Source of the DNA: Pseudomonadota bacterium
GTDB lineage: Bacteria > Desulfobacterota > Desulfarculia > Desulfarculales > Desulfarculaceae
DNA length: 50,257 bases
Assembly: GCA_018819925.1 (NCBI GenBank)
Contig: JAHJPG010000045.1
Coordinates: 1 to 50,257, forward strand
Direction of reading: 5' to 3'
In this document: positions 1-50,257 of the stretch, in pieces
Numbering within the stretch: position 1 is the first letter of the stretch
How the letters are laid out: each line of letters begins with the position of its first letter
Made by a program: the position numbers and the translations under genes
Notes under the pieces: model-generated
Databases searched by the model: none
What the model was told of the DNA's origin: nothing
The model's input: only the letters and a program-made list of their open reading frames with translations

Positions 1-1252
1 CGGGAGAGGGGTCCTTGCCGTCGCCCAACAGGCCCGCCCGGCCGATCTCCAGGCCGCGCAGGCCCTTTTGCAGCGCCTCCTTGAAGGTGCGCCCGATGGC
101 CATGGTTTCGCCCACGCTCTTCATGGCGGTGGAGAGCACGTCCTCGGCCCCGGGGAATTTCTCGAAGGCCCAGCGGGGAGCCTTGACCACGCAGTAGTCG
201 ATGGTGGGCTCGAAGGAGGCCATGGTTTCCTTGGTGATGTCGTTGGGCAGCTCGTCCAGGGTGTAGCCGATGGCCAGTTTGGCGGCGATCTTGGCTATGG
301 GGAAGCCGGTGGCCTTGGAGGCCAGGGCGCTGCTGCGGCTCACCCGGGGGTTCATTTCGATCACCACCAGGTCGCCGTCGGCCGGGTTGACCGCGAATTG
401 CACGTTGGAGCCGCCGGTCTCCACCCCGATCTCGCGCATGATGGCGATGGAGGCGTCGCGCATCTTCTGGTATTCGCGGTCGCTCAGGGTCTGGGCCGGG
501 GCCACGGTGATGGAGTCGCCGGTGTGCACCCCCATGGGGTCCAGGTTCTCGATGGAGCAGACGATGACCACGTTGTCCTTGCGGTCGCGCATCACCTCCA
601 GCTCGAATTCCTTCCAGCCCAGCACCGACTCCTCGATCATAACCTCGTGGGTGAAGCTGGCCGACAGGCCATGGGCCGCGGTGCGCTCCAGGTCCTCGCG
701 GTTGTAGGCCACGCCGCCGCCGGTGCCGCCCAGGGTGAAGGCGGGGCGCACCACCACCGGGTAGCCGATGCGCTCGGCCGCAGCCATTACCGAGGGCAGG
801 TCCCGGCAGATGTCGCTCTCGGGCACCCTGAGGCCGATGTTGTTCATGGCCTCGCGGAACAGCTCGCGGCTTTCGGCCTTTTTGATCACCTCCGGGGTGG
901 CGGCGATCATCTCGATGCCCAGGCGCTCCAATATTCCGGTTTCGGCCACCATCAGGGCGGTGTTGAGCGCGGTCTGGCCGCCCAGGGTGGGCAGGATGGC
1001 GTCGGGCCGCTCGGCCTTGAGCACCTCGATGACCACCTCGGGGGTGATGGGCTCCACGTAGGTGCGGTCGGCCATCTCCGGGTCGGTCATGATGGTGGCC
1101 GGATTGGAGTTGACCAGCACCACCTCCAGGCCCTCTTCCCGGAGGGCCTTCACCGCCTGGGTGCCCGAGTAGTCGAACTCGCAGGCCTGGGAGATGATGA
1201 TTGGCCCGGAGCCGATGATCATGATTTTTTTAAGGTCGGTGCGTTTGGGCAT
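1..1252 (-). CDS. carB: Carbamoyl-phosphate synthase large subunit, N-terminal part (cut by left edge)
   Basis: Carbamoyl-phosphate synthase large chain makes carbamoyl phosphate from bicarbonate, ATP and the ammonia delivered by CarA, feeding pyrimidine and arginine synthesis in the cytoplasm. About 417 codons are present; the protein continues off the left edge (family length about 1070). It starts [18 protein letters not shown], the family N-terminus, followed by the first ATP-grasp half: [11 protein letters not shown] near residue 85, [10 protein letters not shown] near 175 and [19 protein letters not shown] near 300. The ATG at 1252 matches the family start. carA lies upstream on the same strand but 287 bp away, a wider gap than usual for a carAB pair. 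Identification is secure. Confidence 0.96.
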
Positions 1253-1395
1253 GGCAGTCGGTTGTCTTTTCCCAGCGAGTTTTCACGCGATACGCATGTC
1301 GGCAAGCGGCGGGTTGTCGCGCCAACTTCCCGTTTTTGATACCCGTTTAGTTTACCCCTGGCGAGGGGGTTGTCCCGCCCCGATTCACGGCGAAC

Positions 1396-1461
1396 TTAGC
1401 GCCAACCCCTGTGCCGCCAGCGCCGGGGGTGGTATCGGTCCACCAGCATGGCCTTGGGCAT
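1396..1461 (-). other. Possible 21-codon Arg-rich leader ORF between carA and carB
   Basis: The 287-bp gap between carA and carB (1253-1539) holds no long gene. On the coding strand a 21-codon ORF opens with ATG at 1461 and stops with TAA at 1396. It encodes six arginines and two tryptophans, clustered in its second half. No well-spaced Shine-Dalgarno precedes it, so translation is doubtful. I list it because arginine is an end product of carAB and Arg-rich leader peptides are a known regulatory device; this assignment is speculative. Confidence 0.15.
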
Positions 1462-1539
1462 TCCCAGGGGCGAGGCCGGTCCCCGGTGGCTAGCTGGTTT
1501 TGGAAGCGCTCACAAGGCTTCCCGGATCCCTACTTTCGT

Positions 1540-2700
1540 CTAAGCCAGGGGCGCCTTGGTCCGCATCATCTCCTGGAAGCGGTCGAACAAGTAGTCCGCG
1601 TCATGGGGCCCCGGCGCGGCTTCGGGGTGGTATTGCACGCAAAACAACGGCACCTGGCGGTGGGCCAGCCCTTCCAGGGTGCGGTCGTTTATGTTCAAGT
1701 GGGTCATCACCACCTGGGGGTCGTCGATGGTGTCGGCGTCCACGCAGAACCCGTGGTTCTGGCTGGTGATCTCCACCTTGCTGGTTTTGAGGTCCATGAC
1801 CGGCTGGTTGGCGCCCCGGTGGCCGAACTTCAGCTTGAAGGTCTTGCCGCCCAGGGCCTGGCCGATCATCTGGTGGCCCAGGCAGATGCCGAAGATGGGG
1901 GCGCGGCCCAGCAGGTTCTTGACCGTGTCCACCACGTAGGTAACCGCCGCCGGGTCGCCGGGGCCATTGCTCAGAAACACGCCGTCGGGCTGAAGCCCGA
2001 GTATGGTTTCGGCCGGGGTGGAAGCGGGGACCACGATGAGCTTGTTGCCCCGTTGCGCCAGGCGGCGCAGGATGTTGTACTTGATGCCGCAGTCCAGGCA
2101 GACCACACGGTGGCTGCCCTCGCCGCCGGCCCAAAGCTCCTCGGGGTCAAAATCGCCGCTCAGGTCCAAATCCGGACCGGGCCGGCCGTCCAGCCAGCGG
2201 TAGGGCTGTTGGCAGGTGACTTCCTTTACCAAGTCCACGCCCACCAAGCCGGGGCTGGCCTGGGCCTTGGCGGCCAGGCTGGCCGGGTCCAGGTCCTGGG
2301 TGGAGAGCACTCCGCGCATGGCCCCCCGGATGCGCAGATGGCGGGTGAGGGCCCGGGTGTCCAGGCCTTCAACTCCCATGACCCCGGCCTCTTCCAGATA
2401 ATCCCCCAGGTTCTGGCTGGAGCGGAAGTTGGAAGGAAACTCTTGGTATTCCTTGACCAAAAAGGCGCTGACCCGCACCTCGTGGCTTTCCGGGTCCTCG
2501 GAATTGACGCCGTAGTTGCCGATGAGGGGGTAGGTCATGGCCAGCATCTGCCCCTTGTAGGAGGGGTCGGTGATGGCTTCCTGGTAGCCGGTCATGGAGG
2601 TGTTGAAACATACCTCGGCCGCCACCTCGCCAGAACCGGCGAAGGTGCGGCAGGGGAAGCTGGTTCCGTCTTCCAAAACTAGTAGGGCATCTAGGGCCAC
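1540..2700 (-). CDS. carA: Carbamoyl-phosphate synthase small (glutaminase) subunit
   Basis: This is the glutamine amidotransferase subunit that hydrolyses glutamine and channels ammonia to CarB. The 386-aa length is normal. The N-terminal CPSase small domain contains [17 protein letters not shown] (32-48). The class-I amidotransferase domain carries SNGPGDP (244-250), the nucleophile Cys273 in GICLGHQ, and the His358/Glu360 dyad in QYHPE. The start is GTG at 2700, preceded by AAGGAA on the minus strand. It overlaps the 3' end of the upstream 414-aa gene by 10 bp, suggesting translational coupling. Confidence 0.96.
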
Positions 2701-3935
2701 TGGCTATTTTCCTTAAGCTTGTGAACCACTTGGGAGTGATCCAACGGGCTTAACTCCGTTACGATAAACTCGCGCACCGCCTCCCCGGGAGGCGTGCCTT
2801 GTTTGTAACACAGAAAGGCGGTTTTTACACCCATGGCCTGGGCCGCCCGGCTGGCCAACAGTGGCCAGATCACGCCCAGGTCGCCGGTGAGGGGCAGGGC
2901 CCCGGGCAGGCGGGCGAAGCCGCTCATTTCCATGCGGAAAGGCAGCTTTAGGCCGGTTGCCTTGGGACGGCCCTGGTCTATGGCCTGGGCCACCGCCTGG
3001 TCCTCGCGCTGCAGTCGCCAGGCCCGCTCCAGGTTGGGGTCCAGGTCGATGCGCACCACCGCCTTGCGCTCCAGGCTGAAGGTGTCCATGCCCTCGTGGC
3101 GGGCCCACAGGCCGTGCCCGCTGTGCAGCTCAAAGGGGCCGTCGTGGATCTCCTGGGTGAGCGCCACCCCGCTTTCGATTATCATATCCGCCGAAGCCAA
3201 CAGAGCGGCCACCCGGGCAGAGCGGGCGGATATGCTGATGGAGTCGCCCACCGCCAGGCCCACCTGGCCCCCACCCACCAGTTGGGGCACGGTGACCAGG
3301 CAGGGCACCCCCCGGCGGGCGCAGGCGCCCAGCATGGTCAGGGAGTCGCAGCCCAGGCCGGCCACCGCCTCCAAGGGCAGTCCCGCCGCCCGGGCCAGGG
3401 GCTCCAGCCGCCTGGCGATGCGCTCCACCCACAAGCCGGTGGGATAGGCCAGGTTGCCGGCCACCTTTATAATCTCGTTGCCCGGGGCCGAAACCATCCG
3501 GCGGTATAGATCGCGGTCGATGATGGTCTGCCGGGCCAAATTGGTGAGTTGCTCCGGGCCGAGCAGGGCCACCTCCACCTTGCCGTCGGCGGGCAAGGCC
3601 CCCGGGTCCAGGCCCAGCTTGGCCCCCTCCACCCGGCGCACCCGCTCCAAGACCCCGGCCATCTCGTGGCCCACCACCGCGCTGGAGGTGAGCACTCCGT
3701 CCACCAGGCCCAGGCGCACCAGCTCGGCCACCATGCAGGTGGCTCCTTCGTGCAGATTGGGGCCCGAGCCGGTGGCCACCACCACCCGGCCCCCGGCCTC
3801 CTTCACCTGAGCCCACAAGCGCACCACCCGGCTCAGGCGGCGCTTGGTCTCGGGGTCCAGGGTCTTGGCCAACTGAGCAAGGGCGGCCTGGCTCACCAGG
3901 GGGCGGGAAGTTAGTTGGGGCTGATGCTTGGGCAT
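2691..3935 (-). CDS. Conserved hypothetical protein, 414 aa, overlapping carA
   Basis: I do not recognise this family with confidence. It is 414 aa, has no signal peptide or membrane segment, and looks like a soluble alpha/beta protein. Visible blocks are [15 protein letters not shown] (about 50-64), [16 protein letters not shown] (about 84-99), a glycine-rich [21 protein letters not shown] (about 218-238), and [20 protein letters not shown] (about 262-281). The GSGPxxHxGA block is loosely reminiscent of the deoxyhypusine-synthase-like/TIGR00300 NAD-binding fold, a weak resemblance only. It sits 7 bp after waaA and overlaps carA by 10 bp, so it is almost certainly translated in a waaA-orf-carA unit. 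Confidence 0.75.
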
Positions 3936-3942
3936 TGCTGGC

Positions 3943-5241
3943 TTATGCTCCTCGCTTGGCCAAGGCGTCCAGGATGTGACCCGCCGCAGCCCGGGCCGCT
4001 CCGGACCAGCCCTCCACCACCAGGCGGGCGGCCCGGCCCATGGCGTCGGCCCGCTCCGGTTCAGCGAGCAGGGCGCTCCACCAGGCGGCCAACTCTTCGG
4101 CGTTACTTATTTTGCGGGATGCACCCGCCCGCTCAAGGGTCTGGGCGGCGTCCAGGAAATCGGCCATGTCCGGGCCATAAGCCACTGGCACCCCCCAGGC
4201 GGCGGGCTCCATGGGGTTCTGCCCGCCCAGCGGCGCCAGGGAGGCCCCCACAAAGGCGGCCGTTGCCAGGCCGTACAGGGTCAGGAGTTGGCCCATGGCG
4301 TCCACCACCACCACTTTGGTTTCGGCCCGCCGGGGCTGGGCGGGGCCAAGGTCGCTCCAGGCCTGGGCGCTCAGGCCCAGGTCCCGGCTGGCGGCCAACC
4401 AGCGGGGAGCTTTCTCCACGTGGCGTGGGGCCACGGCCAGCACCGCATCTGGGTGCTGCGCCAAGACTCGCTTGAAGGCCCCCAGCACCGCCTGCTCCTC
4501 GCCGGAGCGCACGCTGCCGGCCACCAGCAGGGGAGCCCCGGCCAGAGCCAAACGCCCAGCCAACGGCTCCGGGTCCAGGGCGGCCACCCGCTGGGCCAGC
4601 CCGGCGTACTTGGCGTTGCCCTCCACCCGCACCCGCTCCGGCGGCGCGCCCAGGGTCTTGGCCCGCTGTGCGTCCTCCGGGCCGATCATGCTGAGGAGAG
4701 CGAAGCGCTCCAAACAACCGGCCACCAGGGTCCGGGCCTTCATATAGCGCGGGAAGCTGCGCGGGCTGATGCGGCCGTTGAGTAGCAGCAGTTCGCAGCC
4801 GCGATTATCCAGCCAGGCCAGGAAGTTGGGCCAAAGCTCCGTCTCCAGGGAGGCGTAGACCTGGGGCCGCACCCTTTGCCAGGCCCCGGCCACGGCCCAG
4901 GGGGCCTCCAGGGGGAAGGGCAACACCCGGGCCCGGCCCGCGAAAAGCTCGGCCGCCCGCTCCAGGCCCTTGGCCGTGGATGAGCTGACGCTGAGTTCTA
5001 TCTCCGGCCGCCGAGCCCACAGCTCGTCGGCCACGGCCTGGGCCACGGCCACCTCGCCCACGCTCACCGCCTGTAGCCACACCCGAGGGCCCTTGCCCGC
5101 TGGGCGCTGGTCGCGGTAGAGCCCCAAACGGGGCCACAGCTCGCCCCAGCGCCGGGCCAGGCGCGAGCCAAGCCACAGGCCGGGCAACGCGGTGCCGGCC
5201 AGGCCCAAGGCCAGGTTGTAAGCTATCAGGGATTTGCGCAT
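3943..5241 (-). CDS. waaA: 3-deoxy-D-manno-octulosonic acid (Kdo) transferase
   Basis: WaaA/KdtA transfers Kdo from CMP-Kdo to lipid IVA at the inner face of the cytoplasmic membrane during lipopolysaccharide synthesis. With the ATG at 5241 the protein is 432 aa, a typical length. The N-terminus has a hydrophobic anchor (SLIAYNLALGLAGTALPG), then the family motifs SVGEVAVAQ (catalytic-Glu region), ETELWPN in the acceptor domain, GSVRSGEEQAVL, and the CMP-Kdo-binding stretch GGQNPMEPAAWGVPVAYGP. The frame stays open 16 codons further upstream, but that start lacks a ribosome-binding site and would precede the membrane anchor. The gene implies an LPS-bearing Gram-negative. Confidence 0.93.
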   Translation of the reverse strand: MRKSLIAYNLALGLAGTALPGLWLGSRLARRWGELWPRLGLYRDQRPAGKGPRVWLQAVSVGEVAVAQAVADELWARRPEIELSVSSSTAKGLERAAELFAGRARVLPFPLEAPWAVAGAWQRVRPQVYASLETELWPNFLAWLDNRGCELLLLNGRISPRSFPRYMKARTLVAGCLERFALLSMIGPEDAQRAKTLGAPPERVRVEGNAKYAGLAQRVAALDPEPLAGRLALAGAPLLVAGSVRSGEEQAVLGAFKRVLAQHPDAVLAVAPRHVEKAPRWLAASRDLGLSAQAWSDLGPAQPRRAETKVVVVDAMGQLLTLYGLATAAFVGASLAPLGGQNPMEPAAWGVPVAYGPDMADFLDAAQTLERAGASRKISNAEELAAWWSALLAEPERADAMGRAARLVVEGWSGAARAAAGHILDALAKRGA

Positions 5242-5329
5242 TGCCGCCCGCCAGCCGCAAGAGGCCGGATATTCAAAAGGTTCCACCATTTATAGCGGCG
5301 ACGCTCCGGCTCGTCAAGGAGCGCCGGAC

Positions 5330-6157
5330 TCACTCCTGGTTCATGGGGCTGGGCAGGCTGGGGCGCGCCGATAAAAAGTCCAGCAGTATGGCGTTGATGA
5401 GCCAGGGCCGCTCCAGGGGGCCGTAGTGAGTGACACCCGGAACCACGGCCAACTGCCCACCGGGCAGGGCGCGCACCATGTCCCTGGCGTGGTCCAGGCG
5501 CACCAGGTCGTACTGGCCCAGCAGCACCAAAGTGGGGGCCTCGATGGCGGCCAAATCCTCGGCCAGGAGATTGGGCGAGGATAGCCACATGTCGCGCACC
5601 GTGTCCACCAGGCGGGGCAGGTGCTCCGGCCCCATGGGGGTGTGGGCGGCCAAAAGCTCCCGGTCCTCGGCGGGCAAGCTCTCCCAGGTCATGGACTTGG
5701 CCAGGTTGTAGAACTCGTCCACGTAGCCGCAAACATGGGCGGCGGTGCCGATGAGGGCCAAGCACCCCACCAGCTCGGGGCGGTCCCGTGCCAGGTAAAG
5801 GGCCAGGGCTCCGCCGTCGCTCCAACCCACCACCTTGGCCCGGTTCAGGCCCACCGCCTGCATGAAGGCGGCGGCGTCGGCCGCGTACAGTGGATAGGAG
5901 TGGGGCTGGGGGCAGTCGGCGCTGCGGCCGTGGCCCCGGCGCTCGGGCAGCCACACGCGGTAGTGGGGCATCAGCCCGCAGACCAGGCTGTGCAGCGACT
6001 CAAGGGTCACCAGCCCGCCCATGAGCAAGAGCAGGGGCTCGCCCGAGCCATGCACCTCGTAATAGGTGCGCACCCCGGCGATTTCGACGTACTCGCCGCC
6101 CTGGCCCAGGGTTTGGCCGTCGGGCAGGAGTAGGGGGTTTTGTTCCGTTGCGGTCAT
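5330..6157 (-). CDS. Alpha/beta-fold hydrolase
   Basis: This is a 275-aa single-domain alpha/beta hydrolase of unknown substrate. The nucleophile elbow is GWSDGG (Ser113), the likely acid is Asp217 in GQYDLV, and the histidine is His244 in GVTHYGPLE. An oxyanion-hole MGG sits near 46-48. The ATG at 6157 follows GAGGGA on the coding strand. The gene begins 8 bp after the polA stop codon and probably shares its transcript. The frame stays open far upstream into polA, but that part is only an antisense-free shadow of polA in another frame. Candidate activities are esterase, lactonase or haloperoxidase-like; sequence alone does not decide. Confidence 0.87.
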   Translation of the reverse strand: MTATEQNPLLLPDGQTLGQGGEYVEIAGVRTYYEVHGSGEPLLLLMGGLVTLESLHSLVCGLMPHYRVWLPERRGHGRSADCPQPHSYPLYAADAAAFMQAVGLNRAKVVGWSDGGALALYLARDRPELVGCLALIGTAAHVCGYVDEFYNLAKSMTWESLPAEDRELLAAHTPMGPEHLPRLVDTVRDMWLSSPNLLAEDLAAIEAPTLVLLGQYDLVRLDHARDMVRALPGGQLAVVPGVTHYGPLERPWLINAILLDFLSARPSLPSPMNQE

Positions 6158-6165
6158 GGCTTCCC

Positions 6166-8835
6166 TCAGTGCGCCTCGGCCCAGTTGGCTCCCCAGCCGA
6201 TGTCCACCTTCAGCTCCACGGCCAGCTTGTACACCCCTTCCATCTCCTGGCGCACCCGCTCGGCGAATGGCTCCACCTGCTTGGCCGGCACCTCGAACAC
6301 CAGCTCGTCGTGCACCTGGAGGATCATCAGGGCCTCGGGGTATTCGACGTCGATCATGGCCTGCACCTTGAGCATGGCCAGCTTGATCAGATCCGCCGCC
6401 GTGCCCTGGATGGGGGTGTTCAGCGCGATGCGCTCGGCCCCTTCCCGAGCGATGCGGTTGCTGGAGTTGATTGCCGGCAAAAAGCGCCGCCGCCCCAACA
6501 GGGTGGTCACGTAGCCCTTGTCCCGGGCGCTGGCCAGGTTGGCCTGCTGGAAGGCGGCGATGCCCGCGTAGCGGCCCAGGTACTTGCTGATGATGTCCTG
6601 GGCCTCCTTGTTGCTGACGCCCTGCTCCCTGGCCAAACGGAAGGCGCTCATGCCGTAGAGCACCCCGAAGTTCACCGTCTTGGCCCGGGCGCGCATCTGT
6701 TTGGTCACCAGGCCGGGCATCACGTCGAACAGACGCGCCGCAGTCTGGGTATGCACGTCCAGGCCCTGGGCCATGTCTTCCAAGAGCAGCGGATCGCGGC
6801 TCAGGTGGGCCAGCACCCGGAGCTCGATCTGGGAGTAGTCGGCACTGAGCATGACCATCCCGTCTTCCGGGATGAAGCACTGGCGGATGCGCATGCCCAG
6901 CTCGGTGCGCACCGGGATGTTCTGCAAGTTGGGGTCGCTGGAGGAAAGCCGCCCGGTGGCGGTGACCGCCTGGTTGAAATTGGTATGCACCCTGCCGGTC
7001 TCCGGGTTCACCAAGGCGGGCAGGGTGTCCACGTAGGTGCCCTTGATCTTGCTCAGGGTGCGGTAGTTCAGAAGCTCGGCGGGCAGGGGGTGCTGGGCGG
7101 CCAGGATGGTGAGCACGGTGACGTCGGTGGAATAGCCGGTCTTTTTCTTGGTCTTTTTCACCTGGGGCAGGCCCAGTTCTTCGAAGAGCACCGTGGCCAG
7201 CTGCGACGGGGAGTTCAGGTTGAACTCATGACCGGCCAGCTTGTAGCAGGAGGCCTGCAACTCGGCCAGCAGCCCGCCCAACTCCTTGCCCAGCTCAGTG
7301 AGGGCGTCCACGTCCAGCTTGACCCCGTTCATCTCCAACCGGGCCAACAGCGGCACCAGGGGCATCTCCAGGTCCAGGAACAGGGGCTCCAGACCGGCCT
7401 CTTCCAGGCGGGGGGCCAAGACCCGGGCCGCCTGCCAGGCCACGTCAGCATCCTCGGCGGCATAGGGCGTGGCCTTGTCCAGGGTGGCAAAGGCGAAGCT
7501 TTGGTTCTTGCCGCCCGTTGCCTCCTCGTAGGGGATGACGCTGCGCCCCAAAAACTCGGCGGCAATGGCCGCCAGGCCGTGGGAGGTCTTGCCGGGGTTC
7601 AAGAGGTAGCTGGCCACCATGGTGTCAAAGGCGATGTTGGCCAAAGGCGCGCCCGCCCTGGTGAGCACGATGTGGTCGTACTTGAGGTTCTGGCCGATCT
7701 TGGCCACCTGGGGATCGGCGCACAGGGGGCGCAGCAGATCCAGGGCCGCCTCGCGCTCCATCTGCTTTTCGCCCGGGGCCAGTTGGTGGCCCACGGGCAC
7801 GTACACCGCCTCGCCCTTTTTACAGCACAGGGAAAAGCCCACCAGCTTGGCCAGCATGGGGTCGATGCTGGTGGTCTCGGTGTCGATGGACACCCGGCCC
7901 TTGGCGCGGGCCTTGCCGATCTCGGCCTGGAGTTCTTCGGGCTCCACCACCAGGCGGTAGTTGCCCTCCACCGCCACGGGCTGGGGCGCGAACTGCTTCA
8001 TCAGGGAGGTGAACTCCAACTGGGCCAGCACCGGGGTTATCACCTCCGGGTCCGGCGGGGCCATGGCGAACAGCTCGGGCGAGAACTTCAGCGGCGCATC
8101 GTCGGCCAACCGAGCCAGCTCCCGGCTCATGCGCGCGTCGTCGGCATGGGCCAAGAGGTTTTCCTTGAGCTTGGACTTCTTCATCTCCGGCGCGGCGGCC
8201 AAGACCGAATCCAAATCGCCATGCTGGCCCAACAGCTTCACCGCCGTCTTGGGCCCCACGCCGGGCACGCCGGGGATGTTGTCGGTGCTGTCGCCGGTGA
8301 GCGCTTGCAAATCCACCACCAGCTCCGGAGCCACGCCCATTTTGGCCAGCACCTCGGGCGGTCCCAGGCGGATTTCCTTCATGGTGTCCCACATGATCAC
8401 GTCTTGGCTCACCAGCTGCGACATGTCCTTGTCGCCGGTGACCAGCACCACCTTGTAGCCCTGCTCCGTGGCCTGGCGGGCCAGGGTGGCCATGAGGTCG
8501 TCGGCTTCGTAGCCCTCCATCTCCACGGCCGGGAGGTTCAGGGCGGTCACCACCTGGCGCACCAGGGGCATCTGGGACTTGAGGGCCGGGTCCAGGGGCG
8601 GGCGGTTGGCCTTGTAGGGCTCGTAGAGCTTGTGGCGGAAGGTGGGGCCCTTGGCGTCGTAGACCACGGCCAGATGGCTGGGCTGGGCCTCGTCCAACAC
8701 CTTTAGGAGCATCTGCACGAAGCCGTACACCGCGCCGGTGGGCACCCCGCCGCTGGTGGTCAGATTGCGTATGGCGTGGAATGCGCGGTGGATGTAGCTG
8801 GAGGCGTCCAGCAGATATAGGGTGGGCTTGGCCAC
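6166..8835 (-). CDS. polA: DNA polymerase I
   Basis: A full-length 889-aa DNA polymerase I for repair and Okazaki-fragment processing. The 5'-3' exonuclease domain occupies about 1-290 (LLDASSYIHRAFHA at 8-21, VTGDKDMSQLV, GDSTDNIPGVPGVGPKTA near 181-198). The proofreading domain keeps its acidic residues: Asp318/Glu320 in SIDTETT, Asp387 in NLKYD and Asp462 in AEDAD, so it should be active. The polymerase domain has motif A with Asp666 (SADYSQIELR), motif B with Lys719 (RAKTVNFGVLYG) and motif C at 841-844 (VHDE). The ATG start at 8835 fits the family N-terminus. Confidence 0.97.
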   Translation of the reverse strand: MAKPTLYLLDASSYIHRAFHAIRNLTTSGGVPTGAVYGFVQMLLKVLDEAQPSHLAVVYDAKGPTFRHKLYEPYKANRPPLDPALKSQMPLVRQVVTALNLPAVEMEGYEADDLMATLARQATEQGYKVVLVTGDKDMSQLVSQDVIMWDTMKEIRLGPPEVLAKMGVAPELVVDLQALTGDSTDNIPGVPGVGPKTAVKLLGQHGDLDSVLAAAPEMKKSKLKENLLAHADDARMSRELARLADDAPLKFSPELFAMAPPDPEVITPVLAQLEFTSLMKQFAPQPVAVEGNYRLVVEPEELQAEIGKARAKGRVSIDTETTSIDPMLAKLVGFSLCCKKGEAVYVPVGHQLAPGEKQMEREAALDLLRPLCADPQVAKIGQNLKYDHIVLTRAGAPLANIAFDTMVASYLLNPGKTSHGLAAIAAEFLGRSVIPYEEATGGKNQSFAFATLDKATPYAAEDADVAWQAARVLAPRLEEAGLEPLFLDLEMPLVPLLARLEMNGVKLDVDALTELGKELGGLLAELQASCYKLAGHEFNLNSPSQLATVLFEELGLPQVKKTKKKTGYSTDVTVLTILAAQHPLPAELLNYRTLSKIKGTYVDTLPALVNPETGRVHTNFNQAVTATGRLSSSDPNLQNIPVRTELGMRIRQCFIPEDGMVMLSADYSQIELRVLAHLSRDPLLLEDMAQGLDVHTQTAARLFDVMPGLVTKQMRARAKTVNFGVLYGMSAFRLAREQGVSNKEAQDIISKYLGRYAGIAAFQQANLASARDKGYVTTLLGRRRFLPAINSSNRIAREGAERIALNTPIQGTAADLIKLAMLKVQAMIDVEYPEALMILQVHDELVFEVPAKQVEPFAERVRQEMEGVYKLAVELKVDIGWGANWAEAH

Positions 8836-8863
8836 TATGAGGCTCCCGTTAGTTAGCTAAGGT

Positions 8864-9967
8864 CTACTTAGATGGTTTTCCTAATTCTTCAATCAGTATA
8901 CGGTGGGCACCTTTAAAGTCAGTCTCAAAAAACTTAAACCGATTGTCTGTTTTCAGCCCAGGGCCTAGCAGTTCTTCAAATCGCTCTTTAACGTCGGGAT
9001 CAGGATTGAAAACCCAAAAGTGGCGAATGCTTGCCTCACTAAAGGTTGCAAGTGAAAAGAGGTATCTGAAAAAGATGTCTGTAGGAGGTAAGGAATATCC
9101 AATTACGTAAATTGCCTCGGCATCTGCTAGTGCGTCGGCTGCAGCTTCCCAAACCGGCTCGATTTTTTTATGAAACTCTCGCTTGCTCCACGAAGGAGGG
9201 ACAATAAATGGTCCTTTTATAGTTTTTCCCTCTTCATTTATTTCTTTACGTAACAAACTGCCGATTAATATCGGACTATTATCTGCCTGCCCGATACCTT
9301 TGCTACTTAAAAATTTACCAATACTCCATGCATATATTCCATCCTCTTCGTCATCCGTGTATCCCCAGTTTACCGAACCGTGCAATTTGATTAATTTCCA
9401 GCCCTCTCCTATGTCGTTAGGATCGAGACAATAAGTAATAGGTATTTCGTTCAAATGTAATGCGTAGTCTAGGGCAACATCATAATTGAAGGTAATGATC
9501 GTTGGGGGAGATGGACTTGAGTAAGGAACGTTGCGTTCTTTTTCTATAAAGTGCTTTTCCAAGAAGCCAATAAAATCATAATATGTTCCTTTAAGCTTTT
9601 GAGGTGGAATGGAACGGTTATTTACTCTTGTACTTAAATCAACAGTTACGGCTATTAACTTTTGTATGTTTTCGTATAATTGTTCCAATTCGTTACCACG
9701 AAATGAGCCAAGTCTGCCAAGTAGGAGGCCCATATCGATAATGCTAAAGACTGATTCTATATTATTTAGGTCGATAGACGACTTAAATAGCACTCCTTTG
9801 AGATTGTGGATGGCTTTAAATACTTCCATGAAGGAGATTTGGTCTTCTTCGTTTCGGATCACAAAGGAACTATAAAAATCTCTCGCCCTGTCCAAAAAAT
9901 TGGCCATAACCGGCAGCCCCGCGTCCGCCGAGGCACCCGCGCCCAATATGAAAACAGTCTTATACAC
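8864..9967 (-). CDS. SIR2-like domain protein on an AT-rich island
   Basis: A 367-aa protein with a SIR2-like (Pfam SIR2_2-type) NAD-binding fold. It shows GAGASADAGLP (9-19), TFNYD (159-163), LHGSVNWG (195-202, with the candidate catalytic His196) and VIGYSLPPTD (288-297), then FNPDPD (320-325). Proteins of this class often cleave NAD+ in phage-defence systems, but many are uncharacterised, and no effector partner is adjacent here. The start is GTG at 9967 after a G-rich ribosome-binding site. The gene is visibly AT-rich with AT-ending codons, unlike polA 28 bp downstream and the YkgJ gene upstream, which points to recent horizontal acquisition. Confidence 0.86.
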   Translation of the reverse strand: MYKTVFILGAGASADAGLPVMANFLDRARDFYSSFVIRNEEDQISFMEVFKAIHNLKGVLFKSSIDLNNIESVFSIIDMGLLLGRLGSFRGNELEQLYENIQKLIAVTVDLSTRVNNRSIPPQKLKGTYYDFIGFLEKHFIEKERNVPYSSPSPPTIITFNYDVALDYALHLNEIPITYCLDPNDIGEGWKLIKLHGSVNWGYTDDEEDGIYAWSIGKFLSSKGIGQADNSPILIGSLLRKEINEEGKTIKGPFIVPPSWSKREFHKKIEPVWEAAADALADAEAIYVIGYSLPPTDIFFRYLFSLATFSEASIRHFWVFNPDPDVKERFEELLGPGLKTDNRFKFFETDFKGAHRILIEELGKPSK

Positions 9968-10015
9968 CTAACCCCCCTTACTCCTTCCCAACCATATTGA
10001 AAATCTAGGAGTAGC

Positions 10016-10654
10016 TTAGGCTTCCAGCGCTTCCAGGGTCAAGGCCTGGGCCTGGGCCCAGCGTAGCACCCTGGCCAGGTCCCGGCGCTCGTCGCCCAAC
10101 TGGGGGGCCAGCTCCAGGGCGGTGCGGCTCAGGCGCTCGGCCTCGGCCTGCACCATATCCCACCCGGCGGTGGGGTAGCTCTGGCCCTGGTCGAAGCCCG
10201 AGCGGGGGCACACGTGGGCCTCGTCCCCGCTGGCCACGGGTATGCCGTAGAGGCGGCAGGTGAGGGGGCGCGCCGCGTAGAGCAGGCAGCGGCCTTTTTC
10301 CAGCAGGGGGCAGGCCACCCTCGCCCGGCTGAAGGTGACCAGGCGCTCCTCGGGCGATTGCTCCAGGGCCTGGCGGGCCACCTGGTCAAACAGGGCCTCG
10401 GCCTTTTCGGCCCGGCGCAGGGCCTCCCGGCGGGCGTTGCGGGGCAGGCGGCGAAAGGCCAGGGCCAGGGCCATGGCCTCGGCGGGCGTGAGGTCGAACA
10501 CCGCGTGACAGCAGTCGTCACATCCCGAGCCGCAGCGCACCTCCTTCGGGAAGGAGGCGGCCACCTGGGCGAAGGCCGCGTCGCAGCGCTGCCACAGGGC
10601 GGCGATGCCCTGGCTGAATTGGGGCAGGCTGGCCGGTGGTGGCTGTTGGCTCAT
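10016..10654 (-). CDS. YkgJ-type cysteine cluster protein
   Basis: A 212-aa protein of the YkgJ/UPF0153 group, predicted to bind zinc or an iron-sulfur cluster through clustered cysteines. Cysteines are at 41, 45, 48 and 49 (CGSGCDDCC), 115, 123 and 133 (ACPLLEKGRC and PLTCRLYG) and 149 (VCP). The PLxCRxY and CPLL patterns are diagnostic. The ATG at 10654 follows GAGGAAAAG; a longer open frame to 10744 lacks a good start signal. The cellular role of the family is not established. The GC-rich composition returns to the genome norm immediately upstream of the SIR2 island. Confidence 0.85.
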   Translation of the reverse strand: MSQQPPPASLPQFSQGIAALWQRCDAAFAQVAASFPKEVRCGSGCDDCCHAVFDLTPAEAMALALAFRRLPRNARREALRRAEKAEALFDQVARQALEQSPEERLVTFSRARVACPLLEKGRCLLYAARPLTCRLYGIPVASGDEAHVCPRSGFDQGQSYPTAGWDMVQAEAERLSRTALELAPQLGDERRDLARVLRWAQAQALTLEALEA

Positions 10655-10825
10655 GGGCTTTTCCTCGCGCTGATTCGGTGGGCCTACTTTAGGCCAGGGG
10701 CAGGGGGCCGTCAAGCAGGCCGCTTTGAGTCGATGGTTGCTCAAGCCTATAATCGAAAGGAGATACCGCCAAACCCAAGCCGTTGGCTCTGCGCCGGCGG
10801 CCTAGATGTAGGAAAGGAGAGCCCC

Positions 10826-11197
10826 ATGCCCGAATTCATGGACCCCTTCACCGGAATGACCCCTGGCCGCAAGATGAAAGACCGCGAACTGGCCCGGGCC
10901 ATCCGGCTTTCCCTGGCCGCCGAGCAGGAGGCAATCCACCTTTACGAGGCCCTGGCCGACGCCACCACCAACAAGCTGGCCGCCGCGGTGCTGCAAGACA
11001 TCGCCGATGAGGAGAAGGAGCACGCCGGCGAGTTCCTGCGCCTGCTGAAAATCCTGGCGCCCGGCGAGGAAAAGTGGCTGGACAACGGGGCCGCCGAGGT
11101 GGACGAGATGGCCGCCAAGCTGAAACCGGCCAGGAAAAAGCCGGCCAAAAGGCCTGCCACGAAAACGGCCCGCAAAAAGGCCGCGCCCAAGAAATAG
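10826..11197 (+). CDS. Small ferritin-like / rubrerythrin-like protein with lysine-rich tail
   Basis: A 123-aa helical protein. The first helix has AAEQEAIHLYEALAD (31-45) and the second VLQDIADEEKEHAGEF (55-70). The spacing of Glu33/Glu35, Glu62/Glu63 and His66 matches half of a ferritin-like di-iron site, as in rubrerythrin-like and encapsulated-ferritin proteins that assemble as dimers to complete the metal site. Residues 98-123 form an AK/P-rich basic tail resembling histone H1 or lysine-tailed Dps, which could bind nucleic acid; that is inference. The ATG at 10826 follows AGGAAAGGAGA. It is read divergently from the YkgJ gene, and no encapsulin shell gene is nearby. Confidence 0.85.
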   Translation: MPEFMDPFTGMTPGRKMKDRELARAIRLSLAAEQEAIHLYEALADATTNKLAAAVLQDIADEEKEHAGEFLRLLKILAPGEEKWLDNGAAEVDEMAAKLKPARKKPAKRPATKTARKKAAPKK

Positions 11198-11212
11198 CCA
11201 TATAACGGCCCA

Positions 11213-11260
11213 CAAAAACCGGACCGCGCCTCTCTGGTGGAGAGCGCGGTCCTTTGGTTT
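11213..11260 (+). terminator. Bidirectional hairpin terminator
   Basis: An inverted repeat at 11221-11252 pairs GGACCGCG with CGCGGTCC, continued by CTCTC/GAGAG with a one-base bulge. It is followed by TTTGGTTT on the plus strand and flanked by AAAAA on its left side, which reads as TTTTT on the minus strand. It lies between the convergent ferritin-like and outer-membrane genes and could serve both. Confidence 0.8.
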
Positions 11261-11281
11261 GGGTGCCTGGGCGGCGGCGGT

Positions 11282-12292
11282 CTAGAAACGCCAGTTCAAG
11301 GTGGCGCTCAAAATGTAGCCGTTCTCCAGGTTGATGCGGTCCTGGTCGCGGTCGTCCCAGTCGTCGCCCTGGAACCACAGGCGGTCAAAGGCGTAGGAGC
11401 CGGTGAGGTTCATGGTCAGGCCCTGGGGCAGGAAGAACTTGAGCCCCACCTTGGCTTCCTTTTGATAGAAGAACAGGCGGTCCTTGTCGTCGGTGCGGTC
11501 GCTCAGGAACCAGCGCTGATAGGTCCAGTCGAAGCCCACGAAGCCTTCCCCCCAATGCCAGGGCCGGTAGGCGAAGCGGGTGATGATGGTGCGCGGGTAG
11601 ATGTACAGGCCGCTGAGGGTCCACTTGGGCGCGGGCTTGTAGCGGATGCTGGCCACGGGCAGGCCCAGCAGGATGTTCAGATGCGGGCCGGGGGTGTAGG
11701 CATAGGCCACGCCGGGGATGGGAATGCCGGCCAGGAAATCGCGGGTGTTGGAGTAGTTGAGCAAGAACAGCCAGCGGTGGTTTTTACCCTGGGGGGTCAG
11801 CAGGGTGGCGGTGGCCGAAACCGAGGTGTCGTCGAATTTGTTGAAGGGCTTGTCGCTGGGCGAGCCCACGGTGAACTCGCCGCCGAACACCCAGCCCCGG
11901 TCCATCTTATGACGGTAGGTGGCTCCCAGGCGCAGATCCCACAGGTCGCCGGGGAATTCTCGGCCGCTGGTGGGCAAGATGGCCGAGGTGTCCACGGACA
12001 TATAGGCGGCCCGGCCATGCAGGGCCAGCTCGTGGCGGGAGGTCTGCCACAGGGGCGCCAAAAAGCGGCCGGAGTGCCGGGTGTAGCCCATGTCCACTTC
12101 CTGGCCCTCCACCTGGCGGTCCGGGGAGTAGGTGACGTCGTAGTTCAGGTTGAACTTGAGCTTGCCCACCTCGGGGATCATCCAGGCGTCCAATACCTGG
12201 GCCCGGGCGGCCCCGGCCCATGCCAGGCAGCAGATCAAAGCGATCAGACAGGTCCGGATCAAACGGTGTTCGCGCACGGCAAACTCTCCCAA
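11282..12292 (-). CDS. Predicted outer-membrane beta-barrel protein
   Basis: A 336-aa exported protein of unknown function. Residues about 11-32 form a signal peptide (basic RLIR, hydrophobic core, AGAARA cleavage). The mature part has regularly spaced amphipathic strands rich in Tyr, Trp and Phe (for example LKFNLNYDVTY and WTLSGLYIYPRTI) and ends in an aromatic strand with terminal Phe (SATLNWRF), the usual outer-membrane insertion signal. No cysteine or enzyme motif is evident after the signal peptide. The gene stands alone, sharing a terminator with the convergent ferritin-like gene. A porin or channel-like role is possible; no substrate can be inferred. Confidence 0.8.
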   Translation of the reverse strand: MGEFAVREHRLIRTCLIALICCLAWAGAARAQVLDAWMIPEVGKLKFNLNYDVTYSPDRQVEGQEVDMGYTRHSGRFLAPLWQTSRHELALHGRAAYMSVDTSAILPTSGREFPGDLWDLRLGATYRHKMDRGWVFGGEFTVGSPSDKPFNKFDDTSVSATATLLTPQGKNHRWLFLLNYSNTRDFLAGIPIPGVAYAYTPGPHLNILLGLPVASIRYKPAPKWTLSGLYIYPRTIITRFAYRPWHWGEGFVGFDWTYQRWFLSDRTDDKDRLFFYQKEAKVGLKFFLPQGLTMNLTGSYAFDRLWFQGDDWDDRDQDRINLENGYILSATLNWRF

Positions 12293-12293
12293 A

Positions 12294-12482
12294 TCAATGG
12301 TTTGACGCCACCATACTTGGCCGTGAAAAGGCTGTCAATCGTTCGGGGATCGGGGGCCAAACTTCCGGCGGCCGTTTGGTCCTGGCCAATAGCCCGCGTC
12401 TCATGTCCTTAATCTCCCTGGCCGCCAAAAGGCCGGCGGCCAGGGAGAGGGGCATCGCCGGTGCTTTCACCAGCCGAGCCAT
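12294..12482 (-). CDS. Candidate 62-aa ORF after the RND operon
   Basis: A 62-codon frame begins 4 bp after the RND pump stop codon with ATG at 12482, preceded by a well-placed TAGGAG. It ends 1 bp before the outer-membrane protein start. The product is basic (MARLVKAPAMPLSLAAGLLA...) and I recognise no family. A perfect 13-bp inverted repeat lies inside the frame, so the stretch may simply be a transcription terminator region. Treat this as a weak call. Confidence 0.25.
   Translation of the reverse strand: MARLVKAPAMPLSLAAGLLAAREIKDMRRGLLARTKRPPEVWPPIPERLTAFSRPSMVASNH
12414..12447 (-). terminator. Perfect 13-bp inverted repeat at the end of the efflux operon
   Basis: CTCCCTGGCCGCC (12414-12426) pairs perfectly with GGCGGCCAGGGAG (12435-12447) around the 8-base loop AAAAGGCC. 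It lies 40 bp beyond the RND pump stop on the minus strand. No strong T-run follows, so it may act as an mRNA-stabilising hairpin or a weak terminator. Confidence 0.5.
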
Positions 12483-12486
12483 GCTC

Positions 12487-15400
12487 CTATTCCCGCACCT
12501 CCGCCGGATGGGAGCCGCTCCCTGGGGACTTGTCTTGGCTGTGCTTCACCGCGTCCGGGGCCATGAAGCGGTGCAGGAGACGCTTGAGCAACCTCCAGTT
12601 GATAAACTGATCCAGGTAGGAGTAGACCACCGGCACCACCAACAGGGTCAGCACCGTGGAGGAGATCATGCCGCCGGCAATGGCCACGGCCATGGGCTGG
12701 CGGCTCTCAGAGCCCACGCCCAGGGCCAGCACCACCGGCAGCACCCCGCCGATGGTGGAAACCGCGGTCATCAAGATGGGCCGCAGGCGGGTGGCTCCGG
12801 CCTCGATGAGCGCCTGGTGCGCGTCCATGCCCTTTTCCCTGAGCTGCCTGGTGTAGTCGATGAGCAGGATGCCGTTTTTGGTGGCCAAACCCACCAAGAG
12901 GATCAAGCCGATCATGGAGAAAAGGTTGAAGCTGTTGCCCATGAGATACAGCAGGCCGAAGGCCCCGATGAAGGACAAGGGCAGCCCCATCATGATGGCC
13001 AGGGGATGGGCGAAGCTCTCGAACTGGGCGGCCAGCACCATGTAGGTGAGGGCGATGGCCAGCAGGAAGGCGAAGGCGATGTAATCGCTGGTTTCGGCGA
13101 AGGACTCGGCCCGCCCCACGAAGGTGCTGCTGTAGCCGTCGGGCAGGATCTCCTTGGCCATGGCCTGCACTTCCTGCATGCCCTGGCCCAGGAGCTTGCC
13201 TTCCAGGTTGGCGTAGATGGTGGCCGATCGGCTGCGGTCCAGGCGGTTGATGACGTTGGGGCCCACTCCTTGCTCCAGGGTGACGAAGCCCGCCACGTCC
13301 AATAGCCGGCCGTCGCGGGCACGCAGCCAGATGCGCTGGATATCCTGGGGAAGCGTCCGTTGCTCCTGTTTGAGGCGCACCCGCACGTCGTAGCTTTTGC
13401 CGCCCTCGCGGAAGTCCACCGTCTTGACACCGCCCAGCAGGGCGGCCACCGCGTTGGCCACCTCGCTGACGCTCACCCCGGCGTCGGCCGCCCGGGCCCG
13501 GTCGATTTTCACGCGCACCTCGGGCTTGCCGATCTCCAGGTCGCGGGTGATGCCCACGTAGCCATGACTGGCCTCCAGGCGGTTCATCAGCTCGCGGGAG
13601 TATTGGTCTATCTTCTCGATGTCCGGCCCCTGGACGACGAACTGGATGTCCTCGTTACGCGAACCCGCCCCCAAGGGAGAAATATTGGACACCGTGCCCC
13701 GAACGTCGGGCATCTGGCGCAGAATCCCCCGCGCCACCTTTTGCAGCTGCGCCTGGCTGCGCGTTCGGTCCTGCTTGTCGGTCAGGGTCACCATGGCCAC
13801 GGCTTTGTTGGAGCCGCCCCAGCCCGAAACCGAGAAGAAGTGATCCACCTCGGGCACCTTGGCCAACTGGGCTTCAAAGCGCTGCAAAACGGAGTCGGTT
13901 TTTTCCAGGGAATAGGCCAAGGGCATTTCCAGGCGCACCATGAAGCGGCCCTCGTCCTCGGCGGTTACGAATTCCTTGCCCAGCATGGTGAACACCCAAC
14001 CTCCCACCAGCAGGGCCGCCAGGGCGGCGGCCATCACCGAAAGCCGGTGGCGCAGGCACCAGGAGATGAGCCGCCGGTAGTAGCGGCTGGTGGCTTCCAT
14101 CATGCGGTTGAACAGGTTGAAGGCCCCGTGGCTGGTTTCGCTGACGGTGAGGAAACGGGCCGAGAGCATGGGCACCACGGTCAGCGCCACGAAGGTGGAG
14201 CAGGCCACGGAAAAGGCCAGGGTGACGGCGAACTCATAGAAGAAGCGCCCCACCAGCCCGCCCATGAAGGCCACCGGCAAAAACACTCCGCCCAGGGCCA
14301 CGGTGGTGGCCACCACCGCGAAGGCGATCTCCGAGGATCCCTCGAACGCCGCCTGCATGGCGCCCTGCTTCAGCTCGGTGCGGTGCCGGAAGATGTTTTC
14401 CACCATGACGATGGCGTCGTCGATGACCAAACCCACTGCGGTGACCAGGGCCAGCATGGACAGGTTGTTCATGGTGAAGCCCATCCAGTACATGCAGGCG
14501 AAGGTGGAGATGATGCTGGTGGGAATGGCCACCGCGCTGATGATGGTGGTGCGTAGGTTTTGCAAAAACACGAAAATGATCAAGGCGGCGATGATGGCGC
14601 CCAACAGCAGTTGAAAGCGCACCTCGGAGATGGACTGCTCGGTGAAGATGGTGGTGTCGGTGGCCACCTCGATGCTCACACCCTCCGGGGCCACCCGCCT
14701 GAGCTCGGGCAGCACCTGGCGCACCTTCTGGGCGATGGCCACTTCGTTGGCGCCGGAACGGGGCGAAATGCCCAGGCCCACGGCGCGCTGGCCGCCGGTC
14801 CTTTGGGTGGTGAAACGGGCCACCCCCGTGCTTTCCACGCGGGCCGCCTTGGCCCGGCCCACGTCCTCCAAGCGCACCGGGTAGTTGTTCCGATAGGCCA
14901 CGATCATGCGGTTGAAAGCCTCGGGGGTGGGGAACTCGCCCACCGTGCGGATTAGAAACTCCTTATCTTGGGATTCGATCTTTCCGCCGGGCACCTCCAC
15001 GTGCTCACGGGACAGGGCGGCGATGACGTCGTTGACCCCCAGGTTGTAGGCGGCCAGGCGCTCGCGGTCCAGCCAGATGTGGACCTCTTTTTTCCTGGCG
15101 CCGCCCACCCGCACCTCGCCCACGCCCTGGATCTTTTGGATCATGGGCCGTAGCTGCTCGTCGGCCACTTTGGTGAGGGTTTCGATGGCCTGGGGGCCGC
15201 GCACCGCCAGCCAGATGATGGGCTGGGCGTTGATGTCCAGCTTGTCGATGACCGGAGACTCGGCCTCCCTGGGCAGTTCGCGGAGCTTGGTGGATATTTT
15301 GTCGCGCATCTCCTGAGCGGCCACGTCCACGTCCTTGCTCAACTCGAACTCCACGATGATGCGGCTCATGCCCTGCATGCTGGCCGAGCTGATGTGCTTT

Positions 15401-15630
15401 ATGCCGCTCACCGAACTGATGGCGTCCTCGAGCTTGTCGGTGATCTCGTTGTCCACCTCCTCGGGGCGGGCGTTCTCCCACACCGTGGTAACGGTGACCA
15501 AGGGGAAATCCACGTCTGGGAATAGAGACACCCCCAGACGGGTCATGCCGATCAGGCCGAATACCACCAAGGCGGACACCATCATGGTGGCCGCCACCGG
15601 CCGCCGGATGGAAAAGTTGGGAAGGAACAT
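12487..15630 (-). CDS. RND efflux pump, inner-membrane permease (HAE1/AcrB-like)
   Basis: A 1047-aa proton-driven resistance-nodulation-division pump. It opens with the first transmembrane helix after FSIRRPVAATMM, and the periplasmic loop holds the conserved SLFPDVDFPLVTV. The proton-relay acids are present as Asp404/Asp405 in VIDDAIVMVEN, and the partner lysine lies in GLATKNGILLIDY near residue 920. The length and the duplicated 12-helix layout are normal. Translation starts at ATG 15630, 9 bp after the adaptor gene. It forms a tripartite pump with the two upstream genes. Drug, metal or solvent specificity cannot be read from sequence, although the HAE1 type favours hydrophobic/amphiphilic compounds over metals. 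Confidence 0.95.
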   Translation of the reverse strand: MFLPNFSIRRPVAATMMVSALVVFGLIGMTRLGVSLFPDVDFPLVTVTTVWENARPEEVDNEITDKLEDAISSVSGIKHISSASMQGMSRIIVEFELSKDVDVAAQEMRDKISTKLRELPREAESPVIDKLDINAQPIIWLAVRGPQAIETLTKVADEQLRPMIQKIQGVGEVRVGGARKKEVHIWLDRERLAAYNLGVNDVIAALSREHVEVPGGKIESQDKEFLIRTVGEFPTPEAFNRMIVAYRNNYPVRLEDVGRAKAARVESTGVARFTTQRTGGQRAVGLGISPRSGANEVAIAQKVRQVLPELRRVAPEGVSIEVATDTTIFTEQSISEVRFQLLLGAIIAALIIFVFLQNLRTTIISAVAIPTSIISTFACMYWMGFTMNNLSMLALVTAVGLVIDDAIVMVENIFRHRTELKQGAMQAAFEGSSEIAFAVVATTVALGGVFLPVAFMGGLVGRFFYEFAVTLAFSVACSTFVALTVVPMLSARFLTVSETSHGAFNLFNRMMEATSRYYRRLISWCLRHRLSVMAAALAALLVGGWVFTMLGKEFVTAEDEGRFMVRLEMPLAYSLEKTDSVLQRFEAQLAKVPEVDHFFSVSGWGGSNKAVAMVTLTDKQDRTRSQAQLQKVARGILRQMPDVRGTVSNISPLGAGSRNEDIQFVVQGPDIEKIDQYSRELMNRLEASHGYVGITRDLEIGKPEVRVKIDRARAADAGVSVSEVANAVAALLGGVKTVDFREGGKSYDVRVRLKQEQRTLPQDIQRIWLRARDGRLLDVAGFVTLEQGVGPNVINRLDRSRSATIYANLEGKLLGQGMQEVQAMAKEILPDGYSSTFVGRAESFAETSDYIAFAFLLAIALTYMVLAAQFESFAHPLAIMMGLPLSFIGAFGLLYLMGNSFNLFSMIGLILLVGLATKNGILLIDYTRQLREKGMDAHQALIEAGATRLRPILMTAVSTIGGVLPVVLALGVGSESRQPMAVAIAGGMISSTVLTLLVVPVVYSYLDQFINWRLLKRLLHRFMAPDAVKHSQDKSPGSGSHPAEVRE

Positions 15631-15639
15631 GTATGCCCC

Positions 15640-16767
15640 CTACTTTCCAGGCCGGCCGGCGGGAGCCGAAGCTTCGGCCTGGCGCACCTGGCCGCCATCG
15701 GTGACCATGAATTTGCCCTCCAAGAGCACCTTGTCCCCAGCCTTTAGCGGCGGGCTGACAATCTCGGCCCACTCACCGCCTATCTGGCCCAGGGTCACCG
15801 GCACCTTTTTGGCGCGCCCGTTTTCCACCAGGAACAGGTAGGTTTCCTTTTCGGTCTGGATGACGCTGCCCCAGGGAGCGCAGACGGCATTTTCCTTGAC
15901 CTCGACGGTCAGCTTGAGGCGGCCGAACATGCCGGGGTTGAGCAGGTGCTGGGAGTTGTCCACCCGAGCCTTTACCTTGAAGCTCCGGGTCTTGGAGTCC
16001 ACCACCGGGGAGATGAAAAAGACCTTGCCAACGAAGTCGCGGCCGGGATAGGCCACCGTGGCTATACTTAACTGTTGATCCTTGAACACCCCGGCCTTGA
16101 AACGCTCGGGCACCAAAAACTCCATTTCCAACGGGTTCAGGCTCACCACCCGCACCACCGGATCGCCGGCCTTTAGATAGTCGCCCACCGAAAGGTCCTT
16201 GGAGCCGGCCACCCCCGCAAAGGGGGCCCGTATCTCGGTGTCGGCCAGCATCTCCTTTTGGCGGGCCATGTCGGCCTTGGCCTGGGCCAAGGCGGCCTGG
16301 GCCAGGGCGATCTCGGTTTCCAGGTCGTCGTACTTCATCTGGGAGACCAGCCTGTCCTTCACCAGGGGCCGGTTGCGTTCCAGGTTGCGCTTCTGGTGGG
16401 CCAGACGAATTTCCAACTGCCTGATGCGTTGCTCCAGGTTGCGCATGTCCGCCCGCACCTTGGCCGCGTCCAACTTCACCAGGAGTTGCCCCTTTTTGAC
16501 TTCCGCACCCTGCTGGAAGAGCACCTCCTCCACCGGGGCCGCCAACTCGGAGCGGATGGTTACCATTTGGGGCGAGCTGAGGGTGCCCACTTGGTTCAGC
16601 ACGTTTTCCACCCGCCGGGCGCTCAACTCTCCGATGGTCACCACCGTGGCCGTGGGTTTGACCGCTTGGGGTTTTTTGTCCTCGCGGCCGCAGCCGGAGG
16701 CGCCCCAGAGCAAGGCCAGGGACAAGGTTAGGGCTATTAAGCTAAAGGGCGTTCTCTTAGCGGGCAT
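15640..16767 (-). CDS. RND efflux periplasmic adaptor (membrane-fusion lipoprotein)
   Basis: A 375-aa adaptor bridging pump and outer-membrane channel. The N-terminal signal ends in a lipobox (WGASGC, Cys at 26), so it is probably a lipoprotein. A split biotinyl-lipoyl-like domain (IRSELAAPVEEVLFQQGAEVKKGQLL and IRAPFAGVAGSKDLSVGDYL) flanks a coiled-coil hairpin (about 105-165) rich in Lys, Glu, Arg and Leu. Beta-barrel and membrane-proximal domains follow. Its start overlaps the 3' end of the channel gene by 11 bp, and the pump gene follows after 9 bp. Confidence 0.94.
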   Translation of the reverse strand: MPAKRTPFSLIALTLSLALLWGASGCGREDKKPQAVKPTATVVTIGELSARRVENVLNQVGTLSSPQMVTIRSELAAPVEEVLFQQGAEVKKGQLLVKLDAAKVRADMRNLEQRIRQLEIRLAHQKRNLERNRPLVKDRLVSQMKYDDLETEIALAQAALAQAKADMARQKEMLADTEIRAPFAGVAGSKDLSVGDYLKAGDPVVRVVSLNPLEMEFLVPERFKAGVFKDQQLSIATVAYPGRDFVGKVFFISPVVDSKTRSFKVKARVDNSQHLLNPGMFGRLKLTVEVKENAVCAPWGSVIQTEKETYLFLVENGRAKKVPVTLGQIGGEWAEIVSPPLKAGDKVLLEGKFMVTDGGQVRQAEASAPAGRPGK

Positions 16768-18337
16768 TGACCTTATCCTCCGGATTCATCTTGGGAATAA
16801 TTTTGAAACGGGTCAGGTTGTCCCCCATGGCCAAGTGGAGGTCGGCCAGGCCTTGATTCAGGTCGGTAAGGGCCAATGCCTTGCGGATGCGGGCCTCGAT
16901 CACGCTGTTTTGAAAATCCAGGATGCGAAAGGTGTCGGTGAGTCCCTCGTCCAGCCGGCGCATCTCCTGGGACAAGTTGGTCTCGGCCAATTGCTGGAAG
17001 CGCTCGGCCACCCGCACCCGCTCCAGGCTGCGGCGCAGGGTGACCAGGGCGTTCTTCAACTCGGTTTCGGTGGTGCCTTCCAGGCGTTTGAGGTGGTAAA
17101 GGGCCCGCTTGCGCTGCCAGCCGGCCACCCGGTAACGGCTGTTGGCCTCGCGGTTGCCCAGGGGATAGGAGAGCTTGAGGCCCACGAACCAGTTGTAGCC
17201 ATCGCCGTCGGCCATGCTGTTCCAGGAGTCGGCGTAGCCGCCGCCGTAAGGGTTGCCCGCCGCGCTGCCCACCCCGGTCTCGGTGCCGGCCAGGCCGTTC
17301 ACCGCCAGGCTGGCGGCCAGGTCCACTCGGGGCAGGCGCTGGTTGTCCAGGTAGGCCAGGCGGATGTCCAGCTTATCCATCTCCACCTTTTGGCGCAGCA
17401 GGTCGGGGCGGTGTTTCAGCGCCACCCCCATGGCCTGGGGCAGGTCCGGGAAGGGCTGGCGGGGCCCGGCAAGTTCCTGGGGCCGGATGGTGCTCATGTA
17501 CAAGGGATCGCCGGAGCGGACCTCAAGCAGGTCCTTGAGCTGGTTGGAGACCGTTTCCATCTGCTGCTGGGCCAGGATTATCTTTTCGTCCCGGGAGGCC
17601 ACCGCGGTCTGGGCCTCCTGCACCTCGGTTATGGGGACCACCCCGGCTTTGAACTTCCGGCGGTTGCCTCCCAGAAGGCCTTGGGCAAGGTGGCGCGATT
17701 CAATGCGGTGGCGCAGAATCTCGTGGGCCAGGGAAAGCAGGTAGTAGGTGCGTTCCACTTTGTTGGACAGTCGTTGGGCCTGGTTGAGAAACTGAAAGCG
17801 GGTCTGTTTTTCCTGCTGCCGGGAGATACGCAGATTGGCGGTGTTGCTTTCGCTGCCCGCTCCCCTGAGCAAGGGCTGGGTCAGGTCCAGGACCAGATAA
17901 GTGCGGTAGGCAGGGTTCACCTCGGTAGTTACCGCGCTGTTGTCGATGCCCTGGGTCTCCACCCCTATTCGGGACTGCAAGCCGGTTTCGAACCGCTTGC
18001 TTACCCCCACCGTGGCTTGGTTGACTCCCAACTTTTCATGGTCGCCCCAGTAGACGATGGAGGTGGAGGGCATGCGGTCCTCGCGGCTGCCCACCGAGGC
18101 GTCCAGGGAAGGGTCGAACTGGGCTTGTTCGATGGTCACCCTCTCCTGGCTGGCCGGAATCTCGACCTGGACCATCTTGAGGTCCAGATTTTTTTCGATG
18201 CCCCGCACCAGAGCCCCTCGCAGGCTAAGGGGAATCCCGGGCTCCACCTTGGGGATGGGCGGGTCGTCCGCCGCCGGGGCCGCGTAGGGCAGCAGGCAGA
18301 AAAAGCATAATAGCGCGATGATGCGAACCTTGGGCAT
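16757..18337 (-). CDS. TolC-family outer-membrane efflux protein
   Basis: A 526-aa outer-membrane channel component. The signal peptide covers about 1-22 (cleavage after AAPA). The mature part has the two repeated OEP halves made of long alpha-helices (for example ESNTANLRISRQQEKQT and ELKNALVTLRRSLERV) and intervening beta strands. It is first of the three pump genes and starts 18 bp after the TetR gene stop, so all four genes look co-transcribed. Partners are the adaptor and RND pump downstream. Confidence 0.93.
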   Translation of the reverse strand: MPKVRIIALLCFFCLLPYAAPAADDPPIPKVEPGIPLSLRGALVRGIEKNLDLKMVQVEIPASQERVTIEQAQFDPSLDASVGSREDRMPSTSIVYWGDHEKLGVNQATVGVSKRFETGLQSRIGVETQGIDNSAVTTEVNPAYRTYLVLDLTQPLLRGAGSESNTANLRISRQQEKQTRFQFLNQAQRLSNKVERTYYLLSLAHEILRHRIESRHLAQGLLGGNRRKFKAGVVPITEVQEAQTAVASRDEKIILAQQQMETVSNQLKDLLEVRSGDPLYMSTIRPQELAGPRQPFPDLPQAMGVALKHRPDLLRQKVEMDKLDIRLAYLDNQRLPRVDLAASLAVNGLAGTETGVGSAAGNPYGGGYADSWNSMADGDGYNWFVGLKLSYPLGNREANSRYRVAGWQRKRALYHLKRLEGTTETELKNALVTLRRSLERVRVAERFQQLAETNLSQEMRRLDEGLTDTFRILDFQNSVIEARIRKALALTDLNQGLADLHLAMGDNLTRFKIIPKMNPEDKVNAR

Positions 18338-18355
18338 GGCCGTTTCTTTCTGAGA

Positions 18356-18943
18356 TTAAGCTTGGCTTGAATTGGGGCTGAGGGCGTGTTGGCAAAACGC
18401 CCATAGCGTGTCCGAAAAATGGAAGGGCTGGCGTTTCTCAAGCATGACCACCCGGACGGCTCCAATGAGCAGGCTGCGCAGGATCAGGGCAGTCTGGTCG
18501 GGATCGCAGGGACCCACCGACCCGTCCTTTTGTCCTGTTTTAATCATTTCGGTTAACATCTGATGCATCCTGGTCACGCGCCCCAAAACCCTTTCCCGGT
18601 GGGGAGAGTCATCATCCGTGAGAGTTGCGGGAAAATCCCTTACCAACAACAAAACTTCCCTGGCACGGATTTGAATGGACTCGAAATGCAGTTGCACCCA
18701 GGCGCGTAGCGCCTCCATTCCACTGGCGGCCCCGTCCATTTTTATTTGTGTTTCCTCAAGGAAGTTATCAAAGGATTCATCAAATATTTCTAGAAGAATC
18801 TCTTCTTTGGTTTTGAAATAATAAAAGATGATGCCTTCGGAAACCCCGGCCAACTTTGCCACTTGGTGGGTGGATGTGGCATAAAATCCCTTTTGAGCGA
18901 AAAGTTCGGTTGCTGCCTTGATAATGTCCAGTTTGCGCGACAC
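18356..18943 (-). CDS. TetR/AcrR-family repressor of the efflux operon
   Basis: A 195-aa regulator. The N-terminal helix-turn-helix covers about 5-50 (IIKAATELFAQKGFYATSTH, then VAKLAGVSEGIIFYYFKTKEE). The remainder is a helical ligand-binding domain of the TetR_C type. The start is GTG at 18943 with GGGAGA eight bases upstream. It is the first gene of the TetR-TolC-adaptor-RND unit, and a 14-bp palindrome sits at its promoter, so autoregulation with release by the pumped compound is the natural model. Confidence 0.92.
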   Translation of the reverse strand: MSRKLDIIKAATELFAQKGFYATSTHQVAKLAGVSEGIIFYYFKTKEEILLEIFDESFDNFLEETQIKMDGAASGMEALRAWVQLHFESIQIRAREVLLLVRDFPATLTDDDSPHRERVLGRVTRMHQMLTEMIKTGQKDGSVGPCDPDQTALILRSLLIGAVRVVMLEKRQPFHFSDTLWAFCQHALSPNSSQA

Positions 18944-19041
18944 AGACTGTCTCCCGCGAAAGGGCCGGAGGCTTCAAGTGGGGAACGTCCTCCGGATGTT
19001 GGGTCTTGAACGGGGTGAAAAACATTTAGTCGTTTAAAAAC

Positions 19042-19055
19042 TGAGTGATTACTCA
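19042..19055. promoter_or_regulatory. Palindromic operator, probable TetR binding site
   Basis: TGAGTGATTACTCA is a palindrome with 5-bp arms around GATT. It lies immediately downstream of the -10 element of the minus-strand promoter in front of the TetR gene, covering the expected transcription start. Position and symmetry fit a TetR-family autoregulatory operator. Confidence 0.6.
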
Positions 19056-19056
19056 A

Positions 19057-19085
19057 TCGATACAGTTTGCCTGGCCGTTTGTCAA
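19057..19085 (-). promoter_or_regulatory. Sigma-70-type promoter of the efflux operon
   Basis: On the minus strand a perfect -35 TTGACA (19080-19085) is followed after 17 bp by TATCGA (19057-19062), a modest -10. The palindromic operator lies directly downstream. Together these elements place the operon start about 100 bp upstream of the TetR GTG. Confidence 0.55.
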
Positions 19086-19390
19086 ATAAATTTTAGGTGT
19101 CGGCCCTTTTTTAAACGATTTGGTCACTTACTTGTACATCATGATGATCTCCCTGGGGCCGGCGTTTTGGTGAGAAGCCGCCGCGAGTCGTGGGTCAACG
19201 CCTTGGCCGAGGGTCGTGGCGGCGAATTTTCGCCGCCGGCCACATTATCATGGGCCAGGGCGTGCAATACCCGCCCGCCTGGCGGACCTTGCTGATATTC
19301 TCCAATCTGCTATTAATGTTGGTGGCCACCCCGCATGCCGCAACTCATCTTCGGCACCCGAGCGAGCCCCCCTGGCTGGAGGAACGAACT
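19086..19390 (+). other. Intergenic leader upstream of the acyl-CoA ligase
   Basis: This is the rest of the 447-bp gap between the TetR gene and the ligase. TTTTTAAACGA at 19108-19118 is the inverted copy of TCGTTTAAAAA at 19030-19040, bracketing the efflux promoter. A hairpin with perfect 9-bp arms (GGCGGCGAA/TTCGCCGCC) lies at 19218-19237. The ligase reading frame remains open through this leader from 19190, but without family similarity or a good ribosome-binding site, so I treat it as non-coding. No clear plus-strand promoter is visible. Confidence 0.4.
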
Positions 19391-20896
19391 ATGAATCTGG
19401 CCCGCAACCTGGAGCAGGCGGCCCGCTTTTTTTCGGAATTCCCCGCCGTGGCGGAGCGGGGGCAGACCGCCAGCTACGCCTCCCTGGAGGCTGAAAGCAG
19501 CCGGATCGCCGGGGCGCTGGCCGGGTTGGGCCTGGCCCCGGGGGAGTTCGTGGCCATCTGCCTGCCCAACTCTCGTGAGTGGCTGTCCGCCTATTTCGGG
19601 GTGCTCAAGACCGGGGGCGCGGCGGTGACCCTGGCCGCCGGGCTGCCGCCGGACGAACTCAGGCCCCTGCTGGCCGACTGCAAGCCCAAGGTGTTTTTCA
19701 CCACCGGGGAGAAACTGACTTCCCTGGGGGGGCGCCCGGAGATCGAGGCGCCCGTGGTCATCGCCCCGGGCGGGGACTTCACCTATGAGGAACTGCTGGC
19801 CCGGGGCACCGATGATTTCCCGGCCGTGGAGCGGGGGCGCGGCGACGTGGCGGCGGTGCTCTACACCGGCGGCACCACCGGCGTCCCCAAGGGGGTGATG
19901 CTCACCCACGAAAACCTGATGGTCTCGGCCCACAACGTGGCCCGCCAGGAGCGCTCCACCCACGAGGATCGGGCCCTGTGCTTTTTGCCCCTGAACCACG
20001 TCTTCGGCCAGGTGCATGTGATGCACTCCACCATCCTCACCGGCGGCTGTTTGGAGATGCTGCCCGCCTTTGACTTGGATGAGGTGTTGGCCGCCTTGGG
20101 CCGGGGCGAGGTCACCAAGTTCTACGCCGTGCCCACGGTGTATTTGCGCCTGCTGGGCCTGGACAACCTGAGGCAACGCCTGGGCCGGGTGCGCTACTGT
20201 TTTTCGGCCGCCGCCAGCATGGCCCTGGAGGTGGTGCGGGAGTGGAAATGGGCCTCGGGCCTGAACATCCACGAGGCCTACGGCATGACCGAGTCCGCCT
20301 CCATGGTCACCTACAACCATTACTACCGCCACAAGGTGGGCTCGGTGGGCACCCCGGTGGGCTCGGTGGAGGTGGCCATCATGGACCGGGAGGGCCGCCC
20401 CCTGCCCCAGGGCCAAGAAGGAGAAATCTGCATCCAAGGGCCCAACATCATGCGGGGCTATTTGAACCGCCCCGAGGAGACCGCCCGGGCCTTTTGGGGC
20501 CCATGGTTCCGTTCCGGCGATGTGGGTTATTTGGACCAAGAAGGCTATTTGTATATCGTTGACCGCATAAAGGACATGATCATCACCGGCGGGGAGAACG
20601 TGTACCCCCGGGAGGTGGAGGAATTGCTTTACCAGCGGCTCGAAGTGGCCGAATGCGCCGTGGTGGGTCTGCCCGACCGGGAGTATGGCGAGCGGGTCAC
20701 CGCAGTGATCGTGCCCAAGGCCGGGGCCGATCTGGACCCCGAGGAGCTTCGGGCCTACCTCAAGGAGCGCCTCTCCGGTTTCAAGGTGCCCAAGGCATTT
20801 CTTACGGTGCCGGAGTTGCCCAAGTCGGCGGCGGGCAAGATATTAAAGCGGGTGCTCAAAGAAAACATCCAACGCCAACCCCCGCCGCGCCATTAA
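19391..20896 (+). CDS. Acyl-CoA synthetase (AMP-forming)
   Basis: A 501-aa class-I adenylate-forming ligase that activates a carboxylic acid to its CoA thioester via an acyl-adenylate. The P-loop is YTGGTTGVPKG, A5 is YGMTESASM, A7 is RSGDVGYLDQEGYLYIVDR, A8 is KDMIITGGENVYP and the catalytic lysine lies in KSAAGKILKR near the C-terminus. The ATG at 19391 has GGAGGAA seven bases upstream and matches the family N-terminus. An acyl-CoA dehydrogenase follows 25 bp downstream, so the pair probably activates and then desaturates the same acid. Medium/long-chain or aromatic-propanoate substrates are all possible. Confidence 0.92.
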   Translation: MNLARNLEQAARFFSEFPAVAERGQTASYASLEAESSRIAGALAGLGLAPGEFVAICLPNSREWLSAYFGVLKTGGAAVTLAAGLPPDELRPLLADCKPKVFFTTGEKLTSLGGRPEIEAPVVIAPGGDFTYEELLARGTDDFPAVERGRGDVAAVLYTGGTTGVPKGVMLTHENLMVSAHNVARQERSTHEDRALCFLPLNHVFGQVHVMHSTILTGGCLEMLPAFDLDEVLAALGRGEVTKFYAVPTVYLRLLGLDNLRQRLGRVRYCFSAAASMALEVVREWKWASGLNIHEAYGMTESASMVTYNHYYRHKVGSVGTPVGSVEVAIMDREGRPLPQGQEGEICIQGPNIMRGYLNRPEETARAFWGPWFRSGDVGYLDQEGYLYIVDRIKDMIITGGENVYPREVEELLYQRLEVAECAVVGLPDREYGERVTAVIVPKAGADLDPEELRAYLKERLSGFKVPKAFLTVPELPKSAAGKILKRVLKENIQRQPPPRH

Positions 20897-20921
20897 AGTG
20901 ATTGATTGAAGAGGTGAAGCC

Positions 20922-22067
20922 GTGCTAGGCGATCTGTACCAGGAAGAACATCGTATTTTCCGTGAATCCGTGCGCCGCTTCGTGGCCGACCGGGTCACCC
21001 CCAACGTGCCCCAGTGGGAGGAGCAGGGGGCGGTGCCCCGTGATCTGTGGCTGGCCATGGGCGAACAGGGATTCCTGTGCCCATGGATGCCCGAGCAGTA
21101 CGGCGGCCTGGGCCTGGGCTTCGAGTATTCGCTCATAGTCAACGAGGAGTTGATTCGCGGCGATGGCTTCGGGGTGGGGGCGCCCCTGCACAACGACGTG
21201 GCCTCGCCCTATCTGGCCGCCTACGGCACCGGGCGGGCCAAGGAGAAATTCCTGCCCGGCTGCGTGAGCGGCGAGGTTATCACCGCGGTGGGCTTCACCG
21301 AGCCCGGCGCGGGCAGCGACCTGGCGGCCATCCGCACCACGGCGGTCAAGGACGGCGATGAATACGTCATCAACGGGCAAAAGACCTTTATCACCAACGG
21401 CTACTTCGCCGACCTGGTGGTGCTGGCGGTAAAGACCGACCCCTCGGCCGGCTACAAGGGCATCAGCCTGATCCTGGTGGACAAGGACGCGCCGGGCTTC
21501 TCCCGGGGGGCTCCCCTGCACAAGATGGGCATGCGCATGCAGGACACCTCCGAGCTTTACTTCGCCGACTGCCGGGTGCCGGCCTGGCATCTGTTGGGCC
21601 AGGAAGGCCAGGGCTTCAAGTACATGATGGCCAAGCTCCAGCAGGAACGCATCGAGGTGTGCATCAAGTGCCAGGTCATGGCCGAGGAGTGCTTAAAGGA
21701 GGGTTTGGAGTTCGCCAAAACCCGGGAGGCATTCGGCAAGCCCATCGGCTTTCACCAGGCCAACGCCTTTAAGCTGGCGGAGATGGCCACCGACGTTCAA
21801 CTGGGACGCACCTTTTTGGACGACCTGATCTTCTCCCACATCCAGGGCAAGGACGTGGTGCAAAAGGTTTCCATGGCCAAATACTGGCTGGGGGAGATGG
21901 TCAACCGGGTGGCCTACCAGGCGGTGCAACTGCACGGCGGCTACGGTTTCATGGAGGAATACCGCATCTGCCGGCTCTATCGCGACGTGAGGGCCCTTTC
22001 CATCTTCGCGGGCACCAGCGAGATCATGAAGCTTATAATCAGCCGCAACCTGGGGCTGCGCTCCTAG
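20922..22067 (+). CDS. Acyl-CoA dehydrogenase
   Basis: A 381-aa FAD enzyme that makes 2,3-enoyl-CoA and passes electrons to electron-transfer flavoprotein. It has the FAD/substrate motif FTEPGAGSDLAAIRT (125-139), KTFITNG (154-160) and the C-terminal signature QLHGGYGFMEEYRICRLYRD. The position used as catalytic Glu in medium-chain enzymes reads FAGTSEIM here. The likely base is instead Glu242 in LQQERIE, as in long-chain and isovaleryl-CoA dehydrogenases. The start is GTG at 20922 after GAGGTGAAG. It is co-transcribed with the upstream ligase. Confidence 0.94.
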   Translation: MLGDLYQEEHRIFRESVRRFVADRVTPNVPQWEEQGAVPRDLWLAMGEQGFLCPWMPEQYGGLGLGFEYSLIVNEELIRGDGFGVGAPLHNDVASPYLAAYGTGRAKEKFLPGCVSGEVITAVGFTEPGAGSDLAAIRTTAVKDGDEYVINGQKTFITNGYFADLVVLAVKTDPSAGYKGISLILVDKDAPGFSRGAPLHKMGMRMQDTSELYFADCRVPAWHLLGQEGQGFKYMMAKLQQERIEVCIKCQVMAEECLKEGLEFAKTREAFGKPIGFHQANAFKLAEMATDVQLGRTFLDDLIFSHIQGKDVVQKVSMAKYWLGEMVNRVAYQAVQLHGGYGFMEEYRICRLYRDVRALSIFAGTSEIMKLIISRNLGLRS

Positions 22068-22090
22068 GCTTTTCATGAAGGCTGCGGGTC

Positions 22091-22210
22091 CGGCTGCGCC
22101 AGCCACCGGCATACCGCGTTGCTGGCTGCGCTCGGGCCTCGACGTAGTCTTGCCTACGCCTGCGGCCCTCGCTCGCCAGACGCCTTGTCTGCCGGCGGCT
22201 GGCTGTGCCG
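22091..22210. repeat. Long imperfect inverted repeat between convergent genes
   Basis: A roughly 120-bp stem-forming block. Outer arms at 22098-22111 and 22190-22203 pair over 14 bp with one mismatch (GCCAGCCACCGGCA with TGCCGGCGGCTGGC), extended outwards by CGGC/GCCG. An inner nested pair includes GGGCCTCGACGTAG/CTACGCCTGCGGCCC. It fills the gap between the convergent dehydrogenase and hydrolase genes. It resembles dispersed palindromic intergenic elements and could also terminate transcription; I see no second copy in this window. Confidence 0.6.
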
Positions 22211-22266
22211 AGGCCATGTGCAAACCGCTTTAAAAGGACGGCATCAATAACCAAATATTCGGGTTG

Positions 22267-23127
22267 CTAAGTCGGGGCCAGAAACTCCCGCAGGGCCCGG
22301 TCCCGGGCCGGGTTGGGCTGGAACATCAGGGTGAAATGGTCGGTCCCCGTCAGGTCCACCGCCTGGGCCCGGTCAATCTCCCCAAGCATGCGTTCCAGGG
22401 CGTCCTGGGGCAGCAGGACGTCGTCTTGATCCAACATGCCCTTGCCCGCCCGCAGTATCAGCACCGGGCAACGCACGCGCTGGTAAAAGGAGGAGGGCTG
22501 GACCTGGCGCAGGTTGCTGCGCTCCTCCTCTATGTTGTCCGGATGCACCCGGGAGCGCACCCCGCCGGGCACCGCTTCCATCTCGTGGTCGAAGTAGTCG
22601 GTCGTTACCTGGTTCCAGGGGTTGAAGTAGGAGGCCTGGCGCATCAGGTCCAGGTAGGCCTCCCGGCTGGGCAACACCTGGCCCAGCCGGTCCACCGAGG
22701 GCTTGGTCCCCTTGTTCACCTTGACCCATTGCTCCGCGTTCAACTCGCCGCCGCCGTCCAAGAGCACCAGTTTGTCCACCATCTGGGGATAGTCGGCGGC
22801 AAATGCCAGGCAGATGTAGGCCCCCAGGGAGTGGCCCATGAGGCTTACCCGTTCCAGGCCCAGGCCTCTTATCACCGCCGCGATGTCTTGGCAGTGGTGA
22901 GCCAGGGAATAGCCGGCGGCCGGCTTGTCCGAGAGGCCCCGGCCCCTTAGGTCCATGGCCAATACCCGGTTCTGTCCCTTCAGGGCCTCGGCCAGAAGCT
23001 GAAAGCAATGCAGGTTGGCGGTGAGGCCATGCACCCCCAGCACCGCCGGGCCCGGTCCGGGCCACTCGGCCATCTGAATTTCAACTCCGCCGGAGCCCGG
23101 TAGCCTGTAGGTCTTTTGTGGTTTCAC
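22267..23127 (-). CDS. Alpha/beta-fold hydrolase
   Basis: A 286-aa alpha/beta hydrolase at the end of the Liv/beta-oxidation operon. The oxyanion region is GVHGLTAN (31-38), the nucleophile Ser100 lies in GHSLGA, and the catalytic histidine is probably His264 in GTDHFTLMF, with the acid near 233-236. The sequence resembles the C-C-bond or thioester-hydrolase branch (MhpC/BioH-like), but no substrate can be assigned. It begins 11 bp after the MaoC-like gene. In context it may hydrolyse a ring-opened or CoA-ester intermediate. Confidence 0.88.
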   Translation of the reverse strand: MKPQKTYRLPGSGGVEIQMAEWPGPGPAVLGVHGLTANLHCFQLLAEALKGQNRVLAMDLRGRGLSDKPAAGYSLAHHCQDIAAVIRGLGLERVSLMGHSLGAYICLAFAADYPQMVDKLVLLDGGGELNAEQWVKVNKGTKPSVDRLGQVLPSREAYLDLMRQASYFNPWNQVTTDYFDHEMEAVPGGVRSRVHPDNIEEERSNLRQVQPSSFYQRVRCPVLILRAGKGMLDQDDVLLPQDALERMLGEIDRAQAVDLTGTDHFTLMFQPNPARDRALREFLAPT

Positions 23128-23138
23128 GGCCAGTCTCC

Positions 23139-23570
23139 TTAGGCTACGTTGCGCAGGGGAGGGATGACCTCGGCCACCCCCTTGAGCACCGTCTGGCCAT
23201 CCTGGTTTTCCACCAAGGTGGCCAGGCGCACCCGGTTGCGGCTGGGCATCACCTCCAAAACGTTTATCGATATGGTGAGGTCATCACCGGCGTAGACCGG
23301 TTTGGTGAAGTTGAGCTCCTGGGAGACATAGATGGTGCCCAGGCCGGGGTACTCCGTTCCCAGTACGAACCCCACCAGGCTGGCGGTGAGCATGCCCGGG
23401 GACACGATGCGGCCAAAAAAGGTGTCCTTGGCCATCTCCGGGTCCTGGTGAAATGAATGGTGGTCTCCCAGGGAATGGGTGAAGGAGATCATCATTTCCT
23501 CGGTCATGGTCACCGTTTTGCGGTGGGTGTGCCCAACGTTGATTTGGTTGATGCTCACTCCTTGCGGCAT
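23139..23570 (-). CDS. MaoC-like hydratase (hot-dog fold)
   Basis: A 143-aa single hot-dog-fold protein of the MaoC/(R)-specific enoyl-CoA hydratase group. The catalytic dyad is Asp36 and His41 in LGDHHSFHQD, followed by the family FFGRIVSPGMLTASLVG motif. It would add water to a trans-2-enoyl-CoA, giving the (R)-3-hydroxy product. The length fits a monodomain PhaJ-type enzyme. It follows livM after 77 bp and lies in an operon that also encodes a crotonase-type hydratase. Confidence 0.88.
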   Translation of the reverse strand: MPQGVSINQINVGHTHRKTVTMTEEMMISFTHSLGDHHSFHQDPEMAKDTFFGRIVSPGMLTASLVGFVLGTEYPGLGTIYVSQELNFTKPVYAGDDLTISINVLEVMPSRNRVRLATLVENQDGQTVLKGVAEVIPPLRNVA

Positions 23571-23647
23571 GTCCCTGTTCCTCTATGTTAGATCGACCGA
23601 GTAAGGCGGCACGACGTTTGCGCACCTGTCCAGCCTGGAAGCGAGAA

Positions 23648-24766
23648 TCAATGGTTTGGCTCCGCCAAGCGAAGCTTTCGCCTGGCGATGATGTCCCGGG
23701 CGGTTCCCACCAGGCCCTTGGGGAAGAAGATCACCACCAGGATGAACAATATCCCGAAGTATAAAATCCAGCGCTCGGCCAGGCGGTGGGCCACCTCCAC
23801 GGTGGGCAGGAGCAGCACGGCCAGCTTTTGCAAATCCGGCAGCCAGGCCTCGGCCACCTGGATGAAGGCCGCGCCCATGATGCTGCCGTAGAGGGTGCCC
23901 ATGCCCCCGATGATCACCATCAACAGCACGTTGAGCATCACCGGGACGCCCAGCACCGAGGTGGGGTTCACGTAGCCCAGCCACATGGCGAAAAGCACTC
24001 CGGCCAGGGAGGCCACCACCGAGCCGAACACGTTACTGAGCACCTTGTAATGGAAGGTCTTGTAGCCCAGGGCGGTGCTGCGCTGCTCGTTGTCTCGCAC
24101 CGATTTGAGCACCCTGCCCACCGGCGAGCGCACGAAGCGCACCAGGCCGATGAACAACAGGACAGAAGCCACCAAGATGAAGTAGTAGGTCAACAGGCGT
24201 CCGTTGAGGGGTGCGCCAAAGATGGTGCCGCTGCTCCAGTTGACGTTGAATACGCCGGGCAGGTTGAAAGATACGCCATCCTCTCCCATGGTCAAGTCGT
24301 GCCACTGGTCGCCCAGGATGAAGACGAACTCAGCGAAGGCCAGGGACATCATGGTGAAAAAGATGGCTTTTACCCTAAGGGAGAAGAAGGCCAGGGCCAC
24401 GGCCAAAACACCGCTGAGGCCCACGGCCAGGGCCATGGCCACGAAGATGTGGTACCAGGCCGAGTGGCCGCTGTGGAAGGTGACCAGGGCCAGGGAGTAG
24501 GCCCCGATGCCGAAGAAGGTGACGTGGGCCAGGGAGAGGATGCCGGTGTAGCCCAGGATCAGGTCGTAGGAAGCGGCCACCACCGCGAAGATCATGACCT
24601 TGGTCATCACGTCCATGGCCCTGAAGGAGGGCAACAGCAGGGGCCCCGCGATAAGGCAGGCCAACAGGAGCAGTTGCACCCAGAGGGCCGGGCGGGTGAA
24701 GCGCACCTGGCGCAGGGCACGGCGCTCCATTTGCACGGGAGTCGGTTGCATCGCCTTGTTCTCCAT
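23648..24766 (-). CDS. livM: Branched-chain-type ABC transporter permease (LivM)
   Basis: A 372-aa inner-membrane permease with about 9-10 hydrophobic helices and the LivM signature VGRVLKSVRDNEQRSTALGYKT in the cytoplasmic loop. The N-terminal extension is longer than usual. It pairs with LivH, whose gene ends 4 bp upstream. In this operon with acyl-CoA enzymes, the transporter may import an organic acid rather than an amino acid. Confidence 0.94.
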   Translation of the reverse strand: MENKAMQPTPVQMERRALRQVRFTRPALWVQLLLLACLIAGPLLLPSFRAMDVMTKVMIFAVVAASYDLILGYTGILSLAHVTFFGIGAYSLALVTFHSGHSAWYHIFVAMALAVGLSGVLAVALAFFSLRVKAIFFTMMSLAFAEFVFILGDQWHDLTMGEDGVSFNLPGVFNVNWSSGTIFGAPLNGRLLTYYFILVASVLLFIGLVRFVRSPVGRVLKSVRDNEQRSTALGYKTFHYKVLSNVFGSVVASLAGVLFAMWLGYVNPTSVLGVPVMLNVLLMVIIGGMGTLYGSIMGAAFIQVAEAWLPDLQKLAVLLLPTVEVAHRLAERWILYFGILFILVVIFFPKGLVGTARDIIARRKLRLAEPNH

Positions 24767-24770
24767 GGCC

Positions 24771-25790
24771 CTAGTCCTTGCCCATGAGGCCGGTGGGGCG
24801 GATGAGCAGAATCACGGCCATGATCATGATGTTGGCCCCCAAGGCCAGGGGAGGCAGGGTGTAGGCCACGTAGTTGAAGGCTAGGCCCACCATGATGGCC
24901 CCCAGGAAGGACCCGGTCACCGAACCCATGCCCCCGATAATCACCACGATGAGGGCGAAGATGAGGTTCTCCTCGCCCATGGCCGGGTGAATCTGCTCCT
25001 TGAAGATGGACCACATGGTCCCACCCACGGCAGCCAGGGCCGCGCCGGCGCAGAACACCCCGGTGAAGACGCGCCGGATGTTGTAGCCCAGGGTTTCCAC
25101 CACTTCCTTGTTTTCCACCCCGGCTCGCACGATGATGCCCAGTTTGGTGCGCATCATCACCAACTGGATGCCCGCCAGCACCGCCAGGCCCACCACGATG
25201 GCCACCACCCGGAACTTGGTGACGATCACGTCCATGACGTCCCAGCTTCCCTGGAAGGCCTGGGGCACGATGACCACCTCGTCGTTGGGGCTCCACACCA
25301 CCTTGAGCACCTCCACCAGGATCAGGGAGGCCCCCATGGTGATGAGTATCTGCTTGAGGTGGCTGCCGTAGGTGAGGCGCACCAGCATCTTTTCCAGCAC
25401 GATGCCCATGATCCCGCCCACCACCAGGGCAGCCAGCAGACAAAGCATCACCGAGCCGATGCTCTGGGCGGCGCCCGCCCCCTCCACCCAGCCGATCTTC
25501 TGCAAGGCGTTCAACAAGGAGAAGCCCACGTAGGCGCCCCATACGAAGAAGGCGCCGTGGGCCAGGTTCAAAACGTCCATGAGGCCGAATATCAGGGTGA
25601 GCCCCGAGGCGGTGAGGAATATGAGCATGCCCATGGCCAACCCGGCCACGGTGAGCACCGCGTAGGTGGTGGGGTCTATCCACAACAGGGGTAAAAACCA
25701 GATGCCCACCGAGGCGGTCCACACCCCCAATTTCTTGGGGTCCATGCCGCTCTTTTCTTGAATTCCAACCGTGGCTGCTTGGGAAGTCAT
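24771..25790 (-). CDS. livH: Branched-chain-type ABC transporter permease (LivH)
   Basis: A 339-aa inner-membrane permease with several hydrophobic segments. The LivH hallmarks are LMDVLNLAHGAFFVWGAYVG and VRAGVENKEVVETLGYNI in the ATPase-coupling loop, and VIIGGMGSVTGSFLGA near the C-terminus. It lies 13 bp after livF and 4 bp before livM. Confidence 0.94.
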   Translation of the reverse strand: MTSQAATVGIQEKSGMDPKKLGVWTASVGIWFLPLLWIDPTTYAVLTVAGLAMGMLIFLTASGLTLIFGLMDVLNLAHGAFFVWGAYVGFSLLNALQKIGWVEGAGAAQSIGSVMLCLLAALVVGGIMGIVLEKMLVRLTYGSHLKQILITMGASLILVEVLKVVWSPNDEVVIVPQAFQGSWDVMDVIVTKFRVVAIVVGLAVLAGIQLVMMRTKLGIIVRAGVENKEVVETLGYNIRRVFTGVFCAGAALAAVGGTMWSIFKEQIHPAMGEENLIFALIVVIIGGMGSVTGSFLGAIMVGLAFNYVAYTLPPLALGANIMIMAVILLIRPTGLMGKD

Positions 25791-25803
25791 GCTTTCGCGC
25801 TCC

Positions 25804-26514
25804 TCAGGCGATGCCTAGATACTTTTGTTTGAGCCCCTCGTCATGCACCAGATCGGCCATGAGCCCCTGGTGCACGGTGCGGCCGTCGTCCAGGATGAAG
25901 TAGGCCACCCCCACATGGCTGGCCATGTAGAAGTTCTGCTCCACCAGGATCACCGTGGTGTGGTTCTTGATGTGGTTGATGGACTCGATGAGGTGGTCCA
26001 CCACGATGGGGGCCAGCCCCTTGGAGGGCTCGTCGATGAGCAACAGGTCGTGGTCGTTTACAAAGGCCCGGGCGATGGCCAGCATCTGCTTTTGCCCCCC
26101 GGAGAGCACCCCGGCCTTGGAACGCCAAAACTTCTTCATGTCCGGGAAAAGTTCGAAGATCGTCTCCATGCGGGCCCAGGCGCTCTCGTTTTCGGTGAGC
26201 ATGGCCAGACGGAAATTTTCCTCCACGCTCAGGGTGTAGAGCACCGCCTGGTCTTCGGGCACGAAACCCACCCCCAGCTTGGCCACCTCGTAGGGCTTCA
26301 TGGCCTGGATTGCCTGGCTCTTGAGGGTGATGCTCCCCGAGGAGGCCGGGGTCAGGCCCATGATGGTGCGCAGGGTGGTGGACTTGCCCGCCCCGTTGCG
26401 CCCCAGCAACACCGTGGCCTGGCCGGGCATGAAGCTCAGGTCCACCCCTTGCAGGATGTGGTGCTGTTCGATGTAGGTGTGCACCCGCTCCAGAGACAGG
26501 ATGGCCTCAGCCAT
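25804..26514 (-). CDS. livF: Branched-chain-type ABC transporter ATPase (LivF)
   Basis: A 236-aa ATPase with Walker A GRNGAGKST (38-46), signature LSGGQKQ (137-143) and Walker B LLLIDEPSKGLAP (157-169, Glu162). Its ATG overlaps the livG stop region by 8 bp, implying coupled translation. It energises the LivHM channel together with LivG. Confidence 0.95.
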   Translation of the reverse strand: MAEAILSLERVHTYIEQHHILQGVDLSFMPGQATVLLGRNGAGKSTTLRTIMGLTPASSGSITLKSQAIQAMKPYEVAKLGVGFVPEDQAVLYTLSVEENFRLAMLTENESAWARMETIFELFPDMKKFWRSKAGVLSGGQKQMLAIARAFVNDHDLLLIDEPSKGLAPIVVDHLIESINHIKNHTTVILVEQNFYMASHVGVAYFILDDGRTVHQGLMADLVHDEGLKQKYLGIA

Positions 26515-27277
26515 TTTTCACCCCCCCGCCCAAATAGGCCTCCAAGACCTCACTGTTGCAGGCCACCGCCTCCGGAGTATCGTCGCAGATCAGGCGTCCC
26601 TCCTTGAGCACGGCGATGGAGTCCGAAACCGTCATGATCATGTCGAATTTATGCTCCACCAGCAGGATGGTGCGGTTGCGGGCGGCCTTGATTTGTTGGA
26701 TCAGCGCCAAAATTGCCGGCACCTCCTCCAGGCTCATGCCCGCAGTGGGCTCGTCCAGGAGCAGCAACTCCGGGTCCAGGGCCAGCAGGATGGCTATCTC
26801 CAGCTTGCGCTGCTCCCCGTGGGTCAGGGTCTTGGCCTCCACCGCCCAGCGTTTTTCCATGAGCACCTGCACCAGCAGGTCGTAGGCCCGGTCCTCCAGG
26901 GTGGAGTAGGAGCGATAGTTGCGCCAGAACACCATGCCCACCCTGGCCTTGGCCTGCAGGGCCAGACGCACGTTCTCCAAGACGCTCAGGTCGGGGAATA
27001 TGTTGGTGAGCTGGAAGGAGCGGCCCACCCCCAGGCGGGTGCGGTCGGCCGCGCCCAGGGCGGTGATGTCCCGCCCTTTGAACATGACGCTGCCGCTGGT
27101 GGGCTTGTACTGACCGCTGAGAAGGTTGAACAGGGTGGTTTTTCCCGCTCCGTTGGGCCCAATTATGGCCTTGAGGGTGAAGGGCTCCACCGCGAGGTTC
27201 ACCGCGTTCACGGCTACGTTGCCGCCGAAGCGGATGGTCAAATCCTTGGTTTGCACTACCGGGGCCTGGCTCGCCAC
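26507..27277 (-). CDS. livG: Branched-chain-type ABC transporter ATPase (LivG)
   Basis: A 256-aa ATPase. Walker A is GPNGAGKTT (40-48), the signature is the LivG-type LTHGEQRKLE, and Walker B is LLLLDEPTAGMS. I chose the GTG at 27277 because AAGGAGGAG lies just upstream and the protein then starts MASQAPVVQTKDLTIRF, matching the family length. The open frame continues 41 codons upstream through a GC-rich hairpin and is unlikely to be coding. Confidence 0.94.
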   Translation of the reverse strand: MASQAPVVQTKDLTIRFGGNVAVNAVNLAVEPFTLKAIIGPNGAGKTTLFNLLSGQYKPTSGSVMFKGRDITALGAADRTRLGVGRSFQLTNIFPDLSVLENVRLALQAKARVGMVFWRNYRSYSTLEDRAYDLLVQVLMEKRWAVEAKTLTHGEQRKLEIAILLALDPELLLLDEPTAGMSLEEVPAILALIQQIKAARNRTILLVEHKFDMIMTVSDSIAVLKEGRLICDDTPEAVACNSEVLEAYLGGGVKNG

Positions 27278-27298
27278 TGCTACGTCTCCTCCTTGAGC

Positions 27299-27324
27299 TG
27301 GGCGGGCGCCGGGGCGCCCGCCCA
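27299..27324 (-). other. Perfect 12-bp hairpin between the binding-protein and livG genes
   Basis: TGGGCGGGCGCC and GGCGCCCGCCCA form a perfect stem with only GG between the arms. It lies in the 59-bp gap after the substrate-binding-protein gene, and no T-run follows. Such intercistronic stems typically protect the upstream mRNA or partly terminate transcription, letting the binding protein outnumber the membrane components. Confidence 0.6.
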
Positions 27325-27336
27325 GGTGGGTTAGGC

Positions 27337-28542
27337 TTACTTCTTGTTGCGGATGGGGATGTCCATCTCGCTGTAGGGGATCACCTTCACCAGCACGCAC
27401 TCGGCCCAGGGCAGCTTGGGGTTGTTCTTGATGCGGAAGTGGAACATGTCCTGCATGGCCTGATGGTCCTGTTTGCGGAACATCATCTCGCCCTTGGGGG
27501 TCTGGAACTTCATGCCCTCCATGACCGTGATGAGCTTTTCGGTGTCCGTGGATTTGGCCTGCTTGATGGCCTCGACCACGGCCATGGCCGCCGCGAAGCC
27601 GCCACAGGTGAAGAAGTCGGGGGGCGCGCCGTTGAAGCGCTTCTCGTGCTCGGCCACCAACCAGTCGTTAATTTTGTTCTTGGGGTTGGTGTAGTAGTAG
27701 TAGGTGGCGCCTTCCATGCCCTCCATGGGCTTGTAGGCTCTGAGGGCATCCAGGATGTTGCCGCCGGCGGTGATCTTGATGCCGTACTTCTTGTCCAGGT
27801 TCATGGCCTGGAGCTTGCTCATGGGGTTGTTCTTGCCGGCCCAGTAGACGCAAAGGTACTTGTCGCCCTTTTGATTCTTGAGGGCCTTGATGATGCGCTG
27901 GGCCGGGGCGGTGAAGTCGGCGGTGGTGGCGGGCACGAACTCGGTATGCACCACCTTGGCTCCGCGTTTCTCGGCGGCTTCTTTATAGGCGGCCACGCCG
28001 TCGCGGCCAAAGGAGTAGTCCTGGGCCAGGGTGGCGATGACCACGCCGGGCTTGGCCACCGCCGCCGCGTTGCCCACCGCGTCCTGGCTGGAGTTGCGGC
28101 CGGTGCGGAAGATGTAGCGGTTCCAGTACTGGCCGGTGATGGAGTCGGCCACGGCCGGCTCAACGATGAGTATCTTCTTGAACTCCTGGGCCACGGGCAG
28201 CATGGCCACGGCCACCGCCGATGACACCGGCCCCACGGCCAGGTCCACCTTGTCGTCGCGGTAGGCCTCGGTCAAGAGCTGTTTGCCGTTTTGCGGCTTA
28301 AGAGCGGTGTCCTTGATGATGACCTCGATGGGCCGCCCGTCGATCTTCATGGTGCCGTTGGTGGCGTATTCAAGGCCCATCTTGAAGCCGGTGATGGACT
28401 GCTTGGTGTAGGCCTCATAGGGGCCGGTGACCCCCACTACTTGGGCGATCTTGATGGGCTTGGCAGCCAGGGCCACCGGCGCGGCCAGGGCCAGGGCCAG
28501 GCCTGCTGTCAAAAGCACCTTCCCCGCTTTCCTAAGACTCAT
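27337..28542 (-). CDS. Liv-type periplasmic substrate-binding protein
   Basis: A 401-aa periplasmic binding protein of the type-I (LivJ/LivK, Peripla_BP_6) fold. A signal peptide covers about 1-26 (MSLRKAGKVLLTAGLALALA, cleaved after VALA). The mature start is KPIKIAQVVGVTGPYEAYTKQ, and GPVSSAVAVAMLPVAQEF marks the ligand cleft. The ATG at 28542 follows AGGAGGGAAAG. It delivers substrate to LivHMGF. Its position behind an acyl-CoA ligase and enoyl-CoA hydratase suggests an aromatic or aliphatic acid as ligand, which is inference. Confidence 0.93.
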   Translation of the reverse strand: MSLRKAGKVLLTAGLALALAAPVALAAKPIKIAQVVGVTGPYEAYTKQSITGFKMGLEYATNGTMKIDGRPIEVIIKDTALKPQNGKQLLTEAYRDDKVDLAVGPVSSAVAVAMLPVAQEFKKILIVEPAVADSITGQYWNRYIFRTGRNSSQDAVGNAAAVAKPGVVIATLAQDYSFGRDGVAAYKEAAEKRGAKVVHTEFVPATTADFTAPAQRIIKALKNQKGDKYLCVYWAGKNNPMSKLQAMNLDKKYGIKITAGGNILDALRAYKPMEGMEGATYYYYTNPKNKINDWLVAEHEKRFNGAPPDFFTCGGFAAAMAVVEAIKQAKSTDTEKLITVMEGMKFQTPKGEMMFRKQDHQAMQDMFHFRIKNNPKLPWAECVLVKVIPYSEMDIPIRNKK

Positions 28543-28561
28543 TCTTTCCCTCCTTTGGTTC

Positions 28562-28619
28562 GCCGGGCATGCGCCCGGCCTAAAATGTCGGCCGGCGTTA
28601 ATTCCCCGTGCCCGCCGGC
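28562..28619 (-). other. Two tandem hairpins upstream of the binding-protein gene
   Basis: GCCGGGC/GCCCGGC (28562-28579, 4-base loop) and GCCGGCG/CGCCGGC (28591-28619) are perfect 7-bp stems in the 91-bp gap between the ligase stop and the binding-protein start. They may tune expression within the operon; no terminator T-run is clear. Confidence 0.45.
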
Positions 28620-28633
28620 GCAATCGAGACTGA

Positions 28634-30151
28634 CTAGCTGTATTGCTCCCGCAGGTTTCTCTTGAGCACCTTGCCCGCCGCGTTGCGGGGCAAGGCCTCT
28701 ATGAACTCCACCGTTTTGGGTATCTTGTACTTGGCCAGGCGGGTCTTCAGGTGCTCCAACACCTCTTCGGCGCCCAGGCTCTGGCCCTCCTTGACCGCCA
28801 CCACCGCGCAGCCCACCTCGCCCCATTTGGGGTCGGGCAGGCCGATAACCGCGGCCTCGGCCACCTGCTCCATGGCGAAGATGGCGTTCTCCACCTCGGC
28901 GGGATAGACGTTTTCCCCGCCGGAGATGAACATGTCCTTCTTGCGGTCCACGATGTACAAAAAGCCCTGCTCGTCAATGCGGGCCAGGTCGCCGGTGTGG
29001 AACCAGCCGTCGCTAAAGGCCTCCTGGTTGGCCTCGGGCCGGTTCCAGTAGCCCTGCATCACGTTGGGACCCTTGAGCAGCAACTCGCCCACCTGGCCCC
29101 GGGGCATTTCCCGGCCGTCCTCACCGGCCACCCGGGCCTGCAAATGGAACATGATGCGGCCCGCCGAGCCCTTTTTGTTCAGCGCCCAGGACTTGGGCAG
29201 GGTGCTGACCGAAGGGGCCGACTCGCTCATGCCGTAGCCCTGCTGCAAGACGATGCCATGTTGGTGGTACTGCTCCACCAGGCTCACCGGCAGGGGCGCG
29301 CCGCCGCTCATGAGGATGCGGGCCCGCGACAAAAGGGCGGGGTCGAAGGCCGGCGACTGAATCAGGAACAGCCAGATGGCCGGGACCACCAGGCACACGG
29401 TGATCTTCTCCTCTTCGAACAGGCGGATCATCTGAGCCGGGTCGAAGCTGCGCTGGATCACCACCGTGCCGCCTACGTAGAGCATGGGCAGGGTGAACAG
29501 GCCGATGCCTCCGATGTGGAACATGGGCAGGGCCACCAGATTGCGGTCGCTGGAGGTGAACTCCAAATCAACTTGGAGGTTCAAGGCATTGTACAGGCAG
29601 TTGCCCTGGGTGAGCACCGCGCCCTTGGGCTTGCCGGTGGTGCCGGCGGTGTACATGATGATGAAGGGCGCCTCGGAGGTCACCGGCTGATCCATAACCG
29701 GCTCCTCCTCGCTCTGTTCGGCCAGGAGCAGCTCGTAGGGTTGGGCTTCCAGGCGGGACTCCAGGCCCAGCACCAGCAGGTGATCGAAACTCACCTCACC
29801 CAGGATGCCCTGGGCCAGTTCCTCCAGCTCGGGATCGAAGATGAGCGACTTGGCGCCGCTGTCGCCAAGCTGGAAACTAAGCTCCCCGGCGGTAAGCCGC
29901 CAGTTCAGAGGCACCAGGATCAGGCCCAGCTTGGCGCTGGCCATGATGACCTCGATGCACTCCAGACTGTTGTAGGACAACAGCGCCAGGCGGTCCCCCT
30001 GGGTCAGCCCCTGGGCTTGCAGGGCCCGGGCCAGGCGGTTGACCCGGCGATTGAGTTGGCGGTAGCTCAGGCGGCGGCTGCCGTCCACCACCGCTTCCTT
30101 TTCCGGCGCTATCTCCTCGCGCTTATTCAGCCAGAATCCAATTCCCCGCAC
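28634..30151 (-). CDS. Acyl-CoA synthetase (AMP-forming)
   Basis: A 505-aa adenylate-forming ligase. The P-loop is YTAGTTGKPKG, A5 is GYGMSESAPSV, A7 is HTGDLARIDEQGFLYIVDRKKD, A8 is MFISGGENVYPAEVE and the catalytic lysine lies in RNAAGKVLKR. The start is GTG at 30151 with GGGGGAG upstream. It sits between the flavoprotein gene (22 bp away) and the binding-protein gene, and would activate the acid imported by the Liv transporter. Similarity to FadD-like and FadK-like ligases gives no firm substrate. Confidence 0.93.
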   Translation of the reverse strand: MRGIGFWLNKREEIAPEKEAVVDGSRRLSYRQLNRRVNRLARALQAQGLTQGDRLALLSYNSLECIEVIMASAKLGLILVPLNWRLTAGELSFQLGDSGAKSLIFDPELEELAQGILGEVSFDHLLVLGLESRLEAQPYELLLAEQSEEEPVMDQPVTSEAPFIIMYTAGTTGKPKGAVLTQGNCLYNALNLQVDLEFTSSDRNLVALPMFHIGGIGLFTLPMLYVGGTVVIQRSFDPAQMIRLFEEEKITVCLVVPAIWLFLIQSPAFDPALLSRARILMSGGAPLPVSLVEQYHQHGIVLQQGYGMSESAPSVSTLPKSWALNKKGSAGRIMFHLQARVAGEDGREMPRGQVGELLLKGPNVMQGYWNRPEANQEAFSDGWFHTGDLARIDEQGFLYIVDRKKDMFISGGENVYPAEVENAIFAMEQVAEAAVIGLPDPKWGEVGCAVVAVKEGQSLGAEEVLEHLKTRLAKYKIPKTVEFIEALPRNAAGKVLKRNLREQYS

Positions 30152-30173
30152 GCTAAAGCTCCCCCGCCTTGTG

Positions 30174-30749
30174 TCAGACGAAAAGTTTGTTCATCACCTT
30201 GGCCATGTTGTCGGCGAAGTTGGCCACGTGCATGAGGCCTTCCTCGTCCTGGCCGGCATCGTGGGCCCCGCCGGCGCCGGCCATGCCCACGGTCCAATAG
30301 GTGGAGCCGGGCACGGTGATGCCGTTGATGAAAAACCAGAGCAGGAGTTGGGAAAAGGCCATGTTGTGCCCGGCCCGGCGGGCCACGGTGATGGGCCCAC
30401 CCACCTTGCCCGCCAGGAACTTGCCGTTCCAGTGGGCCACGAAGGTGGCCCGGGCCAGCAGGCTCATCATCTGGGGAACCACCGAGGACAAATACACCGG
30501 CGAACCCAACACGATGCCGTCCGCCTGCTCCATGAGGGCCAATATTTCAGCGAAGTCGTCGTCCTGCTGGGCGCAGCGCTTCTCCTCCGTGCAGGCGTAG
30601 CAGCCCAAGCAAGGGTTGATCTTTTTGTCCCGCAAGGAGACCAACTGGGTTTCCAGGCCTTGGGCCTGAAGCTTGGCCAGGCACTGCTCCATGTAGTATT
30701 TGGTGTTGCTGCCCGGCCGGAGGCTCCCGGTGATGCCCAAAACCTTCAT
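30174..30749 (-). CDS. Iron-sulfur flavoprotein (NADPH-dependent FMN reductase family)
   Basis: A 191-aa flavodoxin-fold protein. GITGSLRPGSNTKYY (5-19) is the FMN phosphate loop. Cysteines at 47, 50, 53 and 59 (CLGCYACTEEKRC) form the compact CX2CX2CX5C motif of iron-sulfur flavoproteins, consistent with a [4Fe-4S] cluster and an anaerobic redox role. GSPVYLSSVVPQMMSLLAR binds the flavin ring region. Its ATG overlaps the stop of the enoyl-CoA hydratase (ATGA). It may carry electrons for a reductive or oxidative step on the imported acid. Confidence 0.9.
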   Translation of the reverse strand: MKVLGITGSLRPGSNTKYYMEQCLAKLQAQGLETQLVSLRDKKINPCLGCYACTEEKRCAQQDDDFAEILALMEQADGIVLGSPVYLSSVVPQMMSLLARATFVAHWNGKFLAGKVGGPITVARRAGHNMAFSQLLLWFFINGITVPGSTYWTVGMAGAGGAHDAGQDEEGLMHVANFADNMAKVMNKLFV

Positions 30750-31561
30750 TTGTCATCTCCCTTGGTGGTCCGCGTTTGATCGGCGCTGGTGGTCAGGGCT
30801 CCGGAGCGCATCTGCTCCACCATGAGGTCGCGGAAAAAGCTCTGGTCGTGGCAATGGCTGAACAGTTCGGCCTCGGCCTCCAGGCCCTGGGGCAGGGGGT
30901 TGCCCTGGGCGGCCTTGACCGCCCGCTTGGCCAGGGACAGGGCGTAGCCGGGGTTGCGCAGGATGGGCTCCAGCAGCTCGTCCACCCCCCGCTCAAGCTG
31001 GCCATCGGGCACCGCCCGGTGCACCAGGCCCAAACGGGCCGCATCCTCCCCTGGGTGCAGCTTGCCGCCGAGGATCATCTCCATGGCCAGGCCCTGGCCC
31101 ACCAGGCGGGGCAGACGCTGGGTGCCGCCTCCACCGGGTATGAGCCCCACCTTCACTTCGGGCAGGCCGATGCGCGCGCCGTGAGCGGCCACGCGCAAGT
31201 CGCAGGCCAAGGCGAACTCGAAGCCGCCGCCGAAGCACAGGCCGTTGATGGCCGCCACCAACAGCAGGGGGCTGGCTTCCATGCGATCCAGCAGGGCCTG
31301 GAAGCGCCGCGAAAAGGCCAGGGCCCCGGGGCGGTCCAGTTGCATCATCTCTATGCCGTCGGCCCCGCCGATGAAATGGCTGGATCCCGCCCCGGTGAAC
31401 ACCAATACTTGGGCCGGCGATGACTCCACCTGCTCCAGCAGCGCTTCCACCTCGGCCATGAGCTGGGAATTGATGGAGTTGCGGTCCACCTGACGCTCTA
31501 TGGCCGCCCAGCATATCTGGGGCCCCGGGCGCAGGGACAAAAGGGAGAATTCACCGGCCAT
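30746..31561 (-). CDS. Enoyl-CoA hydratase/isomerase (crotonase family)
   Basis: A 271-aa crotonase-fold enzyme, first gene of the long minus-strand operon. The oxyanion-hole motif is FIGGADGIEM, and the two catalytic glutamates are present in LCFGGGFEFALACD and IGLPEVKVGLIPGGGGTQRL, so hydration of an enoyl-CoA is likely. The ATG at 31561 is preceded by GAGG. The frame is open 36 codons further upstream without a better start. It overlaps the flavoprotein gene by 4 bp. Confidence 0.93.
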   Translation of the reverse strand: MAGEFSLLSLRPGPQICWAAIERQVDRNSINSQLMAEVEALLEQVESSPAQVLVFTGAGSSHFIGGADGIEMMQLDRPGALAFSRRFQALLDRMEASPLLLVAAINGLCFGGGFEFALACDLRVAAHGARIGLPEVKVGLIPGGGGTQRLPRLVGQGLAMEMILGGKLHPGEDAARLGLVHRAVPDGQLERGVDELLEPILRNPGYALSLAKRAVKAAQGNPLPQGLEAEAELFSHCHDQSFFRDLMVEQMRSGALTTSADQTRTTKGDDK

Positions 31562-31747
31562 GGGTAAGCCTCGCTTATTGGCGAAATCCAGCCGGTGGAG
31601 GCGCGGCGCCTCGGGCAAACCGGCGGGGTGGTGCTTGTCTGTACGCCCCCTGGGAGGCTGTGGTCTCAAGCGGTCGGTCCCGGCGGAAGGTGCGGTCAGT
31701 GTTGTCCATGGAGCGGGTAGCGCCGGTTAAAATCAATGCCGCGGTTC

Positions 31748-31807
31748 AATTTCTGATACATGAACCAACCGTCAGAAATTTTGCAACGAATACCCCTTCC
31801 GTGTCAA
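31748..31807 (-). promoter_or_regulatory. Promoter and inverted-repeat operator of the acyl-CoA/Liv operon
   Basis: On the minus strand TTGACA (31802-31807) is followed after 18 bp by CAAAAT (31778-31783). AATTTCTGA (31748-31756) and TCAGAAATT (31772-31780) form a perfect 9-bp inverted repeat with a 15-bp spacer, overlapping and following the -10. It lies between the tandem TetR gene stop and the enoyl-CoA hydratase start, so the neighbouring TetR protein is the obvious candidate binder. Confidence 0.55.
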
Positions 31808-31830
31808 GGGCAAACTTCGCCGCCCCGGGC

Positions 31831-33111
31831 CTAGCCGTTGCCCATCAGGCCGAAAAGCACCAAAGTTATAGCGTCGTCAACCAGTTGTCTTGGTATCTCG
31901 GGGTGGGAGGCGGCGTTCCATACCAGCCAGCGCAGGCCGATCATGTGGTGGATGCCCATGAGGGCCGGCACCATCACCTCCAGGGGCAGGGAGCGGATTT
32001 GGCCGGCATCCACCGGCGCGGCCAGGGAGGCGGCGTAGCCCTGGGCCAGCTTATTATAGTAGTATTCCGCCGCTTCGGGCACGATGGCCTCAGACTCGGC
32101 AACGATGCGATAAATGAGGCAATGCCGGCCCAGAAATCCGAAAAAGCCAAGCATGCCTTGTAGTTCCTTGTCGCGTCTGTCTTCGGAGCGGTCCGTGAGC
32201 CGGCGCAACTCCCGGCGCAACTGGTGGCTTAGGAAACGGACCACGCCGTTCATCAGGTCTTGTTTGCTCTTGAAGTGCACGTAGAAGGTGCCTTGGGCCA
32301 CGCCGGCCTGGCGGGTGATCTCGGAGATGCTCGCCCGGGCGTAGCCCCTCTCGCCCAAAACCTGCTCCGCCGCCTGGAAGATGGCGCTCTTGGTGCCCTT
32401 GCCCGGGGAGTCGCCCTCCTCCCAGGGCAGGGGGCTTTCCTGGCCCGGGGCCGGGGAGGGCAGGCCAAACTCCCGTGGCGGCTGCCAGGCCTTGGGGCCG
32501 CTGATGCCATGCTCCAACAGGTTGGCGCACAGCTGGGCCAACTCTTCATGGGGGTGGTTCGGGCCCAGGCCCTCCCAGTGCCGCTGCTCGAAGATGGCCA
32601 GGCCCAACATGGAGTAGGCCACCACGTTGGGGTCCAGGGGCCGAAATTGCCCCGAGTTCACCGCCCGGCGGTAGAAGTCCCGGTAGAACCAGGCGATTGA
32701 GTCGTAATAACTAATGGTTACGGTTTCGATGATGTCGAATTCGTTGAGCACGCGGTGGATGGGGGCGTAGTCCCGGCAGTGTCCCAACAACAGCAGCAGC
32801 ACCTGGTGCAGGGCTTGGCCGGGGCTAAGGCCCTCCAGGGACAGGCTGTTGGCCTTGGCCCAAAAATCGCTCAGGGCGGCGTCCACCACCTCCCTGAAAA
32901 TTTGGTCCTTGTTGCGAAAGTATTGGTAGAAGGTGCCTTGGCTCAAGCCGCATTGCCGGCTGATCTGCGAAACGCTGGCGCCGGAATAACCGTGGTCCCC
33001 AAAAACCTGGCGGGCCGCCAGGAGCAGGGCCTGGCGGGTGCGCGCCCCCTTGGGAGTTCGGGAACGCAGGCCGGTGTTGGACGCGGCGGGTTTGGCCAAT
33101 GACTTGGGCAT
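31831..33111 (-). CDS. Tandem TetR-family regulator (two TetR units in one chain)
   Basis: A 426-aa protein, about twice the normal TetR length. The first helix-turn-helix spans about 22-70 (ARQVFGDHGYSGASVSQISR, then LSQGTFYQYFRNKDQIF) followed by a helical ligand domain to about 205. A Pro-rich linker (about 208-237) leads to a second helix-turn-helix at about 240-287 (EQVLGERGYARASISEITRQ, then VAQGTFYVHFKSKQDL) and a second ligand domain. The ATG at 33111 follows GAGAGGTGA. The longer open frame to 33378 has no family similarity. It probably controls the downstream enoyl-CoA hydratase/Liv operon. Confidence 0.88.
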   Translation of the reverse strand: MPKSLAKPAASNTGLRSRTPKGARTRQALLLAARQVFGDHGYSGASVSQISRQCGLSQGTFYQYFRNKDQIFREVVDAALSDFWAKANSLSLEGLSPGQALHQVLLLLLGHCRDYAPIHRVLNEFDIIETVTISYYDSIAWFYRDFYRRAVNSGQFRPLDPNVVAYSMLGLAIFEQRHWEGLGPNHPHEELAQLCANLLEHGISGPKAWQPPREFGLPSPAPGQESPLPWEEGDSPGKGTKSAIFQAAEQVLGERGYARASISEITRQAGVAQGTFYVHFKSKQDLMNGVVRFLSHQLRRELRRLTDRSEDRRDKELQGMLGFFGFLGRHCLIYRIVAESEAIVPEAAEYYYNKLAQGYAASLAAPVDAGQIRSLPLEVMVPALMGIHHMIGLRWLVWNAASHPEIPRQLVDDAITLVLFGLMGNG

Positions 33112-33443
33112 GTCTAGTGATTCACCTCTCAGTTTTTTTATACAACATCGCCGGGCGCCAGTCCAGGGGGGAAATTTACGGCCCTCGTCCCCCAAGAGGC
33201 CCGGCCGGCGGGGCAGCGCATAAAGCCCTTGACAGTAATTGTCGGACAATGTTATCAGACTATTATTAGCTACAATATCATGACCCACCACTAATCGGCT
33301 GGACGGATAGTGATTACACCAGGGCAAAGCACGTCGGCTCGTCATCGGATCGCGGGGATTTGCCGGCGAGGCGATCATCTTGGCTAAAATCGACTTTGCT
33401 GGAAAATCGAACGTGCAAAGGCGCGGAGGGAGGCTGGGATAAC
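33112..33443. other. Divergent intergenic region between the tandem TetR and GntR genes
   Basis: This 332-bp gap is relatively AT-rich in its centre (33220-33300). It carries the plus-strand promoter and palindrome listed separately. No gene is evident; open frames running through it lack start signals and family similarity. The minus-strand promoter for the tandem TetR gene presumably lies here too, but I cannot place it confidently. Confidence 0.5.
33229..33257 (+). promoter_or_regulatory. Promoter with embedded GntR-type palindrome
   Basis: TTGACA (33229-33234), a 17-bp spacer and TTATCA (33252-33257) form a plausible sigma-70 promoter reading toward the GntR gene. The spacer contains the perfect 13-bp palindrome ATTGTCGGACAAT (33238-33250), which fits the TTGTC-N-GACAA type of operator bound by FCD-class GntR regulators. 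Binding between -35 and -10 would repress the operon. Confidence 0.62.
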
Positions 33444-34103
33444 ATGCCGCTGTCGGTTAGGGAGCGAATATACGAAGCCATAAGGGACGAGATCACCTAT
33501 GGCGAGTTGCTGCCCGGGGAGCGCCTGACCGAAAAGGAGCTTTCCGAAAAGTTCCAAGCCAGCCGCAGCACCATCCGCGAATGCCTGCGCCAGCTGGAAA
33601 GCGAGGGTTTGCTCACTTTCGAGAGCCACAAGGGATTCAGGGTGTCCAAGCTCTCCACCAGGCAGGTGGAGGAAATCTACGACCTGCGCTGGCTCTTGGA
33701 AAGCTACGCCACCCGGCTGACCGCCGAAAAAACCACTCCGGCCCAGGTGGCCCATCTGGAGAAATTGCAGGAAGGCTGCGGCAAGGCGGCGCACAAAAGC
33801 GACCTAAAGGCCTGGCTCAAGTACAATACCGCCTTTCACAACTTCTTCTACGAGAACTGCGGCAACGATAACCTCAAGCTGCTGCTGGACACCCTGAAAA
33901 GGCGCATCTACCGCTACCAGTACATCATCATCCAGATTCCCGGCCACTTCGAAAACTACCTGGCCCAGCACGAAAAGATAATCGAGGCTTGCCGCCACAA
34001 CGACGGCCGGGCTGCGGAAAAGCAAATGCAAACTCATTTGCGGGGCATCAAGAAGGTCCTCTTGGAGCAGTTCGAGAAATTTCCGGCCATGCATCCCGGC
34101 TAG
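33444..34103 (+). CDS. GntR-family (FadR/FCD subfamily) transcriptional regulator
   Basis: A 219-aa regulator. The winged helix is N-terminal (about 5-70: ERIYEAIRDEITYGELLPGERLT, then SRSTIRECLRQLESEGLL). The C-terminal FCD domain has the metal-ligand-type Asp/His positions in YDLRWLLES, NTAFHNFFYE, AQHEKIIEA and MQTHLRGI. FCD domains bind small acids or CoA-related effectors. The ATG at 33444 follows GGAGGGAGG. It is first in the plus-strand mutase cluster and is probably its autoregulated repressor. Confidence 0.93.
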   Translation: MPLSVRERIYEAIRDEITYGELLPGERLTEKELSEKFQASRSTIRECLRQLESEGLLTFESHKGFRVSKLSTRQVEEIYDLRWLLESYATRLTAEKTTPAQVAHLEKLQEGCGKAAHKSDLKAWLKYNTAFHNFFYENCGNDNLKLLLDTLKRRIYRYQYIIIQIPGHFENYLAQHEKIIEACRHNDGRAAEKQMQTHLRGIKKVLLEQFEKFPAMHPG

Positions 34104-34138
34104 GCCCTTACCTGGGGCGGGCCCAAAAGGAGCGCTAC

Positions 34139-34882
34139 ATGACCTTGCAGAACAAAGTGGCCTTGGTGACCGGCGGAGGCCGGGGAATCGGCCGGGCCAT
34201 CTGCCTGGTGTTCGCGGCCAAGGGGGCCGATGTCATCGCCGCCGACCTGGACCTGGCCGCCGCCCAAGGTGTGGCCGGGGAAGTGGAGGCGCTGGGGCGG
34301 CGCTCCCTGGCGCTGACCATGAACGTGGCCGACGAGGCCAGCGTGAACCAGGCGGCCGGTGAGGCCGCGGCCTGGCAGGGGCGCATCGACATCTGGGTGA
34401 ACAACGCCGGAGTGGGCAGCCGGGCCATGCTGCACGAGATGAGCGCCGAGCAGTGGGACAAGGTCCTCTCGGTGAACCTGCGGGGCGCCTTCTTGGGAAC
34501 CCGGGCCGCCGCCCGCATCATGATGCCCCAAAACAGCGGGCGCATCATAAACATTTCGTCGCGGGCGGGCAAGGGCGGCAGCTACGGCCATTGCAGCTAC
34601 AGCTCCTCCAAGGCGGGCATGATCGGCCTGACAAAAAGCACCGCCCGCGAACTGGGCAAGTACAACATCACCGCCAACGCCATCCTGCCCGGCTTCATAC
34701 CCACCGAACTGACCAAGAACCTGGATGCCAGCATCACCACGCCCGAGCAGCGGGTGCTGCCCCGGGCCGGCCGGCCCGAGGACGTGGCCTACGCCGCGGC
34801 CTACCTGGCCTCGGACGAGGCGGAGTGGGTCACCGGCATCGGCTTGGAAGTGACCGGCGGCACCGGAATGTTCGCGGGATGA
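34139..34882 (+). CDS. Short-chain dehydrogenase/reductase (SDR) 1
   Basis: A 247-aa classical SDR. The cofactor motif is TGGGRGIG (11-18), NNAG lies at 88-91 and the catalytic triad is Ser140, Tyr154 and Lys158 (YSSSK). Asp36 and Asp38 after the second beta strand favour NAD(H) over NADP(H). The ATG at 34139 has AAAAGGAG just upstream. It resembles FabG/3-hydroxyacyl-CoA dehydrogenases. In the cluster it could oxidise the hydroxyacyl-CoA formed after the mutase step. Confidence 0.92.
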   Translation: MTLQNKVALVTGGGRGIGRAICLVFAAKGADVIAADLDLAAAQGVAGEVEALGRRSLALTMNVADEASVNQAAGEAAAWQGRIDIWVNNAGVGSRAMLHEMSAEQWDKVLSVNLRGAFLGTRAAARIMMPQNSGRIINISSRAGKGGSYGHCSYSSSKAGMIGLTKSTARELGKYNITANAILPGFIPTELTKNLDASITTPEQRVLPRAGRPEDVAYAAAYLASDEAEWVTGIGLEVTGGTGMFAG

Positions 34883-34896
34883 AAGGAAGAGGCCTC

Positions 34897-35673
34897 ATGC
34901 GTTTTCAAGGTAGATGCGCCGTGGTGACCGGCGGGGGCGGCGGCTTCGGCAAGGCTTTTGCCGAAGCCCTGGCCGCCGAGGGCTGCAACGTGGTCCTGGC
35001 CGACGTGAACCAGGATCGCCTGGAGCAAAACGCGGCGGCCATAAACCAGGCCGGTGGGGGCAAGGCCCTGGCCGTGGTTTGCGACGTGACCAGCGGTGAG
35101 GCGGTGCAGGCCATGGCCGCCCAGGCGGTGGAGAGCTTCGGCTCCCTGGACATCCTCATCAACAACGCGGGCGGCAGCATGGGGGTTCCCCGGGACACCA
35201 TCGACCAGGTCAAGGAAGACGACTGGGACCGGGTGGTGGACCTTAACTTCAAGGGCGCCTTTCTATGCACCCGGGCGGCGGCCGGCTACATGAAAAAGGC
35301 CGGCTACGGCAAGATCGTCAACCTAAGCTCCATAACCGCCCGCATGGGAGGCCAGCTAACCCCGGTGCAATACGTCAGCGCCAAGGGCGCGGTGATCTCC
35401 TTCACCCGCCACGTGGCCCAGGAACTGGGGCCCTTCGGCATCAACGTGAACGCGGTGGCTCCGGGCATAGTGCTCACCGGTGAGCGCCTGGAAAAGATGT
35501 GGTACGGCCGCAAGAGCGAACAGCAGCGCCAGGATTACCTGGATCAGATTCCCTTGCGCCGCTTGGGCACCCCCCGGGAGATAAGCGACGCGGTGCTCTA
35601 TCTGTGCTCGGATCAGGCCAGCTTCATCACCGGCGTGACCCTGGACGTCAACGGCGGCATGTTTTCCGCTTAA
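34897..35673 (+). CDS. Short-chain dehydrogenase/reductase (SDR) 2
   Basis: A 258-aa classical SDR. The cofactor motif is TGGGGGFG (11-18), NNAGG is at 89-93 and the catalytic residues are Ser145, Tyr159 and Lys163. Asp36 suggests NAD(H). It starts 14 bp after SDR 1 with AAAGGAAGAG upstream of the ATG. The two SDRs share only family-level similarity, so they probably act on different intermediates or stereoisomers rather than being a recent duplication. Confidence 0.92.
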   Translation: MRFQGRCAVVTGGGGGFGKAFAEALAAEGCNVVLADVNQDRLEQNAAAINQAGGGKALAVVCDVTSGEAVQAMAAQAVESFGSLDILINNAGGSMGVPRDTIDQVKEDDWDRVVDLNFKGAFLCTRAAAGYMKKAGYGKIVNLSSITARMGGQLTPVQYVSAKGAVISFTRHVAQELGPFGINVNAVAPGIVLTGERLEKMWYGRKSEQQRQDYLDQIPLRRLGTPREISDAVLYLCSDQASFITGVTLDVNGGMFSA

Positions 35674-35691
35674 CCAAGAAAGCCCGACTCA

Positions 35692-37364
35692 TGGACAAAG
35701 AAAAGCTCGCCAGCCTTTATCGGCAATGGAACGAGGGCCTGGTGGAACAGGCCCTGAAGAAAACCCCCGAGCGCCCCGGCTGCGGCCAGACCCCCGCCGG
35801 TATACCCATCAAGCAGATATACACGCCCCTGGACCTGGAAGAGGGCGGTTTCGACTACGTCCGGGACCTGGGCTTCCCAGGCCAGTTCCCCTTCACCCGG
35901 GGCCGCGACCCCCTGGGCTACCGTTCAAATTACTGGCTGTTTATGCAGTACGCCGGCTTCGGCGACGCGGAGGAGGCCAACAAGCGCTACCGCTATCTGC
36001 TCAGTCAAGGCCAGGCGGGGATATCGGTGGCCTTTGACCTGCCCACCCAGGTGGGCCTGGACTCCGATGACCCCATGGCCGACGGCGAGGTGGGCAAGAT
36101 CGGGGTGGCCGTCTCCTCGTTGCAGGACCTGGAGACGGTATTCGACGGCATTCCTTTGAACAAGTTGCGCCAGATAAGCCTGGTGGCCAACGGCATGAGC
36201 GCCATCATGCTGGCCATGTTCATCGCCTTGGCCGAGAAGCAGGGGGTTCCGGTGGAGGAGTGCACCCTGCGCATCCAAAACGACGTGCTCAAGGAGTTCA
36301 TCTCCCGGGGGGCCTACATTTTCCCGCCGGAGCCCTCCATACGCCTGACCACCGACGTGGTGGTCTTTTGCGCCGAGCACCACCCCGCCTGGCTTCCCCT
36401 GACCCTGTGCGGCTACCACATCCGCGAGGCCGGGGCCAACGCGGTGCAGGAGGTGGCCTACTGCCTGGCCAACGGGTTGGCCTACATGGACGAAGTGGTT
36501 CGGCGGGGCGCCCCCCTGGAGCGGGTGCTGCCCCAGCTTTCCGCCTTCATGGCGGTGAACATGAACTTCTTCGAGGAGATCGCCAAGTTTCGGGCCCTGC
36601 GCCGCCTGTGGGCCCGCCTGGTCACCCAGCGCTATGGGGTGAGCCCGGACACCAACCTGGGGTTGAGCCTGGTGAACTTCACTGCGGGCAGCAGCCTGAC
36701 CGCCCAGCAGCCGCTGAACAACGTGGTGCGGGTGGCGGTGGAGTGCCTGGCCGGGGTGTTGGGGGGTTGCCAGTCGCTGTTCCCCTGCTCCATGGACGAG
36801 GCCTACGCCACGCCCACCGAGGCGGCGGTGAAGGTGGCCCTGCGCACCCAGCAGATCATCGCCAAGGAGACCGGCATCGGCGACACGGTGGACCCCATGG
36901 GCGGCTCCTATTACCTGGAGAGCCTGACCGGCGAGATAGAGCGGCGGGCGCTGAAGATGATAGAGGAGATCGAGGCCCTGGGCGGATCGGTGAAGGCCAT
37001 AGACCAGGGCTACTTCCGCCGCAACATCGACGAGGCCTCGTACCAGTGGCAAAAAGAGGTGGACAGCGGGGCGCGCACCATCGTGGGGGTGAACGCCTAC
37101 CAGGATGAGGTCGAGGTCCCCATGGAGATATTCCGGCCTCCGGCCGAGACCCAGGCGCGCCAGATCGCCAGCCTTAAAAAATTGCGCCAGGAGCGCGACA
37201 ACGACAGGGTGGAAAAGGCCCTGGACCGGGTGAGGGCCGTGGCCGCCACCGAGGAAAACCTGGTGCCCGCGCTGGTGGAGGCGGTGAAGGCCTACGCCAC
37301 CATGGGCGAGATCTGCGGGGTCTTGCGCTCGGTATTCGGTGAACACAATGAAGGCGACATATAA
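35692..37364 (+). CDS. Acyl-CoA mutase large subunit (methylmalonyl-CoA mutase family)
   Basis: A 557-aa substrate-binding subunit of a split coenzyme-B12 acyl-CoA mutase, comparable in length to the large subunits of isobutyryl-type mutases. The TIM barrel is recognisable from GFPGQFPFTRGRDP (61-74), QYAGFG (86-91), AGISVAFDLPTQVGLDSDDP and IQNDVLKEF (195-203). By my recollection of the P. shermanii enzyme numbering, Tyr87, Gln196, Arg206 and His243 correspond to its active-site Tyr89, Gln197, Arg207 and His244. The preceding WT(I/M)R segment is replaced by WLFM (82-85), so substrate binding may differ. The B12 subunit follows. No MeaB/ArgK chaperone gene is in the window. Confidence 0.92.
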
Positions 37365-37390
37365 ATCGCACATGCCCGGGATGGGGAAAG

Positions 37391-37798
37391 ATGCCTAAAC
37401 GAAACCGCATAATGCTTGCCAAGGCAGGTTTGGACGGCCACGACCGCGGAGTGCGGGTGGTGGCCATGGGCCTGCGCGACGCCAACTTCGAGGTTATTTA
37501 CACCGGCCGCCGCCAGACGCCGGAGCACATCGTCAACGCGGCCATCCAGGAGGACGTGGACGCCATAGGCCTGAGCATCCTCTCCGGAGCCCACATGACC
37601 ATGTTCGGCAAGATTTTGGAGCTGCTCAAGGAGAAAGACGCCGGGGACATCATGGTCTTCGGCGGTGGGGTCATCCCCCCGGACGACGCGGCCCAGCTTA
37701 AGCAAATGGGGGTGAAGCACGTCTTCGGCCCGGGCACCACCATGGATACCATCGTGACGGCCATCAACCAGACCCTGGGGCAGCGGGAGAACAACTGA
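37391..37798 (+). CDS. Acyl-CoA mutase small (B12-binding) subunit
   Basis: A 135-aa cobalamin-binding subunit. The signature DxHxxG is Asp15-His17-Gly20 (AGLDGHDRG), where His17 ligates cobalt. GLSILSGAH (about 57-65) and VFGGGVIPPDD (about 93-103) complete the Rossmann-like B12 site. It begins 26 bp after the large subunit gene with GGGGAAAG upstream. It must assemble with the large subunit for radical rearrangement of the acyl-CoA skeleton. Confidence 0.95.
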   Translation: MPKRNRIMLAKAGLDGHDRGVRVVAMGLRDANFEVIYTGRRQTPEHIVNAAIQEDVDAIGLSILSGAHMTMFGKILELLKEKDAGDIMVFGGGVIPPDDAAQLKQMGVKHVFGPGTTMDTIVTAINQTLGQRENN

Positions 37799-37801
37799 GC
37801 C

Positions 37802-38224
37802 ATGCTGAAGAAGATCGACCACATCGGCATCGCCGTGCACGACATGGACGGGGCCCTCAAGGTGTTTCAGGACGTCTTCGGGCTGAGGCCCATAAAAATC
37901 GAGACCCTGGAGGAGATCAGCGTAGTCATCGCCTTTTTGCCTTTGGGCGAGGTGCTCATCGAGCTGTTGCAGCCCACGGCCCCGGGAGCCGGCCGCATCG
38001 GCCAGTTCCTTCAGGACAAGGGGCCGGGCTTTCACCACATAGCCTACCGGGTGGAATCCATAGACCAGGCCCTGGCCAAGCTCAAGGAGCAGGGCGTGCC
38101 AATGCGCGATGAGACCCCCCGCCCCGGCGGCGACGATTCGCTCATCGCCTTCATGGACCCCGCGGGAACCCAAAACGTCCTCACCGAACTGGTGCAGCGA
38201 TCCCGTGAGATAGAGGCCAAGTAG
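37802..38224 (+). CDS. Methylmalonyl-CoA epimerase-like VOC protein
   Basis: A 140-aa vicinal-oxygen-chelate protein. Metal ligands are recognisable at His7 (DHIGIAV), Glu in VLIELLQP, His in GFHHIAYRV and the C-terminal Glu in VLTELVQ. This matches methylmalonyl-CoA epimerase in length and layout. It starts 3 bp after the mutase small subunit, so it probably interconverts the stereoisomers of the mutase substrate or product. Whether that is methylmalonyl-CoA or a homologue is not known. Confidence 0.9.
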   Translation: MLKKIDHIGIAVHDMDGALKVFQDVFGLRPIKIETLEEISVVIAFLPLGEVLIELLQPTAPGAGRIGQFLQDKGPGFHHIAYRVESIDQALAKLKEQGVPMRDETPRPGGDDSLIAFMDPAGTQNVLTELVQRSREIEAK

Positions 38225-38226
38225 TC

Positions 38227-39762
38227 ATGAACGTAGCGCAGCTTTGGCAAAAGCAGGCCGCCAAATACGGCGACAAGGTGTTCCTGTATTTCGGTGACGA
38301 CCAATATTCCTACAACCAGATGCTGGCCACCTTTTACCGGGTGGCCAACAGCCTGGCCGGCCTGGGGGTGGTCAAGGGCGACCGGGTGGCCCTGATGCAC
38401 CGCAACGCCCCGGAGTTCTTCTACACCTGGTTCGCCCTGAGCTTCCTGGGGGCGGTCACCGTGCCCATCAACCCGGTGTTCACCGAGACCGAGATCGCCT
38501 ACATCCTGGGCCACTCCGGGGCCAAGGCCCTGGTCATCGAGGACGAGTTCCTGCCCGTGTTGGCCAGGGTGCCCAAGGCCGAGATACCGGAAATGAAGCA
38601 ACTGATCGTCAGCGGAGTGGAAGCCCCTCACGGAGCCATACCCTTCGCCCGGTTGTTTGAGGGCCGGGAAAAAGATCCCGGCGTGGCCATCGACGACCAG
38701 GACCCCTGCGTGTGCATCTACACCTCGGGCACCACCGACATGCCCAAGGGCGTGCTCAACTCCCACTACGGCTGGGTGACCACCGGCCAGTCCTACGCCT
38801 ACACCGTGGGCATCGGCCAAAACGACCGGGTGATGACCCCCAACCCCCTGTTCCACGCCAACGCCCAGGTCTATTCCACCATGGGCGTGTTGAACGCCGG
38901 GGCCAGCCTGATTTTGCTGGAGCGTTTCAGCGGCAGCCAGATTTTGGAACAGGCCCGCCGCTACCAGGCCACCAAGATGGTGCTGGTGCAGGCGGTGACT
39001 CCCTGGGTGTGGGCCCGCCCGGTGTCCGGCGACGACTGCCAGCACGAGTTGGACACCATGGTGGCGGGCAACGTGCCGGTGGACATCTACCCCAAGTTCG
39101 AGGAGCGCTTCTGCCTGAAGATCCAGACCATCTATTCACTCACCGAGGCCACCATGGCGGTGATGGGCCCCCGGCTGGGCACCGTGCCCCGCCGTCCAGG
39201 CAGCATCGGCGTGCCCATGGAGCACCCCGATCCGGCGGTGACCAACCAGGTGTGGATCGCCGACGAGGCGGGCAACGAGGTGGAAGCGGGCAAGCAGGGC
39301 GAGATCATCATCAAGAACCCGGCGGTGATGCTGAGTTACTACAACGACCCGGAGAAAACCGCCGCCACCAAGGTGAACGGTTGGGTTCACACCGGGGACA
39401 TCGGCTACCGCGACCAGGACGGCTACATCTATTTCGTGGGGCGCAAAAAAGAGGTGATCCGCCGCCGGGGCGAGCTTATCAGCCCCACCCAGATCGAGGC
39501 GGTGCTCAACGCCCATCCGGCGGTGGAGGAATCGGCGGTGATCGGGGTGCCCTCGGAGCTGGGCACCGGCGAGGAGGAGGTCAAGGCCTTCGTCAAGCTG
39601 ACAGACGGCGGCCAGGCCACGGTGGAAGAGTTGCAGGAGCACTGCCGCGCCAAGCTGGCCGACTTCAAGGTGCCCCGTTTCATCGAATTCAAAAGCGAGT
39701 TCGCCAAGAGCGCCATCGGGCGCATCAAAAAAGAGGAACTCAAAAAAGAAAACGCGGGCTAG
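38227..39762 (+). CDS. Acyl-CoA synthetase (AMP-forming), CaiC-like
   Basis: A 511-aa adenylate-forming ligase. The P-loop is YTSGTTDMPKG, A5 is YSLTEATMAV, A7 is HTGDIGYRDQDGYIYFVGRKKE, A8 is VIRRRGELISPTQIE and the catalytic lysine lies in KSAIGRIKKEE. The RRRGE variant of A8 is seen in carnitine/crotonobetaine-type (CaiC-like) ligases. It starts 2 bp after the epimerase-like gene. It would activate the growth substrate, or an acid intermediate, for the mutase route. Confidence 0.93.
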   Translation: MNVAQLWQKQAAKYGDKVFLYFGDDQYSYNQMLATFYRVANSLAGLGVVKGDRVALMHRNAPEFFYTWFALSFLGAVTVPINPVFTETEIAYILGHSGAKALVIEDEFLPVLARVPKAEIPEMKQLIVSGVEAPHGAIPFARLFEGREKDPGVAIDDQDPCVCIYTSGTTDMPKGVLNSHYGWVTTGQSYAYTVGIGQNDRVMTPNPLFHANAQVYSTMGVLNAGASLILLERFSGSQILEQARRYQATKMVLVQAVTPWVWARPVSGDDCQHELDTMVAGNVPVDIYPKFEERFCLKIQTIYSLTEATMAVMGPRLGTVPRRPGSIGVPMEHPDPAVTNQVWIADEAGNEVEAGKQGEIIIKNPAVMLSYYNDPEKTAATKVNGWVHTGDIGYRDQDGYIYFVGRKKEVIRRRGELISPTQIEAVLNAHPAVEESAVIGVPSELGTGEEEVKAFVKLTDGGQATVEELQEHCRAKLADFKVPRFIEFKSEFAKSAIGRIKKEELKKENAG

Positions 39763-39819
39763 GGCCCTGCCGCTTGGCACCGCGGAGCCGCATAAAGAAT
39801 TGAGCGAGGAAACATCACC

Positions 39820-40974
39820 ATGAGTAAAGTAGCCATAGTGGGCGTGGGTCAGTCGCACTTTGTGCGCGGCTATCCCGGCTCCATCCGCGAACTGGCCTTC
39901 GAGGCCTACGCCGAGGCCATGAACGACGCGGGCCTGGTCAACAACCAGATCGGCGCTTCGGTGGTCTGCTCGGCCCCGGAGTATGACAAGCAGCGCTCCC
40001 CCGCCGGGGTCATCGTCGAGCATTGCGGCCTGAACCCCCAGCCCACCTTTTACACCGAGTCCCTGTGCTGCTCCTCCACCACCGGCCTTAAGCTGGCTTA
40101 TTCGCTGGTGCAGAGCGGATTGCACGACAGCGTCATGGTGCTGGGTTTCCAGAAGATGAGCGAGATCACCAGCGCCGAGAGCCAGGAGCGCATGGGCCGG
40201 GGATCGGACATCCAGTGGGAGAGCCCCTTCGGCACCATGATGCCCGCCTACTACGCCATGTTCGCGCAGGGATACCTGGACCAATACGGGGCCAGCGAGG
40301 AAGACCTGGCCCTGATCCGGGTGAAGGCGGGCACCTACGGCCAACTCAACGAGCGGGCGGTGTACCGCAAGCCGGTGGAACTGGCCCAGTGCCTTAGCGC
40401 CGACCCGGTGGCTTCGCCGCTCAAGCTCATGGACTGCTGCGCCAACGCCGACGGCAGCTCATGCGTCATCGTGGCCAGCGAGGAAAAGGTGAAGCAGTGG
40501 GGCGTGGCCCAGCCGGTGTGGATCAGGGGCCTGGGCTCGGCCTCGGCTCCGGTGAACCTGGCCCTGCGCGAGAGCTTCAGCAGTTTCGCGGCGGCCACCG
40601 AGGCCGGACGCCAAGCCTACGCCATGGCCGGCATCGGCCCGGGGGACATCGACGTGGCCGAGGTGCACGACTGTTTTACTATCGCCGAGATGCTGGCCTA
40701 CGAGGACCTGGGCTTCGCGCCCCGGGGCGGCGGTCCCGAGCTTATCCGGAGCAAAGAAACCTACAAGGATGGCTCCATCCCGGTGAACGTGGACGGCGGC
40801 CTGTTGTCCAAGGGCCATCCCATAGGAGCCACCGGCGGCAGCCAACTGCGCACCATCGTATTGCAGCTAAGGGGCCAGGCCGGGGACATACAGGTCAAGG
40901 ACCCGGAGTTCGGCCTGGTGCACAACATGGGTGGCGTGGGCATCTACGGCAACGTGGTCATCCTGGGGAGGTAG
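39820..40974 (+). CDS. SCP-x/acetyl-CoA acetyltransferase-like thiolase
   Basis: A 384-aa thiolase of the SCP-x/lipid-transfer branch. The nucleophile is Cys83 in ESLCCSSTTG. Other active-site parts are EVHDCFTIAEMLAYEDLGF, KGHPIGATGG (His333) and the C-terminal HNMGG (His368). All catalytic positions are present, so it should be active. It is followed 3 bp later by a DUF35 OB-fold gene, its usual partner. The pair resembles BbsB/BbsA and archaeal acetoacetyl-CoA thiolase complexes; an aldolase role like Ltp2/ChsH2 is an alternative. Confidence 0.92.
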   Translation: MSKVAIVGVGQSHFVRGYPGSIRELAFEAYAEAMNDAGLVNNQIGASVVCSAPEYDKQRSPAGVIVEHCGLNPQPTFYTESLCCSSTTGLKLAYSLVQSGLHDSVMVLGFQKMSEITSAESQERMGRGSDIQWESPFGTMMPAYYAMFAQGYLDQYGASEEDLALIRVKAGTYGQLNERAVYRKPVELAQCLSADPVASPLKLMDCCANADGSSCVIVASEEKVKQWGVAQPVWIRGLGSASAPVNLALRESFSSFAAATEAGRQAYAMAGIGPGDIDVAEVHDCFTIAEMLAYEDLGFAPRGGGPELIRSKETYKDGSIPVNVDGGLLSKGHPIGATGGSQLRTIVLQLRGQAGDIQVKDPEFGLVHNMGGVGIYGNVVILGR

Positions 40975-40977
40975 ATA

Positions 40978-41418
40978 ATGTCAGCCAACAAGAAACCCGA
41001 GGCGGACCGCCGTTTCGCCAAGTTCGGCACGGTGAGCTTCACCGCCACCACCAAGGTCAACGACTTCATCGGCTATTTGGAAGACGGCAAGGTGGCCGGC
41101 ACCAAGTGCCTCACCTGCGGGGCGGTGTTCTTCCCGCCCCGGGCCCAATGCCACAAGTGCCGGGAAAAGGCCCAAATCGAGTGGTTCCAGATCGAGGGAG
41201 TGGGCAAGCTGGCCACTTATAGCGAGCTGAAATACGCCCCAACCGGATTCACCGAGGACCTGCCCTATGCCATCGCGGTGTTGGACATGGGCGGCTACAA
41301 GCTATTCGGCCGCATCGGCGACGTGCCCCTGGACCAGGTGAAGGTGGGCATGGAACTGGCGCCGGTGCCCAATGAGCTTCCCAACGGACAGCTTAATTAC
41401 GTGTTCAACCGGCCCTGA
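40978..41418 (+). CDS. DUF35 OB-fold zinc-ribbon partner of the thiolase
   Basis: A 146-aa protein with an N-terminal rubredoxin-like zinc ribbon (Cys44, Cys47, Cys58, Cys61 in GTKCLTCGAVFFPPRAQCHKC) and a C-terminal OB fold (about 75-135). DUF35 proteins bind acyl-CoA and form complexes with SCP-x-type thiolases, bringing CoA substrates to the active site. It is translated right after the thiolase gene. Confidence 0.92.
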   Translation: MSANKKPEADRRFAKFGTVSFTATTKVNDFIGYLEDGKVAGTKCLTCGAVFFPPRAQCHKCREKAQIEWFQIEGVGKLATYSELKYAPTGFTEDLPYAIAVLDMGGYKLFGRIGDVPLDQVKVGMELAPVPNELPNGQLNYVFNRP

Positions 41419-41456
41419 AGCGTTTGACAAAGGGCCGGAGAGCGACAGGTGATGTC

Positions 41457-43193
41457 ATGAGCGTGCCCAAGCAGAAGAGCGGACGAGCCCTCAATTTTAA
41501 CGACACAGTGGCCGATGCCTTGGCCAAGGGGTTGGTGCGCCACGGGGTGTCGACGGTTTTTGGCCAGAGCCTGCCCAGCGCCCTGCACCTGGCGGTCAAA
41601 AGCCACGGCATCCGCCAGGCCTGGTACCGCACCGAGAACGCCGGCGGGGCCATGGCCGACGGCTTTGCCCGGGTATCCGGCCGGGTGGGAGTGGTCACCG
41701 CTCAGAACGGCCCGGCGGCCACCCTGTTGGTGCCGCCGTTGGCCGAGGCGCTCAAGGCCTCGGTGCCGGTGGTGGCCCTGGTGCAGGAGGTGGCCCTGGC
41801 CCAGACCGACAAGAACGCCTTTCAGGAATTCGACCACCTGGCCCTGTTCGGGGCCTGCACCAAATGGGTGCGCCGCCTGGACCAGCCCAGCCGGGTGGAC
41901 GACTACCTGGACATGGCCTTCCGGGCGGCGGTGAGCGGACGTCCCGGACCGGCGGCCCTGCTCTTGCCGGCCGACCTGCTGCTGGCCCCCTGCCAGCCCG
42001 GGGAGGCGCCCCGGCGCCAGAGCCTTGGGCGCTATCCCTTGGAGCGCACCATGCCCGGCTACCAGCATTTGGAGCAGGCGGCCCGGATGCTGGCCCAGGC
42101 CAAGCGCCCGGTGGTGATCGCCGGGGGCGGGGTGCATCTGTCCGGGGCCAGCGGGGAGTTGGCCGTGCTCCAGGAGACGGCCTCCCTGCCCGTGGCCACC
42201 ACGGTGATGGGCAAGGGCTCGGTGGACGAGAACCATCCCCTGAGCCTGGGGGTGGCGGGCTACTTCATGGGCACCGGCGGAGCGGCCAAGTTTCAGCGGG
42301 AGATCATCAGCAAGGCCGACCTGGTGCTCTTGGTGGGCAGCCGCACCAACCAAAACGGCACCGATTCCTGGACCCTGTACCCGCCCGAGGCCGATTACAT
42401 CCACATCGACGCCGACCCCATGGAGATAGGGCGCAACTACGAGGCCCTGCCCCTGTTGGGCGACGCCAAGCTGATCCTGGGCGAGTTGACGGCCCTGTTG
42501 GAGGGCCTGGATTTGTCCAAGCGCCTGGCGGCGCGCCCCGCCCTGGAAAAGCGCATCGCCCAGGGCAAGGCTCGCCATCAACGGGAAGCCAAGGGCCTGC
42601 TGCAATCCAAGCGCAAGCCGGTGCGGCCGGAGAGGATCATGTACGAGCTGAACCGCCGCCTGACCCCCGAGACCCTGGTGGTGGCCGACGCCAGCTACTC
42701 CTCCATCTGGGTGGCCAACTACCTCACCAGCCTGGCCCCGGGCATGCGCTTCATCACCCCCCGGGGCCTGGCCGGCCTGGGCTGGGGCTTGCCCCTGGCC
42801 ATGGGGGCCAAGCTGGCGCGGCCCGAGGCCCCGGTGGTTTGCCTGGCCGGGGACGGCGGCTTCGGCCACTGTTGGGCCGAACTGGAGGCGGCGGGCCGCA
42901 TGGGCCTGGACCTGGCGGTGTTGGTGCTCAACAACCGCATCCTGGGCTATCAAAAGCACGCCGAAAATGTTAAGTTCGGCGCTCACACCGACGCGGTGTA
43001 CATGTCCGACGTGGACCACGCCGCGGTGGCCGAGGCCTGCGGTTGCCGGGGGATTCGGGTGCGCGAGCCCGGCCAACTGGCCGAGGCCCTGGACCGGGCC
43101 ATGGGCGAGCCGGGCCCGGTGCTGGTGGATATCATCACCGACCCCGCGGCCTATCCGCCCATCACCAGCTTCGAGGGTAAACTGGCCATGTGA
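41457..43193 (+). CDS. ThDP-dependent enzyme (acetolactate synthase / 2-hydroxyacyl-CoA lyase-like)
   Basis: A 578-aa three-domain thiamine-diphosphate enzyme. Glu60 in YRTENAGGAMADGFAR is the ThDP-activating glutamate. The central domain has the degenerate Rossmann motif VVIAGGGVHLSGA. The cofactor motif GDGGFGHCWAE (465-475) runs to NN at 492-493. The start is ATG at 41457 after AGGTGATG. The fold covers acetolactate synthase, oxalyl-CoA decarboxylase, 2-hydroxyacyl-CoA lyase and benzoylformate decarboxylase. Given the adjacent acyl-CoA mutase, C-C bond formation or cleavage at a 2-hydroxyacyl-CoA is attractive but unproven. No regulatory ALS small subunit is nearby, so amino-acid biosynthesis is less likely. 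Confidence 0.88.
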   Translation: MSVPKQKSGRALNFNDTVADALAKGLVRHGVSTVFGQSLPSALHLAVKSHGIRQAWYRTENAGGAMADGFARVSGRVGVVTAQNGPAATLLVPPLAEALKASVPVVALVQEVALAQTDKNAFQEFDHLALFGACTKWVRRLDQPSRVDDYLDMAFRAAVSGRPGPAALLLPADLLLAPCQPGEAPRRQSLGRYPLERTMPGYQHLEQAARMLAQAKRPVVIAGGGVHLSGASGELAVLQETASLPVATTVMGKGSVDENHPLSLGVAGYFMGTGGAAKFQREIISKADLVLLVGSRTNQNGTDSWTLYPPEADYIHIDADPMEIGRNYEALPLLGDAKLILGELTALLEGLDLSKRLAARPALEKRIAQGKARHQREAKGLLQSKRKPVRPERIMYELNRRLTPETLVVADASYSSIWVANYLTSLAPGMRFITPRGLAGLGWGLPLAMGAKLARPEAPVVCLAGDGGFGHCWAELEAAGRMGLDLAVLVLNNRILGYQKHAENVKFGAHTDAVYMSDVDHAAVAEACGCRGIRVREPGQLAEALDRAMGEPGPVLVDIITDPAAYPPITSFEGKLAM

Positions 43194-43257
43194 GGCCCCC
43201 GGGGGACTGGCCCCGGCGCGGGAGGGGAAAAATCCGAAAAGGCGAGGAGCGACGACC

Positions 43258-43560
43258 ATGAGCAAAGTACACGTTACCGCCAAGATCGTGGCCAAGGCCG
43301 GCCAGGCCGACAACCTGGAAAAGGAGCTTTTGGCCGTGGTGCCCACGGTGCGCCAAGAGGCCGGATGCCTGCGCTACGACCTGCACCGGGACAGCCGGGA
43401 GGGCGACGAGTTCCTTTTCTACGAAATATGGCAGGACGGCGGGTCCTTGAAGGCCCATGGCCAGTCCGAGCACATGGCGGGCATGCGCGAGCGTATAAAG
43501 GATTTGGTGCAAGGCCCCAGCCAGATCAGCTTTTGGCGGGCGGTGGACCGGGCCGACTGA
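43258..43560 (+). CDS. ABM-domain (antibiotic biosynthesis monooxygenase-like) protein
   Basis: A 100-aa ferredoxin-fold protein of the ABM/YgiN type: VTAKIVAKAGQADNLEKELL, then RQEAGCLRYDLHRD (about 32-45) and EFLFYEIWQDGGSLKAHGQSEH. Members include quinol monooxygenases, isomerase-like and heme-degrading enzymes; many are uncharacterised. In an anaerobe-like setting a non-oxygenase role is likely. The ATG at 43258 follows GAGGAGCGA. It ends the mutase cluster, 64 bp after the ThDP gene. Confidence 0.87.
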   Translation: MSKVHVTAKIVAKAGQADNLEKELLAVVPTVRQEAGCLRYDLHRDSREGDEFLFYEIWQDGGSLKAHGQSEHMAGMRERIKDLVQGPSQISFWRAVDRAD

Positions 43561-43580
43561 TATCCGATAAATGATACGCT

Positions 43581-43610
43581 CGGCCCCCGCGTCACCCGGC
43601 GCAGGGGCCG
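43581..43610 (+). terminator. Hairpin after the mutase cluster
   Basis: CGGCCCC (43581-43587) pairs with GGGGCCG (43604-43610), and the stem continues inward with GCG/CGC after one mismatch. It lies 20 bp beyond the ABM gene. No clear T-tract follows, so it is a candidate terminator only. Confidence 0.35.
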
Positions 43611-43742
43611 GCCGCCCGTCTTGCGTCTAGGGCTCTGCCCACTCACCATGAAAAGATTTCTCGCCGCCCGGCTCCGGGCAGGGTCTTGCGTCCTCCGGCG
43701 GGGGTGCTTGTGAGTTCCCGGCCGCCGGGGTAGCATTGCCCC

Positions 43743-44438
43743 ATGCGCGAGGCCAAAATTCTCAAATTGGGGACCACCCCCTATCCGGAAGGCCTGGAGC
43801 TGATGCGCCGGTTGGCCGAGCTGAAACGGCTCCGGCCCGGTCCCCAGGTGCTCATGCTTTTGGAGCACGAGCCGGTTTTGACCATGGGCCGCCGGGCCAC
43901 CGAGAGCGACATCCTGGCTCCGCCGGAGCTTCTGGCCCGCGAGGGCATCGCGGTGCACCGGGTTGAACGGGGGGGACTTATAACCTATCATGGTCCCGGC
44001 CAATTGGTGGCCTACCCCGTGTTGGAGCTGACCGCCCTGGGCCTGGGGGTGGGAGATTTGGTGCGGGCATTGGAGCGGGCGCTTTTGGCCACCCTGGAAG
44101 GCCTGGGGGTGCGGGGCTCGCTGCAACCGGGACACCCCGGGGCCTGGCACGAGGGCAAAAAGCTGGCCTCCATCGGGGTGGCGGTCAAGGGCGGGGTTTC
44201 CCTGCACGGCCTGGCCTTGAATTTGGCCCCGAACTTGGAGCACTTCAAGCTCATAAACCCCTGCGGCCTCACCGGTTCGCCCATGACTTCGGTGCGCCGG
44301 GTGACCGGCCGCGAGGTGGACGCCATGAGGGCCACGGAACTACTGGCCGGGCATTTATGCACCGAACTGGGCCTGGAACCCTCACCATGGAGCTTGGACC
44401 AGGCCCGGACCTGCCTGGAAACGAGCCGCTTTAAATAG
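43743..44438 (+). CDS. lipB: Octanoyl-[acyl-carrier-protein]:protein N-octanoyltransferase
   Basis: LipB moves octanoyl groups from acyl-carrier protein to lipoyl domains, the first step of lipoate synthesis. The 231-aa protein has the signature RGGLITYHGPGQLV (76-89), the catalytic Lys140 in EGKKLASIGVAV and the acyl-accepting Cys174 in INPCGLTGSP. It lies just upstream of the regulator of a lipoate-dependent dehydrogenase operon, a sensible functional pairing. No lipA is present in the window. Confidence 0.95.
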   Translation: MREAKILKLGTTPYPEGLELMRRLAELKRLRPGPQVLMLLEHEPVLTMGRRATESDILAPPELLAREGIAVHRVERGGLITYHGPGQLVAYPVLELTALGLGVGDLVRALERALLATLEGLGVRGSLQPGHPGAWHEGKKLASIGVAVKGGVSLHGLALNLAPNLEHFKLINPCGLTGSPMTSVRRVTGREVDAMRATELLAGHLCTELGLEPSPWSLDQARTCLETSRFK

Positions 44439-44517
44439 CCAGGTCCTTGCGCCCCTGCCGCCCATGCAACCAGGGCGGTGGCCGCAACAACCTTGCCCCG
44501 CAGCGAGGAAAAGCGTC

Positions 44518-46491
44518 GTGGAGCAGAGAATCCCCCGCGATAAACAAAGCGAAGCCTGGCGGCAATTCGCCCTGACCGGAAAGGCGGACCGCTCCGCCGT
44601 GCGCCAGCAGGTGGCCGAATCCTGGGAACGCTGCTTCCGCCGGGGGCTGCGGCCCAACGCCCCCAAGGTGAGCGTAAAGCTTTCCCCTGCCCAACTGGCC
44701 CGCATCCACCGGGCCAACGCCGATTTCATCCAGGCCGCCTTGCCCTTCATGCGCTTTTTGCAGAGCGCGGTGCGGGGCACCGGCTTCATCCTGGTCTTGA
44801 CCAACGCAGAAGGGGTGGTGCTGGAGGTCTTCGGCGATGAAGACATCTTGCGCATGGCCCGGGACAACAACTACGTGGCCGGCAGCAGCCGGGCCGAGGA
44901 GGAGGTGGGCACAAACTCCATCGGGTTGTGCCTCATCCAAAAAGAGCCGGTGCAGGTCACCGGGCCGGAGCACTACAATCAGCGCCATCACGACTGGACC
45001 TGCTCTTCGGCCCCGGTCTTCTCGCCCGAGGGCAATCTGCTGGGGGCCATAACCCTCTCGGGCAAATCCTCCAGCGCCCACCGCCACACCCTGGGCATGG
45101 TCATCTCGGCCGCCGAGGCCATTGAGAACAAGCTGAAGCAGCGCAAGGCGGACAAAGAGAAGAGCAGCTACGAGACCCTGCTGGAATCGCTCTTGGGCTC
45201 CATATCCGAGGCGGTGATCGCAGTAAATCACAAGGGGGTGGTGACCCACGCCAACCAAAAGGCCTGCCGCATGGCCGGCCTCTCCTGCCAAAAGATGATG
45301 GGGCAAAGTATCGACAAGGTGTTTCCTGGGCAGCCCTTGCTCATGGAGATGGCCCTCAACGGCAAGGAACACGGCAACGTGGAAGTGGGGGTGGACGGCC
45401 CCCAGGGGCGCAACTATTTCATCCTGCGGCCCTTCCTTATCCGTGAGGATGAAAAGCACTGGGGCTTCTTTTTGGTCATGAGCGAGCGGAGCCGCTTTTT
45501 CAACGAAGTGCGCAAGGTTTCCGGCCACAACGCCCGCTTCACCTTCGAGGACATCAAGGGCCAGGCCCCGGAGTTTTTGCGCCAGATCAAGCTGGCCAAC
45601 ATCGCCGCCGGAGCGGACAGCCGGGTTTTGATAATGGGCGAGACCGGCACCGGCAAGGAGCTTTTCGCCCAGGCCATCCACAACGCCTCCGAGCGCAGCC
45701 AGGGGCCCTTCGTGGCCATCAACTGCGCGGCCATCCCCCGGGAACTCATCGAGTCGGAGATTCTGGGCTACAAGGAGGGGGCCTTCACCGGGGCGCGCAA
45801 GGGCGGCCAGGTGGGCAAGCTGGAACTGGCCGATGGGGGCACCGTGTTCTTGGACGAAGTGGGCGAGATGCCCCTGGACGCCCAGACCAAGTTCTTGCGG
45901 GTGCTGCAAGACGGCATGATCACCCGCCTGGGCGACAACCGGCCGATGAAAGTGGATGTGCGGGTCATCGCCGCCACCAACGAGGATTTGGTGGAGCGGG
46001 TGGCCAGCAAGGGCTTCAGGCAGGACCTGTATTTCCGCCTCAGCGTGGTGGAGTTGAACATCCCCCCCCTGCGGGGGCGCTTGGACGACCTCCCCCTGTT
46101 GGTGGAGCACGTCCTGGGGCGGGTCTCCTACAAGCTGGGAGCCCGCCAACTGAGCATCGCCCCAGAGGCCATGGAGGTGCTGCGCCGCTACCAGTGGCCG
46201 GGCAACGTGCGCGAGTTGGGCAACATATTGGAGATGGCCGCCATCGTCTGCGATGGCCGGGAGATCGAGGTGGAGCATCTGCCCCAGCGCATCTTCCGCC
46301 CCGGCCTGGCCACCCAGGTGACGGAAGCGGTGCAGCCCATGAAGCAGATGGAGACCGAGGTGCTCAAAAACGCCTTGGCCGAGTGCGGGGGCAACGTGGC
46401 CCAGGTTTCGCGCGAGTTGGGCCTTTCGCGCAGCACCATCTACCGCCGCATCAAGGAGCTGGGCATAGGCAAGTCGGTGAGCTTCGACTAG
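44518..46491 (+). CDS. Sigma-54-dependent activator, AcoR-like
   Basis: A 657-aa enhancer-binding protein. An N-terminal GAF-like sensor spans about 70-200, a PAS-like segment about 220-325, and the AAA+ domain about 345-570 (Walker A GETGTGKE 374-381, sigma-54-contact loop GAFTGA 421-426, Walker B FLDEVGE 444-450). A Fis-type helix-turn-helix ends the protein (NVAQVSRELGLSRSTIYRRIKEL). I chose the GTG at 44518 because GAGGAAAAG precedes it; an upstream ATG at 44464 lacks a site. The layout matches AcoR-type regulators of acetoin dehydrogenase operons, and a -24/-12 promoter lies downstream. Confidence 0.93.
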   Translation: MEQRIPRDKQSEAWRQFALTGKADRSAVRQQVAESWERCFRRGLRPNAPKVSVKLSPAQLARIHRANADFIQAALPFMRFLQSAVRGTGFILVLTNAEGVVLEVFGDEDILRMARDNNYVAGSSRAEEEVGTNSIGLCLIQKEPVQVTGPEHYNQRHHDWTCSSAPVFSPEGNLLGAITLSGKSSSAHRHTLGMVISAAEAIENKLKQRKADKEKSSYETLLESLLGSISEAVIAVNHKGVVTHANQKACRMAGLSCQKMMGQSIDKVFPGQPLLMEMALNGKEHGNVEVGVDGPQGRNYFILRPFLIREDEKHWGFFLVMSERSRFFNEVRKVSGHNARFTFEDIKGQAPEFLRQIKLANIAAGADSRVLIMGETGTGKELFAQAIHNASERSQGPFVAINCAAIPRELIESEILGYKEGAFTGARKGGQVGKLELADGGTVFLDEVGEMPLDAQTKFLRVLQDGMITRLGDNRPMKVDVRVIAATNEDLVERVASKGFRQDLYFRLSVVELNIPPLRGRLDDLPLLVEHVLGRVSYKLGARQLSIAPEAMEVLRRYQWPGNVRELGNILEMAAIVCDGREIEVEHLPQRIFRPGLATQVTEAVQPMKQMETEVLKNALAECGGNVAQVSRELGLSRSTIYRRIKELGIGKSVSFD

Positions 46492-46536
46492 GCTGCCGAG
46501 CCGCCCCGGCGGGGTCACGTTTATCGCGGCCTAATG

Positions 46537-46578
46537 TGTCAAATTGAGACAAAAGCCCCACTTTGCGACACCTGTCGC
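46537..46578 (+). promoter_or_regulatory. Candidate upstream activator sites for the sigma-54 regulator
   Basis: TGTC-N7-GACA (46537-46551) and GCGACA-CC-TGTCGC (46565-46578) are two inverted repeats located about 90-130 bp upstream of the -24 element. That is the usual distance for enhancer binding by a sigma-54 activator such as the AcoR-like protein encoded next door. The half-sites differ in spacing, so only one may be a true site. Confidence 0.45.
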
Positions 46579-46663
46579 GTGACCTAAGACATTTCTTGAT
46601 TCTCACCCCAAGAAAAACCAACGAGTTTCTGGCTGGTTAGCAGCGGCGGTTTTCGCCGGAAAG

Positions 46664-46680
46664 CTGGCACGGCTTCTGCA
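46664..46680 (+). promoter_or_regulatory. Sigma-54 (-24/-12) promoter of the dehydrogenase operon
   Basis: CTGGCACGGCTTCTGCA matches the sigma-54 consensus YTGGCACG-N4-TTGCW, with only C for T at the start of the -12 box. It lies 54 bp before the E1alpha ATG and right behind the sigma-54 activator gene. Confidence 0.8.
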
Positions 46681-46734
46681 GCACTAAAAGTTCCACAATC
46701 AATGTGCCACGTCTAGCAGCCTGTGGAGGGTGTT

Positions 46735-47703
46735 ATGGATATTCCCTTGAAAACCGTGCGCCAGTTGTACCGGACCATGGTGGTCATCCGGGCCTTTGAG
46801 GAAAAAGTTCAAGATCTCTATGCCAGGGGGCACATACCCGGCCTGGCTCACCTGTACATCGGCGAGGAAGCCATAGCCGCCGGGGTGTGCGCCAATCTCG
46901 GCGACAAGGACTACATCACCAGCACCCACCGAGGCCACGGCCACGTCATCGCCAAGGGCGCTCTGCTCAAGCCCATGATGGCCGAGCTCTACGGCAAGGA
47001 AACCGGCTATTGCAAGGGCAAGGGCGGCTCCATGCACATCGCCGACGTGGATCTGGGCATCCTGGGGGCCAACGGCATCGCCGGCGGCGGCCTGCCCATC
47101 GCGGTGGGCGCGGGCCTTAGCTGCAAGATGAAACACCCGGGCCATGTGGCGGTGTGCTTCTTCGGCGACGCCTCCTCCAACAACGGCACCTTCCACGAGT
47201 CGCTCAACTTCGCGGCCGTGCACAAGTTGCCGGTGGTTTTTGTTTGCGAGAACAATGGTTTCGGTATCTCGGTTTCCCAGGCCCAGCACCAGGCCATCAC
47301 CGATATCGCCATCAGGGCGGCCGGTTACGGCATGCCCGGGCAGACGGTGGACGGCAACGACGTGCTCAGCGTGTACCTGGCCGCCGGCGAGGCCATCGAG
47401 CGGGCCCGCCAGGGCCAGGGCCCCACCCTGCTGGAGTGCAAGACCTACCGCTGGCGGGGCCACCACGAGGGCGACCCCAACCAGGGCGGCCGCTACCGCA
47501 GCAAGGAGGACATCCAGGCCTGGGTGGAGAAATGCCCCATCAAGCGCTTTGAGCAGTACCTGAGCAAGAACAAGGTGATGACCAAGAAACAGATGCAGGC
47601 GGTTTGGGATGAGGTGGAGCTGGAGATCACGGGCTCCATCGAGTTCGCGGAACAAAGCCCGTTCCCGCCCCTTTCAGAAATGTATCAGGACGTCTTGGCC
47701 TAG
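46735..47703 (+). CDS. acoA: Acetoin/2-oxoacid dehydrogenase E1 alpha subunit
   Basis: A 322-aa ThDP-binding alpha chain of an acetoin- or pyruvate-type dehydrogenase complex. The entry region has TSTHRGHGHVIAKG (62-75) and KGKGGSMH (94-101). The ThDP motif is GDASSNNGTFHESLNF (144-159), followed by ENNGFGIS. The C-terminal RWRGHHEGDP loop is typical of AcoA. The ATG at 46735 follows GGAGGG. The AcoR-like regulator and sigma-54 promoter favour acetoin over pyruvate, but that is context-based. Confidence 0.9.
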   Translation: MDIPLKTVRQLYRTMVVIRAFEEKVQDLYARGHIPGLAHLYIGEEAIAAGVCANLGDKDYITSTHRGHGHVIAKGALLKPMMAELYGKETGYCKGKGGSMHIADVDLGILGANGIAGGGLPIAVGAGLSCKMKHPGHVAVCFFGDASSNNGTFHESLNFAAVHKLPVVFVCENNGFGISVSQAQHQAITDIAIRAAGYGMPGQTVDGNDVLSVYLAAGEAIERARQGQGPTLLECKTYRWRGHHEGDPNQGGRYRSKEDIQAWVEKCPIKRFEQYLSKNKVMTKKQMQAVWDEVELEITGSIEFAEQSPFPPLSEMYQDVLA

Positions 47704-47718
47704 GGGAGGGTGAGAAAA

Positions 47719-48702
47719 ATGAGTCGCGTAATTACTTATGCTCAAGCGCTTAACGAGGCCCTGGCCCACTGCATGGACCAGGACGACAGCGTATTCATCA
47801 TGGGCGAGGACGTGGGCCGTTACGGAGGCATCTTCCAGGTGACCGCCGGCCTGCAAGAACGCTTCGGCGTGGACCGGGTGATGGACACCCCCATCTCCGA
47901 GGCCGCCTTCGTGGGCGGCGCGGTGGGCGCGGCCATGACCGGCATGCGCCCGGTGGTGGAGATCATGTTCATCGATTTCATCACCGTGGCCATGGACATG
48001 GTGATAAACCAGATGGCCAAGATGCACTTCATGTTCGGCGGCCGGGCCAAGGTGCCCATGGTGATTAGGGTGAACATCGGGGCCGGCCGGGGCACCGCCG
48101 CCCAGCACTCCCAGAGCTTCCACGCCATTTTCCAGCACATCCCGGGCATCAAGATCGCCATGCCCTCCACCCCCCACGACGCCAAGGGCATGCTCATCGA
48201 GGCCATCCAGGACGACAACCCGGTGCTGTTCGTGGAACACAAGAAGATGTACATCGACAAGGGCGAGGTGCCCGAGGAGGCCTACACCGTGCCCATCGGC
48301 AAGGCCAAGGTGGTGCGCCCGGGCAAGGACATCACCGTGGTGGCCACCCTTAACATGGTGGCCAAGGCCCTGGCCGTGGCCGAGGAAATGGCCGGACAGG
48401 GCGTGGATATGGAGGTCATCGACCTGCGCGCCCTGTGCCCCCTGGACCGGGAGGCGGTGCTGGCCTCGGTGCGCAAGACCGGCACCCTGATCACCGCCGA
48501 CGAGGGCTGCCACACCGGCAACATGGGGGCCGAGCTGGCCGCCATGGTGGCCGAGCACGCCCTTGACTCCCTGCAGGCCCCCATCATTCGGGTGGCCGGC
48601 CCGGACACCCCGGTGGCCTTCAGTCCGCCCCTGGAGCAGGCCTTCATTCCCAGCGAGCAGGACCTCAAGGACGCGGTTTCCCGGGTTCTGGAATACCTCT
48701 AG
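47719..48702 (+). CDS. acoB: Acetoin/2-oxoacid dehydrogenase E1 beta subunit
   Basis: A 327-aa beta chain that completes the E1 heterotetramer. Family blocks are MGEDVGRYGGIFQVTAGL, DTPISEAAFVGGAVGAAM (the ThDP-contacting Glu lies in ISE), GRGTAAQHSQSFHAIFQHIPG and the C-terminal transketolase-like VIDLRALCPLDREAV. The ATG at 47719 lies behind GGGGAGGG; an in-frame GTG nine bases earlier is less well placed. It is 15 bp after the alpha gene. Confidence 0.92.
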   Translation: MSRVITYAQALNEALAHCMDQDDSVFIMGEDVGRYGGIFQVTAGLQERFGVDRVMDTPISEAAFVGGAVGAAMTGMRPVVEIMFIDFITVAMDMVINQMAKMHFMFGGRAKVPMVIRVNIGAGRGTAAQHSQSFHAIFQHIPGIKIAMPSTPHDAKGMLIEAIQDDNPVLFVEHKKMYIDKGEVPEEAYTVPIGKAKVVRPGKDITVVATLNMVAKALAVAEEMAGQGVDMEVIDLRALCPLDREAVLASVRKTGTLITADEGCHTGNMGAELAAMVAEHALDSLQAPIIRVAGPDTPVAFSPPLEQAFIPSEQDLKDAVSRVLEYL

Positions 48703-48715
48703 GGGGGAGGCCGCA

Positions 48716-49735
48716 ATGCAAGCGAACAGCAAAAGCCAAGTCCGGGCCATGCCGGCGGCGCGCTTCCTGGCCCGGCAAAAGGGCCTGGAACTGGCGGCCG
48801 TGCAGGGCAGCGGCCCCGGCGGCATCATCCTGAAAAGGGACGTGGCGGCCCACCAGGCCGCTCCGATGGCGGCGGAAACCTCGGGCCCGGCGCGGGTGAC
48901 CAGCCTGGCCCGCAAGCTGGCCCTGCAAAAGGGCGTGGACCTGGGCGCGGTGCGAGGCAGCGGGCCCCGGGGGCGCGTCACCAAGGCCGACGTGCTGCGC
49001 GCCGCCGCGGCTCCGGCCCCGGCGGGGGGAGCCCTGGCCGGCCGGAAGGTGGCCGCCACCTCCATGCGCAAGACCATCGCCCGGCGCCTGTCGGCCTCGG
49101 CCTTCACCGCGCCCCACATCTATTTCTTCAGCGACGTGAAGATGGATGCCCTGCTGGGCCTGTACCAGGACATCAAGCAGGAGATTCTGGGCCGTCACGG
49201 GGTGAAGATTTCGGTCAACGATCTGCTCATCAAGGCGGTGGCCCTGACCCTGGAGGAGTTCCCCAACGTCAACGCCTCCTTTGACGGCGAAAACATCGAG
49301 GTGTGGGCCGATATCAACGTGGGCCTGGCCGTGGCCCTGGAAGAGGGCCTCATCGTGCCGGCCATCGCCTCGGCCAATATCGCCTCGTTGTGGGAGATCG
49401 CCTCCCAGCGGGCCGATCTGGTGGAACGGGCCCGGGAACGCAAGCTCCAGGCCGACGAGATTCAGCGAGGCACCTTCACCATCTCCAGCCTGGCCCAATA
49501 TGAGATCACCCACTTCACGGCCATCATCAATCCACCCCAGAGCGCCATCCTCTCTGTGGGCAAGACCCAGGAAAAGGTGGTGGCCGAAAACGGCCAGGTG
49601 GTGGTGCGCCAGGTGGCCACCCTGGGCCTGTCCGTGGACCACCGGATCATCGACGGCGCGGTGGCCGCGCAATTTTTGACCAGCTTGAAAAAGAAACTCG
49701 AACGGCCGGCGCTCATCTTCATGGACCTGGGTTGA
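48716..49735 (+). CDS. Dihydrolipoamide acyltransferase (E2) lacking a lipoyl domain
   Basis: A 339-aa 2-oxoacid dehydrogenase acyltransferase. There is no N-terminal lipoyl domain. The chain begins with two peripheral-subunit-binding motifs (about 10-44: [20 protein letters not shown]; about 59-93: [20 protein letters not shown]), each ending in a G(P)xG..xxxDV pattern. The catalytic domain covers about 110-339 with [12 protein letters not shown] and the active-site His309/Asp313 in [10 protein letters not shown]. The ATG at 48716 follows a strong GGGGGGAGG, so a missing upstream domain is not a start-site artefact. The lipoyl domain is on the next gene. Confidence 0.92.
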
Positions 49736-49757
49736 CCGCGGCGCAAGGAGGCTGAAA

Positions 49758-50257
49758 GTGGCCGTTGAAATAGTTCTCCCCATGCTGGGGGTGACGGTTG
49801 AAAAGGGCACCATCATCGAATGGTTCAAGACCGAGGGCGACGCGGTCAAAAAAGGCGAGTCGCTCTACGTGGTGGAGGCCGACAAGGTGACAACCGAGGT
49901 GGAGTCACCCAGCGACGGCATCCTGGGCCGCATCCTGGTTCCCGCCGGGGTGGAAGTTCCGGTGCTCACCGTGGTGGGGGTCATCGTGGCCCAGGGCGAG
50001 ACGGTGCCCGACAACTACCAGCCCATGGCTGCCGCCTCCCAGGCTCCCGCCCCGGCCGCCCCGGCGGCGCCTGCTGCGCCTGCCCCGGAGCCGGCGGCCG
50101 ATGCCTACAGCGCGGCCACGGTTCAGGCCGAGGCCCATGACTACGACTATGACCTGGCGGTGATCGGCGGCGGGCCCGGCGGCTACGTGGCCGCCATCCG
50201 CGCCGGCCAGATGGGGGCCAAGGTGCTCTTGGCCGAAAAGGACACCCTGGGCGGCAC
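49758..50257 (+). CDS. lpdA: Dihydrolipoyl dehydrogenase (E3) with N-terminal lipoyl domain (cut by right edge)
   Basis: The first 166 codons are visible. Residues 1-80 form a lipoyl domain with the lipoylation lysine Lys43 in [10 protein letters not shown]. An Ala/Pro-rich flexible linker runs about 90-115. The flavoprotein domain starts at about 130 with the FAD-binding [17 protein letters not shown]. The redox-active CxxxxC lies just beyond the edge. The start is GTG at 49758 after AAGGAGGCTG. E3 with a lipoyl domain is known in some acetoin and pyruvate complexes; here it is the only lipoyl domain in the operon so far. Confidence 0.92.

Follow-up and report, generated by a model that had tools for sequence, protein, structure and literature searches.

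A ThDP enzyme of the PRK06112 family beside an unusual B12-dependent mutase: a predicted acyloin-type enzyme that is probably misnamed acetolactate synthase

The gene cluster

The window, by which we mean the whole stretch of DNA that was analyzed (50,257 nucleotides), harbors a run of genes in which a ThDP enzyme is encoded together with two SDR dehydrogenases, a B12-dependent mutase, an acyl-CoA ligase, a thiolase-family protein, and a set of dehydrogenase subunits (Table 1). The mutase is of the two-subunit type (35691..37798), and the ThDP gene does indeed lie in a mutase cluster, as the first-pass annotation had placed it. The dehydrogenase had there been termed acetoin-type, a name that is retained here only in the wider form of a 2-oxoacid/acetoin-type dehydrogenase: the best model for E1-alpha is PDH_E1_alph_y, at 364 bits and below its cut-off of 394, a pyruvate dehydrogenase subfamily model (cut-off 321) recognizes E1-beta with 372 bits, and the sigma-54 activator falls below the cut-off of DhaR. 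Beside the cluster, on the reverse strand (31831-33378), there is also a frame of 515 aa in which two tandem TetR-type DNA-binding domains can be recognized by eye.

Table 1. Features of the cluster, with positions in the window; genomes and loci are given by the handles used in the text.
Feature	Position	Strand	Remark
GntR/FCD regulator	33444..34103	+	in G053, 66% relative beside both SDR1 and the ThDP gene
SDR dehydrogenase 1 (SDR1)	34139..34882	+	76% relative directly adjoins the ThDP gene in G053; 68% relative in the G312 mutase cluster
SDR dehydrogenase 2 (SDR2)	34900..35673	+	in G321, G282, G053, and G312, but not G196, an orthologue adjoins the mutase large subunit
B12 mutase large subunit	35691..37364	+	catalytic-type residues retained; presumed CoA contacts lost
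B12-binding mutase subunit	37391..37798	+	
VOC protein, methylmalonyl-CoA epimerase-like	37802..38224	+	107 bits, cut-off 115
Acyl-CoA ligase (AMP-forming)	38227..39762	+	above the cut-off of none of 25 listed NCBIfam models
Thiolase-family protein, PRK06064-like	39820..40974	+	405 bits, cut-off 420
Zinc-ribbon/OB-fold (ChsH2-type) protein	40978..41418	+	adjoins thiolase
ThDP enzyme, NCBIfam PRK06112 subfamily	41457..43193	+	578 aa; the TTG at 41424 is an alternative start
Small ABM-domain protein	43258..43560	+	
LipB octanoyl transferase	43743..44438	+	
Sigma-54 activator, AcoR/DhaR-like	44464..46491	+	best model DhaR, 416 bits, cut-off 551
E1-alpha, E1-beta, and E2 of 2-oxoacid/acetoin-type dehydrogenase	46738..49735	+	
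Dihydrolipoamide-dehydrogenase-like frame (by eye)	49758 on		runs past the window end

Identity of the ThDP enzyme

The ThDP gene translates as an open frame with zero internal stops, and a Shine-Dalgarno-like AGGTGA, read by eye, is found a few bases 5' of its ATG. The three ThDP domains of Pfam are all recognized above cut-off in its product (N-terminal 87.6, middle 136.7, and C-terminal 133.5 bits), and chance is therefore excluded for this protein. Together with the positions of the motifs, where Glu60 sits within YRTENAGG, GDG at 465-467, and NN at 492-493, these domains bear out the original assignment as a ThDP enzyme that keeps the activating glutamate and the GDG...NN cofactor motif.

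The protein is a member of the NCBIfam subfamily PRK06112 (NF004772), which carries the name acetolactate synthase catalytic subunit and whose model covers residues 5-576 at 910 bits, against a curated cut-off of 673. The model for the biosynthetic acetolactate synthase itself, TIGR00118, returns 343 bits, below its curated cut-off of 538. Among the neighbors scanned, from 33.4 to 49.7 kb of the window, there is no ACT small regulatory subunit and no ilv gene, in keeping with the earlier remark that no acetolactate synthase small subunit lies alongside. The anabolic set is instead found on another contig of the same genome, C60, on which a large subunit that is cut by the contig end (TIGR00118 650 bits, cut-off 538) is followed by a small-subunit-like ORF, read by eye, and then by KARI. 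A ThDP paralogue is also encoded in this genome (contig C25, locus L083, 1447-3135); it is 37% identical to the window protein, has the stretch PRGLAGLGWG in common with it, and reaches 409 bits with the PRK06112 model, below the cut-off of 673.

In the literature we found no test of the activity that the PRK06112 name implies and no paper in which the term PRK06112 itself occurs, and the sections consulted of PMC12247030 hold nothing on the family. The gene is a real one, and its family is probably misnamed in the databases.

The active site

Residues were counted in the best 80 of 91 PRK06112-type relatives in genome contigs, a set in which the row of locus L073 is incomplete at N-terminal positions. 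Glu60 is present in 79 of the 80, the remaining row being L073, which is cut off there, and N493 is present in all 80.

In 2-hydroxyacyl-CoA lyases and synthases (HACL/S), R260 and R400 bind the acyl-CoA and R156 and R276 bind ADP, in the numbering of ApbHACL/S, according to the parts consulted of PMC11271303. When the equivalent positions in PRK06112 proteins are assigned by arginine spacing and alignment, those of the two CoA arginines are occupied by Gly and Ala in the window protein and by Arg in 0 of the 80 best relatives; both arginines are kept, in the alignment, in E. coli OXC, O. formigenes OXC, and TbHACS. The positions equivalent to R156 and R276 are Arg in the window protein and in 77 and 80 of the 80 rows, respectively. 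The inspection for an ADP site that had been proposed for this protein thus finds the arginines in place, but they do not discriminate, because AHAS and glyoxylate carboligase (Gcl) carry both of them too.

A second group of residues marks the family. H127, Y414, R436, H471, and W473 are invariant in all 80 best relatives, Q37 and N84 are found in 79 (with L073 again cut off), and Q499 in 78. All eight are absent from AtAHAS, IlvB, IlvI, Gcl, BbmA, TbHACS, and the two OXC proteins. The paralogue L083 shares just two of the eight, Q37 and R436. Conservation among the PRK06112 rows extends to S38 and H521, with S38 occurring in IlvB and H521 in Gcl, and position 500 is Lys in 67 of the 80. R436 of the PRK06112 proteins occupies an AHAS glycine position. 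At two positions that we take to be functional in AHAS, the relatives have Ala in place of Trp574 (72 of 80) and Arg in place of the FAD-side Gly (80 of 80). Judged from the aligned residues, the active site of the PRK06112 enzyme is one that fits neither acetolactate synthase nor the CoA-dependent enzymes of the HACL/OXC type.

Phylogenetic and structural placement

A tree was calculated from 31 rows, of which 14 come from the 27-row alignment A1 and 17 from elsewhere, with AcHACL left out and with some of the reference branches long. The PRK06112 proteins form a clade of 15 rows within it (support 100/100), separate from a clade of acetolactate synthases and glyoxylate carboligase (100/99) and from a clade of OXC and HACS (100/100). 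Identical groups are recovered in a tree with one extra row, with support of 100/99 for PRK06112, and the HKA synthase BbmA is a long, unplaced branch in both trees.

A profile of 27 family members, when compared with the PDB, matches BbmA with 306 bits, AHAS with 304, glyoxylate carboligase with 277, HACS with 243, cyclohexane-1,2-dione hydrolase with 219, and AcHACL with 211-213. The AlphaFold model of the window protein (pLDDT 90) fits BbmA best, at Z 44.3, followed by a fungal acetolactate synthase at 43.1, glyoxylate carboligase at 42.8, plant AHAS at 42.5, and HACS at 41.0, where rows less than 1 Z apart are to be read as tied; plant AHAS is the top match when Foldseek E-values are used for the ranking. 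The first-pass suggestion of a relative of 2-hydroxyacyl-CoA lyase or oxalyl-CoA decarboxylase is not sustained by these results, as the CoA arginines are missing from all 80 relatives, the two groups stand apart in the tree, and HACS comes below both AHAS and BbmA by profile and by fold.

The database name, and the presence of AHAS among the top PDB and fold matches, would be accounted for if the protein were a true acetolactate synthase, or another acetohydroxyacid synthase, that operates without a small subunit. Set against this are the 343 bits from TIGR00118, the separate clade, and the replacement of the Trp574 and FAD-side Gly residues, and the genome has an ilv large subunit, a small-subunit-like frame, and KARI elsewhere. 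We regard such a role as very unlikely, and the score below cut-off and the separate clade concur with the first-pass reading that this is not the anabolic enzyme.

The B12-dependent mutase

The best match of the mutase large subunit in the PDB is 2-hydroxyisobutyryl-CoA mutase (489 bits), with methylmalonyl-CoA mutase at 445 bits. We take R82, R87, R283, R326, H328, and Q330 (propionibacterial numbering) to be the CoA contacts of methylmalonyl-CoA mutase. All of these positions are changed in all six aligned members of the clade to which the window mutase belongs: R82 to N or A, R87 to M or Q, R283 to Q or K, R326 to S, A, or N, H328 to V, and Q330 to F, with T195 also changed to R. For comparison, among 44 other distinct mutases from 55 loci retrieved, R82 is kept in 41, R87 in 44, R283, R326, H328, and Q330 in 43 each, and T195 in 44. 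Y89, Q197, R207, and H244 are retained in all six clade members. Positions 89 and 207 are thus Y and R in the window protein and its five orthologues, as in methylmalonyl-CoA mutase, and not the I and Q of 2-hydroxyisobutyryl-CoA mutase (4r3u).

Ten mutase loci from other phyla were also aligned; every one of them retains R87, R283, and R326, and three have both H328 and Q330 changed. Apart from the clade of the window, another mutase group, in which H328 and Q330 are replaced by G and V and the arginines are kept, is found in PRK06112-carrying genomes (L178, L180, and L181). With 2-hydroxyisobutyryl-CoA mutase as the query, acetone degraders were not singled out.

The changed positions could mean that the large subunit is non-functional, or that it binds CoA in some other way. 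A loss of function is argued against because the catalytic-type residues are kept and a partner B12 subunit is encoded. A more far-reaching proposal is a new CoA-independent carbon-skeleton route, in which the ThDP enzyme would make or break a free-acid acyloin and the mutase would rearrange a free dicarboxylic or keto acid, and not a CoA thioester, before CoA ligation; we consider this unlikely. If the coupling were functional and the mutase did act on CoA-free substrates, it would stand alone, as no other protein with the methylmalonyl-CoA mutase fold is known to us to act outside CoA thioesters.

Occurrence in related genomes

Relatives of the ThDP protein with at least 60% identity are found in six of 395 genomes of the phylum Desulfobacterota, with the next match at 39% or less, and mutase orthologues of at least 62% are found in the identical six, with the next match at 53%, these thresholds having been chosen after the gaps were visible. 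At the level of the class, both proteins occur in the identical six of 63 genomes, and two members of the genus have neither. Five of the six genomes belong to one genus and G312 is the sole outsider, and the co-occurrence is therefore little more than one event plus an ambiguous G312. The genomes of 38 of the 80 relatives were also searched for the mutase: 24 are without a match at E 1e-100, and the best match in the other 14 is 48%.

The arrangement of the genes varies within this group (locus L001 is from genome G321, L002 from G469, and L003 from G196). The gene order of the window is kept in G321 and G282, except that the ligase and thiolase genes there are separated by genes for a LIV-type importer and an amidohydrolase. 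These additional genes, of which the latter encodes an Amidohydro_2 protein, extend over 2609-8297 of L001 (G321) and 11808-17482 of L160 (G282), and they are missing from that place in the window. The ThDP gene and the mutase are on different contigs in G053, in which the ThDP gene lies beside relatives of SDR1 and the GntR regulator, and in G196 the ThDP gene is off the mutase contig and beside LIV genes and an amidohydrolase. The mutase clusters of both G053 and G196 contain the ligase, the VOC protein, the thiolase, and the OB protein.

The mutase cluster of G312 runs in the order GntR, SDR1, TctBAC, SDR2, mutase subunits, VOC, ligase, LIV importer, a different ThDP enzyme, and amidohydrolase. 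The gene for this ThDP enzyme extends from 18180 to the end of L163 and is continued in L177. The protein is 28-31% identical to the window protein, scores 238 bits with the PRK06112 model (cut-off 673), and passes the cut-off of none of the 25 families listed. R436, H471, and Y414 are absent from it, and Gly and Leu stand at its CoA-arginine positions. The PRK06112 protein of G312 (60%) is encoded on a separate contig, where its neighbors include an SDR and a TctC; its closest grouping is with a betaproteobacterial member. As the G312 cluster has its own, different ThDP enzyme, the coupling between PRK06112 and the mutase rests on one genus. Three accounts of G312 can be given: the step was taken over by the second ThDP enzyme, the mutase pathway requires a ThDP step that falls to PRK06112 only in the genus of the window, or the two act in series.

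The G312 cluster protein groups with a second ThDP gene of locus L020 (38% identity, support 100/100). This gene is found at 14555-16417 of L020, near the PRK06112 gene in Variovorax. A further ThDP gene, at 26-32% identity, is present in five of the 80 loci (L020, L049, L050, L056, and L057), and the GntR gene that adjoins the PRK06112 gene in Pseudohalocynthiibacter has beside it a gene annotated as thiamine pyrophosphate-binding protein; because of these cases a second ThDP enzyme is regarded as a recurrent neighbor.

Neighborhoods of other family members

The neighbors of the PRK06112 genes were counted by tblastn within 8 kb for the best 80 of the 91 relatives, with the counts being lowered by short contigs and with some matches being unspecific, as the SDR, ABC, and TctC families are large. 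On this basis an SDR is found in 57 of the 80, a TctC-type receptor in 48, ABC ATPases of LIV or similar type in 33, a GntR regulator in 32, a LIV permease and a zinc ADH in 19 each, a cyclase in 11, and a class III aminotransferase in 10. The SDR is located immediately downstream of the ThDP gene in 34 of the 80, and GntR is divergent upstream in 26.

The family is also found on plasmids, including pSymA of S. meliloti 1021, whose record is unannotated. In addition to at least 80 genome contigs, 157 of 72,556 plasmid records match the PRK06112 protein at E 1e-100. As the name is unsupported by the active site, automatic annotation is therefore planting an acetolactate synthase in these replicons where there is probably none. 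Ten plasmid regions were picked by hand for inspection, nine of which are annotated; an SDR/FabG lies in or near the operon in seven of the nine, and a class III aminotransferase directly upstream in three. Genes for dihydroxyacetone kinase adjoin the ThDP gene in Azospirillum and are found 6 and 9 kb away in Salipiger, CoA-transferases are encoded near the Azospirillum relative, and GMC and shikimate dehydrogenases near relatives in Sinorhizobium and Salipiger. The CoA-transferase and dihydroxyacetone kinase neighbors may reflect substrates that differ among hosts.

The several dehydrogenases near relatives (SDR, zinc ADH, and the GMC and shikimate enzymes) would also suit a hydrolase for alpha-diketones of the cyclohexane-1,2-dione hydrolase or IolD type, where a vicinal diol is oxidized to a 1,2-diketone that the ThDP enzyme then cleaves with water. 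The family profile, however, places cyclohexane-1,2-dione hydrolase below BbmA, AHAS, and HACS, and we think this chemistry unlikely.

Proposed function

The reading that we favor, although it is held tentatively and somewhat short of an even chance, is that the PRK06112 protein is a CoA-independent, acyloin-type C-C lyase or ligase that acts on a small, negatively charged carbonyl acid made by the SDR. In such a scheme an acid brought in by a TctC or LIV-type importer would be oxidized by SDR1 to an alpha-hydroxy-ketone or a 2-oxo acid. Glu60 would activate the ThDP, the ylide would attack the carbonyl of the SDR1 product, and the C-C bond to the adjacent hydroxylated carbon would be cleaved, or formed in the reverse direction, with the carboxylate presumably held by R436 and, in the 67 relatives that have it, by K500. 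The product would then enter the module of ligase, mutase, and thiolase. The acyloin role that the first-pass annotation had offered as its second choice is compatible with this scheme and becomes the preferred class; the link that it drew to the downstream dehydrogenase is more restricted, as such a dehydrogenase was seen near the ThDP gene only in the window, L001 (G321), L002 (G469), and G282.

A CoA-linked role would have formyl-CoA and a ketone of the acetone type joined to a 2-hydroxyacyl-CoA, which the mutase linearizes, the SDR oxidizes, and the thiolase cleaves, a route that has been proposed for Desulfococcus biacutus and Desulfosarcina cetonica. It draws on the best PDB match of the mutase, 2-hydroxyisobutyryl-CoA mutase, but the Y89 and R207 of the window mutase are those of methylmalonyl-CoA mutase, the presumed CoA contacts have been lost, and the HACL/OXC arginines are absent from all 80 ThDP relatives; a mutase that has no match at E 1e-100 in 24 of the 38 genomes searched, and that reaches 48% at best in the other 14, speaks against it as well. 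The same kinds of genes are present in D. cetonica, where all are more abundant with acetone, as given in the consulted parts of PMC7888143. On balance, we deem the CoA-linked role distinctly unlikely. A point that counts against the CoA-independent reading is provided by AcHACL, the most divergent HACL, which is described in the parts consulted of PMC8760513 and PMC11271303 as having a C-terminal lid and no ADP site; the acyl-CoA ligase encoded three genes upstream of the ThDP gene counts against it too.

For the favored CoA-independent acyloin chemistry, the pairing with an unusual B12 mutase hints at an uncharted breakdown pathway. If the coupling is functional and the mutase is truly CoA-free, a new pathway of anaerobic degradation would be opened.

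Comparison with known systems

In the kinds of genes present, the cluster resembles those for ketone formylation in the sulfate reducers D. biacutus and D. cetonica, where a ThDP enzyme, a two-subunit B12 mutase, an SDR, an acyl-CoA ligase, and a thiolase are encoded together (PMC7888143, PMC4103992, parts consulted). In these same sources the ThDP step was not reached by assay there either, and the sections consulted describe no module of GntR, LIV, and amidohydrolase genes. The likeness is one of gene kinds, and the residues of the window mutase are not of the HCM type. The ThDP protein of D. cetonica is given as 77.6 kDa (PMC7888143, part consulted), versus an estimated ~61 kDa for the protein described here.

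With HACL/HACS and OXC, the window protein shares the fold, Glu60, and the ADP-site arginines, which are not specific to that group, but it differs in having neither the CoA arginines nor the NEGA motif, and in belonging to a separate clade.

A further likeness is to BbmA (8x3x, 8xod). According to the consulted part of PMC7466098, HKAs of this kind are made by the ThDP enzyme CqsB3/NzsH, whose substrates are a pair of free 2-oxo acids that it joins. BbmA is without R436, H471, Y414, Q37, and the PRK06112 insertion near 270, and its branch in the tree is separate, long, and unplaced, but it provides both the best profile match and the best fold for the window protein (Z 44.3, 1.7-1.8 A, 30% identity).
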